Source of the DNA: Devosia sp. XK-2 | GTDB taxonomy: Bacteria; Pseudomonadota; Alphaproteobacteria; Rhizobiales; Devosiaceae | Reading direction: 5' to 3' | DNA length: 64,000 nt | NCBI RefSeq assembly: GCF_037113415.1 | Contig: NZ_CP146608.1 | Location: 1,322,501-1,386,500, forward strand | Part shown: positions 1-64,000 of the stretch, piece after piece | Position numbering within the stretch: position 1 is the first letter of the stretch | Layout of the letters: each line of letters begins with the position of its first letter | Made by a program: the position numbers and the translations under genes | The notes under the pieces: model-generated | Told to the model about the DNA's origin: nothing | The model's input: the letters and a program-made list of their open reading frames with translations, nothing else | The model's database searches: none

Positions 1-2
1 AG

Positions 3-95
3 CTGCAAATGCAGCGCGTTGCCATGGCCAAGCTCAAGCGCAAGCTGGAGCAGGGGACGTCTGCCCCTGCGCCGTCGCCCGGCAAATTTGCCTGA
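3..95 (+). CDS. 3' end of an unidentified protein-coding gene (partial)
   Basis: The first 95 bases hold an open frame that runs in from the left edge and stops at TGA 93-95. It reads about 30 residues, rich in Lys, Arg and Gln and then Ala/Pro, which would suit the C-terminal tail of a soluble protein. The start lies outside the window. I do not recognise the family. Bases 96-357, up to glyA, hold no gene or hairpin that I can support. Confidence 0.4.
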   Translation: MQMQRVAMAKLKRKLEQGTSAPAPSPGKFA

Positions 96-357
96 TCGCG
101 CACATTTCTCTTTCCCTTCATTTGCTGCTGCGGCATAAAAGGGCCGTTCGCGCGACTGGCGAGAAGAGATGGGGAACCATCGGGGAACGCGAACCTTTGT
201 AAGAGCCGCTCGCCTGGGCACCCATCTGCAACAAGGGGAGCCCCATGCACTCTTTAAGACACATCACACATGATTGCCGGCCTTGGAATCGCGATTTGCC
301 CCGTGATAAAGCCCTGTCCACGCCGACCCATTCGACCGTCAACGAGGTAACCGCCCG

Positions 358-1659
358 ATGAGCGCCGCCCAATCTTCCTCGATCTTTCCGAAGTTCTTCT
401 CGAACACCCTGGCCGAGACCGATGCCGAGATCGCCGAAGCCATCGGCCTCGAACTCGGTCGTCAGCAGCACGAGATCGAGCTGATCGCCTCCGAAAACAT
501 CGTCTCGCGTGCCGTACTCGAGGCGCAGGGCTCGATCATGACCAACAAATATGCGGAAGGATATCCGGGCAAGCGCTATTACGGCGGCTGCCAATATGTC
601 GATATCGCCGAGAATCTCGCTATCGAACGGGCCAAGCAGCTCTTTGGCGCCAACTTCGCCAATGTGCAGCCCAATTCCGGTTCGCAGATGAACCAGGCGG
701 TTTTTCTCGCCCTGCTGCAGCCCGGCGATACCTTTATGGGGCTCGACCTGAATTCGGGTGGTCACCTCACCCACGGTTCGCCGGTCAACATGTCGGGCAA
801 GTGGTTCAATGTGGTCTCCTATGGTGTCCGCCAGGACGATCACCTGCTCGATATGGACGACGTTGAGCGTAAGGCGCATGAACACAAGCCCAAGCTGATC
901 CTCGCCGGCGGCACCGCCTATTCCCGCATCTGGGACTGGAAGCGCTTCCGCGAGATCGCCGATAGCGTTGGCGCCTATCTCATGGTCGATATGGCCCACA
1001 TTGCCGGGCTGGTTGCCGGCGGCGTGCATCCTTCGCCGGTCCCGCACGCTCATGTCGTTACCACAACGACCCATAAATCCCTGCGCGGTCCCCGCGGCGG
1101 CCTCATTCTCAGCAATGACGAGGACATCGCCAAAAAGGTGAATTCGGCCGTTTTCCCGGGGCTGCAGGGTGGTCCGCTCATGCACGTCATTGCCGCCAAG
1201 GCAGTGGCCCTGAAGGAGGCATTGCAGCCCGAATTCAAGGCTTATGCACGGCAGGTTGTCGACAATGCCCGGGCGCTGGCCGAAACCCTCAAGGCCCAGG
1301 GCCTTGATGTGGTATCCGGTGGCACCGACAACCATTTGATGCTGGTCGACCTGCGGCCCAAAAACGCCACGGGCAAACGCGCCGAGGCGGCTCTGGGTCG
1401 CGCCTATATCACCACCAACAAGAACGGCATTCCCTTCGATCCGGAAAAGCCGTTTGTCACGTCCGGCATTCGTTTGGGCACTCCTGCCGGCACCACGCGT
1501 GGTTTCGGCGTGGCGGAATTCCAGGAGATCGGCGCGCTGATCGTGGAAGTTCTCGATGGGCTGCGGCAGGCCAATGAGGACGATGGCAACGCGGCGGTGG
1601 AAGCCGCTGTGCGCGACAAGGTGAAAGCACTCACCGATCGTTTCCCCATTTACAGCTAA
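358..1659 (+). CDS. glyA: Serine hydroxymethyltransferase
   Basis: This cytosolic PLP enzyme interconverts serine plus tetrahydrofolate with glycine plus 5,10-methylene-tetrahydrofolate and is the main source of one-carbon units. The 433-residue length is normal for the family. Visible hallmarks are the N-terminal ELIASEN block (about residues 41-47), the [13 protein letters not shown] motif (about 65-77), the DMAHIAGL block, and the PLP-lysine motif TTTTHK with Lys near residue 240. The start ATG follows an AACGAGGT ribosome-binding region. It is followed after 21 bases by nrdR, the usual rhizobial order glyA-nrdR-rib-nusB, so the genes are probably co-transcribed. A long open frame on the opposite strand here is a codon-bias shadow. 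Confidence 0.98.
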
Positions 1660-1680
1660 AAGCGAAGGTCAACGTTCACA

Positions 1681-2160
1681 ATGCGCTGCCCCTATTGTGG
1701 CAATGACGATACCCAGGTGAAGGATAGCCGCCCGACCGAGGATTCGGGCGCTATTCGGCGCCGTCGCGTCTGCAACGGCTGTGGCGGTCGCTTCACCACC
1801 TTCGAACGGGTCCAGCTTCGCGATCTCACCGTCGTGAAAAAGACGGGCCGCAAAGTGCCGTTCGACCGCGAAAAGCTCGCCCGCTCGGTCAATACCGCCC
1901 TGCGCAAGCGCTCGGTCGAACCCGAAAAGGTCGAGCGCATGATCTCGGGCATCGTCCGCCAGCTCGAAAGCCTGGGCGATGTTGAGGTCACCTCCGACCA
2001 GATCGGCGAATATGTCATGGAAGGTCTCAAGGGCCTCGATGACGTGGCCTTTGTTCGATTTGCTAGCGTTTACAAGAACTTCTCGGCCGCGAACGACTTC
2101 CGGTCATTCCTCGCGGACCTGGCCGAGAACGACACCGCACTGCCAGAGGACGACGACTGA
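1681..2160 (+). CDS. nrdR: Transcriptional repressor NrdR
   Basis: NrdR is the ATP/dATP-sensing repressor of ribonucleotide reductase genes. The 159-residue protein starts with the family's zinc ribbon: Cys3-x2-Cys6 and Cys31-x2-Cys34, with the RRRRVC and RFTTFER blocks between and after them. The ATP-cone domain follows (about residues 49-139, starting [16 protein letters not shown]). It sits between glyA and ribH as in many Hyphomicrobiales. No ribonucleotide reductase gene and no obvious NrdR box occurs in this window, so its targets lie elsewhere. Confidence 0.97.
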
Positions 2161-2283
2161 GCGGAGCCGGGCCTGGCGGAAGGTTTCGTTCATCCCCCGA
2201 TAAGCCGCGACTGCCCCGCTGGCCGTGATTGCGCTATTATGGGCTGGCGTCATTGGAAAGACGCCAGCCGAGGGAGGTCGATC

Positions 2284-2757
2284 ATGGATTCCTATGGTGT
2301 GCGGTTTCCGCTCCCGCCAGAGGCGGGCAGGGGCCTTCATTTCCTCATCGTCGAGGGCAGGGCCTATCCAGAAATAGCCGAGGAGATGAAGCGCGGTGCG
2401 GTGGCGGCGCTGGACAAGGCCGGTGCCACCCATGAGGTGATCGCCGTCCCCAGCGCCATGGAAGTGCCCGTCGCCATGGCAATGGCGATTGAAACCGGAC
2501 GCTTTGACGGCTATGTGGCGCTTGGCTGCGTCATCCGTGGCCAGACCAATCATTATGTGTCGGTCGCCAATGAGAGTATCAGGGCGCTGGCAGAACTGGC
2601 CGTTGTTGATGCTTTGCCACTTGGCATTGGCATCCTGACGGTGGAAAACGAGGCACAGGCCTGGATCCGGGCCCATGTGAATGATCAGGACCGGGGCGGG
2701 GATGCAGCACGAGCTGCACTGGCCTTGTCCGACGTGAAAGCGAAACTGAACAGCTAG
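2284..2757 (+). CDS. ribH: 6,7-dimethyl-8-ribityllumazine synthase
   Basis: This enzyme condenses the pyrimidinedione intermediate with 3,4-dihydroxy-2-butanone 4-phosphate in the penultimate step of riboflavin synthesis. The 157-residue protein has the family layout: FLIVEGRAYPEI near residue 20, VPSAMEVP (usually VPGAFEIP), GCVIRGQTNHY carrying the catalytic-type His, and RGGDAARAAL in place of the usual NKGxEAA. The ATG at 2284 follows GGGAGG; an in-frame upstream ATG at 2239 has no such site. The next gene, nusB, starts directly after the stop. The ribD and riboflavin synthase genes that usually sit between nrdR and ribH are absent, and several normally conserved motif positions are substituted, so this may be a type II (RibH2-like) copy. 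Confidence 0.88.
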   Translation: MDSYGVRFPLPPEAGRGLHFLIVEGRAYPEIAEEMKRGAVAALDKAGATHEVIAVPSAMEVPVAMAMAIETGRFDGYVALGCVIRGQTNHYVSVANESIRALAELAVVDALPLGIGILTVENEAQAWIRAHVNDQDRGGDAARAALALSDVKAKLNS

Positions 2758-3243
2758 ATGACCGACCACCCCAAACGTGATCCCGGCGCCTCGCGCCCAG
2801 CCAATCAGCGCGGCGCCGCCCGTCTTGCCGCCGTCCAGGCGCTCTATCAGATGGATATCGGCCGGGCGACGCTCGAGGATACGCTGGCCCAGTTCGGCGC
2901 GTTCCGCCTGGGCCGCGAGGTTGAGGGGGATCAATATCTGCCCGCCGATGCCGACTTTTTCCGCCAGATCGTCACCGGCGTGGCCAAACACCAGCTCGAA
3001 ATCGACCCTTCGGTCGATAAGGCGCTGGCCGAGGGCTGGCCGATTGAGCGCGTCGACGCAACCTTGCGCGCCATCCTGCGCGCCGCCGCCTTCGAATTGC
3101 TGCGCCGCAAGGATATTCCACCCCGCGTGGTCATCTCCGAATATGTCGATGTCGCCCGCGCCTTTTACGAGGACGACGCCTCCGGCCTGGTCAATGCGGC
3201 GCTCGACTCTATCGCCCGCTCCGCCGGCGCAGAGATGAACTGA
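2758..3243 (+). CDS. nusB: Transcription antitermination factor NusB
   Basis: NusB binds boxA RNA with NusE (S10) in rRNA antitermination. The 161-residue all-helical protein shows the family signatures: RGAARLAAVQALYQMD near residues 19-34, VDATLRAILRAAAFELL near residues 100-116, and PPRVVISEYVDVARAF followed by GLVNAALD toward the C-terminus. The ATG comes immediately after the ribH stop codon, which implies translational coupling. About 30 extra N-terminal residues rich in polar amino acids precede the core, common in alphaproteobacterial NusB. Confidence 0.96.
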   Translation: MTDHPKRDPGASRPANQRGAARLAAVQALYQMDIGRATLEDTLAQFGAFRLGREVEGDQYLPADADFFRQIVTGVAKHQLEIDPSVDKALAEGWPIERVDATLRAILRAAAFELLRRKDIPPRVVISEYVDVARAFYEDDASGLVNAALDSIARSAGAEMN

Positions 3244-3303
3244 TCCATTGACGCGATTGTTCGGGGGGCGCACCTTCGCGGCGCTCTTTTCAGGACAATC
3301 CCG

Positions 3304-4494
3304 ATGACAGACAGCCGCCGCCAATCGATCCGCAATATCGGACTGCTTTCCGTCGTGCAGGCGCTGGGCGGGTCGAACTCGTCCATCATCATGTCTGTGG
3401 CGGCCCTGGCCGCTGTCAACCTGGCGCCCGATCCCGCCGCCGCCACCCTGCCGGTCACGGCCATGATCGTCGGTCTGGCGCTGGCGACTTCCTCGGCCAC
3501 GCTAACCATCTATCGCCTTGGGCGCACCCGCGGCCTGATGTTGGGCGCATCTATCGGCATTCCCGCCTCTTTGCTGGCAACAGCGGCCGTGATTATGGGA
3601 AACTTTTATCTCTTTGCAGCAGGGCTTTTCCTGGTTGGTGTGTCGGGTGCCTTCATGCAGCAGGTGCGCTTTGCCGCCGCCGATAGCGTCGCCCCCGATC
3701 TCAAGAGCCAGGCCATTTCCTGGGTCATGTTCGGTGGCGTGGCGGCCGGCTTTTTCGGCCCGCAGCTCAGCGCGCTCACCCGAACCTGGATCGAGGGCGC
3801 CGAATATGCCGCCAGTTTCCTGGTGATCGCCGTGCTCTCGCTCACCTCCGTGCTGGTCCTGTCCGCAACCCGGCTGGCGCCAACCCATGCGCCCGGACCG
3901 GCCGGCGATAAAGGCCGCCCGCTATCGGTGCTTCTGCGCCAGCCCGAAATTATCCTGCCCATGCTCGGCGCCGCCCTAAGCTACGCGCTGATGACCCTCA
4001 TCATGGTTGCCGCGCCGCTGGCCATGGTGCATCTGTGCGGTCATTCGCCGAACGAGGCGGCGGGAGCCATCCAGTGGCATGTGGTCGCCATGTTCGCCCC
4101 AAGCTTTGTCACCGGCGCCATTATCAAGCGCATTGGCGCCAATCTGGTCACCGCTATCGGCCTGCTTCTGATTATCGCCTGCGCCGTGATAGCGCTCAAC
4201 GGCATCACCGTCGCCCATTTCACCGCCACGCTGATCCTGCTCGGCCTGGGCTGGAATTTCGGCTTTATCGGCTCCACCGCCATGCTGGCCACCAGCTACC
4301 GCCCGCAGGAAGCCGGGCGCGTGCAGGCCGTCAATGAGCAGGTGGTGTTCGGCGCCAGCGCCATTGCCTCGCTGAGCTCGGGTCTGCTGCTGCAATTGCT
4401 CGGCTGGCAGGCCATCAACATCCTGGCGATCCCGGTCGCGACCCTGACCATCCTGCTGCTCGGTTTCGGAGCGATGCGCCAGGCCCGCGCATAA
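3304..4494 (+). CDS. MFS transporter, 12 transmembrane segments
   Basis: This is a 396-residue major facilitator superfamily permease of the inner membrane. The sequence is almost continuously hydrophobic, with about twelve predicted helices, a central cytoplasmic loop (about residues 195-210, PTHAPGPAGDKGR) dividing two six-helix halves, and a cytoplasmic loop motif YRLGRTRG after the second helix that resembles MFS motif A in degenerate form. It starts 60 bases after nusB, with no clear strong ribosome-binding site, and is followed by a hairpin. The substrate cannot be told from sequence; the nearest families by eye are drug/metabolite exporters. Confidence 0.85.
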   Translation: MTDSRRQSIRNIGLLSVVQALGGSNSSIIMSVAALAAVNLAPDPAAATLPVTAMIVGLALATSSATLTIYRLGRTRGLMLGASIGIPASLLATAAVIMGNFYLFAAGLFLVGVSGAFMQQVRFAAADSVAPDLKSQAISWVMFGGVAAGFFGPQLSALTRTWIEGAEYAASFLVIAVLSLTSVLVLSATRLAPTHAPGPAGDKGRPLSVLLRQPEIILPMLGAALSYALMTLIMVAAPLAMVHLCGHSPNEAAGAIQWHVVAMFAPSFVTGAIIKRIGANLVTAIGLLLIIACAVIALNGITVAHFTATLILLGLGWNFGFIGSTAMLATSYRPQEAGRVQAVNEQVVFGASAIASLSSGLLLQLLGWQAINILAIPVATLTILLLGFGAMRQARA

Positions 4495-4496
4495 AG

Positions 4497-4527
4497 AAAA
4501 AGGCCCCGGAAAACCGGAGCCCTTTGC
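4497..4527. terminator. Convergent-gene hairpin terminator
   Basis: An A-rich run leads into AAGGCCCCGG, a four-A loop and CCGGAGCCCTTT. The stem has a one-base bulge. It lies between the stop of the plus-strand MFS gene and the stop of the minus-strand bamE gene, so it could end transcription from both sides. Confidence 0.65.
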
Positions 4528-4544
4528 AAGGAATATGGCCGGCC

Positions 4545-4982
4545 TCAGAACGAGGACAGGATGGCGTCGATAAAGGTCGCATCCTCGCCGAACGAGGGGG
4601 TGCGCCGCGTTTCGATATTGACCGCCTTGCCGTCTTCCAGGGCATATACGGCCCTCTCGATAACCTTCTTGTTGCGGTCGAAATAGATCGCAAGAACGGT
4701 GCGCTCCTCCACCATTGTCAGGCCGAACGAGGTCTGGCTGACCTTGGTTTCGACATAGTACCAGGCAGTACGGTCACCAAATGTATTGGTCGATTGCGGC
4801 GAACCGAGCACCAGCGTCACCAATTGCTGGCTCTGGCCGGGACGAATCTGCTGCAGCGCCGAATCCGGAATTTCGTAGCCCTGGGTCCGCTTGGAGACCA
4901 GCGATGTGCTGCTGGTGCAGCCGGCGAGCGCAACGGCCAGAACGGCCGCGGCAACGGAGGCTTTCGCAATTCGCAGGAGCAT
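4545..4982 (-). CDS. bamE: Outer-membrane assembly lipoprotein BamE (SmpA/OmlA family)
   Basis: This is a 145-residue lipoprotein of the beta-barrel assembly machinery in the outer membrane. The N-terminus is a lipoprotein signal peptide ending in the lipobox LAGC with the lipidated Cys at residue 22. The mature part carries the SmpA/OmlA fold signatures: IPDSALQQIRPGQSQQLVTLVLGSP, then TAWYYVETK and the LAIYFDRNKKV strand. It is divergent from the bc1-chaperone gene that starts at 5149, the arrangement seen in many alphaproteobacteria. Confidence 0.93.
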   Translation of the reverse strand: MLLRIAKASVAAAVLAVALAGCTSSTSLVSKRTQGYEIPDSALQQIRPGQSQQLVTLVLGSPQSTNTFGDRTAWYYVETKVSQTSFGLTMVEERTVLAIYFDRNKKVIERAVYALEDGKAVNIETRRTPSFGEDATFIDAILSSF

Positions 4983-5148
4983 GAATTTGACTTTCCCAAT
5001 GGCTGTCGACTATAGGCGTGACACTTGGGCGCGTGCCCATTGGCCGCCGGAATGTGTAGCTGTCAACTTGGCCGTCTGGCAAGCTGGCATTGATCCGGCA
5101 CCCCGATCTATCCCGTGTTTGACCGATACCGACGCTGAGCGCAATCCC

Positions 5149-5676
5149 ATGATCATGTCGTTGTTTCGCAAGAAGACTGACACAGAGCCGGTTTACGCCG
5201 TCTATAATTCCATTGTGGCGCAATCCCGGCAGCCGGTCTTCTATGCACAATGGGGCGTACCGGACACTGTGACCGGTCGTTTCGACATGATCAGCCTGCA
5301 TATGGCGCTGCTGTTTCGCCGCTTGCGCAATGGTCCGGAAGGCTCGAAGGAATTCAGCCAGGCGCTGTTCGATCTGTTTTTCAAGGATATGGATCGATCG
5401 CTGCGCGAAATGGGCGTATCCGATCTGGGGGTGCCCAAGAAAATCCAGAAAATGGGCAATATCTTCTTTGGCCTGCTCGCCGCCATGAACGAGGCCATGG
5501 ATCGGAACGACGCCGAGGCTCTGGCCGCGGTCCTGGCGCGCAATGTCTTCGAGAGCGAGAAGGCGCCGCAACTGCGCGCCCTTGCCGACTATGTCATTGC
5601 CCGCGATGCGGAACTGGCTGCACAGCCGATCCAAACCATCACCGCCGGCTCGGTTCACTTCGAGGCCGCGGCATGA
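5149..5676 (+). CDS. Ubiquinol-cytochrome c chaperone (CBP3-like)
   Basis: This 175-residue protein belongs to the ubiquinol-cytochrome c chaperone family (mitochondrial Cbp3/UQCC1 relatives), which helps cytochrome b assembly in the bc1 complex. Visible signatures are VYNSIVAQSRQPVFY near residue 20, HMALLFRRL, the strongly conserved FKDMDRSLREMGVSDLGVPKKIQKM block, and FFGLLAAM. The ATG at 5149 is used because similarity starts there; the open frame continues upstream without family features, and a second ATG lies two codons later. The stop overlaps the ATG of the YceD gene (ATGA), so the two are coupled. Confidence 0.9.
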   Translation: MIMSLFRKKTDTEPVYAVYNSIVAQSRQPVFYAQWGVPDTVTGRFDMISLHMALLFRRLRNGPEGSKEFSQALFDLFFKDMDRSLREMGVSDLGVPKKIQKMGNIFFGLLAAMNEAMDRNDAEALAAVLARNVFESEKAPQLRALADYVIARDAELAAQPIQTITAGSVHFEAAA

Positions 5677-6221
5677 GCCGGCCCGAGCCCATTTTCGATG
5701 CTGTCGTCCGCATCGACAAATTGCCGGCCAGCGGTCGCTCGATTGCTGTACAAGCCGACGAAGCTGCCCGCCAGGCGATTGCCGAGGCCATGCATATCCT
5801 CTCGGTCGAACGGTTCACGGCCGATCTGACCGTGTCGCCGCTCCGTGGCGGCCTGCGCGCTTTTGGGCACCTTGATGCGACCGTAACCCAGGCCTCGGTC
5901 ATCAGCTTCGAGCCGGTTGCCGAAGTCATTTCCGAGCCCATCGATCGGGTATTTCTGCCCGCGCCGCGCGAGAAACAGGCGCCTGCCGCGGGTGCCGAAA
6001 TTTTCATTGACCTTGAAAGTGACGATTTTCCCGATCACATCGATGGTCCCGAAGTGGATCTGAGCGCACTCCTGCTCGAAACCCTGGCGCTGGCGCTCGA
6101 CCCCTATCCGCGCCTTCCCGGTGAGTCGCTTCAATCTCTGGGCGTTTCCACCGCAAGCGAGAAAGAAAGCCCCTTTGCCAAACTCGCCCGTCTCAAGGGT
6201 GAGAATGGGGACAAGAAGTAG
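5673..6221 (+). CDS. yceD: YceD/DUF177 family protein
   Basis: The 182-residue protein matches the DUF177 (YceD) family, whose bacterial members usually sit next to rpmF and plsX and are linked to 23S rRNA accumulation. The C-terminal half carries the family-typical stretch VDLSALLLETLALALDPYPRLPG (about residues 125-147). The Cys pair often seen in family members is absent. The start overlaps the previous stop by four bases (ATGA). plsX follows after 81 bases; rpmF is not adjacent, as is common in alphaproteobacteria. Confidence 0.88.
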   Translation: MSRPEPIFDAVVRIDKLPASGRSIAVQADEAARQAIAEAMHILSVERFTADLTVSPLRGGLRAFGHLDATVTQASVISFEPVAEVISEPIDRVFLPAPREKQAPAAGAEIFIDLESDDFPDHIDGPEVDLSALLLETLALALDPYPRLPGESLQSLGVSTASEKESPFAKLARLKGENGDKK

Positions 6222-6302
6222 GGGCGAGCCCCTAGGGCTTGCGCCGACCCGTTGATGGGATATGTTTGTTTGCCCCTCTAGTGGGCCGAAAAACGGGCTG
6301 AA

Positions 6303-7373
6303 ATGACCGATTCTATTACTATTTCCGTGGATGCCATGGGTGGTGATCACGCCCCGCGTGCCGTCATTCATGGGGCCCACCTGGCCCTGAAGGAACGCAA
6401 GAATACGCGCTTCATTTTCCATGGCCTGAAGGACCAGATCGAGCCCTTGCTCGAAGAATTCCCCGGACTCAAGCCTGTGTCGACGGTTCGACATTGCGAG
6501 ACTGTCATCGCCATGGACGAAAAGCCCAGCCAGGCCCTGCGCAAGGGCAAGGGCACCTCGTCCATGTGGATGGCGATCCAGGCGGTCAAGGACAAGGAAG
6601 CCGATGTTGCCATCTCGGGTGGCAATACCGGCGCGCTGATGGCTATGGCCACCTTCTGCCTCCGGCCCATGGAAGGCATCTCCCGTCCCGGCATCGCCGC
6701 CATCTGGCCGACCCTGCGGTCCGACATCATCGTGCTCGACATGGGCGCCACCATTGGCGCCGATGCCCGGCAATTGGTGGACTATGCTATTCTTGGCTCG
6801 GCGCTGGCGCGGGCCTTGTTCGACGCGGACTCACCCACTGTCGGCCTGCTCAATGTGGGGACCGAAGAGGTCAAGGGCCTCGAATCGATCAAGGAGGCCG
6901 GCCGCATCCTCACCGAGGCCAGCGGCGCCGGTTTCAGCTATCATGGCTTTGTCGAAGGCGACGATATCGGCAAGGGAACTGTCGATGTGGTCGTTACCGA
7001 GGGCTTTGTGGGCAATATCGCGCTCAAAACGGCAGAAGGCACGGCCCGGCAGGTGGCCACTTATCTGCGCCAGTCGCTCAAGGCCACCTGGATGAGCCGG
7101 ATCGGTGCCCTCCTGGCATCTTCGGCCCTTAATGCCCTGAGGCGCAAAATGGACCCGCGTACCGTCAATGGCGGCGTGTTCATGGGCCTTAATGGCATCG
7201 TCATCAAATCCCATGGCGGCACCGACGAGATCGGTTACAAAAGTGCCCTCGGACTGTCCTATGAAATGGCTCGTAGCCGTTTGATGGATAAGGTGGGTGA
7301 CACCATGCAGCGTTTTCCAATCCACAAGGCAGCCTCCGAACTGCCAATCGACACTGAGGCCAAATCGGCGTGA
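6303..7373 (+). CDS. plsX: Phosphate acyltransferase PlsX
   Basis: PlsX converts acyl-ACP to acyl-phosphate, the acyl donor for PlsY in phosphatidic acid synthesis; it is a peripheral membrane enzyme. The 356-residue protein begins with the signature [12 protein letters not shown] and has [17 protein letters not shown] and [31 protein letters not shown] and [12 protein letters not shown] blocks in the usual order. Length is normal. Its end overlaps the fabH start by four bases (GTGA), so the two lipid genes are translationally coupled. Confidence 0.97.
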
Positions 7374-8350
7374 CCAGCACAATCCGTTCCGTCATTCGTG
7401 GGGTCGGCAGCTATCTGCCGGCCAAGGTCGTTACCAATGAAGAATTGGCCAGGACCGTCGATACATCCGACGAGTGGATACAGCAGCGCGTTGGTATCAA
7501 GGAGCGGCACATTGCGGCCGAGGGGGAATATACCTCCGACCTGGCCACGGCTGCGGCTCGCGCGGCACTCGATCATGCCGGCCTCGCCGTCGAGGACATA
7601 GACCTTATCATCGTCGCCACCACCACGCCCGATTATACTTTTCCCAGCGCCGCCACGCTGGTGCAGATGAAGCTGGGGATGCATCACGGTTTTGCCTTTG
7701 ACATCCAGGCGGTCTGCTCAGGCTTCGTCTATGCCGTGGCCACGGCCGACAGCTATATCAAGAACGGCATGGCCCACCGCGTTCTGGTTATCGGCGCCGA
7801 AACCTTTTCGCGCCTGCTCGACTGGACCGATCGCAGCACCTGCGTCCTGTTTGGCGATGGCGCCGGCGCCGTGGTCATGGAGCGGGTCGATATCGCACCG
7901 GGCGAGCCGGAGCGCGGCGTGCTTACCTCTGCCCTGCGCTCGGACGGGCGGCATTGGGACAAGCTCTATGTCGATGGCGGTCCCTCGACCACCGGCACCA
8001 CCGGCTTTGTGCATATGCAGGGCCCCGAGGTGTTTCGCCATGCCGTGGGCAAGATAACCGACGTGGTCTATGCCTCGCTCGAACAGGCCGGCTACACCGT
8101 GGGCGATCTCGACTGGTTCGTCCCGCATCAGGCCAATAAGCGCATCATCGACGGGGCAGGGGCTAAGCTGGGCCTGCCGCCCGAAAAGGTGATCACCACC
8201 GTCGATATTCACGCCAATACCTCGGCGGCCTCGGTGCCGCTGGCGCTGAGCGTGGCTGTTGCGGATGGCCGTATCCAGCCCGGCGATCTGGTCATGCTCG
8301 AAGCCATGGGCGGCGGCTTTACCTGGGGCGCCTCTCTCATTCGCTGGTAA
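7370..8350 (+). CDS. fabH: Beta-ketoacyl-ACP synthase III
   Basis: FabH condenses acetyl-CoA with malonyl-ACP to start type II fatty acid synthesis. The 326-residue protein begins at a GTG that overlaps the plsX stop. The catalytic triad is visible: Cys116 in [10 protein letters not shown], His near residue 251 in PHQANKRI, and Asn near residue 281 in [13 protein letters not shown]. The C-terminal [13 protein letters not shown] block is typical. Its product works with the IHF/PlsX neighbours only by genomic habit; the order plsX-fabH-ihfA is conserved in the order. Confidence 0.97.
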
Positions 8351-8633
8351 GGAATTGCGGCAAAACCGCTTCCGGCGCGCAAAGCCGCCCAACCCGATCG
8401 CTTGCGACCGGTGGGAAGCGCATTGACCTCAAGCGTTTCAAGGCGTTAGTGTTCTTCTTGGGTTGGAGGAACCCGACGCTGAAGCCCACACCACAGAATC
8501 GTGCGGCGGCGTCGTTCAGGGGAAGAAATCCCTGCCATTGACTTGGCCGGATGCGCGGGTCGGTGGCTTCTGGCAATGACATTTGGCATGCCAGTGGACG
8601 GGAGACCGGACCCACTGCAAAATGGGGGCTTGA

Positions 8634-8945
8634 ATGACGCAGAAGACGGTTACGCGAGCAGACCTTGCCGAGGCGGTCTACGGCTCGGTCGGGCTCTCAA
8701 GGACAGAATCGGCGGAATTGGTCGAACGCGTATTGGAACTGATCTCCGACGCGCTCGTGACCGGCGCCAATGTCAAGCTCTCCTCGTTCGGATCGTTCCA
8801 GGTGCGCTCGAAAAACGAGCGGATTGGCCGCAATCCCAAGACCGGTGAGGAAGTGCCTATCCTGCCCCGGCAGGTTCTTGTGTTCAAACCCTCCAATGTG
8901 TTGAAGTCCAAGATCAACAAGTCTATGGTCGGCGCTGGAAAGTAA
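8634..8945 (+). CDS. ihfA: Integration host factor subunit alpha
   Basis: This 103-residue DNA-bending protein forms the IHF heterodimer with IhfB. The HU/IHF fold is complete: [27 protein letters not shown] helices, the [27 protein letters not shown] beta arm with the intercalating Pro, and the C-terminal [15 protein letters not shown] helix. It follows fabH after a 283-base gap that holds no gene or clear hairpin, and precedes a MerR regulator, the conserved alphaproteobacterial order. Confidence 0.96.
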
Positions 8946-9049
8946 GGCTTTTACGCATTTGGATTCCATGGCCGAATGGCCTTGGTTTTTCGGCTGCGTA
9001 GGGGTGAAACTGCAACAGGCGCCTTGCCCTGGACAGGGAGAATCGCGGT

Positions 9050-9505
9050 TTGGACAAGTCGCCAGACGCGTTCCGTACCATCTCTGAAGCTGCAGAAGAG
9101 CTCGATCTTCCTCAGCACGTTCTGCGATTCTGGGAAACCCGCTTTTCCACCATCAAGCCCCTCAAGCGCGGCGGCGGCCGGCGCTATTACCGCCCCGAAG
9201 ACGTCATGCTGCTGCGTGGCATTCGCCACCTGCTTTACGATCAGGGCTTCACCATCAAGGGCGTTCAGAAAATCCTCAAGGATCAGGGGTCGCGCTATGT
9301 CATCGCCGTTGGCGAAGGCAAGGGGCTCGATGAAATCCTGCCCATGATTGAGCAGGCCGAGGCAGCCGGGGATGAGGCGGAGCTCGAAGAGGCGCAGATG
9401 CTGGCCAGTTCCGCGCTGGACCAGGAAGCGCGAGACAAGCTCTCTGAAGTTCTGCGCGAACTGCTCGAATGCAAGCGCCTGCTGGAGCGTGCGCGCGAGC
9501 ACTGA
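9050..9505 (+). CDS. MerR family transcriptional regulator
   Basis: The 151-residue protein has an N-terminal winged MerR HTH domain (about residues 6-75): [25 protein letters not shown], then [26 protein letters not shown] and [13 protein letters not shown] helical, acidic C-terminal part follows with no effector-binding domain and no clustered Cys. The start is a TTG at 9050 after CAGGGAG; no ATG fits. Proteins of this type regularly follow ihfA in rhizobia, with unknown targets. Confidence 0.9.
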
Positions 9506-9513
9506 AAGTCCGC

Positions 9514-9527
9514 GGAATTTCTGTTTC
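9514..9527 (+). promoter_or_regulatory. Imperfect IolR-type box before iolG
   Basis: GGAA-N6-TTTC differs at one base from the GGAA-N6-TTCC motif reported for rhizobial IolR. It sits 74 bases before the iolG start. Support is weak because the motif is short. Confidence 0.3.
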
Positions 9528-9600
9528 ACTCTCTCGAAAAAGAGACTAAACATTCCGAAATTAGCGAGGCCGGTTTGGCTGCCATTCGGGTGGAGAATTC

Positions 9601-10641
9601 ATGATGAGTGTACGCTTTGGCCTTCTTGGCGCGGGTCGTATTGGCAAGGTGCATGCTAAGGCTGTGTCGGCCAATCCCAAGGCGAAACTGGTGGCCGTGG
9701 CCGATGCCATGGCCGATGCCGCCAAGGCGCTGGCGGATCAATATGCGGCGGAGGTACGCGACATCGAAGCCATTGAGGCGGCCTCCGATATCGATGCGGT
9801 CATCATCTGCACGCCCACCGACACCCATGCCGACCTGATCGAGCGCTTCGCCCGCGCGGGCAAGGCCATCTTTTGCGAAAAGCCCATTGATCTGGACGTT
9901 GAGCGCGTGAAGTCCTGCCTGCGAGTGGTCGATGAGGCTGGCGCGACCTTGATGGTCGGCTTCAACCGCCGCTTCGACCCGCACTTTCAGGCGGTCCGGG
10001 CTGCCATCGACGAGGGCCAGATCGGCGATGTGGAGATGGTCACCATCACCTCCCGCGATCCCGGCGCTCCGCCGGCGGACTATGTCAAACGCTCTGGCGG
10101 CATTTTCCGCGACATGACTATCCATGATTTCGACATGGCGCGTTTCCTGCTCGGCGAGGAAATCGAGACCGTCTCGGCCCAGGCTTCCGTGCTGGTCGAC
10201 AAGGCCATTGGCGACGCCGGTGACTTTGACAGCGCCTCGGTCATGCTCGCCACCGCCACGGGAAAACACGCCACCATCTCCAATTCGCGCCGCGCCGCCT
10301 ATGGCTATGATCAGCGCATCGAAGTGCATGGCTCCAAAGGCGCGGTTTCCGCGGAGAACCAGCGCCCGGTCTCCATCGAGATTGCCAACGCGACCGGTTA
10401 TACCCGCCCGCCACTGCATGATTTTTTCATGACCCGCTACACCGAAGCCTATGCCCGCGAAATCAGTAGCTTCATTGATTTCGTCGAGTCCAAGACGCCA
10501 GCCACGCCAAGCGGCGCCGATGGGCTGATCGCCCTGGCTTTGGCCGAAGCAGCGCTGAAATCGGTCGAGGAGGGCAGGGCCGTCAAGGTCAGCGAGATCA
10601 CCGGCCCGCTGGCCGATAGATCCGTCTTCCAGGGACGCTGA
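9601..10641 (+). CDS. iolG: Inositol 2-dehydrogenase (Gfo/Idh/MocA family)
   Basis: IolG oxidises myo-inositol to 2-keto-myo-inositol (scyllo-inosose) with NAD+, the entry step of the pathway. The 346-residue protein has the N-terminal Rossmann motif GLLGAGRIGKVHAKAV, the EKP motif (CEKPIDLD, about residues 97-104) and the catalytic Asp/His segment DMTIHDFDMARFLLGEE near residues 171-187. The ATG at 9601 is followed by a second ATG and preceded by GGTGGAG. It faces the minus-strand iolBEDC genes, separated by a pair of palindromic repeats. The neighbourhood supports inositol over other sugars. Confidence 0.93.
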   Translation: MMSVRFGLLGAGRIGKVHAKAVSANPKAKLVAVADAMADAAKALADQYAAEVRDIEAIEAASDIDAVIICTPTDTHADLIERFARAGKAIFCEKPIDLDVERVKSCLRVVDEAGATLMVGFNRRFDPHFQAVRAAIDEGQIGDVEMVTITSRDPGAPPADYVKRSGGIFRDMTIHDFDMARFLLGEEIETVSAQASVLVDKAIGDAGDFDSASVMLATATGKHATISNSRRAAYGYDQRIEVHGSKGAVSAENQRPVSIEIANATGYTRPPLHDFFMTRYTEAYAREISSFIDFVESKTPATPSGADGLIALALAEAALKSVEEGRAVKVSEITGPLADRSVFQGR

Positions 10642-10660
10642 TCGCCGGCGATACGCAGCG

Positions 10661-10740
10661 CCGCCCTCGGGCTCGACCCGAGGGCCATTCGCAACCCACG
10701 CAATTGCCTCTGCTGGCCCTCGGATCAAGTCCGAGGGCGG
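10661..10740. repeat. Inverted pair of CCCTCGG palindromes
   Basis: Two 27-base palindromic units (10661-10687 and 10714-10740) share the arms CCGCCCTCGG and CCGAGGGCCA. The second is the reverse complement of the first apart from the loop, so the pair forms a nested inverted repeat between the convergent iolG and iolB genes. It may serve as a terminator for both; such units are common intergenic repeats in alphaproteobacteria. Confidence 0.75.
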
Positions 10741-10764
10741 AAAAGCGCCCCTTGGCGCGCTGGA

Positions 10765-11565
10765 CTACCCCAGCATCCACTCATGCTCTGCCGCATTGTG
10801 GAACTTCCACACCCGCTTCGGCCCGGCCATGACGTTGAGATAATAGAGATCATATCCGGCGGTCGTTGCCACCGGGTGATAACCGCGCGGCACCAGCGTC
10901 ACGTCGCCATCTTCCACCGCCATGGCCTCATCCAGGCTCCGGTCATCGGTATAGACGCGCTGGAAGGCAAAGCCCTGCGGCGGGTTCATCCGGTGATAAT
11001 AGGTCTCTTCCAACTGGCTTTCATGCGGAAGATTGTCCTGGTCATGCTTATGCGGCGGGTAGGACGAGGTATTGCCCTGCGGGGTGATCACCTCCACCAC
11101 TAGCAAGGCATTGGCCGCGCCATCATCCTCGGGCATGATATTGTAGACATGCCGCACATTGGCGCCGGTTCCTCTGGTAATGCGCGGATGCGTGCCGGGC
11201 GCAATGACCTTGGCATGATGATCGCCACCGCCCGGCGCCGAACACACCGCCAGCTCCATCTCCGTGGTTGCATCCACAGCCCAATGCCGGCCTGCCGGCA
11301 CATAAAGCGCCCAGGGCGCCCCTTCGAACGGGCTCATGCGTTCGCCCAATTCGCCGAAATCCTCGCCGTCGACGGCAAAGCGACCCTTGCCGCTCACCAG
11401 CACCAGGCACACTTCCCTCTCGCCTGTCGGCTCGCCATAGGCCTCCCCGGGCGCCAGTTTGTGCAGCCCGAAACCGACATGGCTCCAACCCGCCGTTTCC
11501 GGCGTCACATCATGGATCTTGCCGGTCTTGCTCGTCGGCCGGACGAGAAGGGGGGACTTGCTCAT
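10765..11565 (-). CDS. iolB: 5-deoxy-glucuronate isomerase
   Basis: IolB isomerises 5-deoxy-D-glucuronate to 2-deoxy-5-keto-D-gluconate in inositol breakdown. The 266-residue protein shows the double-cupin IolB signatures: VGFGLHKLAPGE, the central block NTSSYPPHKHD with metal-binding His residues, LEETYYHRMNPPQGFAFQRVYTDD, and VPRGYHPVATTAGYDLYYLNVMAG. The ATG at 11565 lies inside the 3' end of the small membrane gene ahead of it, with a GGAGGA site. It is the last gene of the minus-strand iol operon. Confidence 0.96.
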   Translation of the reverse strand: MSKSPLLVRPTSKTGKIHDVTPETAGWSHVGFGLHKLAPGEAYGEPTGEREVCLVLVSGKGRFAVDGEDFGELGERMSPFEGAPWALYVPAGRHWAVDATTEMELAVCSAPGGGDHHAKVIAPGTHPRITRGTGANVRHVYNIMPEDDGAANALLVVEVITPQGNTSSYPPHKHDQDNLPHESQLEETYYHRMNPPQGFAFQRVYTDDRSLDEAMAVEDGDVTLVPRGYHPVATTAGYDLYYLNVMAGPKRVWKFHNAAEHEWMLG

Positions 11566-11761
11566 TTTCCATGTCCTCCTTGGGAAATTTATAGAAGAAA
11601 TTCCAGGCCACATAGGCCAGGGCCGCGCCCACCAGCAGCGCCCAGAACGAGTCTCTGGTGTAGAACAGTTCCCAGCCCAGCCACAGGGCGAGGAACACCG
11701 CCACCGCCACGCGCCGCCACATGGGGCGGAACCATTTGAGGTCGTTTTCTTTCAGCGCCAT
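11510..11761 (-). CDS. Small two-helix membrane protein in the iol operon
   Basis: This 83-residue protein has two hydrophobic segments (about residues 17-33 and 38-56) separated by a short loop, and a charged, proline-containing C-terminal tail. Its ATG has a good GGGAGG site. It lies between iolE (57 bases downstream of the iolE stop) and iolB, and its last 56 bases overlap the start of iolB in another frame. I do not recognise the family. Position suggests co-expression with inositol catabolism; a role in uptake or membrane association is only a guess. Confidence 0.65.
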   Translation of the reverse strand: MALKENDLKWFRPMWRRVAVAVFLALWLGWELFYTRDSFWALLVGAALAYVAWNFFYKFPKEDMENEQVPPSRPADEQDRQDP

Positions 11762-11818
11762 GGCCGCCTCCCTACTGATTCAGTTCGGCAAGGCTTTACC
11801 ACAGCCGCTTCAAAAGAC

Positions 11819-12736
11819 TCAGTTTTTCGGAAAACCCTCGGTTTCGACCTCATAGCCGGCGGCCCTCATCACCCGCATCAGCTCCTTGTGCCCAACCTGG
11901 GCCATTTTGAGCGGCGGATTGGCGACAGGGTCCTGCTCGGCCTCGACCACGAACCAGCCCTCATAGCCGTGATCGGCCAGCCGCTGCACGATGGCCCCGA
12001 AATCGAGCGATCCATCGCCCGGCACCGTGAAGGCGCCCAGCGCCACCGCATCGAGAAAACTCTGTTTCTGCCGATCCAGTCCATCGACCACGGCGCGGCG
12101 GATATCCTTGACATGCACATGGTTGATCCGCGCATGATGCTTGTCGATGGCGCGCAACACATCGCCGCCGGCAAAGGCCAGGTGCCCGGCATCGAGCAAT
12201 AGCGGAATGCCCGGACCCGAGGCCACCATAAAGGCATCCAGCTCCGGCTCGGTCTCGACCACCGCCGCCATATGATGGTGATAGCTCAGCGGCATGCCCT
12301 GCTCGGCGCACCATTCGCCAAACGCGGTCACCTTGCGCGCATAGGCCTTCATCTCGTCGTCCGAGAGCTTGGGCTTCCGCGCCAGTGGAATATCCCGCTT
12401 GCCCTGGATCGAGCGGCCCACCTCGCCATAGACGATGCAAGGCGCATTGACCGCCTTGAACAGTTCGATCATGGGCGCGATGCGGTCCTTATTGGCAGCG
12501 ATATCCTCGTCCACTAGCGTGCCCGAGAACCATCCGCCACACAGCGTGACGTCGGCGGCCCTGAGAATGGGCAGCATGACCTCCGGATCGTCCGGAAAAC
12601 GCCGGCCCTTTTCCATACCGGTGAACCCGGCCGAACGGGACTGCCGCAGGCATTCTTCGAGCGACACATCATCGCTCAATTCCACCAGATCGTCGTTCCA
12701 CCAGGCGATGGGCGACATGCCGAGTTTGGCTTTCAT
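11819..12736 (-). CDS. iolE: Myo-inosose-2 dehydratase
   Basis: IolE dehydrates 2-keto-myo-inositol to 3D-(3,5/4)-trihydroxycyclohexane-1,2-dione. The 305-residue protein is an AP-endonuclease-2-type TIM barrel: it opens KAKLGMSPIAWWNDDL, and carries FTGMEKGRRFP, LSYHHHMAAVVE, LLLDAGHLAFAGGD, INHVHVKDIR and GWFVVEAEQDP, which supply the expected metal-binding His/Asp/Glu residues. It starts 10 bases after the iolD stop, in the order iolC-iolD-iolE. Confidence 0.96.
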   Translation of the reverse strand: MKAKLGMSPIAWWNDDLVELSDDVSLEECLRQSRSAGFTGMEKGRRFPDDPEVMLPILRAADVTLCGGWFSGTLVDEDIAANKDRIAPMIELFKAVNAPCIVYGEVGRSIQGKRDIPLARKPKLSDDEMKAYARKVTAFGEWCAEQGMPLSYHHHMAAVVETEPELDAFMVASGPGIPLLLDAGHLAFAGGDVLRAIDKHHARINHVHVKDIRRAVVDGLDRQKQSFLDAVALGAFTVPGDGSLDFGAIVQRLADHGYEGWFVVEAEQDPVANPPLKMAQVGHKELMRVMRAAGYEVETEGFPKN

Positions 12737-12746
12737 CGATTGTCTC

Positions 12747-14594
12747 CTACCCGGCCCGTTGTGCCTTGAGCGCTTTTACATAGGCCTCACGCGCCGCATT
12801 GACCTGCGGACGCTCGCTGACTTCCGGCACCGCAACATCCCACCAATGGCCACCCTCATCGGTGGTGATCAGCGGGTCGGTGTCGATGACGAAAACATGC
12901 ACGCCGCCAGCGCCCTCGCTTTGAACCAGCGCGGCCTCCAGCTCGGCCAGCGACGACACCTTGCCCGCCTTGGCGCCCATGGCGGCGGCATGCGCAGCAA
13001 AGTCCACATTGGGCATTGTCTCATGCCGCGTATCGCGGAAGAGATTGTTGAAATTGGCGCCACCCGTGGCCATTTGCAGCCGGTTGATGCAGCCATAGCC
13101 GGAATTGTCGAGCACAACGATGGTGAGCCGGATACCCAGCATGACCGCACTGACGATCTCAGAGTTCATCATCAGATAGGAGCCATCGCCCACCATGACC
13201 ACGGTGTCGCTATCCGGCCGCGCCAGCGCCACGCCCAGCCCCGCCGCAATCTCGTAACCCATGGTCGAAAAACCATACTCGAGATGATAGCTGCCCGGGG
13301 CGTCGGCGCGCCAAAGCTTATGCAACTCGCCTGGCAGCCCGCCTGCCGCGCAAACCAGCGTCGCCTTGCCGCGCCCGCGCTGCACCGCACCGATAACCTG
13401 CGCGTCAGACGGCAATTCGGCATTGGATGCGGCGCGCGCCGCATCGGCCGCCTTGAGCCATTCTGTCTTGCCATTCAAGGCCTTGTCGGTCCAGGCGGAA
13501 TCAACCTGCCAACCGGTCAGCGCTGCATCGAGTGCCTCCAGGCCAACCCGGGCATCGGCCACTAGCGGCAGGCCTTCATGCTTCATGGCATCGAAAACCT
13601 GCACATTGAGGCCAACGATTTTGAGGTCCTCATTCTTGAACAGCGCCCAGGACCCGGTGGTGAAATCCTGCAGCCGGGTGCCCACCGCCAGCACCACATC
13701 GGCCTCTTCGGCAAGAGCATTGGAGGCTGACGTGCCGGTTACGCCAACCGAACCCATATTGAGCTTATGGTCGTGAGGCAGGGAACTTTTCCCCGCCTGC
13801 GTCTCCATCACCGGAATGCCATGGTCCTCGGCAAAGGCAGCAAGGCTTTCGCTCGCCTCCGAATAGAGCACACCACCGCCGGCAATGATCACCGGCTTTT
13901 TCGCCAGTTTCAGTGCCGCCGCCGCAGTCGCAAATTCGTCAGCATCAGGCATGATCCGGCGCGGTACCCACACCTTTTCGGCAAAGAAGCTCTCCGGATA
14001 GTCATAGGCTTCCGCCTGCACATCCTGGCAAAGCGACAGCGTTACCGGTCCGCATTCGGCCGGGTCGGTCAGCACCTGCATGGCCCGGCGCAGCGCCGGA
14101 ATGATCTGTTCTGGCCGGGTGATCCGGTCGAAATAGCGGCTGACCGGCTTGAAGCAGTCATTGGCCGAAATCGTGCCATCGCCGAAATCCTCCACCTGCT
14201 GCAGCACAGGGTCGGGCAGCCGGTTGGCAAAGACATCGCCGGGCAGCAGCAGTACTGGAATGCGGTTCACATGGGCCAGCGCTGCGGCTGTCACCATATT
14301 AAGCGCGCCCGGTCCGATGGACGAGGTACACGCCATGAAGCGGCGGCGGAAATTGGCCTTGGCATAGGCGATGGCGGCATGCGCCATACTTTGCTCGTTC
14401 TGGCCGCGAAAGGTCGGCAGCTCGTCCTTGACGGCATGCAGCGCTTCACCGACGCCGGCGACATTGCCATGCCCGAAAATGGCCCAGACCCCGCCGAAGA
14501 TCGGCACGGTCTCGCCATTGATGACCGTTTTCTGCGCGCTCAAAAACCGCGCGACTGCCTGCGCCATAGTCAGGCGAATGGTATTCTGGCTCAT
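12747..14594 (-). CDS. iolD: 3D-(3,5/4)-trihydroxycyclohexane-1,2-dione hydrolase
   Basis: IolD opens the trihydroxycyclohexanedione ring to 5-deoxy-D-glucuronate using thiamine diphosphate. The 615-residue protein has the three ThDP-enzyme domains: N-terminal Pyr domain (NGETVPIFGGVWAIFGHGNV, then the Glu-containing QNEQSMAHAAIAYAKA), a central domain, and the C-terminal PP domain with the cofactor motif GDGSYLMMN...DNSGYGCIN. The ATG at 14594 overlaps the iolC stop by four bases; the open frame extends upstream, but that part is shadow of iolC. Confidence 0.96.
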   Translation of the reverse strand: MSQNTIRLTMAQAVARFLSAQKTVINGETVPIFGGVWAIFGHGNVAGVGEALHAVKDELPTFRGQNEQSMAHAAIAYAKANFRRRFMACTSSIGPGALNMVTAAALAHVNRIPVLLLPGDVFANRLPDPVLQQVEDFGDGTISANDCFKPVSRYFDRITRPEQIIPALRRAMQVLTDPAECGPVTLSLCQDVQAEAYDYPESFFAEKVWVPRRIMPDADEFATAAAALKLAKKPVIIAGGGVLYSEASESLAAFAEDHGIPVMETQAGKSSLPHDHKLNMGSVGVTGTSASNALAEEADVVLAVGTRLQDFTTGSWALFKNEDLKIVGLNVQVFDAMKHEGLPLVADARVGLEALDAALTGWQVDSAWTDKALNGKTEWLKAADAARAASNAELPSDAQVIGAVQRGRGKATLVCAAGGLPGELHKLWRADAPGSYHLEYGFSTMGYEIAAGLGVALARPDSDTVVMVGDGSYLMMNSEIVSAVMLGIRLTIVVLDNSGYGCINRLQMATGGANFNNLFRDTRHETMPNVDFAAHAAAMGAKAGKVSSLAELEAALVQSEGAGGVHVFVIDTDPLITTDEGGHWWDVAVPEVSERPQVNAAREAYVKALKAQRAG

Positions 14595-16510
14595 GGCCTC
14601 TCCCAAATCTCCACCAGCGCCCCGAAGCGCTTTGCCATATCGGCAACCGCTTCTTCGTCGCTCATCTTGTTGTCCAGCCAATCGCGGGCCGCATCGGCAA
14701 ATATCGTGCGTCCCACGGCAAAGCCCTTCACCGTTCGAGACGATTTTGCGATGGCAAATCCCGCCTCCAGCTCGGCCTGCGGGGCATCCAGCCCCAGTAG
14801 AACGACTCCGCGGCAATAGGGGTCGCGGTCCTCGATGACGCTGTCGATTTCCGCCCAGGCCGCCGCGCTCGGTTGCGCCTCCAGCTTCCACCAGTCCGGC
14901 TTTATGCCGGCATCGTAAACCTCGCTCAGCGCGCTCGCCACCGTGTCCTCGCCCAGTGTGCCGTGCTTGCCGGCAATGATTTCCACCAGCAATTCCCGCC
15001 CGATCTTGCGCGCCGCGTCGAAAGCCGCCCGCAGCTTGGCAATCTGCTCACGCCGCAAGTCCGCAGGGTCGTCCGGATGGAAGAAACATAGCACCTTGAT
15101 GCAGTGATCTACCGGCCAGTCGATCAGTCGCGATCCCAGATCCTGGCTGAACTCGAATTGCAACGGGCGCGAGCCGGGCAGTTCAATGGGTTTTGCGACC
15201 CAGAAATCCTTGATCGCGCTGGCGGCGAAAAGCGCGTCCCGGCCATATTTGTCGTCCAGCAGCATGCCGAAGCCGTCCCGGCCACTGGCAATCTGCTTTG
15301 CCGCCTGCACGGCCAATACCTTGAAGTCGGGCAGCCGCGCCAATTTGGCGGCATCGCCTTCGGCCATATCCTCAAGCTGTGCGCGATGGTCGATGGCCAG
15401 CGCCATCAGCTTGGTTATTGCGCGTCGGCGCGTGGTCGTCCAATGCACATGGTTGATCGTCGCATCCTTGCGTAGCGCCCGTTCCGGGCTGCCCTTTTCG
15501 AGGAAGAATTGCAGCTCGTCCCATGTCGGAATTTCCGGCGCACAGAGCAGGCGCGACACGGCAAAGGCACCACAGGCATTGGCCCAGGTGGCGCTGGTCT
15601 GGTGGCTTTCACCGCGCAACCATCCGCGCAGGAAACCGCTCATGAAAGCATCGCCCGCGCCCAGGACATTATAAACTTCGATCGGAAAGCCTTGTCCCAC
15701 AATACCGTCTTCCAGATCGTCCGGTATGGCGCCGTCATAGACGATGCAGCCCATGGGCCCGCGCTTCAGGACAATCACGGCGGGAGACAGAGACCGGATC
15801 GTCTTGAGCGCGGAACTGATGTCTTCGGTGCCGGCAGCAATGAGCACTTCCTCTTCCGTGCCCACGATGAGGTCGCATTCCGGCAACACGCTGCGCAACT
15901 TTTCAGACACAACGTCCGAAGCGATATAGCGGCTGTCACCGGCGTCGTGGCCGGCCAGCCCCCAGAGGTTAGGGCGGTAATCGATGTCAAAAACCACCTT
16001 GGCGCCGGCCTCGCGGGCAATGCGCATGGCCTTGCGTTGCGCCTTATTGCTCTCCGGCCTGGCGAAATGCGTGCCGGTCACCAGCACCGCGCGCGCCGAG
16101 CGGATGAAATCTTCGTCGATATCGCCTTCGTCGAGCGCCGCATCGGCACAATTGTCGCGATAAAAGATCAGCGGGAAGGATTTGTCGTTTTCCACCGAGA
16201 GCAGGACGAGCGCCGTCAACCGCTCCGGGTCCGTGACGATCCCCGCTGTTTCCACCCCTTCCCGGGCCAGTTGCTCGCGAATGAAACGGCCCATCTGCTC
16301 GTCCCCGACCCGGGTGATCAATGCCGATTTCAGGCCCAGCCGCGCCGTGCCCACGGCGATATTTGTCGGACAGCCGCCAACCGATTTGGCAAAGCTGGCA
16401 ACGTCCTCCAGCCGGGTTCCGATTTGTTGCCCATAAAGGTCTACCGAGGCGCGGCCAATGGTAATGACATCAAGTGGGGCATCGGTGGTGCTGGCGGCGG
16501 CAACGGGCAA
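14591..16510 (-). CDS. iolC: 5-dehydro-2-deoxygluconokinase fused to a DUF2090 aldolase-like domain
   Basis: The N-terminal half (about residues 10-325) is a PfkB-family kinase that phosphorylates 2-deoxy-5-keto-gluconate: it has ITIGRASVDLYG, GGCPTNIAVGTARLG and the anion-hole motif GAGDAFMSGF. The C-terminal half (about 335-635) is a DUF2090 domain, related to class I aldolases and probably supplying the IolJ-type aldolase step. Such fusions are common in rhizobia. I prefer the TTG start at 16510, which follows GGAG at good spacing; a GTG at 16549 gives 13 more residues without a clear site. Half-site operators lie upstream. Confidence 0.92.
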   Translation of the reverse strand: MPVAAASTTDAPLDVITIGRASVDLYGQQIGTRLEDVASFAKSVGGCPTNIAVGTARLGLKSALITRVGDEQMGRFIREQLAREGVETAGIVTDPERLTALVLLSVENDKSFPLIFYRDNCADAALDEGDIDEDFIRSARAVLVTGTHFARPESNKAQRKAMRIAREAGAKVVFDIDYRPNLWGLAGHDAGDSRYIASDVVSEKLRSVLPECDLIVGTEEEVLIAAGTEDISSALKTIRSLSPAVIVLKRGPMGCIVYDGAIPDDLEDGIVGQGFPIEVYNVLGAGDAFMSGFLRGWLRGESHQTSATWANACGAFAVSRLLCAPEIPTWDELQFFLEKGSPERALRKDATINHVHWTTTRRRAITKLMALAIDHRAQLEDMAEGDAAKLARLPDFKVLAVQAAKQIASGRDGFGMLLDDKYGRDALFAASAIKDFWVAKPIELPGSRPLQFEFSQDLGSRLIDWPVDHCIKVLCFFHPDDPADLRREQIAKLRAAFDAARKIGRELLVEIIAGKHGTLGEDTVASALSEVYDAGIKPDWWKLEAQPSAAAWAEIDSVIEDRDPYCRGVVLLGLDAPQAELEAGFAIAKSSRTVKGFAVGRTIFADAARDWLDNKMSDEEAVADMAKRFGALVEIWERP

Positions 16511-16561
16511 GGCGGTAACTCCACGATGGAACGACCGGCAATGAAACACAGGTTCCAGAAA

Positions 16562-16595
16562 TTCTCAAGATAGAATATTCATTCTGCGAATGGAA
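16562..16595 (-). promoter_or_regulatory. Candidate IolR operator array before iolC
   Basis: Four half-sites occur at an exact 10-base period: TTCT-N6-AGAA-N6-TTCT-N6-GGAA. This is a degenerate and extended form of the GGAA-N6-TTCC motif reported for rhizobial IolR. It lies between the iolR stop and the iolC start, so it would control the iolCDE-iolB operon. Confidence 0.5.
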
Positions 16596-16610
16596 TGCGG
16601 CGGCGCGTCA

Positions 16611-17441
16611 TCACCCCATGCGGCGTTTTTCCGCCACGCTGACCGTCAGGGCCATGGCAAAGGCCATGCTGGCCGATAGCGAGCGAAAGCCGGCATGATC
16701 CGCTTCAACCAGTTCAAACCAGACCCTGGAGCGGGCGGCGAGCGGCGAAAGCGCCGAATCGGTGAGGCTGACGACCGGCACACCCATTTCACTCATCATC
16801 CTGGCCTGCTCGGCGGTTTCGGCAGCATAGGGTGAGAAGCTGACCGCCAGGGCCGCATCCGATGGCTTGGCAAAGGCGAGCAGATCGTCGTCATTGCCAG
16901 CGGCTGTACTGACCAGCCGGCAGGGCACTTTGAGCTTTCCGAAGGCATAGGACATATAGGTGACGATGGGAAAACTGCGCCGGCGCGCAAGCAGATAAAT
17001 CGTGTCTGCACTGGCCAACAGGGAGACGGCCTGCTCGAAAGCAGCCGGATCGATTGAGCTGGTCAGGCTTTCAAGGCTCTTGTGACCCGCGGTAACGAAG
17101 CCATTGAGGATCGAAATCCCGTCGGCCTGGGCCGTTCCCGCCGCCTCCAGGTCACGCAAGCGGTCCTCATAGCTGCTATTGCGTCCCTTGAGCCGCTCCT
17201 GAAAGAGCTGCTGCAGCCCGGAAAACCCGTCAAATCCGAAATGCTGGGCGAAACGAACCAGTGTAGAGGGCTGCACCTGCGCTGCCTGGGCGATGCTTGC
17301 GGTCGTGCCGAAGGCGATTTCATCCGGCCGTTCCAGTGCATAGCTGGCCACCTGCATCAACCGCTTTGGCAGCGTGTCGCGCCCTTCGACAATGGCGGCG
17401 CGCAAGCTGACAAAATCGCGTGGTGGAACCTGGCCGGTCAT
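16611..17441 (-). CDS. iolR: RpiR-family regulator of inositol catabolism
   Basis: This 276-residue repressor has an N-terminal RpiR HTH domain (about residues 15-85, with FGTTASIAQAAQVQPSTLVRFAQHFGFDGFSGLQQLFQ) and a C-terminal SIS sugar-binding domain (about 120-250, with LLASADTIYLLARRRSFPIVTYM and PVVSLTDSALSPLA). In rhizobia IolR represses iol genes until an inositol-pathway intermediate binds. The ATG at 17441 is chosen because HTH homology begins soon after; an upstream in-frame start at 17522 would run through the operator and terminator. It is the first gene of the minus-strand iol set. Confidence 0.9.
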   Translation of the reverse strand: MTGQVPPRDFVSLRAAIVEGRDTLPKRLMQVASYALERPDEIAFGTTASIAQAAQVQPSTLVRFAQHFGFDGFSGLQQLFQERLKGRNSSYEDRLRDLEAAGTAQADGISILNGFVTAGHKSLESLTSSIDPAAFEQAVSLLASADTIYLLARRRSFPIVTYMSYAFGKLKVPCRLVSTAAGNDDDLLAFAKPSDAALAVSFSPYAAETAEQARMMSEMGVPVVSLTDSALSPLAARSRVWFELVEADHAGFRSLSASMAFAMALTVSVAEKRRMG

Positions 17442-17453
17442 GCATGCCCCCGT

Positions 17454-17477
17454 GGAATGTGTGTTCCATATCTGGAA
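17454..17477 (-). promoter_or_regulatory. Perfect IolR-type operator before iolR
   Basis: GGAA-N6-TTCC-N6-GGAA, with perfect half-sites at a 10-base period, lies 12 bases upstream of the iolR start. It matches the published GGAA-N6-TTCC rhizobial IolR box exactly and suggests autoregulation. Confidence 0.65.
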
Positions 17478-17493
17478 CAAATCGATGGCGCCC

Positions 17494-17530
17494 GCAAGAA
17501 AAAGGGGCAGGATGCGATGCATCCTGCCCC
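17494..17530 (-). terminator. Rho-independent terminator of ribN
   Basis: On the minus strand, a perfect 12-base-pair stem (GGGGCAGGATGC with a three-base loop) is followed directly by TTTTTCTT. It lies 24 bases after the ribN stop and ahead of the iolR promoter region. Confidence 0.9.
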
Positions 17531-17554
17531 CTCGACCACCGGAGTTTGGCAGCG

Positions 17555-18523
17555 CTATGCCGCCTGCAAACTCGCCGGGGCCCTGCGGTTCTCAACCCAA
17601 TAGATGAAGATCGAAGCGCCAACGATCAGCGCGGCGCCCGGCCAGAACCACGCCGAAGGCACCTGGCCCAGCGCGATCCACCCAACGAGCCCGCTCAGCG
17701 GCACCTTGAGGTCGCCGAAGGGCTGCAGATAGGCCGCGTCGGCAACCTTATAGGCGAAGGCCAGCAGATATTGGGCCGCTGCGGTCAAAGCGCCAAGCAG
17801 CAACAGCAGCCACAGCGCATTGCCTTCAGGCAGGCTGAACGGAAAGCCCGTGGCAACGCCCGCGGGAAGAACGCCGCTCAGCGCCGTCACCGCCAGCAGG
17901 ATCGCCAGATGGTTCGGTGTCATCAGCACCAATAGGGAAATGGTCAGGGTTTCGGGCGTTTCTTCGCGCGCCAGATATTTGGTCAGAATGTCGGTCGTCG
18001 CCCATAAGGCAGCGGCAATGATCGGCACCGCTGTCTGCCAGCTCAGGCCTTCCACCCCGACGCCCGAAACGATAATGGCGCCGGCAAAGCCGACAAGCGC
18101 GGCCACGATCCGTGCGCTGGATGCGCGTTCGCCCAGGAACAGCGTCGTGCCCAGGATAATGAAAAGCGGGCCGGTCGCCAGCAGCGTCACCATTTGCCAG
18201 ATCGGCACGCCCGCGGCAAAGCCATAGACGAACACATGCACGCCCAACGCCGACACGAAGGCGCGGATTTCGTGGGCCAGCGGATGGCGCGTCTTGAGCT
18301 TGGAAAGCCCGATCCTGCGGATAAGGGGCAGGGCCAGAATGGAGGCAATCAGATATTGCCAGAATGCCATGCCCGTCGAACTCATGCCGAATCCGCCATA
18401 TTCGATCGGCGTCGGCAGCACCGATTGCAGCGTATTGGTGCCGGCAAAGGCGAGGCTCGCCACCAGCATGAACAGCGCGCCCGATGTGGCGGCGCTATGG
18501 GAAGAAGAGGAAATCTGGCTCAT
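17555..18523 (-). CDS. ribN: Riboflavin transporter RibN (EamA/DMT superfamily)
   Basis: The 322-residue protein has about ten transmembrane segments arranged as two EamA repeats (about residues 12-145 and 165-305), the drug/metabolite transporter fold. Assignment to RibN, the riboflavin importer described in Rhizobium and relatives, rests mainly on context: an FMN riboswitch lies directly upstream on the same strand and no other gene stands between. The start ATG follows GGAAAGGA. A strong terminator follows the gene, so it is a single-gene unit. Without the riboswitch it would be only an EamA transporter. Confidence 0.88.
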   Translation of the reverse strand: MSQISSSSHSAATSGALFMLVASLAFAGTNTLQSVLPTPIEYGGFGMSSTGMAFWQYLIASILALPLIRRIGLSKLKTRHPLAHEIRAFVSALGVHVFVYGFAAGVPIWQMVTLLATGPLFIILGTTLFLGERASSARIVAALVGFAGAIIVSGVGVEGLSWQTAVPIIAAALWATTDILTKYLAREETPETLTISLLVLMTPNHLAILLAVTALSGVLPAGVATGFPFSLPEGNALWLLLLLGALTAAAQYLLAFAYKVADAAYLQPFGDLKVPLSGLVGWIALGQVPSAWFWPGAALIVGASIFIYWVENRRAPASLQAA

Positions 18524-18535
18524 CTGTCGTCCTTT

Positions 18536-18562
18536 CCGTAACCAGTTTCCTCAGGGTTACGG
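18536..18562 (-). promoter_or_regulatory. Hairpin just upstream of the ribN ribosome-binding site
   Basis: Arms CCGTAACC and GGTTACGG form a perfect eight-base-pair stem with an 11-base loop, ending immediately before the AAAGGA ribosome-binding site of ribN. It is a possible part of the riboswitch expression platform; that role is inferred from position only. Confidence 0.45.
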
Positions 18563-18629
18563 GAGACGACATGCCGAATATCGCGCAGCCATAGGCAGCG
18601 CGCGCCGGCAAAGGCGCTTGGTCCCGTTC

Positions 18630-18757
18630 TCTTTCATCCGGACTATGACCGTCGGCTCCGGAATTACACCGGATCTGCTGACCTCCCGATCGTCGGGAGC
18701 GCTCGCGGGCTTGGCATGTCTGCCTTTACCGCCGGTGGGGAATTTCACCCCGCCCTG
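18630..18757 (-). promoter_or_regulatory. FMN riboswitch (RFN element)
   Basis: Read on the minus strand, the region begins AGGGCGGGGTGAAATTCCC, continues ACCGGCGGTAAAGGC and later has GGTCAGCAGATCCGGTG and AATTCCGGAGCCGAC, and ends AGTCCGGATGAAAGAG. These are the conserved RFN-element blocks in the right order. It lies about 107 bases before ribN and should shut off riboflavin import when FMN is high. Confidence 0.95.
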
Positions 18758-18872
18758 AGAACAATGCAGGCGAACCTGCAATCCGACATTTAGGCCAGGG
18801 CGCTTCGTGGCGCAAGTAAGCACAAAGGTGTAACTGTGCGTCTTTCGCGAACGACACAAAAAATCTGTTCGC

Positions 18873-19190
18873 CTATTGGCCCCCGTCCGGCAGGCAATAG
18901 ATGCCATAAAGCGTTTCGAGCACCTGCCGCACCGCCTCCGATGCCAGCGAATAATACATTTGCTGCCCGTCCCGCCTGGCCTTCACAAAGCCCAGCGCAC
19001 GCAATTTGGCCAGATGTTGCGACAGCGGCGACTGCCCCAGCTGCACCCGCTCGACCAGGTCCGTGACCGTCAATTCGCTGTCCAGCAGATTGCACAGGAT
19101 CAGCAACCGCTTGGCATTGCTCATCGCATCGAGCAGCCGCGTGGCTTCTTCCGCATTGGCTTCGAGCTTGTCGATTTCCATCTTGATCAT
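18873..19190 (-). CDS. bigR: BigR-like ArsR-family persulfide-responsive repressor
   Basis: This 105-residue ArsR-type winged-helix protein has the DNA-contact region LGQSPLSQHLAKLRALGFVKARRDGQQMYYSL. Two Cys residues are present, near residue 33 (LILCNLL) and near residue 98 (YGIYCLPD). They correspond to the pair that forms a disulfide or polysulfide bridge in BigR/SqrR. It diverges from the sulfide-oxidation genes, the arrangement of bigR in Xylella and Agrobacterium. It likely represses that operon and itself until sulfide or persulfide accumulates. Confidence 0.9.
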   Translation of the reverse strand: MIKMEIDKLEANAEEATRLLDAMSNAKRLLILCNLLDSELTVTDLVERVQLGQSPLSQHLAKLRALGFVKARRDGQQMYYSLASEAVRQVLETLYGIYCLPDGGQ

Positions 19191-19206
19191 ATTAGAAAGT
19201 TCTTAT

Positions 19207-19222
19207 ATACGAATATACGTAT
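19207..19222. promoter_or_regulatory. Candidate BigR operator
   Basis: A 16-base near-perfect palindrome ATACG-AATATA-CGTAT (14 of 16 positions symmetric) lies in an AT-rich stretch between the divergent bigR and DUF2892 genes, 17 bases from the bigR start. AT-rich palindromes in this position are the known BigR targets. Confidence 0.65.
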
Positions 19223-19266
19223 CAGATATGGACGCGCTTGAACAGCCAGTTTTCAGGGAGTCTGCC

Positions 19267-19485
19267 GTGCACACAAATGTCGGTTCCATCGATCGCATCG
19301 TCCGAATTGTTCTCGGCCTTGCGCTCATTCTCGTCCCCCTCATCCCCAATATCCCGCTTTTCACCAATGCGGCGGCCTTTTGGGGCGCGCTGATCGTCGG
19401 GCTCATTCTGATCGTCACCGCCATCGTGCGGTTCTGTCCTCTCTACACCCTTTTTGGCCTCTCGACCCGCAAGGTATCGCGTTGA
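19267..19485 (+). CDS. DUF2892 (YgaP transmembrane-domain-like) membrane protein
   Basis: The 72-residue protein begins HTNVGSIDRIVRIVLG, the DUF2892 signature, followed by two transmembrane helices and a FCPLYTLFGLSTRK tail whose Cys-Pro is typical of the family. DUF2892 forms the membrane part of YgaP rhodaneses and often accompanies sulfur-oxidation genes. The GTG at 19267 has a strong AGGGAG site seven bases ahead and starts at the family's normal N-terminus; an ATG at 19228 would add 13 residues overlapping the promoter. The stop overlaps the next ATG. Confidence 0.8.
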   Translation: MHTNVGSIDRIVRIVLGLALILVPLIPNIPLFTNAAAFWGALIVGLILIVTAIVRFCPLYTLFGLSTRKVSR

Positions 19486-19913
19486 TGACTGAATTTACCC
19501 CGGCGCTGTCGCTTTTCGGCGGCGCCCTTATTGGCCTTTCGGCCGTTCTGCTCATGGCTTTTCATGGCCGCATCGCCGGCATGACCGGCATTATCACCGG
19601 ACTTCTGCCGCCCGCTGCAAGCGACTGGGCCTGGCGTGCCGCCTTCCTGGCCGGCGCCATAACGGCCCCCACGCTGATCATGGCCACGTCCGATCACGCC
19701 ATCGCCTATGAAAGCCCGGTGCCGACGCCCTGGCTCATGATTGGTGGGCTGATCGTCGGGGTCGGCGTCTATTTCGGCTCCGGCTGCACCTCCGGCCACG
19801 GCGTCTGCGGCATGGCCCGCCTGTCGCCGCGCTCCATCGCGGCCACGGCCACCTTCATGCTCACTACTGCCATCACCGTTTTCGTCATTCGCCACATTAT
19901 CGGGGGCTTGTAA
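19485..19913 (+). CDS. YeeE/YedE half-transporter (sulfur transport family)
   Basis: The 142-residue membrane protein has four to five hydrophobic segments and the family motif GSGCTSGHGVCGMARLSPRS (about residues 97-116), with the Cys pair thought to handle thiosulfate or persulfide sulfur. YeeE/YedE proteins carry sulfur species across the inner membrane; the half-size pair here, as in BigR operons, is equivalent to one full-length YeeE. The ATG overlaps the DUF2892 stop, and the stop overlaps the start of the partner gene. Confidence 0.9.
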   Translation: MTEFTPALSLFGGALIGLSAVLLMAFHGRIAGMTGIITGLLPPAASDWAWRAAFLAGAITAPTLIMATSDHAIAYESPVPTPWLMIGGLIVGVGVYFGSGCTSGHGVCGMARLSPRSIAATATFMLTTAITVFVIRHIIGGL

Positions 19914-20353
19914 TGCAGCGCACTCTTATCGCCGGCATTGTCGGCCTCGTCTTTGGTACCGGCATTGCGTTTTCGGGCATGGCCAATCCAGCCAAGGTGC
20001 TCAATTTCTTCGATTTTGCCGGTACCTGGGATCCATCCCTCGGTCTGGTGATGATCGCGGCACTCGTTGTCGCCGCCATCGGCTACCGCTTCGTGCTGCG
20101 CCGCGATAAGCCGCTGCTCGACACCCGTTTCCATCTGCCCACCAACCGCAAGCTCGATACCCCGCTTCTCGCCGGTTCAGCGATATTCGGCATTGGCTGG
20201 GGCATTTCCGGTTTCTGCCCCGGCGGAGCCATCCCGGCCCTGGGCCTGGGTGAACTCTCCGCCTGGATCTTTGTTGGTTCCATGCTGGCCGGTATCGGCG
20301 CAGCGCGGACCGTCCGCCTCGCGCTGCAAACGCGCGCCACCCAGACAGCCTGA
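19913..20353 (+). CDS. YeeE/YedE (DUF6691) half-transporter, second half
   Basis: This 146-residue membrane protein is the partner of the preceding gene. It opens with GLVFGTGIAFSGMANPAKVLNF (split here for length: GLVFGTGIAFSG, then MANPAKVLNFFD) and carries a second sulfur-channel motif GISGFCPGGAIPALGLGE (about residues 102-119). Four transmembrane segments are visible. Start and stop overlap with the previous gene (TAATG), so both are made in equal amounts. The likely role is export or import of sulfur oxyanions or persulfide sulfur. Confidence 0.9.
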   Translation: MQRTLIAGIVGLVFGTGIAFSGMANPAKVLNFFDFAGTWDPSLGLVMIAALVVAAIGYRFVLRRDKPLLDTRFHLPTNRKLDTPLLAGSAIFGIGWGISGFCPGGAIPALGLGELSAWIFVGSMLAGIGAARTVRLALQTRATQTA

Positions 20354-20374
20354 TCTTTCGAGAAGGATATCATC

Positions 20375-21268
20375 ATGGCCACTCTGCCCTTTACCCCCGA
20401 CCTTTCGGCCAAGCCCGAAGTCACCGCATTCTTCGATGCGCCGACCAACACCATTTCCTATGTGGTGAAAGACCCCAATTCGGCCTCCTGCGCTGTGATC
20501 GACTCGGTCATGGACATAGACTACGCCGCCGGTCGCATCACTTATGATGGCGCCGACGAGATCATCGCCTTCATCGAGAAGCACAATCTCAAGCTCGAAT
20601 GGCTGATCGAGACCCATGTCCATGCCGATCACCTCTCGGCTGCGCCCTATATCCAGGGCAAGCTGGGTGGCAAGCTGGGCATTGGCGAGAACATCACCAT
20701 CGTCCAGGACACCTTCGGCAAGGTCTTCAACGAAGGCACCGAATTCCAGCGCGATGGCAGCCAGTTCGATCGCCTGTTCAAGGATGGCGACAGCTACCAG
20801 ATCGGCGGGCTGACCGTCCATGTCATGCACACGCCCGGCCACACCCCGGCCTGCATGACCCATGTGGTGGGCGATGCCGCCTTTGTGGGCGACACGCTGT
20901 TCATGCCCGATGGTGGCTCGGCCCGCGCCGACTTCCCCGGCGGCGACGCGCGCACGCTCTACCGTTCCATCCAGCGCGTGCTGTCTCTGCCGCGCAAAAC
21001 GCGCCTGTTCATGTGCCACGACTACGGCCCGAATGGTCGCGACATCCAGTGGGAAACCACGGTTGGCGATGAGATCGACCACAACATTCATGTGGGTCGC
21101 GGCACTGACGAGGACACCTTCGTCAAGATGCGCGAGGCACGCGACGCCACGCTCGCCATGCCCAAGCTCATTATTCCGTCCCTGCAGGTCAATATGCGCG
21201 CCGGCCAGCTGCCACCCAAGGACAAGGACGGCAAGACCTATCTCAAGGTTCCAGTCAACGGCCTGTAG
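20375..21268 (+). CDS. blh: MBL-fold persulfide dioxygenase (Blh/ETHE1-like)
   Basis: The 297-residue metallo-beta-lactamase-fold protein has the metal motif THVHADHLSAAPY (about residues 78-90), HTPGHTPACMTH, VGDTLFMPDGGSARADFPGG and FMCHDYGPNGRDIQWETT. The spacing matches persulfide dioxygenases that oxidise glutathione persulfide to sulfite with non-haem iron. In Agrobacterium and Xylella this BigR-operon enzyme is called Blh. The ATG follows GAAGGA. It should act on the persulfide produced by the SQR encoded downstream. Confidence 0.92.
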   Translation: MATLPFTPDLSAKPEVTAFFDAPTNTISYVVKDPNSASCAVIDSVMDIDYAAGRITYDGADEIIAFIEKHNLKLEWLIETHVHADHLSAAPYIQGKLGGKLGIGENITIVQDTFGKVFNEGTEFQRDGSQFDRLFKDGDSYQIGGLTVHVMHTPGHTPACMTHVVGDAAFVGDTLFMPDGGSARADFPGGDARTLYRSIQRVLSLPRKTRLFMCHDYGPNGRDIQWETTVGDEIDHNIHVGRGTDEDTFVKMREARDATLAMPKLIIPSLQVNMRAGQLPPKDKDGKTYLKVPVNGL

Positions 21269-21342
21269 TCGCCCGTTCCGACAGGCCGGAGCCTCCCTCC
21301 GCTGCCCTGCGGGGCGAGGCGACCTTCAAAAAGGAAACCCTC

Positions 21343-21702
21343 ATGTTTTCATTCTTCAAACCCAGGACCAACACCATGAACGTTCGCAAGATCGACGACA
21401 ATTTCGCCGTCACCGGCCAGATCACTCCAGATCAGGTCAAGGCGGTCTCCGAGGCCGGCTTCAAGTCCATTGTCTGTGCCCGCCCCGACAATGAAGAGTT
21501 CGGCCAGCCCAGCTTCGATGCTGTGGCCCGCGCCGCCGAGGCCGAAGGCATCCAGATCGTGCATATCCCGGTTTCCGGCGGTCTGGGCGAAGGCCAGATC
21601 ATCCGCTTCCACGATGCCTGGTCGAAAATGCCCAAGCCCATGCTCGGCTACTGCCGCTCCGGCGCCCGCGCCGGCAGCCTGCACGCCACGCTGAGCCGCT
21701 GA
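21343..21702 (+). CDS. TIGR01244-type (DUF442) rhodanese/phosphatase-fold protein
   Basis: The 119-residue protein matches the domain that is N-terminal in full-length Blh proteins and is free here. It has KIDDNFAVTGQITPDQVKAV, the VCARPDNEE block and the active-site loop CRSGARAGSL, a six-residue loop of the rhodanese type. The likely role is sulfur transfer between persulfides and thiols. The ATG at 21343 follows AAGGAAA; a later ATG at 21376 would keep the domain intact and cannot be excluded. Confidence 0.85.
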   Translation: MFSFFKPRTNTMNVRKIDDNFAVTGQITPDQVKAVSEAGFKSIVCARPDNEEFGQPSFDAVARAAEAEGIQIVHIPVSGGLGEGQIIRFHDAWSKMPKPMLGYCRSGARAGSLHATLSR

Positions 21703-21770
21703 TCCGATCCTCCAATGTCCCTGCCGCTCCCGGGCGGCGGGGACACCCGCTGCCCCAGACAAGAAGACCA

Positions 21771-23540
21771 ATGAAGCTCAAGACCTACCTGCCCATTCTC
21801 GATTGGGGCCGGCGCTATAACCGGCAAACGCTGACCAGCGATCTGATCGCCGCGCTCATCGTCACCATCATGCTCATCCCGCAATCCCTGGCCTATGCCC
21901 TTTTGGCCGGCCTGCCGCCGGAAGTGGGTCTGTATGCTTCGGTCCTGCCGCTGGTGGCCTATGCCATTTTCGGCACGTCGAGCGCCCTGGCCGTGGGGCC
22001 GGTGGCGGTTGTGTCTCTGATGACGGCCGCCGCCGTCGGGCGCGTCGCCGCCCAGGGCAGTGCCGATTACGCCAGCGCTGCCGTCCTTTTGGCGGCCCTG
22101 TCCGGCCTGATGCTGTTGGGCATGGGTCTGTTCCGGCTCGGCTTTGTCGCCAATTTCCTGTCCCATCCGGTCATTTCCGGATTCATCACGGCCTCGGGCC
22201 TGATCATCGCCACCAGCCAGTTGGGCGGCATCCTCGGCATCAAGACCGAGGGACATGCCATGCCCGAATTGCTGGGCTCGATCTGGGCGCATATCGGTCA
22301 GCTCAACGTCTATACACTTGCCGTTGGTCTGGTTTCGCTGGGCCTGCTGCTATGGATTCGCTACGACCTCAAGAACTGGCTGGCCCGTTTCGGCATTTCC
22401 AAGGGCGTTGCCACCATTGTGGTCCGCGCCGGTCCCGTGCTGGTCGTCTTTCTCACCATGGCCTGGTCGGCCCTGTTCGACCTTAAGGGCAAGGGTGTCG
22501 CGCTGGTGGGCGATGTGCCTCAGGGCCTGCCCATGCTGTCGCTGCCCAGCTTTAATCTCGACACCATCCAGGCCCTCGCCGTTCCCGCCCTCATCATCTC
22601 CATTGTCGGCTTTGTCGAGTCGATCTCGGTGGCGCAGACCCTGGCCGCCAAACGCCGCGAGCGCATCTCGCCCGATCAGGAATTGATCGGCCTGGGCGCT
22701 TCCAATATCGCGGCGGCCATTGGCGGCGGCTATCCGGTTACCGGCGGCTTCGCGCGTTCGGTGGTCAATTTCGATGCGGGCGCTGCAACCCCGGCGGCCG
22801 GGGCCTTCACTGCCATCGGTATTGCCCTGGCTACGCTTCTGCTCACCCCGTTCCTGGCCGTCCTGCCCAAGGCGACATTGGCCGCCACCATCGTGGTTGC
22901 CGTCCTGACCTTGGTAGATTTCGCCATTCTCAAGCGGGCATGGACTTATTCCAGGGCCGATTTCATCGCCGTCGCGCTCACCCTGTTGGGCACGCTGATC
23001 TTCGGGGTGGAAACCGGCATCGCCCTGGGCGTCGGCGCTTCGATCCTGATCTTCCTTTATCGCTCCTCGCGACCGCACGCGGCCATTGTGGGGCAGGTGC
23101 CCGGTACCGAGCACTTCCGCAATATCAAGCGCCATCAGGTCCAGACCACGCCCGGCGTGCTCTCCATTCGCATCGATGAAAGCCTCTATTTCGCCAATGC
23201 CCGCTATCTTGAAGATCTGGTGACCGATCGTGTGGCCCAAAATCCGGGCCTGAGCGACGTGGTTCTCATGTGCTCGGCGGTCAATGCCATCGATATGTCG
23301 GCCCTCGAGAGCTTGGAGGCGATCCGCCATCACCTCGATGATATGGGCGTCCGCCTGCATCTCTCCGAGGTCAAGGGCCCGGTCATGGACCGTCTGGTGG
23401 GCACCGAATTCCTCGAGCATCTGGCTGGCCGCGTTCATCTCAGCCAGCATCAGGCCATGCAGGCGATCCTTGCCGAAAGGACGCAAACGCGAGCGCCATG
23501 TGATGCAGATCAAGATGTGTCGGTTCGCGCCGCGCAATAA
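21771..23540 (+). CDS. SulP-family (SLC26) anion permease with STAS domain
   Basis: The 589-residue inner-membrane protein has the SulP N-terminal signature ALIVTIMLIPQSLAYALLAGLPPEVGLYASVLP, split over about residues 28-60, then ALAVGPVAVVSLMT and SYPVTGGF-like GGGYPVTGGFARS. About 12-14 helices are followed by a cytoplasmic STAS domain (about residues 455-560, with SLYFANARYLEDLV and AVNAIDMSALESLE). In this operon it probably exports sulfite or sulfate made from sulfide, though uptake is possible. Confidence 0.92.
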   Translation: MKLKTYLPILDWGRRYNRQTLTSDLIAALIVTIMLIPQSLAYALLAGLPPEVGLYASVLPLVAYAIFGTSSALAVGPVAVVSLMTAAAVGRVAAQGSADYASAAVLLAALSGLMLLGMGLFRLGFVANFLSHPVISGFITASGLIIATSQLGGILGIKTEGHAMPELLGSIWAHIGQLNVYTLAVGLVSLGLLLWIRYDLKNWLARFGISKGVATIVVRAGPVLVVFLTMAWSALFDLKGKGVALVGDVPQGLPMLSLPSFNLDTIQALAVPALIISIVGFVESISVAQTLAAKRRERISPDQELIGLGASNIAAAIGGGYPVTGGFARSVVNFDAGAATPAAGAFTAIGIALATLLLTPFLAVLPKATLAATIVVAVLTLVDFAILKRAWTYSRADFIAVALTLLGTLIFGVETGIALGVGASILIFLYRSSRPHAAIVGQVPGTEHFRNIKRHQVQTTPGVLSIRIDESLYFANARYLEDLVTDRVAQNPGLSDVVLMCSAVNAIDMSALESLEAIRHHLDDMGVRLHLSEVKGPVMDRLVGTEFLEHLAGRVHLSQHQAMQAILAERTQTRAPCDADQDVSVRAAQ

Positions 23541-23562
23541 TCAGTCATCTTAGGAGGAACAG

Positions 23563-24852
23563 ATGGCACACATCGTCGTTTTGGGGGCCGGTCTCGGGGG
23601 CACGATCATGGCCTACGAGCTGCGCGAGGCACTTGGCCGCGAGCACCGCATCTCAGTGGTCAACAAGGGCACGCGGTTCAGCTTTGTGCCCTCCAATCCC
23701 TGGGTTGCAGTCGGCTGGCGCGACCGCAATGCCATCGAGGTCGATCTCGAACCGGTATTCGCCAAGCACCATATCAACTTCTACCCGCAAGGCGCGGAAC
23801 GGCTTCACCCGAAGGACAAGCGGATCCAGTTGATGGATGGGCAATCCCTGGATTACGATTATCTGGTCATCGCCACCGGCCCCGAACTGGCCTTTGACGA
23901 AATTCCCGGCTTTGGGCCGGGCGGGTTGACGCAATCGGTTTGCCACATCGACCACGCCCTGGGCGCCAGGGAGGCATTCGATCGCCTGGTGGCCAATCCG
24001 GGTCCCGTGATCATTGGCGCAGTCCAGGGCGCGTCCTGCTTTGGCCCGGCCTATGAATTCGCCTTCATTCTCGACAAGGCCCTGCGGGACGCCAAGGTTC
24101 GCGACCGCGTGCCGATGACATTCGTGACCTCCGAACCCTATATCGGCCATCTTGGCCTCGACGGTGTCGGCGACACCAAGGGCCTGCTGGAAAGCGAGAT
24201 GCGGCAGCGGCACATTCGCTTCATCACCAATGCCCGGGTCGACAAGTTTCAGGATGGAACCGCCTTTGTCAGCGAGATTGCCGACGACGGTAGCGTCAAG
24301 GGCGGGCACGAGCTTGCCTTCACCTACGCCATGATGCTGCCCGCCTTCCGCGGCGTTGCTGCGGTCCGGGACATCGAAGGGCTGACCAATCCGCGGGGTT
24401 TCATTCTGGCCGACAAGCATCAGCGCAACCCGGCTTTCCCCGACATCTTCTCCATCGGCGTTTGTGTCGCCATCCCGCCGGTTGGCAAGACGCCCGTGCC
24501 CGTCGGTGTCCCCAAGACCGGCTTCATGATCGAATCCATGGTCACGGCTAGTACGCAGAACATCGCCGCGCTGATCGCCGGCAAGGACGCAACAGCCGTG
24601 CCGAGCTGGAACGCCGTTTGCCTCGCCGATTTCGGCGACGGGGGTGTAGCATTCATCGCCCAGCCACAAATTCCGCCGCGCAATGTCAATTGGTCCAGCT
24701 CCGGCCTTTGGGTCCACGCAGCCAAGGTCGGTTTTGAGAAATACTTCCTGCACAAAGTGCGGTCCGGGCAGTCCGAGCCATTCTATGAAAAGCTGGCCCT
24801 GCAAATGCTGGGCATCGATAAACTCAAGGCCGTTCAGCACGAACAGGGTTAG
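23563..24852 (+). CDS. sqr: Sulfide:quinone oxidoreductase
   Basis: SQR oxidises sulfide to persulfide or polysulfide and passes electrons to ubiquinone at the membrane. The 429-residue flavoprotein starts HIVVLGAGLGGTIMAYEL (FAD dinucleotide fold), with YLVIATGPELAFDEIPG in the middle. Cys127, Cys159 and Cys353 occupy the three positions found essential in Rhodobacter SQR. An amphipathic C-terminus (KVGFEKYFLHKVRSG) suits monotopic membrane binding. The ATG has a strong AGGAGG site. Its TAG stop lies inside one end of a short repeat element. Confidence 0.92.
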   Translation: MAHIVVLGAGLGGTIMAYELREALGREHRISVVNKGTRFSFVPSNPWVAVGWRDRNAIEVDLEPVFAKHHINFYPQGAERLHPKDKRIQLMDGQSLDYDYLVIATGPELAFDEIPGFGPGGLTQSVCHIDHALGAREAFDRLVANPGPVIIGAVQGASCFGPAYEFAFILDKALRDAKVRDRVPMTFVTSEPYIGHLGLDGVGDTKGLLESEMRQRHIRFITNARVDKFQDGTAFVSEIADDGSVKGGHELAFTYAMMLPAFRGVAAVRDIEGLTNPRGFILADKHQRNPAFPDIFSIGVCVAIPPVGKTPVPVGVPKTGFMIESMVTASTQNIAALIAGKDATAVPSWNAVCLADFGDGGVAFIAQPQIPPRNVNWSSSGLWVHAAKVGFEKYFLHKVRSGQSEPFYEKLALQMLGIDKLKAVQHEQG

Positions 24853-24919
24853 AGCGTGTGCAGGAGAAGTGCGTAGCGGTTTTCCGGTTCAAACACGTGA
24901 TAAAATAAAGGGTTAGAGC
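24846..24919. repeat. Short interspersed palindromic element with 10-bp direct repeats
   Basis: The element is bounded by identical GGGTTAGAGC decamers (24846-24855 and 24910-24919). Its interior has CGTGTG and CACACG-like arms (GCGTGTG and AAACACG) and the GAAGTGCG...CCGGTTC blocks typical of intergenic repeats in Hyphomicrobiales. The first decamer contains the sqr stop codon. Confidence 0.7.
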
Positions 24920-24967
24920 AGGTCGGGTGAGTCCGTTTCCACCCGGCCTGCCATAAGGACAAGGCAA

Positions 24968-25402
24968 ATGACCAATATTGTCTGCGCTCATTGTGGCTCG
25001 ATCAACCGTCTCCCGGAGGATCGCGATCCCCTCGGTGCTCGTTGCGGCAAATGCGGCGCGTCCCTGTTCGAGGCGTCGCCACCTGATGTCAGCGGCCAGA
25101 ACCTGGATCGCCAGATACAGCGATCCTCTATCCCCGTTATCGTCGATGTCTGGGCCCCGTGGTGCGGCCCTTGCCGCGTCATGGGTCCGCAATTTGAAGC
25201 GGCGGCACAAGAAGCCCAGCCCGCCCTGCGCTTTGTCAAATTGAACTCAGATGCAAACCAGGACTTTTCCGCGCGTGCCGGCATCCGAGGCATTCCCACA
25301 ATGCTGCTGTTTCACAACGGTCAGGAGCTAGGGCGTGTGTCCGGAGCTATGTCCAGCAAGGACATTCTGGCCTGGGCCCGTTCGCAATTGGCTGGGCACT
25401 AG
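24968..25402 (+). CDS. trxC: Thioredoxin 2 with N-terminal zinc ribbon
   Basis: This 144-residue protein combines an N-terminal zinc finger (Cys6-x2-Cys9 and Cys26-x2-Cys29) with a thioredoxin domain (about residues 40-142) that has the active site WAPWCGPCRVMGP and the cis-Pro segment RGIPTMLLF. That layout is diagnostic for TrxC, an oxidative-stress-linked thiol reductase. It follows the sulfide cluster after a repeat element and may reduce persulfides there, but it could be independently transcribed. The ATG follows AAGGACAAGG. Confidence 0.93.
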   Translation: MTNIVCAHCGSINRLPEDRDPLGARCGKCGASLFEASPPDVSGQNLDRQIQRSSIPVIVDVWAPWCGPCRVMGPQFEAAAQEAQPALRFVKLNSDANQDFSARAGIRGIPTMLLFHNGQELGRVSGAMSSKDILAWARSQLAGH

Positions 25403-25590
25403 ACGTTTTCAGCAAAAGCGCGACAAGACATGGCGTTGGAGCTCCCGTTCTGATGCAATCAGAACAGGAAGTGTTCTAGCGCGTTTCACGTTCAGCCTCA
25501 TCACCGGCCCTCCCCTTGAGGGGAGGGCGATAGAACAGGATCGGCCTGAACGGGAAGCGCTCCAGGAGTGCGCCCCGCCAAAAAATGCCT
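25403..25590. repeat. Mosaic of intergenic palindromic repeats
   Basis: The stretch after trxC contains several hairpin-forming blocks and no gene. GTTCTGAT and ATCAGAAC form one palindrome (about 25447-25467), CCCTCCCC-TTGA-GGGGAGGG another (about 25507-25526), and the flanks CTAGCGCGTTTCACGTTCAG and CTGAACGGGAAGCGCTCCAG form a larger imperfect inverted repeat. The AGCGCGACAAGACA segment resembles the end of the element at 24846. Confidence 0.6.
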
Positions 25591-25647
25591 TGCAAATGTG
25601 CATGCAGCAATTAAACAAGGAATGTCTTGTTTAATTGGGTTGGCGTC

Positions 25648-27066
25648 ATGTCTGATACCGTTGACGGCCGTTGGGCCGAAATTTTTAGTCCCCGCTACCT
25701 GGCGGTGACCACCATTCTGGCGTTGGGCGTTTCTCTTTTTGCATTTAATGCATTTTTGTCGGCCACTGCATTGCCCTCGGCTGTTCAGGAATTGGGCGGC
25801 TTAGAGGTAATATCCTGGGCCACCACGCTCTATCTGGTTTTTGCCATCGTCGGTGGGGCGGCGGCGGCGCTGGTCAAGCGTCGCCTCGGTTCGCGTTGGG
25901 CCTTGATTGGCCTTGCGGCCGTGTTTCTGGTCGGCACACTGATCGCCGCCAGTGCCGCCTCCATGCAGCAGGTCCTGGTCGGGCGGGCTATTCAGGGTTT
26001 CGGGGAGGGTGTCGTCGCGGCGCTCTGCTTTGCCCTGATTCCAGAGCTTTTCCCCAGCCGGCTGGTGCCCAAGGTCTTCGGCATGCAGGCTGTCGTGTGG
26101 GCTGTTGCCGCCTTTGGCGGACCGGCCGGGGCAGGGGCCTTGACCGAATTGATTTCCTGGCGCGCCGCCTTCCTTATCAATGTGCCCTTGGTCCTGATCT
26201 TCGCCACCATGGTGATCCTGGTCGTGCCGCAGGGCCAGAAGGCGCTCGACAAATCCGGATTTCCGGGTCTGCGGCTGGCCGTGATTGGTACGGGCACCAT
26301 GCTGGTGGCGCTGGCCGCCATTGTGCCGCCCACCCCTGCGGCCCTGCTGCTCGTGGCGGCACTGATCGTCCTGGCCATTGCCGTCTGGCTTGATCGCCGC
26401 AGCGATGAGCGGCTGATGCCGCCCGATGCCTTCTCTCTCAAGACGGCCGTTGGGTCGGGCCTTTGGCTCTTCCTGCTCATGCCCATCGCGGGCGCAGCCA
26501 GCGCGGTTTATCTGGTCCTGTTGCTCCAGCAGCTCTGGGGCTATGGCCCCACGCTTTCCGCAGCCATTGGCGCCGTCATGGCCATTGGCTGGAGCAGTTC
26601 GTCGGTAACGGTCGCCAATGTGCGCAAGCGCGCCACCCGGCGCGTCCTCATCCGCACCGGCCCCATCCTGCTCGCTCTGGGCATGCTTGGGGTTCTGATT
26701 GCACTGGAAACCACGCAGCTACCGCTTCTGATCGTCGGCCAATTGGCTATCGGCATGGGCTTTGGCATTTCCAATGGCTACATCATGCTCACCATCATGG
26801 AAGCCAGCACCGATGCCGAGCGCGATCGGACCTCGGCTCTGCTGCCGACAACCCAGTCCGCCGGCAATGCTCTTGGCGCAGCCTTGGCGGGCGTCGCCGC
26901 CAATGCCGCCGGCTATGCCCAGGCCAGTGGTCAGGGAGAAATCCTCGCCGCCATCGTGCCGCTCTTTCTCATGGCGGTGGGCTTTGCGGTGCTGGCCTGG
27001 CTGGCGGCGCTGCGCATGGTGCAATTGGCCAAGCAGACGCCAATCGCCGAATTCGCCAGCGAGTGA
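25648..27066 (+). CDS. MFS transporter (drug:H+ antiporter-like)
   Basis: The 472-residue inner-membrane permease has about 14 hydrophobic segments, as in the DHA2 drug:H+ antiporter group, with ISWATTLYLVFAIVGGAAAALVKRRLGSRWALIG carrying the motif-A-like loop (about residues 55-85) and VGRAIQGFGEGVVAALCFALIPELFP after it. I use the ATG at 25648; an in-frame TTG at 25627 would add seven residues. The substrate is unknown. A perfect bidirectional terminator follows. Confidence 0.85.
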   Translation: MSDTVDGRWAEIFSPRYLAVTTILALGVSLFAFNAFLSATALPSAVQELGGLEVISWATTLYLVFAIVGGAAAALVKRRLGSRWALIGLAAVFLVGTLIAASAASMQQVLVGRAIQGFGEGVVAALCFALIPELFPSRLVPKVFGMQAVVWAVAAFGGPAGAGALTELISWRAAFLINVPLVLIFATMVILVVPQGQKALDKSGFPGLRLAVIGTGTMLVALAAIVPPTPAALLLVAALIVLAIAVWLDRRSDERLMPPDAFSLKTAVGSGLWLFLLMPIAGAASAVYLVLLLQQLWGYGPTLSAAIGAVMAIGWSSSSVTVANVRKRATRRVLIRTGPILLALGMLGVLIALETTQLPLLIVGQLAIGMGFGISNGYIMLTIMEASTDAERDRTSALLPTTQSAGNALGAALAGVAANAAGYAQASGQGEILAAIVPLFLMAVGFAVLAWLAALRMVQLAKQTPIAEFASE

Positions 27067-27100
27067 ACGAGGGCGTTCAGACCGCTATTCGCTCCAATAG

Positions 27101-27130
27101 AAAAGGCCCCGGATCGCTCCGGGGCCTTTT
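27101..27130. terminator. Perfect bidirectional terminator
   Basis: AAAAGGCCCCGG and its exact reverse complement flank a six-base loop, giving a 12-base-pair stem with A and T tracts on both sides. It separates the convergent MFS and fusion-oxidoreductase genes. Confidence 0.92.
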
Positions 27131-27136
27131 GTTCGG

Positions 27137-29143
27137 TTAGCCCTGTTCCAGCCAGACAACCTGCTCTGGTGTCAGCTTGATCTCAAAGGCCTTAAGACTG
27201 TCTTCTAGTTCAATGATCCGGCGCGGTCCGATCAATGGCACGCTTGGAAAGGGTTGGGCCAGCACATAGGCCAGCGCAATGTGGATCGGCGAGTGACCCA
27301 ACTGCCTGCCCAGTTCAATGGCCCGGTCGCGCCGACCAAAGTTCTGGTCATTGTACCAGCAACGAACCAGTTCCTCATTGTCGCGTTTGTCCCGTCCGGC
27401 AAGCTCGGTAAAGAACCCGCGCGCCTGGCTCGACCACGAGAAATTGGTCACCTGCCGGTCAATCAGCCATTGCTTGAAGTCTGGTGTCGATGCGGTTACG
27501 CATCCCGCCCAGATCGGGTCCAGCATTTCAGCCAAAGCGAAATTGTTCGACAAGGCCTGCGGCGCCGTCTTGCCATTGGCACTGGCATAGGCAATCGCTT
27601 CGTCCATGCGCTCCTTGGTCCAGTTCGAGCCGCCATAGGGACCACGAATGCGCCCGGCCTGCACCTCCGCATCCATCGCGTCGACGAATTCGCCCACCGG
27701 AACATCGAGATTATCGCGGTGCATGAAGTAGATATCGACATAATCGGTCTGCAGCCGATCGAGCGACTGGGTGAGTTGCTTGGCGATGACGTCAGGATAA
27801 ACCAGCGGCGAATGGGCGCCCTTGCCGATCACCACGGCCTCTTCGCGCACGCCGCTCCGCTTCTGCCACTCGCCCCAGAGCTTTTCGGTATAGCCGCCGC
27901 CATAGATGAAGGCGGTATCGAAGATATTTCCGCCTTTTTCCCAGAAGGCGTCGAGCAGGATGGCACCGGAGGAGAAGGTCTTGAAATCTTCAAAGCCCAG
28001 AGCGACGGCCGACGCCTGCTTGGAGAGACCCGGAATGTTGCGCTTGGGAATGATCCCTGCATTGGCGCCCAGCTTGCGATTGTCCAGCGTATGCACGCGG
28101 TTGACCGATTTTTCGACCGAAAATTCGATACCGGCGTCTGCGCGCCATTTGTCGAGCACCCGCAGATTGCCCAGCGTATCGGCCCAGCTCATACCCGGTG
28201 CATCGAATTCCTGCTTGCCGGCCAGAATAGCCAGTGAAGCCGCCTCGGCCTCATAAGAATAAAGGTGCGGCTGCGCGCGAACGCTGATGGTTTCGGTCTT
28301 GCCGCCCTTGATGACATCGATCCGGCCAAGCCCCTGATCGCGATTACCGTTGGCGAACCAGAATTCCGGCACCTCGATCCGGCCCTCGGACCCATGAATG
28401 CGCAGAACATTGTCGAGATTAGCCATCACCGCGCAGCTGACCTGTGCGACAGTGCCATTCTCAAAGCTCAGCATGGCCGCGGCCCAATCGTCCGTGCCCT
28501 CGGCATTGAGCGTGGCGGCCCCTGAGACTTTGACAGGATCGGCAAAGGGCTTGCCCATCGCCGCGCCGGCGATCAACCGTGCCATCGAAACCGGGTAGCA
28601 TCCCACATCCATGATGCCGCCGCCGGCCAGCGCCGAGGCAAACAGCCGGTGTTCGGGCTGGAACTTGCCCATCGAGAAGCCGAAGCTCGACTGGATCATC
28701 CGGACATCGCCGATGACGCCGGACTGGATCAGTTCGATCAGTTTTGCCGCCTGCGGATGCACCCGATACATGAAGGCCTCGCCGGCAAACGTCCCGGCCT
28801 TGCGATGCGCATGAAACACGGCGTCGGCCTCATGGGCCGATAGGGCAAATGGCTTTTCCACCAATACATGTTTTCCGGCCTCGGCGGCCTTGATCGCCCA
28901 TTCCGCGTGGCCCGTATGCGGCACCGCGATATAGACCGCGTCGACATCCTTGTCCGCCAGCAGGGCCTCGTAGCCGTGCACGATCCGCGCTTCGGGGAAG
29001 GTTTCCTTCAGGCCCGGCCGGTCTGGATTGCGTGTGGCAATCGCAGCCAGCACTCCGTGCTGACTGTCATTCAGGCCGCCGCGGAAAGCCTTGGCAATGC
29101 TGCCCGGGCCGATAATGCCCCAGCGGATCTTGGTATCGGTCAT
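27137..29143 (-). CDS. Gfo/Idh/MocA oxidoreductase fused to an aldo/keto reductase
   Basis: This 668-residue protein joins two NAD(P)-dependent enzymes in one frame. The N-terminal part (about residues 1-335) is a Gfo/Idh/MocA oxidoreductase: Rossmann motif GIIGPGSIAKAF, catalytic VEKPFALSA, and GGGIMDVGCYPVSMARL. The C-terminal part (about 355-668) is an aldo/keto reductase with the family tetrad: FDTAFIYG (Asp, Tyr), VIGKGAH (Lys) and YFMHRDN (His), about residues 405-475. No stop or frameshift separates them. The ATG at 29143 follows GAGGAAATGAT; an upstream in-frame start adds 29 non-conserved residues. It is divergent from an AraC regulator. A two-step sugar oxidation/reduction is likely, with unknown substrate. 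Confidence 0.88.
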   Translation of the reverse strand: MTDTKIRWGIIGPGSIAKAFRGGLNDSQHGVLAAIATRNPDRPGLKETFPEARIVHGYEALLADKDVDAVYIAVPHTGHAEWAIKAAEAGKHVLVEKPFALSAHEADAVFHAHRKAGTFAGEAFMYRVHPQAAKLIELIQSGVIGDVRMIQSSFGFSMGKFQPEHRLFASALAGGGIMDVGCYPVSMARLIAGAAMGKPFADPVKVSGAATLNAEGTDDWAAAMLSFENGTVAQVSCAVMANLDNVLRIHGSEGRIEVPEFWFANGNRDQGLGRIDVIKGGKTETISVRAQPHLYSYEAEAASLAILAGKQEFDAPGMSWADTLGNLRVLDKWRADAGIEFSVEKSVNRVHTLDNRKLGANAGIIPKRNIPGLSKQASAVALGFEDFKTFSSGAILLDAFWEKGGNIFDTAFIYGGGYTEKLWGEWQKRSGVREEAVVIGKGAHSPLVYPDVIAKQLTQSLDRLQTDYVDIYFMHRDNLDVPVGEFVDAMDAEVQAGRIRGPYGGSNWTKERMDEAIAYASANGKTAPQALSNNFALAEMLDPIWAGCVTASTPDFKQWLIDRQVTNFSWSSQARGFFTELAGRDKRDNEELVRCWYNDQNFGRRDRAIELGRQLGHSPIHIALAYVLAQPFPSVPLIGPRRIIELEDSLKAFEIKLTPEQVVWLEQG

Positions 29144-29302
29144 ATCATTTCCTCGATCTATGCCGGAGCGTTGTCCGGCCGGCGCGAACAGCTTGTCCAA
29201 AGACAAGCTTTTCAATTGCTCTTGCGCCATGTGATTTCTAAGTTAGCGCGCCCGCAAGTGACTGACCCCGATTTCGGGTATGCGGATCGGGCGGAAAGTA
29301 AG

Positions 29303-30196
29303 ATGGATTCTCGCCTCTTTTACGAGCCCCGGGCCAACGGCGTTGAGCACTTGCCCACGGCCTTGCAGATGTTCCACACCACCCCGCGCCTGATGCGGTC
29401 GGCCCATTGGCACGCTCAGGTCGAGGTCAACTATGTCGTGCGCGGCTGGGCGCACTATCGCATGGCCAGCCATGAAGTGCGCTTTGAGGCGGGGGACTTC
29501 GCTCTATTCTGGGGCGGTCAGCCGCACCGGCTCGATGATGCGTCCGACGATCTGGTCTATGCCGGCGGTCACCTGCCGCTGGTACACTTCTTTCGCCTGC
29601 GCCTGCCCGCCGACGTTCAGGCACGGCTGATGCAGGGAGCGACCCTGGTTTCCAGCGCCACGGACGCTGCCGACCCCGTCAATTTCGAGCGCTGGGTCAG
29701 CTATGCCCGGTCCGGCGATCCGATCAAGGCCAGTGTGGCGGTCGACGAATTGCTGCTGCGGATCGAACGCTTGCGCTTTTCGCCCTACAAATTGCTGCCC
29801 GATGCCAGGCCGGTCGCCGATAGCGGTGGGCTGGACCAGCACACCTCGCCGATCGTGGTGCGCATTTGCGATTTCATTGCCGACAAGTTCCGCGAGGAAA
29901 TCGACTCGGTCGATATTGCCGTGGCGGCCGATGTCCACCCCAAATATGCCATGACCGTGTTCAGGAAAAGCACCGGCATGACCCTGAACGACTATGTCAA
30001 CCTCATGCGCCTGTCCTATGCCCAGGCGCTGCTGATGCGCGACGAAGCCAGCGTGCTGGCGGTGGCCATGGATAGCGGCTTTGGCTCATTGAGCGCCTTC
30101 AACAAGTCATTCCGCAAGATTTCCGGCATGTCCCCCAGCGATTTCCGGCGCGAGGTGCGCAGTCGCCCTCTCGTGGCCGAAAGCCGGTACAACTAG
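29303..30196 (+). CDS. AraC-family regulator
   Basis: The 297-residue protein has an N-terminal cupin-like sugar-binding domain (about residues 20-150, with HWHAQVEVNYVVRGWAHYR and FEAGDFALFWGGQPH) and a C-terminal AraC double-HTH domain (about 190-290, VDIAVAADVHPKYAMTVFRKS and GFGSLSAFNKSFRKISGMSP). The layout resembles MelR-type activators. The ATG at 29303 fits the start of similarity. It faces the fusion dehydrogenase/reductase across 159 bases, the most likely target. The cyclase gene follows four bases after its stop and may be co-transcribed. Confidence 0.9.
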   Translation: MDSRLFYEPRANGVEHLPTALQMFHTTPRLMRSAHWHAQVEVNYVVRGWAHYRMASHEVRFEAGDFALFWGGQPHRLDDASDDLVYAGGHLPLVHFFRLRLPADVQARLMQGATLVSSATDAADPVNFERWVSYARSGDPIKASVAVDELLLRIERLRFSPYKLLPDARPVADSGGLDQHTSPIVVRICDFIADKFREEIDSVDIAVAADVHPKYAMTVFRKSTGMTLNDYVNLMRLSYAQALLMRDEASVLAVAMDSGFGSLSAFNKSFRKISGMSPSDFRREVRSRPLVAESRYN

Positions 30197-30199
30197 CGC

Positions 30200-32299
30200 A
30201 TGGGCAGGCGCGAGTGGCTTGCTCTGCTGTTCGGTCTGGCGGCCGTCGCGGGGCTGACCCTGCTTAGGGCCGCCGATCCTTACCCTCTTCAGGTGGCGCG
30301 CGAGACCACATTCGACCTGTTTCAGCAATTGCGACCGCGCGAGGCACCGGCCGGTCTGCCGATAAGGATCATCGATATCGACGAGGCGTCGCTCGCCGAT
30401 CACGGCCAGTGGCCCTGGCCGCGTTCCACCATGGCCGACATTGCCAACCGCCTTACCGAACTGGGCGCGGCCGCAGTGGTCTTCGATCTGCTTTTCAGCG
30501 AACCCGACCGCCTGTCTCCGTCCAGGTCTGCCTGGAGCGGCGACGACTACGACGCCCTCTTCGCCGCCGCGCTGTCCTCCGGCCCGTCGGTGCTGAGCCT
30601 GGCCCAGAGCAGTCGCGCGGAAGAAACTGCTCTGGCACCCAAATCGGGGCTCGCGATGACTGGCGAAGAACCGCTTGGCGCTCTGCCGCAGCTGGGGGGC
30701 GCCGCGGAGCCTATTGCCGTGCTGGCCGAGGCCGCCCAAGGTCTGGGTGTTGCCAGTCTGGATCGCGACGGGGCAGGGGTGGCGCGCCGTCTCCCCATGC
30801 TTTGGCGCAATGGCGCCTCCGTGTTGCCGGCCCTATCCGCCGAGGCGCTGCGCGTGGCCCTTGGTGTCTCCACGCTCGTGGTCATTGGCGACAGTGCCGG
30901 CGCGGGGACGGTCGAGCAATTGCGCATCGGCGACATTGCGGTGCCTACCGGCCCAAGTGGCGATATCTGGCTCTACTATCGGCATCTGCCACCGGAGATC
31001 TATGTGCCGGCCCGCGACTTGCTAAGTGACGCTTACCAGAACCTGGCGCCACAGATTGCCGGCCATATCGTGCTGGTCGGGGCATCGGCCAGCGGCCTTC
31101 TTGATATTCGCGCCAGCGCCTTGGGCGTCGCCATACCCGGCGTTTCCATCCATGCCCAGGCACTCGAGCAGATGCTGACTGGCGTTTTCCTGGATCGCGC
31201 CGATTGGGTCGGCGGGCTGGAAATAGTGGTCTTTGCCCTGGCGGGGCTGCTGATCGTTCTCGCCGTCGTCTTTACGGGCCCCGTAATCGGCCTGCTGATA
31301 TCGCTGGTGGTCGGCGCCCTGCTGCTGGCGTCCAGTTGGTGGGCCTTTGTTCAACCTCGACTGCTTATCGACCCGAGCTTCGCCCTGCTCGGTGCACTCC
31401 TGCTTTATGCGGCAATGGCCTTTTTCCGTTTCGCCGTCACCGACGCCGATCGCCGCCGCATCCGCCGCGCTTTTGCCCATTATGTCGAGCCGTCGCTGCT
31501 CAGCCGCATTGAAACCGACGCCCGCCTGCTCAAGCTTGGCGGCGACCTGCGCGATTTGACCGTCATGTTTTCCGATGTGCGTAACTTCTCGGCGCTGGCG
31601 GAACGCACCACGCCCGCCGGCCTGGTTTCCATTCTCAACCGCTTGTTTGCCGCCTTGGGTGCCGCCATTGTCGAGCAGCAGGGAACCATCGACAAATTCA
31701 TGGGCGACGCCGTCATGGCTTTCTGGAATGCCCCTGTCGATGTCGACCGCCACGCCGAGCGGGCCTGCCTGGCGGCCCTGTCTATGCGAGAGGCGCTGGA
31801 GCGGCTAAATGCGACCGGTAACGAACCCATCACCATTGGCATCGGCATTGCCACCGGTCCCGCACTGGTTGGCAATATGGGTTTCGAGCGTCGGTTTGAC
31901 TATTCCTGCGTCGGCGACACCGTCAATGTCGCCAGCCGTATCGAAGGCGTCTGCCGCATGGTCGGTTATGATATTCTGGTCACCGAGGAAACGGCCTCCG
32001 CGGCGTCGGACATGGCCTTCCTGCCTGCGGGTTCCGTAGAGCTCAAAGGCATGAGCGGGCGTGAGCCCATCCATGTTCTGGTGGGCAATGCCGGCCTGCG
32101 CGCAAATCCCGCTTTTGCCGCGCTGGCATCGGCACATGCGCGATTGCTGGCGGCGCTGGCGTCGGGCCAGGACCATTCCGCCGCGCTCGACGCCTGCCGG
32201 CGCGCGGCGCTCGACATCGATGCGCGTCTCGGCGCCTTTTATGACGCCTGCTTGCTGCGGCGCGAGGATTTCGTGGCTGACCCGCGCGTCCGCACCTAA
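30200..32299 (+). CDS. CHASE2-domain class III adenylate cyclase
   Basis: This 699-residue membrane sensor has a first transmembrane helix (about residues 5-22), a periplasmic CHASE2 domain (about 30-330, with IDIDEASLADHGQWPWPRSTMADI and HIVLVGASASGLLDIRASALG), three more helices (about 338-415) and a cytoplasmic class III cyclase domain (about 445-620). The cyclase part has both metal Asp segments (VMFSDVRNFS and FMGDAVMAFWN), the purine-specifying Lys in IDKFMGD and VGDTVNVASRIEG, so cAMP production is plausible. The signal it senses is unknown. Confidence 0.9.
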   Translation: MGRREWLALLFGLAAVAGLTLLRAADPYPLQVARETTFDLFQQLRPREAPAGLPIRIIDIDEASLADHGQWPWPRSTMADIANRLTELGAAAVVFDLLFSEPDRLSPSRSAWSGDDYDALFAAALSSGPSVLSLAQSSRAEETALAPKSGLAMTGEEPLGALPQLGGAAEPIAVLAEAAQGLGVASLDRDGAGVARRLPMLWRNGASVLPALSAEALRVALGVSTLVVIGDSAGAGTVEQLRIGDIAVPTGPSGDIWLYYRHLPPEIYVPARDLLSDAYQNLAPQIAGHIVLVGASASGLLDIRASALGVAIPGVSIHAQALEQMLTGVFLDRADWVGGLEIVVFALAGLLIVLAVVFTGPVIGLLISLVVGALLLASSWWAFVQPRLLIDPSFALLGALLLYAAMAFFRFAVTDADRRRIRRAFAHYVEPSLLSRIETDARLLKLGGDLRDLTVMFSDVRNFSALAERTTPAGLVSILNRLFAALGAAIVEQQGTIDKFMGDAVMAFWNAPVDVDRHAERACLAALSMREALERLNATGNEPITIGIGIATGPALVGNMGFERRFDYSCVGDTVNVASRIEGVCRMVGYDILVTEETASAASDMAFLPAGSVELKGMSGREPIHVLVGNAGLRANPAFAALASAHARLLAALASGQDHSAALDACRRAALDIDARLGAFYDACLLRREDFVADPRVRT

Positions 32300-32421
32300 A
32301 CCCGGCCCTGGCCGAGCAGCACCATGGCGGCGATCAATATGGCGCCAATGACCCAGATCGCGCCAGCAAGCAATGAAAATCCCTCAATGAAATCAAGACC
32401 AGTATCTTCTTCATGATCCAT
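32296..32421 (-). CDS. 41-residue single-helix membrane protein
   Basis: A short minus-strand frame starts at ATG 32421 behind a strong AGGAGGAG site and ends at TAG 32296, overlapping the cyclase stop by four bases. The product has an acidic N-terminus (MDHEEDTGLDF), then a hydrophobic helix of about 22 residues (LLAGAIWVIGAILIAAMVLL) and a short basic tail. A CCGGC-GCCGG hairpin precedes its ribosome-binding site. It follows the PHP-hydrolase gene on the same strand by 95 bases. The family is unknown. Confidence 0.6.
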   Translation of the reverse strand: MDHEEDTGLDFIEGFSLLAGAIWVIGAILIAAMVLLGQGRV

Positions 32422-32516
32422 AAGGCGCTCCTCCTGGTTCCGGCGTTATGCCGGTTTCTCCCAGGCGAAGTGTATTGCATTCTGTGCGGGCGTCGAGCCC
32501 CGGGATCGGAACGCCG

Positions 32517-33923
32517 TTAGTGGCGAATATAGATCGGATTGCTCAAGGCGCGGCGGATCGGTTGTTCGGCAAGGTCCGGCTCTGCCGCCATGACGGCCTT
32601 GCCCGGCACCGACGCCAACAAATCGTCGATGAGATTTTGTCGGCTCGCCTTCGCAATGATCTCGGCGCGCACGAACCCTTTTACGGAAGGCAACTCGAAA
32701 GAGGTCCTCCAATCCGTCCCTGTGATCGGCAAGGTAGCGATGGGGCCGGTCGCGTCGACCAGAACGAGATCGTCCCCCTCCGCGCCACACACATATATCT
32801 CCAATGACCGCAGATGCGAGACCTCATCACCCATAACGGCCGCCTCGCTGCTGATCTCCAGATGCGGCCCGTCCGGACCTTCCGTAACATATCCGTAACC
32901 GGATTTCATCGCGGCAAGCACGGCGTCCTCGCTCAGTTCGGGCAACCACAGCACTGTTGTCGGCCGCGCCAGTACCAGCGGACCTTCTGGCTTCAGATCG
33001 GCGGGTTGGTGGTAATCCGAGCCCCCAATGGCCGAAAGGCGCATGCCTTCGGCCAGCCTTTGCTGATAGCGCCCCAGCGAAATCCAGTTATGGTCCAGCC
33101 AGGTGGACTGCCAGACCTCCTGGCAATCGGCGGCGGGCATTTCATAGTCCCAGGGAATGACCGGCTTGTCGTGATTGATGGAAAGCAGGCCGCCCTTGTC
33201 ATGCACGAGCCGCGCCAGCACATGCGCATCGGACGGCTTGGTCATGCGGAAGTCGATCCACTCATCCACCCCGAATACATTGGCGTGTCCCACCGCGGTC
33301 GTGACCTCCATGCCGCGCACGAAGACGAGGTCCGGCGAAGACCGCGGATGGAAATAGCGCCGCTGCGTTATCGTGTTGTGGTCGGTGATGGCGAGGAAAT
33401 CGAGCCCCGCCTGTCGGGCCGCCGCATGCAGTGTTTCAGGCGATCCCTTAGCGTCCGAATGAAAGGTGTGGCAGTGCAGATCGCCCTTGTACCAGCCGGC
33501 GCCCTTGCGCATCGGAAAAGTCCGGGGCGGTTGCGGCGCCACAGGGCGCGGCGCGGCATCGAGCGCGATGCTCACTGTCACCTCGGCGCCCGCCTCCGGT
33601 ACCTGATAAAGTCCCAGAATGACGTTCCACGTGCCGGCTGGAATGTCTCCGTGGACATAACCCGGCGTCGCATCATCCGTGGCAATGAAATAGCTGCTGC
33701 GTGCGCCGCCACTCCAGCCGCGAAACCCTTCCGCCGTTGGATAGCCCCTATCGCGCGGATCGAAGGCACCCAGGTCGATGACGCAATCCGCAGCCTTGGC
33801 ATAGTCCAGCGTCACATCGATCCGGGTCGTGCCCTCGGGCACCTCGAAGGGAATGTAGAAATAGGGATTGCGCGCTTGGTCGGCGCGGGTGACGCGGGCG
33901 GTGACCTGCATGGGATTGTCCAA
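32517..33923 (-). CDS. PHP-domain metallohydrolase (CehA/McbA-like)
   Basis: The 468-residue protein has an N-terminal beta-sandwich-like region (about residues 1-140) and a PHP domain with the metal motifs DLHCHTFHSDAKGSPE, FLAITDHNTITQRR and SINHDKP, followed by GGSDYHQP (about residues 150-340). These are hallmarks of the CehA/McbA group, phosphoesterase or amidohydrolase-like enzymes. It is the last gene of the minus-strand ABC operon, four bases after the permease stop. It probably acts on the imported compound; the substrate is not known. Confidence 0.86.
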   Translation of the reverse strand: MDNPMQVTARVTRADQARNPYFYIPFEVPEGTTRIDVTLDYAKAADCVIDLGAFDPRDRGYPTAEGFRGWSGGARSSYFIATDDATPGYVHGDIPAGTWNVILGLYQVPEAGAEVTVSIALDAAPRPVAPQPPRTFPMRKGAGWYKGDLHCHTFHSDAKGSPETLHAAARQAGLDFLAITDHNTITQRRYFHPRSSPDLVFVRGMEVTTAVGHANVFGVDEWIDFRMTKPSDAHVLARLVHDKGGLLSINHDKPVIPWDYEMPAADCQEVWQSTWLDHNWISLGRYQQRLAEGMRLSAIGGSDYHQPADLKPEGPLVLARPTTVLWLPELSEDAVLAAMKSGYGYVTEGPDGPHLEISSEAAVMGDEVSHLRSLEIYVCGAEGDDLVLVDATGPIATLPITGTDWRTSFELPSVKGFVRAEIIAKASRQNLIDDLLASVPGKAVMAAEPDLAEQPIRRALSNPIYIRH

Positions 33924-33927
33924 GGGA

Positions 33928-34773
33928 TTATTCCTTCACCCCGCCAACCGTCAGGCCGCGGATGAGGTATTTCTGCATGAAGGGGTAGAAGACCAACAGC
34001 GGCACCAGCGCCATGACGATGGCCGCCATGGTCACATTGGGCGCGATATAGTCATTTGTTGACGTCGAACTCTCGCCCTGGATCACGGACTGCAAGGCAA
34101 TCTGCAGCGTGATCTTTTGCGGGTCATTGATGAACAGCAACGGCTCGATGAAGAGATTGTATTTGTGCACGATCTGGAAGGCCGCCACGGTCAGCACGCC
34201 GGGCAGGGCCAGCGGCAGGTAAAAATCCTTGAGCAGCTTGAAATGCCCCGCGCCATCAATGCGCGCGCTCTCGATCATGGATTTGGGCACCTGCTCGAAA
34301 TAGGTTTTCATCAACAGGATCGAGAAGGCGGACACCAGTTCCGAAACGATCAACGATAGCAGGGTGTTGAGCAGCATGAATTGCTTGAACACTACAAAGA
34401 GCGGCACCAGGATCACTTGGGTCGGAATGGTCAGGGTCAGCAGGATCACTCCAGCAATGATCTTGCGGCCGGGCAAGTCTTCCTGGATCAGCACATAGCC
34501 GCCCAGTGCCGAAAGCAGCACATGTGCTGCCGTGCCAACGACGGTGACATAAAGCGTATTGGCGAAGGGCAGCACGAAGTTGAGCCGCCGGAACAGCGTA
34601 TCGAACCCTTCGAAGGAAATCGGATTGGGCCAGAGATTGATGCCCGGTTGCAGCGAACCGAACTTGGTCGAAAAGGCTGTGGCGACAACCGTCCAGAGCG
34701 GAATGATCATGGTCCCGGCCAGAAGCAGCAGGATCAGATAGGACAGGAAGCGGATCGAGCGAGAGCGCAGCAT
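33928..34773 (-). CDS. CUT1-family ABC permease (LplC-like)
   Basis: The 281-residue inner-membrane permease has six hydrophobic segments and the binding-protein-dependent transport signature SARIDGAGHFKLLKDFYLPLALPGV (about residues 185-208; the EAA loop that contacts the ATPase). The C-terminal YPFMQKYLIRGLTVGGVKE is typical of MalG/LplC-type carbohydrate permeases. It starts one base after the stop of its partner permease. Confidence 0.92.
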   Translation of the reverse strand: MLRSRSIRFLSYLILLLLAGTMIIPLWTVVATAFSTKFGSLQPGINLWPNPISFEGFDTLFRRLNFVLPFANTLYVTVVGTAAHVLLSALGGYVLIQEDLPGRKIIAGVILLTLTIPTQVILVPLFVVFKQFMLLNTLLSLIVSELVSAFSILLMKTYFEQVPKSMIESARIDGAGHFKLLKDFYLPLALPGVLTVAAFQIVHKYNLFIEPLLFINDPQKITLQIALQSVIQGESSTSTNDYIAPNVTMAAIVMALVPLLVFYPFMQKYLIRGLTVGGVKE

Positions 34774-34774
34774 C

Positions 34775-35656
34775 TTAGTTATCCCGCTCCTGCCGTGTCA
34801 CGATCTGGGCGACGCCCGAAATCATTAGCGAAACGACGAGCAGCACCACGCCCGCAGCACTCGCCAGGCCAAGATCGAAATTGAGGATGCCGCGCTCATA
34901 GGTGAAGATCGCCAAGGTCCTGATCTGGTCAGCGGTGCGGCCATTGAGCATCAGGAAGGCCGAGTCGAAGGTTCTGAGCGAACCCAATAGGGTGATCAGG
35001 AACACCACCTTGATCATCGGCATCAGGTGCGGCAGCAAAATATCGCGGATTTTCTTGTAGTCATTGGCGCCATCGATATCGGCGGCCTCGAGAATGTCCG
35101 GGCTAAGTGACAGCAGGGCGGCCAGATAGATGAGCGCGTGAAAGCCCACATCCTTCCACACCGTCAGCCCGATCACCATGGGCCGTGCCCAGAAGGGGTC
35201 GGCAAAGAAGTTGATCGGACTGTCGATCAAGCCCAGGCCTTGCAGTACCGAATTGACCAGGCCCACCGGCGAGAGCGTATTGAGCCAGATGCCGACAATG
35301 ATGACCCAGCTCAACAGGTAGGGCGTATAAATCGCGGTCTGGAAACCGCGCTTGAGCCAGTCCGGTGTGATCTGCAACAGCGCGATGGCGGGAAGGATGG
35401 GCAGCAGCGTGCCCACAATCGTGATGCCGGCGGCAATGATCAGCGTATTCCAGATTGCCTGCCACACCGCGGGCGTGGCGAAAACCTTGGCATAATTGTC
35501 CCAGCCGATGAAACCGACGGGACCCAACAGACCGGCCTTTTGTGTCGAGAGATAGATACCCTGCGCCATGGGATAGAACAGAAAGGCGCAGAAATAGGCC
35601 AGGATCGGCGCGATCAGCAGATACAACATCCAGTGTCGGCGGATGCGGTCGAACAT
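34775..35656 (-). CDS. CUT1-family ABC permease (LplB-like)
   Basis: The 293-residue protein has six transmembrane segments and the EAA loop EAADIDGANDYKKIRDILLP (about residues 197-216). The N-terminus LLIAPILAYFCAFLFYPM and the conserved FIGWDNY segment are typical of UgpA/LplB-like sugar permeases. It is paired with the LplC-like gene. No ATP-binding protein gene lies in or next to this operon. Confidence 0.92.
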   Translation of the reverse strand: MFDRIRRHWMLYLLIAPILAYFCAFLFYPMAQGIYLSTQKAGLLGPVGFIGWDNYAKVFATPAVWQAIWNTLIIAAGITIVGTLLPILPAIALLQITPDWLKRGFQTAIYTPYLLSWVIIVGIWLNTLSPVGLVNSVLQGLGLIDSPINFFADPFWARPMVIGLTVWKDVGFHALIYLAALLSLSPDILEAADIDGANDYKKIRDILLPHLMPMIKVVFLITLLGSLRTFDSAFLMLNGRTADQIRTLAIFTYERGILNFDLGLASAAGVVLLVVSLMISGVAQIVTRQERDN

Positions 35657-35681
35657 GGCGGGTCTCTCCAGGGAGAAAGCT

Positions 35682-35710
35682 GCGGGCCACCGGCAGCACC
35701 TGTGGCCCGC
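35682..35710 (-). terminator. Intercistronic hairpin after the binding-protein gene
   Basis: GCGGGCCAC and GTGGCCCGC form a nine-base-pair stem with an 11-base loop between the solute-binding protein stop and the first permease start. There is no T tract, so it more likely protects the upstream mRNA or attenuates than ends transcription. Confidence 0.6.
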
Positions 35711-35719
35711 CTTCTGTGC

Positions 35720-37060
35720 TTATTCGTCGATCAGGCCCGCGGCCAGCAACTCGGCATGCATGGCGGCAACCGCTTCGGCACCGGTCACTTCACCCAGCAT
35801 GGCCTGGAAGGCATGCTTTTCAACGATGGGCTGAGCCTCGCTCCATTCGGCCGGCAGATACTCGACCGAAGCGTGCTCCATAATGATGTCCTGGGCGGCG
35901 TCGACACCTGGCAGGGCCGGGAAGGGGTGTTCCCAGGTCGTGGAGGCGACGCGCGGCGCGCCGTGGTCCATACCGTGAGCCTGGCCCTGTTCGGTCAGCT
36001 CGTAGCCACCGTCGGCGGTCTTGTTGTAATCCACGCCTTCAATACCTAGCGTACCCATGATGTAGCCGGGTTCGGAATGCCAGAATTCGAGGAATTTCAT
36101 GGCATTTTCCGGATGCTCGGCATTGGCCGGCATCATCCAGAGCGAGGCATTGCCGCGGCGCAGGATGATGTCGCCATCCGGACCCGGAACGCCCGCGACG
36201 CCCTTGGCTTCAAAGCTGCTGCCGGGATGGTCGGTGGCCATGATATTGTTGAACAGACCGACCCAGGCATCCCAATAGGTCACGGCGGCCACGCGATCGG
36301 TCATGAACAGGTTACGGAATTCACCTGAGCCATTGGTCACGAAATTAGGGTCGAGAAGACCTTCTTCGGACAGCATGGCGAACCAGTCATAGACCTCTGC
36401 GGCGCCTTCGGTGGCGTAGGGAATGGTGCGCTTGCCATCTTCCATAACATAGCCGGCTTTGATGCCGGCGGCCGACATGAAACCCTGGATGTCATAGAGC
36501 TTGGAGGTCGAAAGACCGTAGGCGCCGTCCTTGTTCTCATGCGCCCATTTGAAGAAGGCGGTCCAGTCGTCCAGGGTCACCGGCGTTTCCATGCCCGCTT
36601 CCTCCAACCAGTCCTGCCGGATGGTCGGCAGGGTGCCGCCTTCGAACTTGTTCGGCACGGCCCATTTGCGGCCATCGATATCGAACAAAGCCCATTCGGC
36701 GGCCGGGATCGCAGTTTCATCCGACAGCACTGCAGAGGCAGCGACCATATCGGTCATGTCGGTGATCGCACCCTGATCGATCAGGCCCGGCAACATGCTG
36801 GAATCGCCATAGATCAGGTCATAGCGCTCGCCGCTGGCCAGCGAGGTGAACATCACATTGTTATAGTCCGAGGCGGGCTTGACCATCTCGATATCGAGCC
36901 CGAGATGCTTTTCCAGCTCGGCGACGAATTGTTCGTGCTCGGCCGCGTCCTTGCCGCCGGTGACGGCCGTCAGGATGCGCAGATCAGCCGCGAGGGCGCT
37001 GCTGGCCATCAGAGCGGCGGCCAGAACCGACAGATTGGCGGTCAGAAGTGTCTTCTTCAT
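35720..37060 (-). CDS. Extracellular solute-binding protein (CUT1/LipO-like)
   Basis: The 446-residue periplasmic protein begins with a Sec signal peptide cleaved after SALA (about residue 24), followed by LRILTAVTGGKDAAEHEQFVAELEKHLG. It has the fold-typical NVMFTSLASGERYDLIYGD, WAVPNKFEGGTLPTIRQDWLEEAG and WMMPANAEHPENAMKFLEFWHSE blocks of family 1 sugar-binding proteins, and lacks a lipobox. It heads a minus-strand operon with two permeases and a PHP hydrolase, divergent from a LacI regulator. An oligosaccharide or glycan fragment is the likely ligand. Confidence 0.92.
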   Translation of the reverse strand: MKKTLLTANLSVLAAALMASSALAADLRILTAVTGGKDAAEHEQFVAELEKHLGLDIEMVKPASDYNNVMFTSLASGERYDLIYGDSSMLPGLIDQGAITDMTDMVAASAVLSDETAIPAAEWALFDIDGRKWAVPNKFEGGTLPTIRQDWLEEAGMETPVTLDDWTAFFKWAHENKDGAYGLSTSKLYDIQGFMSAAGIKAGYVMEDGKRTIPYATEGAAEVYDWFAMLSEEGLLDPNFVTNGSGEFRNLFMTDRVAAVTYWDAWVGLFNNIMATDHPGSSFEAKGVAGVPGPDGDIILRRGNASLWMMPANAEHPENAMKFLEFWHSEPGYIMGTLGIEGVDYNKTADGGYELTEQGQAHGMDHGAPRVASTTWEHPFPALPGVDAAQDIIMEHASVEYLPAEWSEAQPIVEKHAFQAMLGEVTGAEAVAAMHAELLAAGLIDE

Positions 37061-37311
37061 GGGTTCCTCTCCCGTAAAAGCGAGCTCTTGGCCCGCGGCG
37101 ACCCGCCCTCCATATGCGGGTCAGATGACAGCTAAATGAAAGCGTGTGCATCCAAATCGTCTTTTTGGCCGTATCTGTTTTGTCATCTTAACGTCGCCAA
37201 AGCGGCGGAATGTCATCGATGCTGACTATTTTTGTTTGTTAACCGATGATACAGCCAGCAGGGAATAGACAGTAATTTTGAACACGCTGTCAATCGGAGA
37301 AGGGGAGGCAC

Positions 37312-38352
37312 ATGTCGGACGCACCAGAACCACGACTCGTTCGTGCCACCGCTGAAATGGTCGCCGAACGCGCCAATGTTTCGCGTGTTGCCGTCTCGCG
37401 CGCGTTCAATCCTGGGGCTTCCCTACGAGCCGACAAGCGCGAACTGATCCTCAAGATCGCCCGCGAGCTGAACTATTTCCCCGACAGGGCGGCCCGCACC
37501 CTGGTCAGCGGGCGGTCGCATCTGATCGGCGTAATCGTGCCCGATGTCTGCAGCTATTGGGAAAGCCAGGAAATCGACCGGCTAACCACGGCACTGCAGG
37601 ACGAGGGCTTCGCAACCCTGCTGTTCAAGACCCGGACCGACTATTCCATGGACGAACAATTGCTCGCCTATATGCGTGGTTATAATCCGGACTCGGTCAT
37701 CGCCTTTGTCGAAAACGTCAAACCCCAGACATTGACGCGGTTTCTCGATCGCGCGGTTCCGATCTATATCGACTATCCGCATCCGGGCGAAACACCGCTG
37801 GCGGAGCCGGGGCCGGTATTTGACCGGCTCAATATTCTGCAGCGAGACGGCATCGAGCAGGCGATTGCGCTTTTGCAGGGCTATGGCGTGAAGCGAATTG
37901 CCTATCTTTCCGGCAAGACCAAATCCCGCGCCAACACCGCTCGAGAGAGCATGCTATGCACCATAATGGCCGAGCGCGGCCTTGAGCCTCCGATCCGCAT
38001 GGTCGGCGATTTCGGCTATGAGGAGGCGTTCCAGTCAACGATTGATCTGTTCAAGGTTTTTGGCGGAGCTGAGGCCATCTTCGCCGCCAATGACGTCAGC
38101 GCATTCGGCGCGCTGGACGCGCTTCGCCATGAACTGGGCCTGCGCGTACCCGAGGATGTCAGCGTCGTCGGCTTTGACGACATCGCCCAGGCCCATTGGA
38201 AAAGCTACAATCTCACCACGGTCAAATTCGATCTCGAGGCGCGGGTGCGCGCTCTGGTGCGGCTGATCCTGCGCCGCCTCAATGAGCCCGATGCCCCGAG
38301 CCTTGAAGAAACCCTGACCACCCGCCTGGTTGTGCGCGGCACCGTAGGCTGA
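37312..38352 (+). CDS. LacI-family regulator of the CUT1/DUF5054 locus
   Basis: The 346-residue protein has an N-terminal HTH (about residues 11-65: ATAEMVAERANVSRVAVSRAFNPG and LNYFPDRAARTLVSGRS) and a periplasmic-binding-protein-like effector domain ending VSVVGFDDIAQAHW and TRLVVRGTVG. The HTH hinge is somewhat divergent from LacI itself. The ATG follows GGGGAGG. It lies between the divergent binding-protein gene and the DUF5054 gene, with the latter starting nine bases after its stop, so it probably controls both. Confidence 0.92.
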   Translation: MSDAPEPRLVRATAEMVAERANVSRVAVSRAFNPGASLRADKRELILKIARELNYFPDRAARTLVSGRSHLIGVIVPDVCSYWESQEIDRLTTALQDEGFATLLFKTRTDYSMDEQLLAYMRGYNPDSVIAFVENVKPQTLTRFLDRAVPIYIDYPHPGETPLAEPGPVFDRLNILQRDGIEQAIALLQGYGVKRIAYLSGKTKSRANTARESMLCTIMAERGLEPPIRMVGDFGYEEAFQSTIDLFKVFGGAEAIFAANDVSAFGALDALRHELGLRVPEDVSVVGFDDIAQAHWKSYNLTTVKFDLEARVRALVRLILRRLNEPDAPSLEETLTTRLVVRGTVG

Positions 38353-38360
38353 CCACAACT

Positions 38361-40289
38361 ATGGCAGGTCAACATATCCACCTGGTCTTCAAGACGCATC
38401 TCGACATCGGCTTCACCGATCTGGCGGCCAAGGTCAGGCAACAATATCATCACCAGTTCATTCCGCAGGCTATTGCGACCGGCGAGCATTTCTTTGCCGA
38501 ACATCCCCGGAAGCCGCAATTCATCTGGACCACGGGCGCCTGGCTGATCTGGGATCATCTCAATTCGCAGGGAGCCGAACAGGTTCGTCGTCTCGAACAG
38601 GCCATCGAACGCGGTCTGATTACCTGGCACGCATTGCCTTTCACCACCCATACCGAATTGATGTCGCCAGCCACCTTCCGGGCCGGGCTGAGCTATGCGC
38701 AAGAGCTGGACCAGCGCTTTGGCCGCAAGACCATCGCCGCCAAGATGACCGACGTTCCCGGCCATACATTGGGCATGGTGCCCTTGCTGGCAGGGGCCGG
38801 AATCCGGTTTCTTCACTTGGGCGTTAACACCGCCAGCCCCGTGCCCGATGTGCCGCCGATCTTTCGCTGGCAGGCGCCAGGCGGCGAGGAAGTGGTGGTC
38901 ATGTATCAGGGCTCCTATGGCGCCACCGATTTTCCCGCAGGGGACGATATTGGCCTGAGCTTTGCGCACACCAACGACAATATCGGGCCGCAAAGTGTCG
39001 GCCAGACGGTCGAGGCCATTCGGCATCTAGGCCGCGAACATCCCGGCGCGACAATCGCCGCCTCGACTCTGGATGCCTTCGGCGGCGAAATGTGGGCACG
39101 CCGGGACAAGCTGCCCGTCGTCACGCAGGAAATTGGCGATAGCTGGATCCACGGTGCGGGCAGCGATCCCCACAAACTCGCCCGGTTGCGTGCCCTGCAG
39201 CGGCTCTATGACGGGTTCGACACCATTGACGAGAAGCGCCGCGCTTTTGGCCGGGGCCTCGCCATGGTTGCCGAACACACTTGGGGCGTCGATATCAAGA
39301 CCTATCTGCGCGACGAGACAGCCTGGGATCGCCCCGATTTCGAGGCCGCCCGCCGCGCGGACTATCGCTTTGCCTATACCGAGCAATCCTGGGCCGAGCA
39401 GCGCGCCTATCTCGACGATGCCCTGGCCAATCTGTCGCCGGCAGACCGCAACCTGGCGGCCCGGGACCTCAATGCGTTCGCCGTCCCCGCCGCGGCCGCA
39501 CCAATCCAGGGCACCCGGCTGCAAGATAACGGCTGGTCCGCGGACCTCGATCCTGCGACCGGCGATCTGCTGAACCTGACCGGCCCACACGGCCGCTCCG
39601 CCACCGGCCAAAACAATTCGCTGATCGGCTACCGCCACGAAAGCTACGATAGTGCCGAACTGCAAAAGCATCTCGACAGCTATCTCCTGCACCGCGCCGA
39701 ATGGGCCGTTCTGGATCACGACAAGCCCGGCCTCGCCCGGGCCGGGACCGCGCGCAGCACGACCTTCGCCCCTCGTCTCCTTGGCATCGCCGATGCCAAT
39801 CGCGCCATTCTCGCCATGCCGAACCCTGCCACGAGCGAACTCGGCGCCCCGCCACGCTGCGAGTATAGTCTCAAGGGCGCGGGCGACACGGCCGAACTGA
39901 CCCTGATCCTGCGCGACAAGCCAGCCAACCGCATGCCCGAGGCCGGTTTCCTGCATCTGTGCCCACAGGCTCTCGTCGCGACGCGGCTGAAAAAGCTGGG
40001 CCTCTGGCACGACAGCGCCAACCAGGTCCGCCGCGCCGGCGGACAACTCCAGGCAATTGAAGCGCTTACGCTTGAATGCGCAACCGCTTCATTACGCGTC
40101 GAGCCTCTCGACTGCGCGCTGATCGGGCCGGCCGCCGCGCCTTTCATGCCCTTCCAGCCCGACATGCCGGATTGGTCGTCCGGCGCCCGCTTCAATCTCT
40201 ACAACAATAAATGGGGCACCAATTTCCCCATGTGGTGGGAGGGCACCATCGCCTTCCGGTTTGTCCTGAGGCTGAGCGCCGCCGCCTGA
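38361..40289 (+). CDS. DUF5054 protein, GH38-like glycosidase fold
   Basis: The 642-residue protein begins IHLVFKTHLDIGFTDL, whose His-x-Asp is the zinc-binding motif of family 38 alpha-mannosidases. It continues with the segment AKMTDVPGHTLGMVPLLAGAG, where the Asp sits where GH38 enzymes have their nucleophile. These belong to the catalytic barrel (about residues 1-300); a helical and beta-rich C-terminal half follows. No signal peptide is visible, so it acts in the cytoplasm on the imported sugar. The activity is inferred from fold. Confidence 0.8.
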   Translation: MAGQHIHLVFKTHLDIGFTDLAAKVRQQYHHQFIPQAIATGEHFFAEHPRKPQFIWTTGAWLIWDHLNSQGAEQVRRLEQAIERGLITWHALPFTTHTELMSPATFRAGLSYAQELDQRFGRKTIAAKMTDVPGHTLGMVPLLAGAGIRFLHLGVNTASPVPDVPPIFRWQAPGGEEVVVMYQGSYGATDFPAGDDIGLSFAHTNDNIGPQSVGQTVEAIRHLGREHPGATIAASTLDAFGGEMWARRDKLPVVTQEIGDSWIHGAGSDPHKLARLRALQRLYDGFDTIDEKRRAFGRGLAMVAEHTWGVDIKTYLRDETAWDRPDFEAARRADYRFAYTEQSWAEQRAYLDDALANLSPADRNLAARDLNAFAVPAAAAPIQGTRLQDNGWSADLDPATGDLLNLTGPHGRSATGQNNSLIGYRHESYDSAELQKHLDSYLLHRAEWAVLDHDKPGLARAGTARSTTFAPRLLGIADANRAILAMPNPATSELGAPPRCEYSLKGAGDTAELTLILRDKPANRMPEAGFLHLCPQALVATRLKKLGLWHDSANQVRRAGGQLQAIEALTLECATASLRVEPLDCALIGPAAAPFMPFQPDMPDWSSGARFNLYNNKWGTNFPMWWEGTIAFRFVLRLSAAA

Positions 40290-40297
40290 TTCCGGCT

Positions 40298-42166
40298 CTA
40301 CCACACAACCTTATGCGTCTCCCCCGTCGCCACATTGACGAACCCTTCAGGCGCGAGCGGCGAGGGCGCCACCAGCACCCAGCGCCATGGCGCACAGGTC
40401 AGCGTGGCAAAGGCCAGGCGTTCGGGAAATCCGGGCCACCAGCGTGGCGAGAATGTGGGTTCATACATCCATTCGATGTTGGCTCCCGCCGCATAGAGCG
40501 CCGCCATTTCCGCATCCAGCTCGGCCGCCGGCCGGCAGGTCATTAATCCCCCGACCTCATAATGCACGCGCGCCAAAACGGCGCCGCCGCTGACCAGCGC
40601 CCAGCCGCCCTGCATGTCGGTGAGCGTATTGACCGCCAGCGCCATGGCCTCGTCGGACGATCCGACGACCCAGATATTGTGCTTGTCATGCCCCATCGAG
40701 CAGGCCAGGGCCGTGTCCGGCGTTCTGGGGCCCGTGCCCAGCCAGAACATTTTCGCAGTCTTACCCTCACCGGAAAACCGGTCGACAATCGCAAACTTCG
40801 TGATGTTGCGGTCCGCGTCGCGCTGCACCAGCCCGTTTTTGACCGGCAATGTCGTGGTGATGAATTCGTCGTGCCAGTGAAACGGCCGCAGCAGCGCTGC
40901 ATTGGCGGTGTCCTGGGCCCCCGCAGGCGCGGGGATAGCGAAATCCTCGGCGCGCAATTGTCGCTGGATATTGACCGTGTGGGTCGCCCAGTGCGGCCAG
41001 GCGATCTCGGGCACGGGCGCAATATAGCTCTGGCCCTCGGAGACCTGCCCACCATCGGCCCAGACCTCGGCAATAGAGAGCTTTTCGACTTCATCGAGCA
41101 ATACCAGATCGGCATAGCGGCCCGGCGCAATGGCACCGACCCACGGCGTCAGCCGCATGTGTCGTGCCGGATTGATGGTGACCATTTGCACGGCCACTTC
41201 CAGCGGCAACCCGGCCTCCATCGCCAGCCGGACATTATGGTCGGTCGCGCCCAGCTTGAGCGTGTCGGACGCGCTGCGATCATCGGTACAGAGCGCGAAA
41301 TTCGACCAGTCCTGCTGCCCGGCGGCGATAAGCCCTTCGAGCATCTCCTTGAGCGAATGGGGCCGCAGCTCCATGAACAGCCCCCGCCGCAACTTGTCTG
41401 CGACCTCGTCCGCCGTCCAGGCCTCATGGTCCGATGCCATGCCGGCAGCGGCGAAAGCGCTGATATCGTCGATAGCCCGCATGCCGGCGGCATGGCCCTC
41501 GACGACGCCCCGCTGCGCAAACGTGGCCTCGATCATGCCCCAGAGCCGATCATGGGAGGGGTTTCGAGGGTTCCACACCGCCGGCCAGTCCATGACTTCG
41601 TCAAGGCCAGGCACGGTCATATGGTCGCGCAAAAAACCGTTCTGTTCGTCAAAACCATAATGGCCGCCGCCCCATTCATAGGCGGTCGGCGGCACGGCCG
41701 AGCCGGGCAGGGGAAATATCTTGGCGGGCGAACCGGCCTTGCGGGCGGTCATCCAGAATTCGAGATTGCGCGGCCCATCCACATTGGAAAATTCATGGCT
41801 GGCCTCGCAGGTCCAGGTGCAGCCATGCGGCAGCACCAGCGCCGCTTCCCATTCCGGGGTCAGGTGGCTCGATTCGATATGCTTGTGTACCTCGCCAAAA
41901 CCGGGCACGGCAGCCAGCGACGACCGGTCGATCCGTTCGGCTGCCTCGCCCCGCCATGCCCCGCTCGGCCCTACCCAGGCAATCCGACGGCCAGAAATGA
42001 CGATCTCCTGATCCTCATGCCAGTTTCGGCCATAGACATCGAGCAGCCGGCCGATCCTGACTACCCGGTCTGCAGCGGCCTTGCCCAGCGCCACCAGTGC
42101 CAAATGTCTGCGGATGGCGACTTCATCGCGCGCATTGATGATGAGATCGTCTGGAAGACCGACCAT
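40298..42166 (-). CDS. Adenine deaminase-family amidohydrolase (copy 1)
   Basis: The 622-residue protein belongs to the adenine deaminase group (COG1001): N-terminal composite domain with IVISGRRIAWVGP, a metal-binding barrel with VPGFGEVHKHIESSHLTP (His-x-His), GVVEGHAAG, ASDHEAW and LCTDDRSASD, and a C-terminal adenine deaminase domain ending APWRWVLVAPSPLAPEGFV. Adenine to hypoxanthine is the known reaction. It is the last gene of the minus-strand nucleoside operon; its start overlaps the upstream stop (TGATG). A close paralogue lies at 53379, and the HKH motif is shared by both. Confidence 0.85.
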   Translation of the reverse strand: MVGLPDDLIINARDEVAIRRHLALVALGKAAADRVVRIGRLLDVYGRNWHEDQEIVISGRRIAWVGPSGAWRGEAAERIDRSSLAAVPGFGEVHKHIESSHLTPEWEAALVLPHGCTWTCEASHEFSNVDGPRNLEFWMTARKAGSPAKIFPLPGSAVPPTAYEWGGGHYGFDEQNGFLRDHMTVPGLDEVMDWPAVWNPRNPSHDRLWGMIEATFAQRGVVEGHAAGMRAIDDISAFAAAGMASDHEAWTADEVADKLRRGLFMELRPHSLKEMLEGLIAAGQQDWSNFALCTDDRSASDTLKLGATDHNVRLAMEAGLPLEVAVQMVTINPARHMRLTPWVGAIAPGRYADLVLLDEVEKLSIAEVWADGGQVSEGQSYIAPVPEIAWPHWATHTVNIQRQLRAEDFAIPAPAGAQDTANAALLRPFHWHDEFITTTLPVKNGLVQRDADRNITKFAIVDRFSGEGKTAKMFWLGTGPRTPDTALACSMGHDKHNIWVVGSSDEAMALAVNTLTDMQGGWALVSGGAVLARVHYEVGGLMTCRPAAELDAEMAALYAAGANIEWMYEPTFSPRWWPGFPERLAFATLTCAPWRWVLVAPSPLAPEGFVNVATGETHKVVW

Positions 42167-42750
42167 CAGCTAAGCTTTCCTGCATCCAGGGCCGCCATGA
42201 TCCAGTCGCGGTAGCGCTGGTCCTTGTCCGGAATTTCCGGCACGACCTTGCTCGCCTCTTCCATGAAATAGCGATAATCGCGTCCCTGCCGCTGGCCCGA
42301 CAGCGTGTGCATGTCCCGCGCGACATCGGGTATTTCAGGGCGCAGTTCGCCAAGCTGGGTCCCGCGCATGGCCCAATTGACCATGTCGTCGCTGGTGCGG
42401 TCCTTATCCGAGGCGCACAGCACGCGAATGGCATGCGCAGCAAATAGAAAGCGGTCACCCGACGGGCGGTCATGGCGCTTGTGCTGCTGGTAGAGCGTTT
42501 CCACCAGCACCGGTGCATCGGCGCGGCCGAGCCCGATATCTTCCACCGCGATCACGCATAGCCGCGACCACAGCTTCTCCTCCATCTCCGGGCTGGTCAG
42601 ATACATCTCCCAACCCAGAAGTAGGGCATTGTCGGTCATTGCCCTGCGGATGGATTTCTGCAAGGCGGAGATCACCTCGTCGGCGGGCAAGCCATGCTCG
42701 GTGGTCGTGCGCTGCCACGGATCGGCGGGTTGCTGAACCGAAATGCTCAT
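42166..42750 (-). CDS. Stand-alone homologue of the RarA/MgsA C-terminal domain
   Basis: The 194-residue protein matches the C-terminal oligomerisation and helical part of the AAA+ protein RarA/MgsA, with no ATPase domain. Residues 25-75 contain DEVISALQKSIRR, DNALLLGWEMY, and the block SRLCVIAVEDIGLG, following the RarA pattern ISALxKSxR, DxAL, IAxEDxG. The rest, up to WIMAALDAG, is helical and less alike. Its ATG overlaps the stop of the GATase-like gene and its stop overlaps the deaminase start (both TGATG), so it is a coupled member of a nucleoside operon. The function is unknown. Confidence 0.75.
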   Translation of the reverse strand: MSISVQQPADPWQRTTTEHGLPADEVISALQKSIRRAMTDNALLLGWEMYLTSPEMEEKLWSRLCVIAVEDIGLGRADAPVLVETLYQQHKRHDRPSGDRFLFAAHAIRVLCASDKDRTSDDMVNWAMRGTQLGELRPEIPDVARDMHTLSGQRQGRDYRYFMEEASKVVPEIPDKDQRYRDWIMAALDAGKLS

Positions 42751-43502
42751 CAGATATGCCCCGCTGCCCAATCGGCGATTTGTGTCCAGAGCCGATTATA
42801 GCCGGCCCATTCCACAAAAGGCGGCGGCGCCCAGTGTGGGCCGCAATCGGAGGCAAAGGCAACACTGCGGCCTTTGCCGAACTGGCCGGCAACCAGCAAT
42901 GGATCACCCCCCGCGGCTGCGACCAGTTCGCCACCGGGCTTCACTGCAAGCCGATTATAGCCAAGCAGGTCTGGCCAAGGTCCTTCAAGCCCCGCGACCA
43001 TTGGATGGCCGGCTGCGGTCACGCTGGGCGTCACGCCCTGCGGCGTCTCCACGCGGTCATCGGTCTGCAGCAGCGACACGGGCAGGGCCTCCTCCACGGC
43101 CGAGCCGGCATATTGCCCCTTGGCGTCGATGCCCTGGAAGGTCAGATAGCCGCCCACCATCACCAATCCGCCTCCATTGCCGACATAGTCCCGGATTGCG
43201 GCAAGCCGATTGGGCAGCACCTTGGATTTACTGAATGTGTCGGGGTGCAGCAGCAATGTGTTCGCGCCGATATCGGACAGCACCACGCAGTCAAATTCGG
43301 CCAGCGCCTCGGCCGTGAATGGAAAATCCCGCGCCGCGACATGAGCGGGTTGGTAAGTCACCTGCCATCCGCCCTTTTCCAGCGCGTCGCGCAGCCAGCG
43401 CACGCCTTCGGCATATTCAGTGGTCGTGAAACTGTCGAAACCCTTTTGGTGGATCGAATGGACGGTCCAGGACTCGCCGGCAATGAGAATTCTCTTGATC
43501 AT
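42750..43502 (-). CDS. Glutamine amidotransferase-like (GATase1-like, DUF1355) protein
   Basis: The 250-residue protein has a class I GATase-like flavodoxin fold: it starts KRILIAGESWTVHSIHQKGFD and contains FDCVVLSDIGANTLLLHP, LAAIRDYVGNGGGLVMVGGYLTFQG and FGKGRSVAFASDCGPHWAPP. A nucleophile Cys at the usual elbow is not evident; the elbow position reads MVGGY. Members of this family are often beside sugar or nucleoside transport genes and are uncharacterised. It is translationally coupled to both neighbours in the operon. Confidence 0.75.
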   Translation of the reverse strand: MIKRILIAGESWTVHSIHQKGFDSFTTTEYAEGVRWLRDALEKGGWQVTYQPAHVAARDFPFTAEALAEFDCVVLSDIGANTLLLHPDTFSKSKVLPNRLAAIRDYVGNGGGLVMVGGYLTFQGIDAKGQYAGSAVEEALPVSLLQTDDRVETPQGVTPSVTAAGHPMVAGLEGPWPDLLGYNRLAVKPGGELVAAAGGDPLLVAGQFGKGRSVAFASDCGPHWAPPPFVEWAGYNRLWTQIADWAAGHI

Positions 43503-44515
43503 TTTGTGGCCTTGATGAAAGGGACCGCCACGGAGTGACGGGGAATAAGCCGGACCGGCAATCGGGTCTCGGCGGGTGGAATTTGTGTGCTGTCCAGCAG
43601 CGCAAGCAGGTGCCGCACGGCCAGGCGACCCATGTCCTCGACCGGCTGGTGCACCGTGGTCAGCGGCGGATCGACGAGTTCTGCAAATGCCATGTCGTCA
43701 AAGCCGACCAGGCTGAGATCTCGGGGTATCGTTAGTCCTAGCGCGCGTACCGCCTTCATCACGCCAATGGCGATATAGTCCGAACAAGCCAGGATCGCGC
43801 TGGGGCGATCCGCGGCGTCGAGCAGCACATTGGCCGCGGTCTCGCCGAATTGGCTGGTATAGTCGCCCAGCATGACGCGGCCCGGCGGCACAGCGATGCC
43901 CGCTTCCTCCATGGCCCGGGCAAATCCTGCTAGCCGCTCGGTCACGCTCATCAGCCGGTTGGGGCCACCAATCAGGGCAATATCCTTGTGTCCCGCCGCC
44001 AGCAGATGACGGGTCGCCTGATAGGCCCCCTCGACATTCTCGACAAAAATGCGCGGCACGCTCACGCCCGCAATGTCTTCGTCGAGCACCACCACATTGT
44101 CCCGGCCCTCGAGCAGGCCAGCCAGCGTCCCATCGTCCACACGATTGGTCATGATGATGAGCCCATCCACATGGCCGTCGCTCATGCGGCGTATGGCATC
44201 CGCTTCGTTTCCGGCGCCGCTGCTTGTTGAAGAGATATAAACCGCATAGCCGTGCTCATGCGCCTCAAGTTCCACGGCGGCTGCCAGCTCGGCAAAGAAC
44301 GGGTTGGCAATATCAGGCGTCACCAGGCTGATTGCCTCTGCCTTCCCCTTTGAAAGCCGGCGCGCCAGCACATTGGGGCGGTAGTCGAGCTTGGCTATGG
44401 CCGCGTCGATTCGGTCCCGCGTCGCCTGCGGCAGCTCGATCCGATTGTTGAGATAGCGCGAAACCGCCGTGGGCGAGACCCCGGCCTCGGCAGCAACTTC
44501 GCTCAATGTCGCCAT
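43499..44515 (-). CDS. LacI-family repressor of the nucleoside locus
   Basis: The 338-residue protein has a classic LacI HTH and hinge (ATLSEVAAEAGVSPTAVSRYLN, then YRPNVLARRLSKGKAEAI, about residues 2-60) and a ribose-binding-protein-like effector domain ending LSLVGFDDMAFAEL and RLIPRHSV. It is embedded in the cytidine deaminase operon, 9 bases after the creatininase stop. A perfect 14-base palindrome with a CG centre before both divergent operons is a good candidate for its operator, with a nucleoside or nucleobase as the likely inducer. Confidence 0.92.
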   Translation of the reverse strand: MATLSEVAAEAGVSPTAVSRYLNNRIELPQATRDRIDAAIAKLDYRPNVLARRLSKGKAEAISLVTPDIANPFFAELAAAVELEAHEHGYAVYISSTSSGAGNEADAIRRMSDGHVDGLIIMTNRVDDGTLAGLLEGRDNVVVLDEDIAGVSVPRIFVENVEGAYQATRHLLAAGHKDIALIGGPNRLMSVTERLAGFARAMEEAGIAVPPGRVMLGDYTSQFGETAANVLLDAADRPSAILACSDYIAIGVMKAVRALGLTIPRDLSLVGFDDMAFAELVDPPLTTVHQPVEDMGRLAVRHLLALLDSTQIPPAETRLPVRLIPRHSVAVPFIKATK

Positions 44516-44524
44516 CCCAGCCCC

Positions 44525-45262
44525 CTAGATCCCGTGCCGAACGCGCCAGGCGCCAAGGACGTCCAGGCTTTCGCGCACGATTCCGGCCACCAGTTTTTCG
44601 CCCTTTTCTGCCGTCGCGGGGCGGGGGTCGCCAAAGACACCTGATGGGTTGAAATCGCCCAATTGCATTGGCTCGGACCCGAAAGTGGGTGGAAAAGACG
44701 GATAGGATGCCTCCGCGCGCGTCATGTCGACGCCTTCGGGCGCCACCGACAACATGATCGCGGTTTCCACCTCGTCAGCATGGTAGAAATGCGGCGCCGC
44801 CGGCTTGCTGTCGCAGACCTCGCCGGCCAGTCTTTCAAGCCCCGGATAGTCGAGATGGCAAACCGGCAGGCCGGCCTCGGTGAGGGTGCGGGCGGCAAGC
44901 AGCATCGGCTCGCGATTGCCGAAATGGCCGTTGACCAGAACCAGCCCCTTGACCCCCATGCGCAGGACCTCGTGTCCGATGTCTTCGATCAGTGCCTGCA
45001 GCGTGCGCGGCGAGATCGAAATCGTTCCGGGAAAGCTGCGCGCAGTCCAGGCGTCGCCATAGGCGATGGGAGGCAACAGCAGGGCCTCGATCGCCTGTGC
45101 AATCCGCCGCGCCACGCCTTGGGACATGTCCGTATCCGTGGTTAGTGGCAGATGCGCGCCATGTTGCTCGCAGGCGCCAATGGCAAGAACCGCCAAAGTG
45201 CCTTCGCGCACCTTCGCGGCCACATCCGGCCAGGATGCACGGGCGAGATCGACCGCGCTCAT
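44525..45262 (-). CDS. Creatininase-family amidohydrolase
   Basis: The 245-residue protein has the creatininase fold signatures: LAIGACEQHGAHLPLTTDTDM with metal-binding Glu/His/Asp (about residues 28-48), PPIAYGDAW, GFPGTISIS-like FPGTISISPRTL, LVNGHFGNREPML with the metal His, and HADEVETAIML with the Glu. Relatives cleave cyclic amides such as creatinine or dihydro-flavin intermediates, so ring opening of a modified base is possible. I use the ATG at 45262, which overlaps the cytidine deaminase stop (TGATG); a GTG three codons upstream is less likely. Confidence 0.85.
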   Translation of the reverse strand: MSAVDLARASWPDVAAKVREGTLAVLAIGACEQHGAHLPLTTDTDMSQGVARRIAQAIEALLLPPIAYGDAWTARSFPGTISISPRTLQALIEDIGHEVLRMGVKGLVLVNGHFGNREPMLLAARTLTEAGLPVCHLDYPGLERLAGEVCDSKPAAPHFYHADEVETAIMLSVAPEGVDMTRAEASYPSFPPTFGSEPMQLGDFNPSGVFGDPRPATAEKGEKLVAGIVRESLDVLGAWRVRHGI

Positions 45263-46215
45263 ATCGACCACCCATATATCCGTAGCGCGGCGGATGGCGC
45301 GATTGCGCCCAGCAGTTCTTGGGTCGAGCGCGAATAGTCCACATCGCCTCCGGACACGGTGCCCAGATCGACCGAAACAATGTCATGGGCCGATTGCCCA
45401 TGCGCCAACAGATTGACCATTGCCATCTGCAGCGGTTGGATCGTTGGATTGAACGCCACGCTTTCTATCGCAAAGCCTGCATATTGGGCGCCGTCTCGCA
45501 TCGTTAGCACCACGGCGGCGGGACATTTGCTATAGGGCGAGTGACTGAGTGCACCAGCGCGCAAAAGCGGGGCAGGGACCTTATCCTGATCGCCGGCAGG
45601 CGTCAGATTGGGCCATAATGCACGCCCCGGCACCGCACCACGCTCGCCCAAATAGGCCGGATCGAACGGCCAGGGATAAAGCTGTGCCATGGTCAGTGTG
45701 TGGCCGAGCGGGTCGATCAGTTCCAACCCATCGCTGGCGGCATATTCGGCAAGACATTGCCGGCAATGGGCGCAGGGATGGGCCTCGCCAATGGCAATGA
45801 CCGAGATATTGGTGCCCCGGCTCATCGCCCGCGTGAACACAAAGCCCTCGCCATGCAGCGTGTAGCCCAAATGGGTTCCGGGAAATTCCACATTGCCGCC
45901 CAGAATCAGATTGCCCGTCTCTGCTTCCAGCCCGACTGCACCGACATGGAAATCGGAGATCGCGGGAGCGGCATATTGCTGTGCAACATCGAGCAGCAAA
46001 AGCATCAGCTCTCGTATCGAGCTCAGCCCAAAGCGAACGATCAGCTCTTCCGCAAGGGCATTTGGAAGGACGCCGCCATCGTTCTCCGCCGCGTCGAAGT
46101 GCGCCTTTTGCAGGTAGTCCTGAATGGCAGCCTGCACCGACTGCCTGGCATGCTCGCCCAGCGCGGCAAGCCGTTCGGGAATGGCAGGGTCAGCAGAAAA
46201 GGGGTTGCTGCTCAT
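45259..46215 (-). CDS. cdd: Cytidine deaminase, long form
   Basis: Cytidine deaminase converts (deoxy)cytidine to (deoxy)uridine. The 318-residue length matches the dimeric E. coli type with a catalytic half and an inactive C-terminal half. The zinc site is PCAHCRQC (Cys148, Cys151). The proton-shuttle motif normally HAE reads HGE (His121-Gly-Glu123), with spacing to the Cys pair as in E. coli. The NVEFPG segment and SPYSKCPAAVVL are also typical. It is the first gene of the minus-strand operon, divergent from the amidohydrolase/transport operon. Confidence 0.88.
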   Translation of the reverse strand: MSSNPFSADPAIPERLAALGEHARQSVQAAIQDYLQKAHFDAAENDGGVLPNALAEELIVRFGLSSIRELMLLLLDVAQQYAAPAISDFHVGAVGLEAETGNLILGGNVEFPGTHLGYTLHGEGFVFTRAMSRGTNISVIAIGEAHPCAHCRQCLAEYAASDGLELIDPLGHTLTMAQLYPWPFDPAYLGERGAVPGRALWPNLTPAGDQDKVPAPLLRAGALSHSPYSKCPAAVVLTMRDGAQYAGFAIESVAFNPTIQPLQMAMVNLLAHGQSAHDIVSVDLGTVSGGDVDYSRSTQELLGAIAPSAALRIYGWSI

Positions 46216-46286
46216 CCTATGCTCGCTGAAAATCTAGGCACTTGTTCATAACGCTCGCTTGAAAGGCATCTTGTTCGGGATAGCAT

Positions 46287-46336
46287 TTGACAAGCCTCAT
46301 AAAACTGGCGTTAGATCGAATTGTAAAGCGCTTTAC
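46287..46336. promoter_or_regulatory. Divergent nucleoside-operon control region with LacI-type operator
   Basis: A TTGACA -35-like hexamer (46287-46292) is followed by a weak -10-like TTAGAT (46311-46316), and then by GTAAAGCGCTTTAC (46323-46336), a perfect 14-base palindrome with a central CG as in LacI-family operators. It lies 15 bases before the amidohydrolase start, well placed for repression. Confidence 0.7.
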
Positions 46337-46350
46337 TAGCGATAGGTCAA

Positions 46351-47694
46351 ATGGGTTCTGTTCTGCTCCGCGACGCCACCGTTCTGACGGTAGATGCTCA
46401 AAACACCGTCTATGCGCCTGGCTGGGTTGCCATTTCCGATCAGCGGATCACAGGTCTCGGCCCAATGCAGGACTGCCCGCCGGACGACGGATTTGGCGAG
46501 GTTTTTCGTCTGCCGGGTCGGCTCGTTATGCCTGGCCTTGTCAATGCCCACACGCATTCGGCCATGATTCTGTTTCGTGGTCGCTCCGAGGGGCAAAGCC
46601 TGCTCACCATGGAAGGCTGGTACAACTCCATCCGCGAGCCCGAACTGTCGCTGATCGCCAGCGATATCGGTCCGTCCGTGGCCCTGTCCTGCGCCGAAAT
46701 GGCGCTTTCGGGCACGACGACCTTCTGCGATCAGTATTTCTTCGCCGACGAAATCGCCGAAGCGGTGGGGCAGGCGGGTCTGCGAGCCGTTATCGCCTAT
46801 GGTATTGTGCAGCTCGGCGACAAAGAGCGCGGCGAACAGGAGCTCAAAAGCGCCTCGGCCTTCATCGAGCGTCAACGCTCGGCCGATGGCCGCATCATTC
46901 CCTGGTTTGGCCCGCATGCCCCCTATGTCGACAATTCCGAGGACCTGATCCGGGCTGAAGTCGAACTGGCCGTCAAATATGGTTGCGGCATGCATCTGCA
47001 TATGGCCGCCGGTCCCGAGGACAATGAAGAGACCATGGCCCGCTATGGCCTTACCGCGACCCAGGCCCTGGATCGGGATGGCTTCTTTGCTGGTCGCGTT
47101 CACGCGGCCCATTGTCTTGACCTGTCCGAACAAGACATCGCCATCTTCGCCGCTGCCCCTGCGGCGTCGGTGGCCTATTGCGCCACGGCCGGCCTGCGCT
47201 CGGGCCGCGAGGGCATGTGCCCGGCCGTGGCGCTGCGCAATGCCGGCGTGGTGGTGGCCCTTGGCACCGACAATGTTGCCGCCAACAACGCCTATGACAT
47301 GATTGCCGAAATGCGGGTCGCGGGCCTGGTGGCTTCACATCGCGAGGGTGTCGCCCAGCCCATCTCCAGTCGCGACCTGATACGCATGGCCACCATTGAT
47401 GGCGCTCGCGCGCTCGGCCTCGATCACGAGATCGGCTCGCTCGAACCGGGTAAGGCCGCCGACATAATCGCCGTTCATCTCGGGGGTCCAGGATATTCCG
47501 AAACACCCGACATCGAGACCCTGCTGGTCTATTCCGGCAGCGGTCGGGACGTCGAACACGTCTGGGTGGCTGGTGAACACCTCGTCGCAGACCGGCAGTT
47601 GACCCGTCGTCCCTTCTCCGAAATCAGAAATGACTATTCCATGACTTACAAAGACTTCTGGGCGCGGGTTGAATCAGCGCGCGAGGTTGCCTGA
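46351..47694 (+). CDS. Amidohydrolase of the ATZ/TRZ (MTA/SAH deaminase-like) family
   Basis: The 447-residue amidohydrolase has the metal motif LVNAHTHSAM (about residues 64-73), HLHMAAGPEDNEE, HAAHCLDLSEQD and ALGTDNVAANN with the catalytic Asp, in the usual order for aminopurine or aminotriazine deaminases. The start is ATG 46351 behind AGG. It heads the plus-strand operon and ends two bases before the nucleoside hydrolase. Deamination of a purine derivative such as 8-oxoguanine or a methylthioadenosine-like compound is likely, but the substrate is not fixed by sequence. Confidence 0.85.
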   Translation: MGSVLLRDATVLTVDAQNTVYAPGWVAISDQRITGLGPMQDCPPDDGFGEVFRLPGRLVMPGLVNAHTHSAMILFRGRSEGQSLLTMEGWYNSIREPELSLIASDIGPSVALSCAEMALSGTTTFCDQYFFADEIAEAVGQAGLRAVIAYGIVQLGDKERGEQELKSASAFIERQRSADGRIIPWFGPHAPYVDNSEDLIRAEVELAVKYGCGMHLHMAAGPEDNEETMARYGLTATQALDRDGFFAGRVHAAHCLDLSEQDIAIFAAAPAASVAYCATAGLRSGREGMCPAVALRNAGVVVALGTDNVAANNAYDMIAEMRVAGLVASHREGVAQPISSRDLIRMATIDGARALGLDHEIGSLEPGKAADIIAVHLGGPGYSETPDIETLLVYSGSGRDVEHVWVAGEHLVADRQLTRRPFSEIRNDYSMTYKDFWARVESAREVA

Positions 47695-47696
47695 CC

Positions 47697-48650
47697 ATGG
47701 TGCGCAAGCTCCTCCTCGATAGCGACGGCGGCGTGGACGACGCGCAGGCCCTGCTCATGCTCATCGCCGCCGGGCGCACGCCGGACGCAATCACCAGCGT
47801 TTTCGGCAATGTCGGCCTGCAAGCGGCCACCCGAAACCTGCTCACCGTACTCACCGTCGCCGGCAAACCCGACGTGCCCGTGCATATGGGCGCTGATCGG
47901 CCCCTGATACAGCCGGTGATTGACGCTAAATACATTCACGGAGAAGACGGGCTGGGCGGCGCGCCCAGGCCTGATAGTATCCCGGAACCCGCCAGTGCGG
48001 ACGCGGTCGGCTTGCTGATCGAGACCTTTCAGGCTGCAATTGATGCAGGGGACAAGGTCGATATCCTGATGATCGGACCATTGACCAACCTGGCCCTGGC
48101 ACTGCGACTGCGGCCTGGCATTGCCGCGGGAATTGGCCAACTCTCCATTATGGGCGGCACTGTCTATGGGCGCGGCAACACCACCCCGGCGGCCGAATTC
48201 AACATCTATGCCGATCCCGAAGCCGCGGCCATCGTCTTTCAGGCGCCCATCGATATCCTTGTCGCGCCCTGGGAGCCTTGTGTAACCCACAATATGACTG
48301 GCGCCGATGTCGATGCACTTTTCGCAGACATCTCCGAATCCATCGAGAAGCAATTTTCCCAGACCCTGGCTGCGCATGCCCGGCAGACTATTGCCGGCTA
48401 TGGCGGTGGCGACCATTTCCGCTTCGTCGATCCACTCGCTGCGGCGGCGGTAATCGAACCGGACATCGTCACAAAGTCCACACGCGCCTCGGTCGACGTC
48501 GCGCTCGCCCCGGGTATCACGCGCGGCATGACTGTCATCGATCCCTCAGGCCGCCTTGGTACGCCGATGGTGACGCTGATCGAAGAGGCTAAAATCGAGC
48601 GTCTGGTCGCGCTCTATCGCGCCTCAATCGCCTACCGGCCCGCACCTTAA
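47697..48650 (+). CDS. Nucleoside hydrolase
   Basis: The 317-residue protein belongs to the inosine-uridine nucleoside hydrolase family, which cleaves nucleosides to base and ribose. The calcium-binding motif DSDGGVDDA (residues 8-16, pattern DxDxxxDD) is intact, followed by NVGLQAATRNLLTVL, VHMGADRPLI, ILMIGPLTNLALALRL and MGGTVYGRGNTTPAAEFNIYADPEAA with a metal-site Asp. It fits between uptake of nucleosides and deamination of the released base by the neighbouring deaminases. Confidence 0.95.
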   Translation: MVRKLLLDSDGGVDDAQALLMLIAAGRTPDAITSVFGNVGLQAATRNLLTVLTVAGKPDVPVHMGADRPLIQPVIDAKYIHGEDGLGGAPRPDSIPEPASADAVGLLIETFQAAIDAGDKVDILMIGPLTNLALALRLRPGIAAGIGQLSIMGGTVYGRGNTTPAAEFNIYADPEAAAIVFQAPIDILVAPWEPCVTHNMTGADVDALFADISESIEKQFSQTLAAHARQTIAGYGGGDHFRFVDPLAAAAVIEPDIVTKSTRASVDVALAPGITRGMTVIDPSGRLGTPMVTLIEEAKIERLVALYRASIAYRPAP

Positions 48651-48680
48651 CAAACGACAAAGCCAACAGGAGCTCCGTCA

Positions 48681-49730
48681 ATGTCCAAGACCAAGTTTAC
48701 CCGCCGCGCCTTTGCCGGCCTCGCCGCCGCCGGGCTTCTTGCCTCGGTGTCGGCAAGTGCTGTCATCGCGCAGGAATACACCGCCGAAAATCCATTGACC
48801 GTGGCTTTGGTCGTCCACGGTAACCTGGGTGACAAGAGCTTCTTCGACAGCGCCGCGGCCGGACTGGACAAGGCCGAAGCCGAATTGCCGGTCGACGTGA
48901 CCATCATTGAGGCCGGTCTCGATCGTGGCCGCTGGGAGCCCGCGCTGGCAGATGCGGTTGATCAGGGCTTCGATGTGGTCATCGCCGGCACCTGGGAAAT
49001 GAACGGCTTCATGCAGGCGCTTTCGCCTGAATATCCGGACACCAAATTCATCCTGTTCGATGACGCCCCGGATTTTTCTGGTGGCGCCTTCCCCAATATC
49101 CTGGCAATCAATTACCGCGTCTCCACAGCGGGTTATCTGGCTGGCTACGCCGCAGCCAAGATCAGCGAAACCGGCAAACTGGGTGAAATTCTCGGCGTCG
49201 AAGGCACCACTGTGGTCGAATTCGCTCTCGGTTTCGAACAGGGTGCCAAGGCCGCCAATCCTGACGTCGAGGTGACGCGCGCTGTCGCGGGGTCCTTTAC
49301 CGACCCTGCCAAGGGCAAGGAACTGGCACTGGCCCAGTTTGCGCAGGGCGTTGACATCGTCTTCCCCATTGCTGGCGGTACTGGCATCGGCGCGCTACAG
49401 GCGGCCCGTGATGAGGGCAAGCTGGCTGTTGGCGTTGACAGCGATCAGGCCGAAATCTTCGCACCGACCGATCCGGCCCAGGCCGAAGTGATCTTTACGT
49501 CCGTTGAAAAGAAGGTCGGGGAGTCGCTCTATACCGCATTGGCCCAGACCATTGATGGCACCGCTCCCTATGGCACCAATCTGATCCTCGGCCTGGCCGA
49601 TGGCGCCGTGGGCATCGCCAAGAACAGCTATTACGAAGCTGCCGTGCCCGAGGACGTTCGCGCCGAGGTCGACGCCGAGGAGGCCAAGATCATCTCGGGC
49701 GAGATCGCGGTCGACACCGGCATGCAATAA
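48681..49730 (+). CDS. BMP-family nucleoside-binding lipoprotein-like substrate-binding protein
   Basis: The 349-residue periplasmic protein belongs to the Bmp/PnrA family, whose studied members bind purine nucleosides. The N-terminus has a twin-arginine-like motif TRRAFAGL followed by a hydrophobic core and a cleavage site near ASAVIA (about residue 28-30). No lipobox Cys is seen. The mature part has the family pattern LVVHGNLGDKSFFDSAAAGLDKAE, VIAGTWEMNGFMQ, INYRVSTAGYLAGYAAAKI and VFPIAGGTGIGALQAARDEG. It starts the transporter set of the operon, behind a CAGGAG site. Confidence 0.92.
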   Translation: MSKTKFTRRAFAGLAAAGLLASVSASAVIAQEYTAENPLTVALVVHGNLGDKSFFDSAAAGLDKAEAELPVDVTIIEAGLDRGRWEPALADAVDQGFDVVIAGTWEMNGFMQALSPEYPDTKFILFDDAPDFSGGAFPNILAINYRVSTAGYLAGYAAAKISETGKLGEILGVEGTTVVEFALGFEQGAKAANPDVEVTRAVAGSFTDPAKGKELALAQFAQGVDIVFPIAGGTGIGALQAARDEGKLAVGVDSDQAEIFAPTDPAQAEVIFTSVEKKVGESLYTALAQTIDGTAPYGTNLILGLADGAVGIAKNSYYEAAVPEDVRAEVDAEEAKIISGEIAVDTGMQ

Positions 49731-49737
49731 GCCGACC

Positions 49738-49770
49738 GGCCCCGCTGGTGGGTGTTCCGCCAGCGGGGCC
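49738..49770 (+). terminator. Intercistronic hairpin after the binding-protein gene
   Basis: GGCCCCGCTGG and CCAGCGGGGCC form a perfect 11-base-pair stem with an 11-base loop between the binding-protein stop and the ATPase start. There is no T tract; the likely effect is protection of the binding-protein mRNA or partial attenuation. Confidence 0.7.
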
Positions 49771-49796
49771 AGCTTTGCTTCTCAAGAGGATAATCG

Positions 49797-51341
49797 ATGG
49801 CGCCTTTGCTTGAAGCCATATCGATCGGCAAGACCTATCCAGGCGGAACCGTCGCCAATGACGGGGTCGACCTCAGCGTTGCGCCCGGCGAGGTCCACGC
49901 CGTGGTCGGCGAAAATGGCGCCGGAAAATCGACATTGATGAAAATCCTCTTCGGCATTGAGCAACCCGATACCGGCGAGTTGCGCCTCGAGGGCCAACCA
50001 ATTGCCTTTGCCAATCCCAGGGACGCCATCAATCACGGCATCGGCATGGTATTTCAGCATTTCTCGCTGGTGCCATCCTTTTCCGTCTACGAAAACGTCG
50101 TGCTCGGTTCCGAACCGCGCCGCGGCGTCAAGTTCGACCGCGCCAAGGCGATCGAAGAGGTGCGCGCGCTCTCGGAAAAATTCCGCCTGACCGTCGATCC
50201 CCTCCCGCCCGTCGGCCAACTCCCTGTCGGCCAGCAGCAGCGGGTGGAGATTCTCAAGGCGCTTTACCGGGACGCGCGCATCCTCATCCTGGATGAACCC
50301 ACGGCGGTCCTCGCGCCGCAGGAAGTGGAAGAGTTGTTCATTGCGATCCGCGCGCTGGTGGCGCAGGGCCGCACCGTCATTTTTATCGCGCACAAACTTC
50401 CCGAAGTGCTGGAAATTTCGGATCGCATCACAATCATGCGCGGCGGCAAAACGGTTGGTTCAGTCAAGACCAGTGAGGTGACCGAGGACAGCCTCGCCAC
50501 CATGATGGTTGGCCGCGAGATAGCACTGCGCGTCGATCGGGCCCGGACAAGCGGCGAAGTTGTCTGCGAAATCAAGGCATTGCGTATCGCCAATGACACC
50601 GGCGGTACCATCGCTGAGGACCTTAACCTCAAGGTCCGCTCTGGCGAAATTCTCGGCCTGGTTGGCGTCGAGGGCAACGGCCAGGCCGAATTGCTCGAGG
50701 CCGTCGCGGGGCTCCGCGATATCGCCGATGGCGCGGTTTATCTTGAAGGCACCAGCCTTAAGCCGTTGAGCGTGCTGCAACGCCGCGAGTTGGGCCTGGC
50801 CAGCATTCCGGAGGATCGCCTGGCGCGGGGCCTGGCGCCCGGTTCGACCATCGCCGAAAACATGGTCGCCACACGCCTCACCGATAAACGCTTCGTGCGA
50901 AATGGCCTGCTCGACCTCAAGGCTATCAAGGCCAATGCGCAATCGCTTATCGAGCGCTTTTCTATTCGCGCCGGCGGGCCGGGCTTTGCCGCTGGCACGC
51001 TCTCGGGCGGCAACATGCAGAAGGTCGTGGTGGCTCGCGAACTGGCCGAACAGCCCAAATTGCTGTTGGTCAATCAGCCGACGCGCGGTGTCGATCTGGG
51101 TGCCACCCAATTTATCTGGAAATCCCTGACTCAGGCGCGCGACGGTGGTGCTGCCATCCTTCTCAGTTCCGCGGACCTGTCCGAATTGCTGGCGCTCAGC
51201 GACCGCCTTGTCATCTTCTATCGCGGTAAGATCGTCGCTGCGTTCCACAATAGTGACGACCTCACACCTGAAACGCTGGGCACCTACATGCTTGGCCTCG
51301 ATACCCAGGAACCCGAAACCATGCGGGCGGCCCTCCAATGA
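49797..51341 (+). CDS. Nucleoside ABC transporter ATP-binding protein (two domains)
   Basis: The 514-residue protein has two ABC ATPase domains, as in the RbsA/NupA/BmpA class. The first (about residues 5-240) has a Walker A GENGAGKST, signature LPVGQQQRVEILKAL and Walker B ILILDEPTAVL. The second (about 255-500) has a degenerate Walker A (GVEGNGQAE), the signature LSGGNMQKVVVAREL and LLLVNQPTRGVDLGA. The degenerate second site is typical. It overlaps the first permease gene by four bases (ATGA). Confidence 0.95.
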   Translation: MAPLLEAISIGKTYPGGTVANDGVDLSVAPGEVHAVVGENGAGKSTLMKILFGIEQPDTGELRLEGQPIAFANPRDAINHGIGMVFQHFSLVPSFSVYENVVLGSEPRRGVKFDRAKAIEEVRALSEKFRLTVDPLPPVGQLPVGQQQRVEILKALYRDARILILDEPTAVLAPQEVEELFIAIRALVAQGRTVIFIAHKLPEVLEISDRITIMRGGKTVGSVKTSEVTEDSLATMMVGREIALRVDRARTSGEVVCEIKALRIANDTGGTIAEDLNLKVRSGEILGLVGVEGNGQAELLEAVAGLRDIADGAVYLEGTSLKPLSVLQRRELGLASIPEDRLARGLAPGSTIAENMVATRLTDKRFVRNGLLDLKAIKANAQSLIERFSIRAGGPGFAAGTLSGGNMQKVVVARELAEQPKLLLVNQPTRGVDLGATQFIWKSLTQARDGGAAILLSSADLSELLALSDRLVIFYRGKIVAAFHNSDDLTPETLGTYMLGLDTQEPETMRAALQ

Positions 51342-52435
51342 GTTCTCTTTCCTCCCACCGGCGCGACGTCTTCCTGCGTGAACTGGGGCGTGCCGGCACG
51401 GCCCTGGCGATCGCGCTGATCATTGCGCTCGTCGTTATTTTTGCCACTTCGAGCGATCCGGCAAAGGCGTTTACGACGCTTTTGACCGCGCCCCTCTCGT
51501 CCAACCGCACCATGGGTCTGTGGATCGACGATGTCGCCAAGCTGATCTTGACGGGTCTGGCTTTCAGCCTCGTCTTTCAGGCCCGCCAATTTTCCATGGG
51601 CGTTCAGGGGCAGGTCTACATGGGCGGCCTTTTCGCTGCCCTGGTCGCCATGTCGCCCATGGGCGCGACGCCGCTGGCCATTCCACTGGGCATGTTGGCT
51701 GGCATGATCGCGGGTTCCGTCTACGGCCTCATTCCCGGCTATGCCAAGGCCCGTTTCGGGGCGAGCGAGATCGTTTCCTCGCTTATGCTCAATTACATCG
51801 CCATTCTGGTGGTAAATTATCTGATCCGCGCCCACCTTGCCCCGCCGGGAACGGGCCAGTTGATGACGGCAAAATTTCCCGACACAGCGATCTTCCCGGC
51901 CATTCTGCCCGGCACCCGCTTCGACCTTGGTATTGTTATTGCGGTCGTTGCGACTTTCGCAGTCTGGTTCCTGCTCTACCGCACCAATTGGGGCCTCAAG
52001 CTGCGATTGGTCGGACATAACCCGAAATTCGCTGAATATGCCGGTATTCGCGCCAAATTTATCATGGTGTCAGCCATGACCGTGGCAGGGGCGATCGGCG
52101 GTCTGCTCGGCTCCGTTTTCGTGCAGGGCAGGGCCTTCGGCAATCTGGCGCAAAACTTTGACGGCAATCTCGCCTTTGAAGGCATCCTGATCGCCATTGT
52201 CGCCCGGTCCCGTCCTCTGGCCGTGCCATTCGTGGCTTTGGCCTACGGATATCTGCGCCAAGGCGCCCAGCTCATGGGCATCCGCACGGACGTGCCGACA
52301 GAAATGATCTCGGTGGTTCAGGCCATTATCATTCTGCTGGTCGCCTCCTCCTTCACCCTGCCGGGTAAGACCCTTTTTACCCGCCTGATGGGACGCCGGC
52401 CTGCGCCCGTCACCGCGTCGGAGGCCACGCCATGA
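51338..52435 (+). CDS. Nucleoside ABC transporter permease 1
   Basis: The 365-residue inner-membrane permease belongs to the BPD_transp_2 family. It has eight to nine hydrophobic segments, and FSMGVQGQVYMGGLFAALVA (about residues 87-106), GASEIVSSLMLNYIA and VGHNPKFAEYAGI, which are characteristic of the YufP/NupB permeases. A short charged N-terminus precedes the first helix. It overlaps the ATPase gene and the second permease gene (ATGA each). Confidence 0.94.
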   Translation: MSSLSSHRRDVFLRELGRAGTALAIALIIALVVIFATSSDPAKAFTTLLTAPLSSNRTMGLWIDDVAKLILTGLAFSLVFQARQFSMGVQGQVYMGGLFAALVAMSPMGATPLAIPLGMLAGMIAGSVYGLIPGYAKARFGASEIVSSLMLNYIAILVVNYLIRAHLAPPGTGQLMTAKFPDTAIFPAILPGTRFDLGIVIAVVATFAVWFLLYRTNWGLKLRLVGHNPKFAEYAGIRAKFIMVSAMTVAGAIGGLLGSVFVQGRAFGNLAQNFDGNLAFEGILIAIVARSRPLAVPFVALAYGYLRQGAQLMGIRTDVPTEMISVVQAIIILLVASSFTLPGKTLFTRLMGRRPAPVTASEATP

Positions 52436-53382
52436 TGGAACTTCTGATGACGGTCTTGTCGGCGACGTTCTTTGTGACCGTGATCCGCACCACGACACCC
52501 TTGCTTTTCGCCACTCTGGGCGGGCTGATTTCCGACCTGTCCGGCGCGCTCAATGTTGCGCTTGAAGGTATGATGCTGATCGCCTGCCTGACCGCCGTGA
52601 TCGTCTCCGTCTATGCGCCCTGGTATGTGGCCGTGCTGTCCGGCGTTTGTGCCGGCGCCATGCTCGGCGCGCTGATGGCCCTGTTCCATTTGCGCTTTAA
52701 AGCCGACATCATCCTGGTCGGCTTCGCGGTTAATATCCTTGCAACCGGTGGTACCGTTTTTGCCCTGTCTCAGGCGACGGGTGGAGACAAAGGTACTTCA
52801 ATCAATCTTCCCTCCAAGGCTATCCCGGCCGTCGATCTGTCCTTCCTATCAGCCATTCCGGGCATCGGCCCGCTGCTCAAAAGCCTGCTGTCGGGCCATT
52901 CGCTGCTCTCCTGGCTGGCTTTGCTGATGGTCTTCGGGGTCTGGTATTTCCTCTATCGCACGCCCTATGGCCTTTGGCTGCGTGGCGTCGGCGAATATCC
53001 GGCTGCGCCCGAGGCGGCCGGCGTGCCGGTCAACACGGTCCGCGCCTGGGGATTGGTTGCATCCGGCGCACTTGCCGGCCTGGGCGGAGCCCAGCTCGCA
53101 ATGTTCAACTATATCGGCTTTACCAGGGACATGACGGCTGGCCGCGGCTTTATCGCCCTGGGCGCCGTACTGCTAGGTGCTCGCCACCCGGTCGGCGCAA
53201 TGTTGGCGGCGCTGTTGTTCGGCATCTTCGAAGCGCTGGCAATCGTCATGCCCAATCTCTTCAACTGGATACCGGGCGAGATCATCCAGACCATTCCGTT
53301 CGTGGTTACGGTCCTGGCGCTGGTTCTGTTCAGCTACCGTGCACAGCGGGCCCGGCAACTGCGTACGCTGAGCAAGATATGA
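52432..53382 (+). CDS. Nucleoside ABC transporter permease 2
   Basis: The 316-residue permease is the partner of the preceding one (YufQ/NupC type). It has RTTTPLLFATLGGLISDLSGALNVALEGMMLIA, split here at about residues 20-50, the family GLW-type motif YGLWLRGVGEYPAAPEAAGVPV and the GRGFIALGAVLLGARHPVGAM stretch near residues 225-245. About eight helices are visible. It overlaps the deaminase start by four bases. Confidence 0.94.
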   Translation: MMELLMTVLSATFFVTVIRTTTPLLFATLGGLISDLSGALNVALEGMMLIACLTAVIVSVYAPWYVAVLSGVCAGAMLGALMALFHLRFKADIILVGFAVNILATGGTVFALSQATGGDKGTSINLPSKAIPAVDLSFLSAIPGIGPLLKSLLSGHSLLSWLALLMVFGVWYFLYRTPYGLWLRGVGEYPAAPEAAGVPVNTVRAWGLVASGALAGLGGAQLAMFNYIGFTRDMTAGRGFIALGAVLLGARHPVGAMLAALLFGIFEALAIVMPNLFNWIPGEIIQTIPFVVTVLALVLFSYRAQRARQLRTLSKI

Positions 53383-55241
53383 GCCTGCCCGACGACCTGG
53401 TCCTCTCATCAGCCGATGAGGTCAAAATCCGCCAGCACCTGCTGCTGGTTTCCTTGGGCAAAAGGCCGGCCGATCTCGCCATCGAGGTTGGTCGCCTCCT
53501 GGCCGTGCATGCCAATGAGTGGCTGGAAGGGCAGGAGATTGTCATTGCGGGTCGGCGCATCGCCTATATCGGCCCCATCGGCTCCTATCGCGGCGATGTC
53601 AAAAAGCGCGTTTCTTACCCGGACCTCTCGGCCGTCCCAGGCTTTGGTGAAGTCCACAAACACATTGAATCCACCCATCTGACGCCCGAATTCGAGGCGG
53701 AACTGGTCTTGCCGCGGGGCAATACCTGGACCTGCGAGGCCAGCCACGAATTCGCCAATGTGAACGGCCCCAAGAACATTGAATTCTGGGAAAAGGCGCG
53801 GCGCGCCGGTTCTCCGCTCAAGATCTTTATTCAGCCCGGCTCGGCCGTGCCGCCCAGCGCATGGGAACAATCGGGTGGCTACTATGGTTACGGCGAGCAA
53901 AAGCAGTTTCTCGCTGAAGCCCTCTCCGTCACCAGCCTCGATGAAGTCATGGACTGGCCCTCGGTCTGGGACCCGTCAAACCCCGGCTATGCCCGTATGT
54001 GGGGGATGATCGGGGCCACCTTCGAAATGCGCGGTGTTGTGGAAGGCCATGGTTCGGGCCTCACCGACCCGCACGATATTTCTGCGTTTGCGGCAGCAGG
54101 CCTTTCTTCAGACCACGAGGTCTGGGCGCTGGATGAGGCATGGGATCGGCTCATGCGTGGCCTGTTCACCGAACTGCGGCCATTCTCCTACGACGCCATC
54201 ATTCCCGGTCTGATCGAGAGGGGGCTGAAGGATTGGTCGAATATCGCCTTTACCACCGACGACCGCAGCGCCACCGACACACTCAAGGATGGCGCAGCCG
54301 ATCACAATGTCCGCCATGCCATTCATTATGGTCTTGCGCCCGAAATCGCCATCCAATGTGCCACCATCAACCCTGCGCGCCATATGCGCATCGATCAATG
54401 GGTCGGTTCGATCACGCCAGGCCGCTACGCCGATATCGTGCTGCTGCGCGATGTCGAAGCGGTCGATATCGCTCATGTTTATGCCGATGGCCAATTGGTG
54501 TCCGAGAACAAGAGCTATATCGGACCGGATATGCGCATCAACTGGCCCGATTGGGCCAGTGGCACCATTAATATCGGTCGCGAATTGACGGCCGTCGACT
54601 TCGCGATCAAGGCCGACCCCGGCCGTGAGACCATGCAGGCCGCCATTCTGCGACCCTTCCATTGGAACGAGGATTTCCTGGTCGAGCAATTGCCAGTCAT
54701 TGACGGCGAAGTTCAGCGCGCTCCGGAAAGGCTCATAACCAAGTGGTCCATGATTGATCGCTATCGCGGCGATGGCGCGGTGGCATCCATGTTCTGGATC
54801 GGTGTCGGTCCCTCCGACCCCGAGACCGCGCTGTGCTGTTCGGTCGCCCACGACAGCCACAACATCTGGTGCATTGGCTCGTCCGATGCGGCCATGGCCA
54901 AGGCGGTCAACCGCCTTGCCGAAATCGATGGAGGCTGGGTACTGGTGCATCGAGGCGAGGTGGTCGCCGAAGTGCGGCTCGAAATTGCCGGGCTCATGAC
55001 CGCGCGCCCCGCCGACGCCTTCGATGAGGACATGCAGGCCTTTCTCTCCCGCGCGGCTGAGGTGGACTGGGTCTACGCACCCGCGGCCATGAATCGATGG
55101 AAACCCGGCTTTCCTGAATTCCTGATCTTTGCCACGCTCACATGTGCGCCTTGGCGTTGGGTGCTTGTCGCCCCTTCCGCGCTTTGCCCGGAGGGTTTTG
55201 TGAATGTACAAACCGGCGAGACGCACAGGATCGTCTGGTAG
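53379..55241 (+). CDS. Adenine deaminase-family amidohydrolase (copy 2)
   Basis: The 620-residue protein is a full-length paralogue of the enzyme at 40298. Both share SAVPGFGEVHKHIES, GNTWTCEASHEF-type sequence, MDWP.VW, TTDDRSA-type metal-site sequence, HNVR.A and the C-terminal TLTCAPWRWVLVAPS. It is the last gene of the BMP-transporter operon and should act on adenine or a related aminopurine released by the nucleoside hydrolase. The ATG overlaps the permease stop. Differences between the copies are spread through the protein, suggesting an old duplication or separate acquisition, not a recent copy. Confidence 0.88.
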   Translation: MSLPDDLVLSSADEVKIRQHLLLVSLGKRPADLAIEVGRLLAVHANEWLEGQEIVIAGRRIAYIGPIGSYRGDVKKRVSYPDLSAVPGFGEVHKHIESTHLTPEFEAELVLPRGNTWTCEASHEFANVNGPKNIEFWEKARRAGSPLKIFIQPGSAVPPSAWEQSGGYYGYGEQKQFLAEALSVTSLDEVMDWPSVWDPSNPGYARMWGMIGATFEMRGVVEGHGSGLTDPHDISAFAAAGLSSDHEVWALDEAWDRLMRGLFTELRPFSYDAIIPGLIERGLKDWSNIAFTTDDRSATDTLKDGAADHNVRHAIHYGLAPEIAIQCATINPARHMRIDQWVGSITPGRYADIVLLRDVEAVDIAHVYADGQLVSENKSYIGPDMRINWPDWASGTINIGRELTAVDFAIKADPGRETMQAAILRPFHWNEDFLVEQLPVIDGEVQRAPERLITKWSMIDRYRGDGAVASMFWIGVGPSDPETALCCSVAHDSHNIWCIGSSDAAMAKAVNRLAEIDGGWVLVHRGEVVAEVRLEIAGLMTARPADAFDEDMQAFLSRAAEVDWVYAPAAMNRWKPGFPEFLIFATLTCAPWRWVLVAPSALCPEGFVNVQTGETHRIVW

Positions 55242-55376
55242 GCTCCAGGGTTCGCAAGCGAGCCCTTGGCAGGCCTGATAACCATGCGCTCCAAGTTTTC
55301 CTGCGGACGGGACGGGGGCGATCCGACTCTGATCGAGATTGTCCCCCAAAATTGCTCCGTTGCCTCGGTTGATTTT

Positions 55377-55403
55377 TTAAGGTGAGTAAAGTAGTCACCT
55401 TAA
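55377..55403 (+). promoter_or_regulatory. Iron-responsive RirA/IRO-type box before the imelysin operon
   Basis: TTAAGGTGA-N9-TCACCTTAA is a perfect nine-base inverted repeat. Its core TGA-N9-TCA equals the rhizobial iron-responsive operator bound by RirA. It lies 23 bases before the imelysin ATG, placed to repress the operon when iron is plentiful. Confidence 0.75.
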
Positions 55404-55426
55404 TCAATGTGAACTGGAGGATTTCA

Positions 55427-56692
55427 ATGACCTTTTCATTCGGCGCGCGCTCGTTTCGCGGCCTGGCACTTGCGCTCTCGCTTTCTGTGGCTCCGGTTGC
55501 CGCGTTTGCTGCCACACCCAGCGACGCGGAAGTGCTTAGCACCTATGCTGATATTGCCCTGGCTGGTTATGAGGACTCACTGCAAACGGCAAAACTGCTC
55601 GATGCGGCAATCGATGCCCTGATCGCAAATCCCAGCAAGGAAACACTTGAGGCCGCTCGCGCCGCCTGGAAGGCAGCGCGCCTGCCTTATCAGCAGACCG
55701 AAGCTTTTCGCTTCGGCAACCCTATCGTCGATGAATGGGAGGGCCGCGTGAATGCCTGGCCGCTGGATGAGGGCCTGATCGACTATGTCGCAGCCAGCTA
55801 TGGCACGGAAAGCGACAGCAACGCTCTTTATGTCGCCAATGTCATTGCCAATCCTAAGATCAGCATCGACGGCGTTGAAGTGGACGCCAGCGAAATCACG
55901 CCGGACTTGTTGCAGGAGCAGTTGCAGGAAGCGGCCGGCGTCGAGTCCAACGTGGCGACCGGCTATCACGCTATCGAGTTCCTGCTCTGGGGGCAGGACC
56001 TGAACGGAACCGATCCTGGCGCGGGCGAGCGAGCCTTCATTGACTATTCGACTGCCGACAATGCAGACCGCCGGGCGGCCTATCTCAAGGCCGCATCAAC
56101 CCTTCTTGTCAGCGATATCGAGGAGATGGTTGCCAATTGGGAGGAGGGCGGCGCGGCACGCGAGGCTTTGCCGGAATTGGGTCTTTCCGCAATTCTGACC
56201 GGGATGGGTTCTCTGAGCTTTGGTGAACTGGCGGGCGAGCGAATGAAGCTCGGCCTGCTGCTGCACGATCCCGAGGAAGAGCACGATTGCTTCTCCGACA
56301 ATACACACGTCTCGCATCTGCAGGACGCGCGCGGCATCCAGAACGTCTATCTGGGCCGCTATGTCCGCATCGACGGCTCGGTCGTCGAAGGCCCCTCGAT
56401 GTCAGATGTGATTGCTGAGCGGGATCAGGCGCTGGACGCGGAAATCAAGGGCCTGCTTGAGGATACGCTGACCAAGATGCAGGTGATGGCCGACCGTGCC
56501 GAGGCGATAGAGGCTTATGACCAGCAAATCGGTGAAGGCAATAGCGAAGGCAATGCAGTGGTGCAGGCGGCCATTGATGGTCTCATTGCGCAGACCCGTG
56601 GTATCGAACGCGCCGTGGCCCTGCTCGAACTGGACAATGTGACGATTGAGGACAGCGACTCGCTTTCCAATCCGGACGCCGTCTTCGAGTAG
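55427..56692 (+). CDS. Imelysin-like iron-regulated protein (peptidase M75 family)
   Basis: The 421-residue protein has a Sec signal peptide ending near residue 29 (AAFAATPS) and an imelysin domain (about residues 35-420). The signature GxHxxE is present as GYHAIEFLLWGQD (about residues 181-193), the presumed iron-binding site. FRFGNPIVDEWEGRVNAWPL and the CFSDNTHVSH region are also typical of periplasmic iron-regulated imelysins. The ATG at 55427 follows GGAGG. It heads a four-gene operon with a di-haem oxidoreductase, a second imelysin and a DUF1513 protein, a known iron-regulated set. Confidence 0.92.
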   Translation: MTFSFGARSFRGLALALSLSVAPVAAFAATPSDAEVLSTYADIALAGYEDSLQTAKLLDAAIDALIANPSKETLEAARAAWKAARLPYQQTEAFRFGNPIVDEWEGRVNAWPLDEGLIDYVAASYGTESDSNALYVANVIANPKISIDGVEVDASEITPDLLQEQLQEAAGVESNVATGYHAIEFLLWGQDLNGTDPGAGERAFIDYSTADNADRRAAYLKAASTLLVSDIEEMVANWEEGGAAREALPELGLSAILTGMGSLSFGELAGERMKLGLLLHDPEEEHDCFSDNTHVSHLQDARGIQNVYLGRYVRIDGSVVEGPSMSDVIAERDQALDAEIKGLLEDTLTKMQVMADRAEAIEAYDQQIGEGNSEGNAVVQAAIDGLIAQTRGIERAVALLELDNVTIEDSDSLSNPDAVFE

Positions 56693-56708
56693 GCGCCCTG
56701 TGTTCTGG

Positions 56709-56732
56709 CGACCCGGGCCACGGCCCGGGTCG
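56709..56732. repeat. GC-rich palindrome between the imelysin and DHO genes
   Basis: CGACCCGGGCC, a two-base loop and GGCCCGGGTCG form a perfect 11-base-pair stem. No T tract follows. It belongs to the family of short GACCCGGG-type intergenic palindromes common in alphaproteobacteria and may stabilise the first gene's mRNA. Confidence 0.7.
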
Positions 56733-56750
56733 GTTGGGGTTTGATGTTCT

Positions 56751-58262
56751 ATGCAGTTTCGTTTCACCTTTGCGCTGATCGCCCTTCTTTCGGGGGGCAT
56801 GGTGTTTGCGGAAGATTTGGGCACGCGCACCGATGTGAACGGCGACGATCTTGCGCGCGTTCGATCTGTCACCGCGCTCACGACGGATTTTTCGAAACCC
56901 GAGAACTTCGAAACCAATCCCGCCGGGAAGGGCACGACTCGTTTCTCGGTCAACCAGGACTCGTTCAGCCACTTCCTGGACAATCTCAGCTTTGAACAGG
57001 AGGAAAAGTTCAAGCTGGGCAATGCTCTGTTCCGCAAGATTTGGGTGAGTTCGCCCAGTTCCACCCAGGCATCCGACGGTCTTGGGCCACTCTTCAACGC
57101 GCGCGGCTGCCAAAGTTGCCACATTAAGGACGGGCGCGGTCACCCGCCCTTTGAGGGGCAGGCAGAAAATGTCTCTATGTTCCTGCGCCTATCCGTACCA
57201 CCAGGGGAAAACGATCCTCGTCCCACAGTGGACGGTGTACGGGCCGGCGTGGTTGGCGATCCTGTCTATGGCACCCAATTGCAGGATTTCGCCGTGCCGG
57301 GTCTACCGGCCGAGGGGCGCATGGTGATCGACTATGTCGATCTGCCGGTAACACTCGGCGACGGGAACCAGGTCGTTCTCCGGTCGCCGACCTATTCCGT
57401 AGCCGACCTGGCCTATGGCCCGCTGGCTGACGATGTCATGCTCTCGCCGCGCATGGCCAATCCAATGATCGGATTGGGGCTGGTCGAAGAAATCCCGCCC
57501 GAGGACATATTGGCCAATGCCGATCCCGATGATGCGGACGGCGACGGCATTTCGGGCCGGCCAAACTGGACGATAGCGCCGGAGACGAACACGCTCGCTC
57601 TTGGACGCTTCGGCTGGAAGGCGGGCATGGCGACCATTCGCAGCCAATCCGCTGCTGCCTTTGCCGGCGATATCGGCATATCCACGCCCTTGGTCGACAA
57701 ACCCTATGGCGATTGCACCGATGCGCAGTCCGATTGCCTGGCGCTCCCGACCGGCGAGCAATCCAGGCTCGGGCCGACCGAAGCGCCATCGCCTGTGCTG
57801 GATCTTGTGACCTTCTACGCACAGACGCTTGGTGTGCCCGAACGGCGCAATGTGGGCGATCCTCGGGTTCTCGCCGGCAAGGCCGCTTTCTACCAGGCCG
57901 GTTGCGCAAGTTGCCACATACCCAAATTCGTCACCAGTCGCGATGCGGAAAACCCGGCGCATCGCTTCCAACTGATCTGGCCCTATTCCGATTTCCTGCT
58001 GCACGACATGGGGGAGGGGCTGGCAGATCACCGACCCGAAGGTCAGGCCGACGGCTTCGAATGGCGCACGCCGCCGCTATGGGGGATTGGCCTGACCGAG
58101 GCGGTTTCCGGCCACACCTTCTTCCTGCATGATGGGCGGGCGCGCAATCTGGCCGAAGCCATCCTCTGGCATGGCGGCGAGGCGCAGGCGGCACGGGACG
58201 CGTTTGCCGGAATGAATGCGCAGACACGACAAGACCTTATTGTGTTTCTGGAGTCCCTTTGA
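56751..58262 (+). CDS. Di-haem oxidoreductase (DUF1111, DHOR)
   Basis: The 503-residue periplasmic protein has a signal peptide ending near residue 20 (GMVFAED) and two c-type haem motifs: CQSCH (residues 120-124) and CASCH (385-389). The C-terminal part, with HDMGEGLADHRPEG and TPPLWGIGLTEAVSGHTFFLHDGR, carries conserved His residues. The layout matches the DUF1111 thiol/di-haem oxidoreductase family that accompanies imelysins, probably handling electron transfer or iron redox in uptake. Its stop overlaps the next start (TGATG). Confidence 0.9.
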   Translation: MQFRFTFALIALLSGGMVFAEDLGTRTDVNGDDLARVRSVTALTTDFSKPENFETNPAGKGTTRFSVNQDSFSHFLDNLSFEQEEKFKLGNALFRKIWVSSPSSTQASDGLGPLFNARGCQSCHIKDGRGHPPFEGQAENVSMFLRLSVPPGENDPRPTVDGVRAGVVGDPVYGTQLQDFAVPGLPAEGRMVIDYVDLPVTLGDGNQVVLRSPTYSVADLAYGPLADDVMLSPRMANPMIGLGLVEEIPPEDILANADPDDADGDGISGRPNWTIAPETNTLALGRFGWKAGMATIRSQSAAAFAGDIGISTPLVDKPYGDCTDAQSDCLALPTGEQSRLGPTEAPSPVLDLVTFYAQTLGVPERRNVGDPRVLAGKAAFYQAGCASCHIPKFVTSRDAENPAHRFQLIWPYSDFLLHDMGEGLADHRPEGQADGFEWRTPPLWGIGLTEAVSGHTFFLHDGRARNLAEAILWHGGEAQAARDAFAGMNAQTRQDLIVFLESL

Positions 58263-59344
58263 TGCGCAGCTTGCTCATTTTCGTGGCGCTGCTCGGCATG
58301 GCTGCCCCGGCCGCTGCTCGGACATTGCCCAGGCCCGAAGCGGTCGAGGCCGTGCTGCAAGCAGCGGTGACCGATGTGATCAGACCCGGCATGCAGCGCT
58401 TCCAGGCCACCAGCGAGGAAATGGTCGATACTCTGGAGACCCTTTGCGCCGCGCCGGCGCCGGATGCCCTGGCAAGCTCACGGCGGATTTTTGAGACCGT
58501 GGTCGCAGCCTATGGCGGAATAGATTTCCTGCGCTTGGGTCCGCTGCTGGAAGAGAACCGCGCCGATCGCCTGCTGTTCTGGCCGGATCGGCGCAGCATC
58601 GGCCTGCGTCAGGTTCAGGCCATTCTCGCCGAAGAGGATGCATCTGCGACCCAATTGACGGCCCTGCAGGACAAGAGCGTAGCCGTACAGGGTTTGGGGG
58701 CGCTTGAATTCGTTCTCTACGGAACGGGCTCAGACGGCCTGACGGACCCTGCTGGAGCGTTTCGTTGTGCCTATGGCCGCACCATCGCCGCCAATATAGC
58801 CCAGATCGCGGGCGAGTTGGTGACCGATTGGAACGCAACGGGCGGCGTAGCCGATCACCTCACATCGCCCCATCCGGACTATGCCGACTATCGCACGACA
58901 GTGGAAGCCATGGAGGAGGTGGTAGGACTTGTCGCCCATGGCGCTGAAACGCTGCGCGACCGCCATCTTAAGCCGTTCCTGGCAGGTCCTGAAAAGGCCG
59001 CGTCGCCCAAGCTTGCGGTGTTTTGGCGTTCGGGACTGACCCTGGTTTTTGTGCGCGCCAATATTGAAGCCATGCACGCGCTTGCCGTGCCAACCGGCCT
59101 GACCCGGGCGGTGGATGAGAAGGATAAATGGCTCGTCAGTTCGGTCGATTTCGAGTTTCGCAACGCGTTGCGGGCGCTCGACGGCGTAACATTGCCCCTG
59201 GCCGAGGCGCTGGACAATCAGGAGCAGGCCGCGGCGCTGGACTATCTGGTTCTCGTGACCGGTGCGCTCCAATCGGTCGTTGGCGAGCAATTGTCGGCTG
59301 CCCTGGGGCTCAGCGTCGGCTTTTCCTCACTCGACGGGGATTGA
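58262..59344 (+). CDS. Second imelysin-like protein, signature His missing
   Basis: The 360-residue protein has a signal peptide ending AAAARTLP (about residue 20) and an imelysin-like helical domain: the family's RILETV-type helix, FWPDRRSIGLRQVQAIL and LGALEFVLYGTG. The signature region that reads GYHAIEFLLWG in the first imelysin is GLGALEFVLYG here, so the metal-ligand His of GxHxxE is replaced by Gly. The start overlaps the DHO stop (TGATG). A partner or structural role in place of iron binding is possible. Confidence 0.85.
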   Translation: MRSLLIFVALLGMAAPAAARTLPRPEAVEAVLQAAVTDVIRPGMQRFQATSEEMVDTLETLCAAPAPDALASSRRIFETVVAAYGGIDFLRLGPLLEENRADRLLFWPDRRSIGLRQVQAILAEEDASATQLTALQDKSVAVQGLGALEFVLYGTGSDGLTDPAGAFRCAYGRTIAANIAQIAGELVTDWNATGGVADHLTSPHPDYADYRTTVEAMEEVVGLVAHGAETLRDRHLKPFLAGPEKAASPKLAVFWRSGLTLVFVRANIEAMHALAVPTGLTRAVDEKDKWLVSSVDFEFRNALRALDGVTLPLAEALDNQEQAAALDYLVLVTGALQSVVGEQLSAALGLSVGFSSLDGD

Positions 59345-59346
59345 TC

Positions 59347-60438
59347 ATGTGGCATCGGCGCGCCTTCCTCAAATCGGCCGGAGCCGGTTTTCTCGCTGGC
59401 CTCGCGCCGCGCCAGCTTCTGGCACTTGACCGAAATGAGCTGGTTTTTGCCAGCGCGGTCCGCAGGGAAAGCGGCCAATATGGCGCTGTGCTGTTGGGGG
59501 AGCGCGGGGACATTGTCTCGATTATCGATCTGCCCGACCGCGGTCACGACATCACTTTCAGTCGCGAGGCTGGGCGCGGTGTTGTCTTTGCCCGCCAGCC
59601 GGGCACCTTTGCGGTCGTCTTTGATCCGGAGGGTCGGGAGGCTCCCAAGACGCTGACTAGTGCGGAAGGCCGGCACTTTTTCGGTCACGGTGCATTCTCG
59701 CCCGACGGTCGCCTCCTCTACGCCACCGAAAGCGATTTCGAGGCCGCGCAGGGCGTCATCGGCATCTATGACGCCACAGACGATTACCGGCGGGTTGGCG
59801 AATTCTCCACCTATGGCACAGGTCCGCATGAAATGTTGCTTATGCCCGATGGCGTCACGTTCGTGGTGGCCAATGGCGGCATCGAAACCCATCCCGACTA
59901 TGGCCGGGCCGAGCTGAACCTTGAGACCATGGATCCGTCGGTTGTCTTCATCGACCGGCGCGACGGCCATCTCGTGGGGCAACTGCGACTTGATGCAGGC
60001 CTACATCAATTGTCCATCCGGCACATGGATATCGATGCGCGCGGACGCGTTTGGTTTGGGTGCCAATATAAGGGCGCACCGGGTGACACCCCTCAACTGG
60101 TTGGTTTTGCGACCATGGAAGGGGAGATCAGGCTGATGGAACTACCCGCCGACACTCTGATCGACCTGCGCAATTATGTCGGTTCGGTTGCCGCGTCCGC
60201 TGACGGGCACACAATCGCGATTTCTTCCCCCCAGGGCGACCGGCTGGTCGCCATCGACACTGAGCGCCAGCGCCCCATATTGGTTGAGGCGCTGCGCAGC
60301 GGTTGCGGGCTTGCCGCCGATCGGGCGGGGTTTGTGGCCACCAGCGGAACTGGCGAAATGATCGGCATAGCCGGTGCCGAACGGTCCCGACAGCAATTCG
60401 ATTTTCTTTTCGACAATCACATGCTCGGATTCGGCTGA
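59347..60438 (+). CDS. DUF1513 beta-propeller-like protein with Tat signal
   Basis: The 363-residue protein begins MWHRRAFLKSAGAGFLAGL, a twin-arginine signal, and continues as the DUF1513 family, predicted seven-bladed-propeller-like (FFGHGAFSPDGRLLYATESDF, TGPHEMLLMPDGVTFVVANGG, RRDGHLVGQLRLDAGLHQLSIRHMDID). The Tat motif suggests export of a folded, perhaps cofactor-containing protein. It is the fourth and last gene of the iron-regulated imelysin operon, two bases after the second imelysin stop. Confidence 0.88.
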   Translation: MWHRRAFLKSAGAGFLAGLAPRQLLALDRNELVFASAVRRESGQYGAVLLGERGDIVSIIDLPDRGHDITFSREAGRGVVFARQPGTFAVVFDPEGREAPKTLTSAEGRHFFGHGAFSPDGRLLYATESDFEAAQGVIGIYDATDDYRRVGEFSTYGTGPHEMLLMPDGVTFVVANGGIETHPDYGRAELNLETMDPSVVFIDRRDGHLVGQLRLDAGLHQLSIRHMDIDARGRVWFGCQYKGAPGDTPQLVGFATMEGEIRLMELPADTLIDLRNYVGSVAASADGHTIAISSPQGDRLVAIDTERQRPILVEALRSGCGLAADRAGFVATSGTGEMIGIAGAERSRQQFDFLFDNHMLGFG

Positions 60439-60714
60439 CCGCAGGGCCTGCCATCCCATCCGGTCGCGCCATGGTACGGCATTAGCGCCTTCCCAAACGC
60501 CTATACACACCATCGCGCAGAGCGCGCTGCCTCGTCGTGTGCCCCAAGCCTGCCAGCCGAAGTGCGAGGTCCCATCCGCAAAGTGTTGGTGACCACACAG
60601 CCGCCGGCCACGAAACCGGACGTGCCGAAGGCCAGAAGGCACCTGCTGTCCGCCGCTGCCTGGGCCGTGTGTCGCCTGGGGAAGCATGTCGGTTCCAGTC
60701 TTGCCTATTGCAAA
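60439..60714. other. Intergenic stretch with no gene seen
   Basis: Between the DUF1513 gene and the Zur-like box there is no frame with a ribosome-binding site or family similarity, and no good terminator. Open frames on both strands look like GC-bias shadows. The composition matches the neighbours, so a decayed gene cannot be excluded. Confidence 0.5.
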
Positions 60715-60731
60715 ATGTAATGTAATAACAT
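60715..60731 (+). promoter_or_regulatory. Zur-type box before zinT
   Basis: ATGTAAT-GTA-ATAACAT is a 17-base inverted repeat that fits the ATGTWAT/ATWACAT half-sites of alphaproteobacterial Zur boxes. It lies 98 bases before the zinT ATG, in an AT-rich patch of a GC-rich gap. Confidence 0.65.
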
Positions 60732-60828
60732 GACGTGTTGACAGTCGGTTCTGAACGTCCGTTACCGGCTGTGCCGGCGGACGACCTTCGCCGCGTCCCG
60801 CCGTAAAATTCCAACTGGAGAACAAGCA

Positions 60829-61668
60829 ATGAAGAACCTGACGATGGGCCTCTCCGCGCTGGCCCTGTTTGCCGGCCTGACTGGCGCACCGCTGGCCAAG
60901 GAGGACGTCATCGCGTGGCGGCCGTTCGTGTCCGGCCATACTGAGCCGCTGACCTCGAGCTCGCATGCGATCGACACCCGGAGCGTCGCCGAAAAAGGTG
61001 AAATCGCCATTGAGGACAGGCCACTCAACCTCATCGCGGCGAACAGCGCTGGCCTCGTCGACGAGAGCAAAGAAGGCAGCCACGATCACGAGGTGCATGA
61101 TCATGATGAGCATGCCCATGCCCACGATCACGACGACCAGATCTACAAAGGTTATTTCGAGGACAGCCAGATCGCGGATCGTCCCTTGTCCGATTGGGAA
61201 GGCGACTGGCAGTCGGTCTATCCGCTACTGCAGGATGGCACACTGGCCCCGGTCATGGCGCACAAGGCCGAAGCCGGCACCATGACGGCTGAGGAATACA
61301 CCGCCTATTACAATGTCGGCTATCAGACCGACGTGGAACGGATCACCATCGAGGGCGATACGGTCAGCTTCTACGCCGCCGGTGAGCCGCTTGTGGCGGA
61401 CTACGCCTATGATGGCTATGAGGTCCTGACCTATGAAAAGGGCAATCGCGGCGTCCGCTTCATCTTCGCCAAGACCCAGGGAGATGAGACTGCGCCCGGG
61501 TTTATCCAGTTCAGCGACCACCGCATCGCGCCCAGCACCGCCGATCACTATCACCTCTACTGGGGGGATGATCGCGCGGCCCTGCTCGAAGAGCTGAGCA
61601 ACTGGCCGACCTACTATCCGTCCGATCTCAGCGCCGACGAGATCGTCGCGGAAATGCTCGCACACTGA
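60829..61668 (+). CDS. zinT: Periplasmic zinc-binding protein ZinT
   Basis: The 279-residue protein has a signal peptide (about residues 1-22), a His/Asp-rich stretch HDHEVHDHDEHAHAHDHDD (about residues 85-103), and a C-terminal ZinT/YodA lipocalin-like domain with LSDWEGDWQSVYPLL, TAYYNVGYQTDVERITI, FIQFSDHRIAPSTADHYHLYWG (His cluster) and WPTYYPSDLS. ZinT buffers periplasmic zinc and can deliver it to ZnuA. The family length and the extra His-rich region suit a high-affinity zinc protein. The Zur-like box upstream supports zinc-limited expression. Confidence 0.94.
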   Translation: MKNLTMGLSALALFAGLTGAPLAKEDVIAWRPFVSGHTEPLTSSSHAIDTRSVAEKGEIAIEDRPLNLIAANSAGLVDESKEGSHDHEVHDHDEHAHAHDHDDQIYKGYFEDSQIADRPLSDWEGDWQSVYPLLQDGTLAPVMAHKAEAGTMTAEEYTAYYNVGYQTDVERITIEGDTVSFYAAGEPLVADYAYDGYEVLTYEKGNRGVRFIFAKTQGDETAPGFIQFSDHRIAPSTADHYHLYWGDDRAALLEELSNWPTYYPSDLSADEIVAEMLAH

Positions 61669-61676
61669 TCAGGGCC

Positions 61677-61706
61677 TTGGCGCCCGGCCCTTGGTCCGGG
61701 TGCCAA
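61677..61706 (+). terminator. Hairpin after zinT
   Basis: TTGGCGCCCGG and CCGGGTGCCAA form an 11-base-pair stem (one G-T pair) eight bases after the zinT stop. A T tract follows only 15 bases later, so termination is possible but not strongly supported. Confidence 0.5.
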
Positions 61707-61938
61707 ACCCATTCCGACGTTTTTTGTGCATCTCGGCCCCAAGGGATGAGCCTACCAGACCCATTCCCAAATTGGGCAGCGGCCTGATAGGGCAATTTGC
61801 ATTACCTGCTGCATTGCCGCCGGCCACCCGGCTGCATTGGTGGGGCAGGCTGGGCTTTTCGTCGACCTCGCCCGATGAGCCTTCGCCCCGAGCGTGTACC
61901 TTGCCGCTTCCTCGGGATCGTCTGCTTGTATCCTGGTC

Positions 61939-62163
61939 TTAGTCCAGATCTGCCATCGCGATTTCAGTGAGCATGGCCCGGACGGTCTCGCTTACGGGGA
62001 CCGTCCCGATCGGACAGCGATAAATTTTGCTACCAGTCGAAGCGATGACAATGCCGCCCTCGACATAGTAGCAGGCGCGTCGTACCCGCTCGCCGACGCG
62101 AACTTCTACGGTGTGGACCACGTTCGCTTGGTCAAAGTCGGCATATCCAGGATGGGCATGCAT
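61939..62163 (-). CDS. Small hypothetical protein
   Basis: This 74-residue protein begins MHAHPGYADFDQANVVHTVEV and includes RACYYVEGGIVIASTGSKIYRCP, giving a beta-rich outlook with two Cys. The ATG at 62163 follows AAAGAG; an in-frame upstream start at 62223 is less well supported. I recognise no family. The gene stands alone between zinT and the SDR gene. The gap 61707-61938 holds nothing I can support. Confidence 0.5.
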   Translation of the reverse strand: MHAHPGYADFDQANVVHTVEVRVGERVRRACYYVEGGIVIASTGSKIYRCPIGTVPVSETVRAMLTEIAMADLD

Positions 62164-62513
62164 ATTGGATCTCTTTGGCGCAGCCGCGTCATCATAATGC
62201 GGCTCCTTTTCGAACAGGAACATCCATTGTCAGGGTGCACTTGCACGACGGGCGGCGCAGGCCCGCATAGCGAGGTTAGGGTACTCCCACTGGCACTAAA
62301 ACAAGGGAAACCCGACAAATATAACCGACCGATAAGCGCGATTTGGAGGCATCCTCTTCTCCAGGCACGATATTATGATTATGCTATCGGCAGTCGCAGA
62401 CCGCCTGGTTCTGGGACCTTCCGCTCTAGAACCGGGGGGCAGATTTCCTGTCAGAGGCGCGACGTCAGAACGCAATTGTTCGCCATTCCGCCCCGGGCTC
62501 ATCGCATGTCCGC
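62164..62513. other. Intergenic stretch with no gene seen
   Basis: The 350 bases between the small hypothetical gene and the SDR gene hold no frame with a supported start. There is a weak inverted pair GGTTCT...AGAACC near 62408-62433. Nothing else was found. Confidence 0.5.
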
Positions 62514-63407
62514 CTAGGCAATGCCCTTGCCGCCGGTCACGCCGAAGACTTCGCCGGTTATATAGCTGCCTTCCTGCGATGCGAGCAGCACATAGACTGG
62601 CGCCAGTTCGACCGGCTGTCCGGGACGCCCGAAAGCGCTTTGCTGACCAAATGTCTCGACCTTGTCCCGCGGCTGCCCGCCACTGGGTTGCAACGGTGTC
62701 CAGAATGGGCCCGGCGCCACGGCGTTCACACGGATACCTTTCTTGATCAGTTGCTCGGAGAGCGCCTTGGTATAGGCAACAATGCCGGCCTTGGTTGTAG
62801 CATAATCGAGCAGGTGCGAAGAAGGCTCATAGGCCTGAATGGACGCGGTGGTGATGACCGAGGCTCCGGGCGGCAGGTGTGGCACCGCGGCCTGCGCCAG
62901 CCAGTGCAGCGCATATAGGTTTGTCTTCATCGTCTTGTCGAAGTCGTCCGAACTGACTTGGTCGACGGAGGGCCGCGTCTGTTGCCGGCCAGCATTGATG
63001 ACCAGAATGTCCAGTCCGCCCAGCTTTTGGACGGCCGAGGCAATGAGTTCACGGCAAAACGCTTCCTCGGACACGTCGCCGGGTAGCGCAAAGCCCCTTG
63101 TCCCGGCCGCCTCGATCAGGCTGATCACATCTTGCGCGTCTTCCTGCTCGGACGGCAGAAAGTTGATCGCCACATCCGCACCTTCGCGGGCATAGGCTAT
63201 GGCGACTGCCCGACCGATGCCGGAATCGCCGCCGGTGATCAGCGCCTTGCGCTCGGTGAGCCGTCCGAAGCCGGCATAGCTCTGCTCGCCGTGGTCTGGC
63301 GGCGGTTCCATCTTGCCCGCCAAGCCAGGGGGCCGTTGCGGCTGAGGGGGAAAGGGCGGGGCCGGATATTGGTGGCGAGGATCCTGTAGCGTAAATCGAT
63401 CTGTCAT
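62514..63407 (-). CDS. Short-chain dehydrogenase of the YhdG/YdaD general-stress type
   Basis: The 297-residue protein has a Pro-rich N-terminus (residues 1-45: PPFPPQPQRPPGLAGKM) followed by an SDR domain: cofactor motif TGGDSGIGRAV, NAGRQQTR, catalytic Ser (TTASIQAYEPS) and YATTKAG (Tyr-x3-Lys), then VAPGPFWTPLQPSGG. The proline-rich N-terminus with an SDR core is characteristic of glucose/ribitol-dehydrogenase-like general stress proteins. The ATG at 63407 follows GGAGG. An EcfG-like promoter lies upstream. Confidence 0.9.
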   Translation of the reverse strand: MTDRFTLQDPRHQYPAPPFPPQPQRPPGLAGKMEPPPDHGEQSYAGFGRLTERKALITGGDSGIGRAVAIAYAREGADVAINFLPSEQEDAQDVISLIEAAGTRGFALPGDVSEEAFCRELIASAVQKLGGLDILVINAGRQQTRPSVDQVSSDDFDKTMKTNLYALHWLAQAAVPHLPPGASVITTASIQAYEPSSHLLDYATTKAGIVAYTKALSEQLIKKGIRVNAVAPGPFWTPLQPSGGQPRDKVETFGQQSAFGRPGQPVELAPVYVLLASQEGSYITGEVFGVTGGKGIA

Positions 63408-63433
63408 TCTGTCCTCCGGGTACTTGCAGCACC

Positions 63434-63458
63434 AATGCGCTGGCGGTGTCGGGGTTCC
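63434..63458 (-). promoter_or_regulatory. EcfG-like general stress promoter before the SDR gene
   Basis: On the minus strand, GGAAC (63458-63454) is followed after 16 bases by CATT (63437-63434). This resembles the alphaproteobacterial EcfG promoter (GGAAC-N16/17-CGTT) with one mismatch, 27 bases before the SDR start. Confidence 0.4.
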
Positions 63459-63524
63459 CCGGATTGATCGAGGGCATGGGACACACCTCGGGGCGGGGCA
63501 GGGCGCCACCGCCTGAACATAATA

Positions 63525-63549
63525 AAGGGCCCTGCCAAGCAAGGCCCTT
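63525..63549 (-). terminator. Terminator of the DUF3008 gene
   Basis: AAGGGCC and GGCCCTT arms form a seven-base-pair stem with an 11-base loop, then TTTATTAT on the minus strand. It lies 25 bases after the DUF3008 stop. Confidence 0.7.
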
Positions 63550-63573
63550 GCTAGCGAAATGTCCGCTGGCTGG

Positions 63574-63762
63574 TCAGTCGTCCGATTTGTGGTCGGGTTT
63601 GCCCTTTCGGCTGGTCGAGGCCATGTCCTCGAGCTCCTGCTCGCTCATGGAATCGTACATCGAGCGCGATGCTCCTTGCAGTTCACTAACCTTGGTTTCG
63701 CCGCGTTTGGCCGACAGGGCTGCCCCGGCCGCCATCTGCTGCGACTTCGATTTTGCTGGCAT
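63574..63762 (-). CDS. DUF3008 family small basic protein
   Basis: The 62-residue protein opens MPAKSKSQQMAAGAALSAKRG and continues VSELQGASRSMYDSMSEQELEDMASTSRKGKP, the DUF3008 pattern. Such proteins are small, lysine-rich, of unknown function and common in rhizobia, often near stress genes. The ATG at 63762 follows AAAGGAG. A hairpin terminator follows the stop. An upstream AGAAC-N17-CATT resembles an EcfG promoter weakly, which would match the neighbouring SDR gene. Confidence 0.8.
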   Translation of the reverse strand: MPAKSKSQQMAAGAALSAKRGETKVSELQGASRSMYDSMSEQELEDMASTSRKGKPDHKSDD

Positions 63763-64000
63763 GGCAATACTCCTTTTCACTGAAATGTCTTCGCCTGCCG
63801 CCGCGTTCTGCACATCCTGGCGGACGTGGGGCTTGCGCAGCAGGCCAAGGACAAACGCGCCAGGCGCCGTAAGGATCAGAAATCCTCCCCTACAGGGCTC
63901 GGCGCCGTATTGCTCAGCAGGCCACGCCGGACGATGCGGAATCAGGCCAACGGCCTGGTGGGGGCCTGGCCCTCATTTTCTTGCCCTGGGGCAGGTGCCA
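63763..64000. other. Right-edge sequence with no gene seen
   Basis: The last 238 bases contain GC-rich sequence and no supported start or repeat. Confidence 0.4.

Follow-up and report, generated by a model that had tools for sequence, protein, structure and literature searches.

Why is the C-terminal domain of a replication ATPase encoded as a protein of its own among genes of nucleoside breakdown? The question is raised by a gene on the minus strand of the window (the whole stretch of 64,000 nucleotides that was analysed), which occupies positions 42166..42750, with its ATG at 42750 and a TGA ending at 42166; the plus-strand reading of the same interval has internal stops. Its 194-residue product, here called RarAC, had been described in an earlier note as a free RarA C-terminal domain inside a nucleoside operon, possibly serving either as a scaffold for an adjoining deaminase or as a link between the nucleotide pool and replication. 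The domain identity and the nucleoside linkage both stood up to analysis; neither of the two proposed roles did.

A RarA C-terminal domain as a separate protein

The RarA pattern is indeed present in the 194-residue product, as the motifs ISALQKSIR (residues 27-35), DNAL (40-43) and IAVEDIG (67-73), and the protein matches the Pfam family MgsA_C (PF12002) with an E value of 3e-7 and 30.9 bits, above the curated cut-off of 27. Since MgsA_C was the only Pfam family listed for RarAC at E<=1, no AAA+ ATPase domain was found, in agreement with the earlier note. The note had also suggested a structural comparison with RarA, and this gave the same answer: the AlphaFold model (pLDDT 96) matched 18 PDB chains at E<=0.001 in Foldseek, all 18 of them RarA/MgsA, and fragments of the RarA C-terminal region matched it in both Foldseek and VIA. 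VIA matches ranked below the RarA group were not accepted as kin. RarAC has a C-terminal MgsA_C domain and no N-terminal AAA+ domain, and it is not the genome's own RarA, which is encoded elsewhere as a full-length protein (a 442-aa open frame, 227 bits). RarAC is the RarA/MgsA C-terminal domain without the ATPase, a separate small protein belonging to a family of its own. Among its relatives, L049 and L086 also pass the MgsA_C cut-off, P0185, P0189 and L059 fall under it, and L050 and L060 give no match. A defence role was rejected, RarAC having no match in PADLOC at E<=0.1.

The sequence TGATG is found at both junctions of the gene on the minus strand, which confirms the reported coupling on either side. 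Directly upstream lies the gene for a GATase1_like protein (42750..43502, minus; PF07090, E 2.3e-102) with the solved relatives 3soz (STM1381) and 2gk3, and downstream the gene for a 622-aa adenine-deaminase-like amidohydrolase (40298..42166, minus; Adenine_deam_C, E 9.9e-30), whose score against the NCBIfam model 'ade', 274.9 bits, is under the cut-off of 472.5. The minus-strand genes continue with a LacI-family regulator (43499..44515; LacI 2.1e-14, Peripla_BP_3 6.8e-44), a creatininase-family amidohydrolase (44525..45271; PF02633, E 2.8e-63) and a cytidine-deaminase-like protein (45259..46215; PF08211 4.3e-20, NCBIfam PRK09027 152.6 against a cut-off of 153). On the plus strand are a TRZ/ATZ-type amidohydrolase of the nucleobase/nucleoside deaminase family (46351..47694; PF01979 7.9e-53, best NCBIfam model PRK09045 with 293 bits against a cut-off of 540), a protein of the inosine-uridine-preferring nucleoside hydrolase family (47697..48650; PF01156, E 2.2e-76), and an ABC importer made up of a BmpA/PnrA-type substrate-binding protein (48681..49730; PF02608, E 3e-58), an ATPase with two ABC_tran stretches (49797..51341; PF00005, E 1.3e-50), a permease (51338..52435; PF02653, E 5.9e-39) and a probable second permease of 316 aa (52432..53382), an open frame named by position and length only; in L001 a 316-aa frame at the same position weakly matches the first permease. 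A second adenine-deaminase-like protein follows (53379..55241, plus), which is 60% identical to the first; its open frame is listed with 755 aa, but translation probably begins at residue 136. The two lie at opposite ends of the cluster. Because the first adenine-deaminase-like protein, the TRZ-type protein and the cytidine-deaminase-like protein all score under their NCBIfam cut-offs, the substrate of the cluster may be an unusual nucleoside. Next to this set of genes is one for a DUF5054 protein (38361-40289), and further downstream comes an imelysin / di-haem oxidoreductase group (55382-59344).

Distribution, selection and conserved residues

Searches with the window protein returned 1474 homologous clusters at E<=1e-3, the best 120 of which were all 192-194 aa long, and the protein of Cetobacterium returned 2192, where 117 of the best 120 were 199-205 aa and three were longer. 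In a tree with six RarA C-domains as outgroup, the 42 free proteins formed one clade, separated from RarA with support of 100/100; within the free clade, 20 of the 45 inner branches are starred, and L059, L050, L049 and L086 sit on long branches. Comparison of RarAC with four relatives gave dN of 0.10-0.20, dS of 1.10-1.44 and dN/dS of 0.09-0.15, showing that the protein is under purifying selection; together, the homologous clusters and dN/dS take the observation beyond chance. One genome, G1281 (L036/L053; around 9400-12500 in L053), has a single in-frame stop in its RarAC gene and an adjoining deaminase in several open pieces, breaks that suggest either decay or sequencing error.

The family is patchy yet broad, with members in Devosia, Clostridium, Enterococcus, Cetobacterium and Chloroflexota. 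At E<=1e-20 a free protein was found in 18 of the 347 genomes of the window genome's order, in four of the ten genomes listed for the genus (its own included), and in 13 of 206 genomes of the family to which Clostridium hydrogeniformans belongs; at E<=1e-15, and with the centre genome included in each count, the draws from its own phylum, Chloroflexota and Bacillota gave 2/398, 2/251 and 2/398 genomes. Matches on plasmids (18 records) included Cetobacterium, Enterococcus and Subdoligranulum at 46-50% identity, Bradyrhizobium at 32% and Halobaculum at 30%. Ten phage records were also matched. A viral origin was rejected: seven of the ten bear the annotation RarA, clamp loader or ATPase, two from Enterococcus phages are without annotation and match weakly (E 4e-3), and the last is an unannotated 4.8-kb 'Bacteriophage sp.' record with 44.6% identity over 87% of the query. 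Some free proteins (P0004, P0007, P0009 and others) carry names such as 'AAA family ATPase' or 'replication-associated recombination protein RarA' despite having no ATPase, and such database names hide an uncharacterised family.

An alignment of 61 sequences (A5) contains 20 invariant columns: S28, Q31, K32, R35, R36, E48, W61, R63, E70, G73, A107, R109, K116, R118, D142, H148, T149, G152, G156 and R157. Eight of these (S28, K32, R35, R63, E70, G73, K116 and G156) are kept in at least five of the six RarA sequences, and 42 of the 57 conserved positions of the free family differ from RarA, counts to be read with an alignment that is uncertain past about residue 138. The RarA of Clostridium (L087), the most similar of the six with 52 bits against 24-34 for the others, has His, Gly and Arg at positions 148, 156 and 157. 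The free family thus has polar residues, with basic ones in excess, beyond those of RarA, a pattern that would fit an anionic ligand.

Gene neighbourhoods in relatives

Devosia-type relatives keep the cluster of the window with losses (L003 is without the GATase1_like gene). Across the 41 tallied loci an adenine-deaminase-like gene was found in six, all with a Devosia-type cluster; it adjoins RarAC in L003 and L004 and is not adjacent to it in L007, L037 and L041. Other Hyphomicrobiales (L038-L040, L046-L048 and, weakly, L042) combine RarAC with an RpiR/SIS regulator, an NMT1 ABC importer and a protein of the nucleoside-2-deoxyribosyltransferase family. The clostridial locus L051 contains LacI, RarAC, a DeoD-type purine nucleoside phosphorylase and a Bmp importer, and L085 contains RarAC, GH4, PTS EIIC and a DeoD-type phosphorylase. 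In Bacillota and Cetobacterium PTS EIIC accompanies RarAC, often with RpiR and sometimes with GH4; the one EIIC tested, that of L056, belongs to the lactose/cellobiose family by NCBIfam, and the Cetobacterium locus has a TRZ hydrolase as well. Loci of Chloroflexota carry a TRZ hydrolase (L008) or an ADP-ribosylglycohydrolase (L052), and in Enterococcus (L057 and L061) the gene group consists of a regulator, RarAC and PTS EIIC.

These loci were compared with 46 controls, namely forty displaced 20-kb stretches from 20 of the same genomes and six RarA loci (12-14 kb); the same references were searched in both sets, within 9.5 kb in the loci and over the whole stretch in the controls. A nucleoside-acting gene was near RarAC in 19/41 loci versus 0/46 controls, a fraction that is biased upward because several reference families were picked from the test loci (the references so chosen were PNP, NDT, ARH, NMT1, PTS and GH4). 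An importer was near in 29/41 loci versus 2/46 controls, and either an importer or a nucleoside-acting gene in 32/41. The references derived from the window (IUNH, TRZ, AdeD, CytDeam and Bmp) were for that reason counted separately: they were found in 7 of the 35 loci that have neither a GATase1_like nor a creatininase gene, one of the seven being a weak match about 6 kb away (L086, 84 bits), and in none of the 46 controls (p 0.002, a guide only, since p values overstate independence where many loci are close relatives, L038-L040 coming from one genus and L005 and L049 from one genome). Twelve of the 14 loci with PTS EIIC are without any searched nucleoside gene nearby, which makes a sugar glycoside a possible common substrate. 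Linkage to genes for nucleoside or glycoside uptake or cleavage is thus repeated across four phyla (Pseudomonadota, Bacillota, Chloroflexota and Fusobacteriota), and the linkage to nucleoside genes that the earlier note had asked about is seen again in relatives.

No searched metabolic neighbour was found in nine of the 41 loci: L005, L009, L043, L044 (Kaistia/Bosea group), L045, L049, L058, L059 and L084. Several neighbours fall outside a nucleoside scheme, including GDPD and glycerol-3-phosphate dehydrogenase (L008), YjbR and MgtE (L045), a glycogen-debranching-type protein (L049), DsbB (L006), EamA, GDPD and a TPR protein (L084) and a phosphodiesterase (L086). Two very divergent relatives are encoded on plasmids: that of Bradyrhizobium (L059, 8989-9543) has a TIR-domain gene close by and a gene for the Pol III beta subunit at a distance of about 6 kb, and that of Halobaculum (L060, 8884-9669) is in a setting of small plasmid genes, together with ParB, ERCC4, a topoisomerase zinc finger and a dCTP deaminase.

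In three small clostridial genomes of 1.5-1.7 Mb, the gene immediately upstream of RarAC encodes a haemoglobin-like protein of the single-domain bacterial type (L075:2856-3284, L076:8052-8489 and L077:10556-10990). A survey for fusions gave nine proteins of 259-436 aa, of which six were inspected. P0241, P0244, P0245 and P0247 were not counted, as their garbled stretches look, by eye, like frameshift or chimeric joins. P0185 and P0189 (348 aa) are apparently clean globin-RarAC fusions: in P0189 the N-terminal part matches haemoglobin 1vhb (E 1.3e-11), and in P0185 it reaches the cut-off of the Pfam Globin model.

Possible roles and likeness to known systems

Because its genes are so often near those for the import and breakdown of nucleosides and sugars, in several phyla, RarAC is probably a metabolic protein. 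We propose that the free domain separated from the replication ATPase in the distant past and would now serve operons that take up and break down nucleosides and other glycosides. With slightly better than even confidence, and arguing from genes and residues, we read it as a catabolic protein whose ligand, and probably also substrate, would be a small anionic intermediate, be it a nucleoside, a sugar phosphate or a nucleotide; binding and turnover would depend on the invariant basic and acidic residues together with His148, about half of which are absent from RarA. In the Enterococcus loci the other products of the gene group are a regulator and a transporter, which favours RarAC as an enzyme that would act on the imported compound; RarAC contains no catalytic motif of a known enzyme, which counts against an enzyme. 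Also weighing against the catabolic reading are the nine loci where no searched metabolic gene is near, the neighbours outside a nucleoside scheme and the replication-type genes around the two divergent plasmid relatives. A bolder version, which we put forward tentatively and consider open to real doubt, is that a site for small molecules is built into the fold of the RarA C-domain and that the free family represents an all-helical enzyme of a new kind, which processes the sugar moiety, phosphorylated or not, of nucleosides and other glycosides. If so, S28, K32, R35, R63, E70, D71 and K116 in RarA would be the remnant of a ligand site or of a site for nucleic-acid phosphates.

The main rival to this catabolic reading, unlikely in our estimate yet deserving serious attention, is a non-catalytic sensor or regulatory subunit that would bind a nucleoside or phosphosugar and control one of the operon's proteins, whether importer, regulator or enzyme. 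No active site is required of a helical domain that belongs to an oligomeric ATPase, RarAC genes frequently have an importer and a regulator of the LacI or RpiR/SIS type close by, and the globin fusions and globin neighbours of some Clostridiaceae resemble sensor architectures. However, the importers vary (two ABC types, PTS or none), which leaves no one target of regulation conserved, and twenty invariant columns in 61 sequences seem more than a simple sensor needs. Oligomerisation of the adjoining adenine-deaminase-like enzyme, the scaffold role of the earlier note, would make sense of the TGATG coupling and of the adjacency in two relatives, but the deaminase is not a constant partner: it stands apart from RarAC in three of its six loci, and was not found in tallied loci beyond the Devosia-type cluster. 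Nine loci are, moreover, without any of the searched metabolic neighbours, and we consider a scaffold improbable. We regard as equally improbable the note's other proposal, that RarAC joins or competes with RarA oligomers and so links the nucleotide pool to replication. A replication role receives slight support from homology to the RarA C-domain, from the full-length RarA in the same genome and from the replication-type genes near the two divergent plasmid relatives; against it are the patchy distribution within the order, the deep separation of the free clade from RarA, the genome's possession of its own RarA elsewhere, the catabolic gene linkage and the many conserved positions unlike RarA. 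Finally, the missing AAA+ part and the internal stop in one relative might point to a rarA copy that is truncated or decaying and has no function, but a large free family in several phyla, the low dN/dS and an intact RarA elsewhere make this hardly credible.

The RarA C-domain is already known. We found no description of a free RarA-C clade with catabolic linkage in the open-access literature searched, where PMC6016940 lists the MgsA_C domain in a table on hypothetical proteins. For the collar domains of clamp loaders (RFC, T4 and E. coli) the identity to RarAC is 4-12%, a range common for helical proteins according to the tool's note. The NCBIfam model PRK13341, an AAA family ATPase model of about 730 residues, weakly matches residues 25-161 (E 3e-5), with a score of 22 against a cut-off of 668 bits, and describes a much longer protein. 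The closest likeness is to the C-terminal domain of RarA/MgsA/WRNIP1 (PF12002; PDB 3pvs, 2r9g, 8g28, 3ctd and 3bge), which has in common with RarAC the fold of about residues 11-138, ISAxxKSxR, R63, EDxG and K116; the final ~55 residues are outside the VIA alignments, and the rmsd is about 10 Å in several full-length Foldseek alignments. Unlike RarA, RarAC is without the AAA+ ATPase, has the free family's own N-terminal DPWxRxxT and C-terminal DxHTxxGxxxGR motifs, and is encoded by genes linked to catabolic ones. According to PMC8735627, RarA forms a tetramer and acts at DNA gaps or ends, and the molecular function of its family is termed obscure. RarAC is a small, tractable protein with which to find what the RarA C-domain fold binds, and a free relative with a probable metabolic role provides a testable hypothesis for the C-domain of RarA itself.
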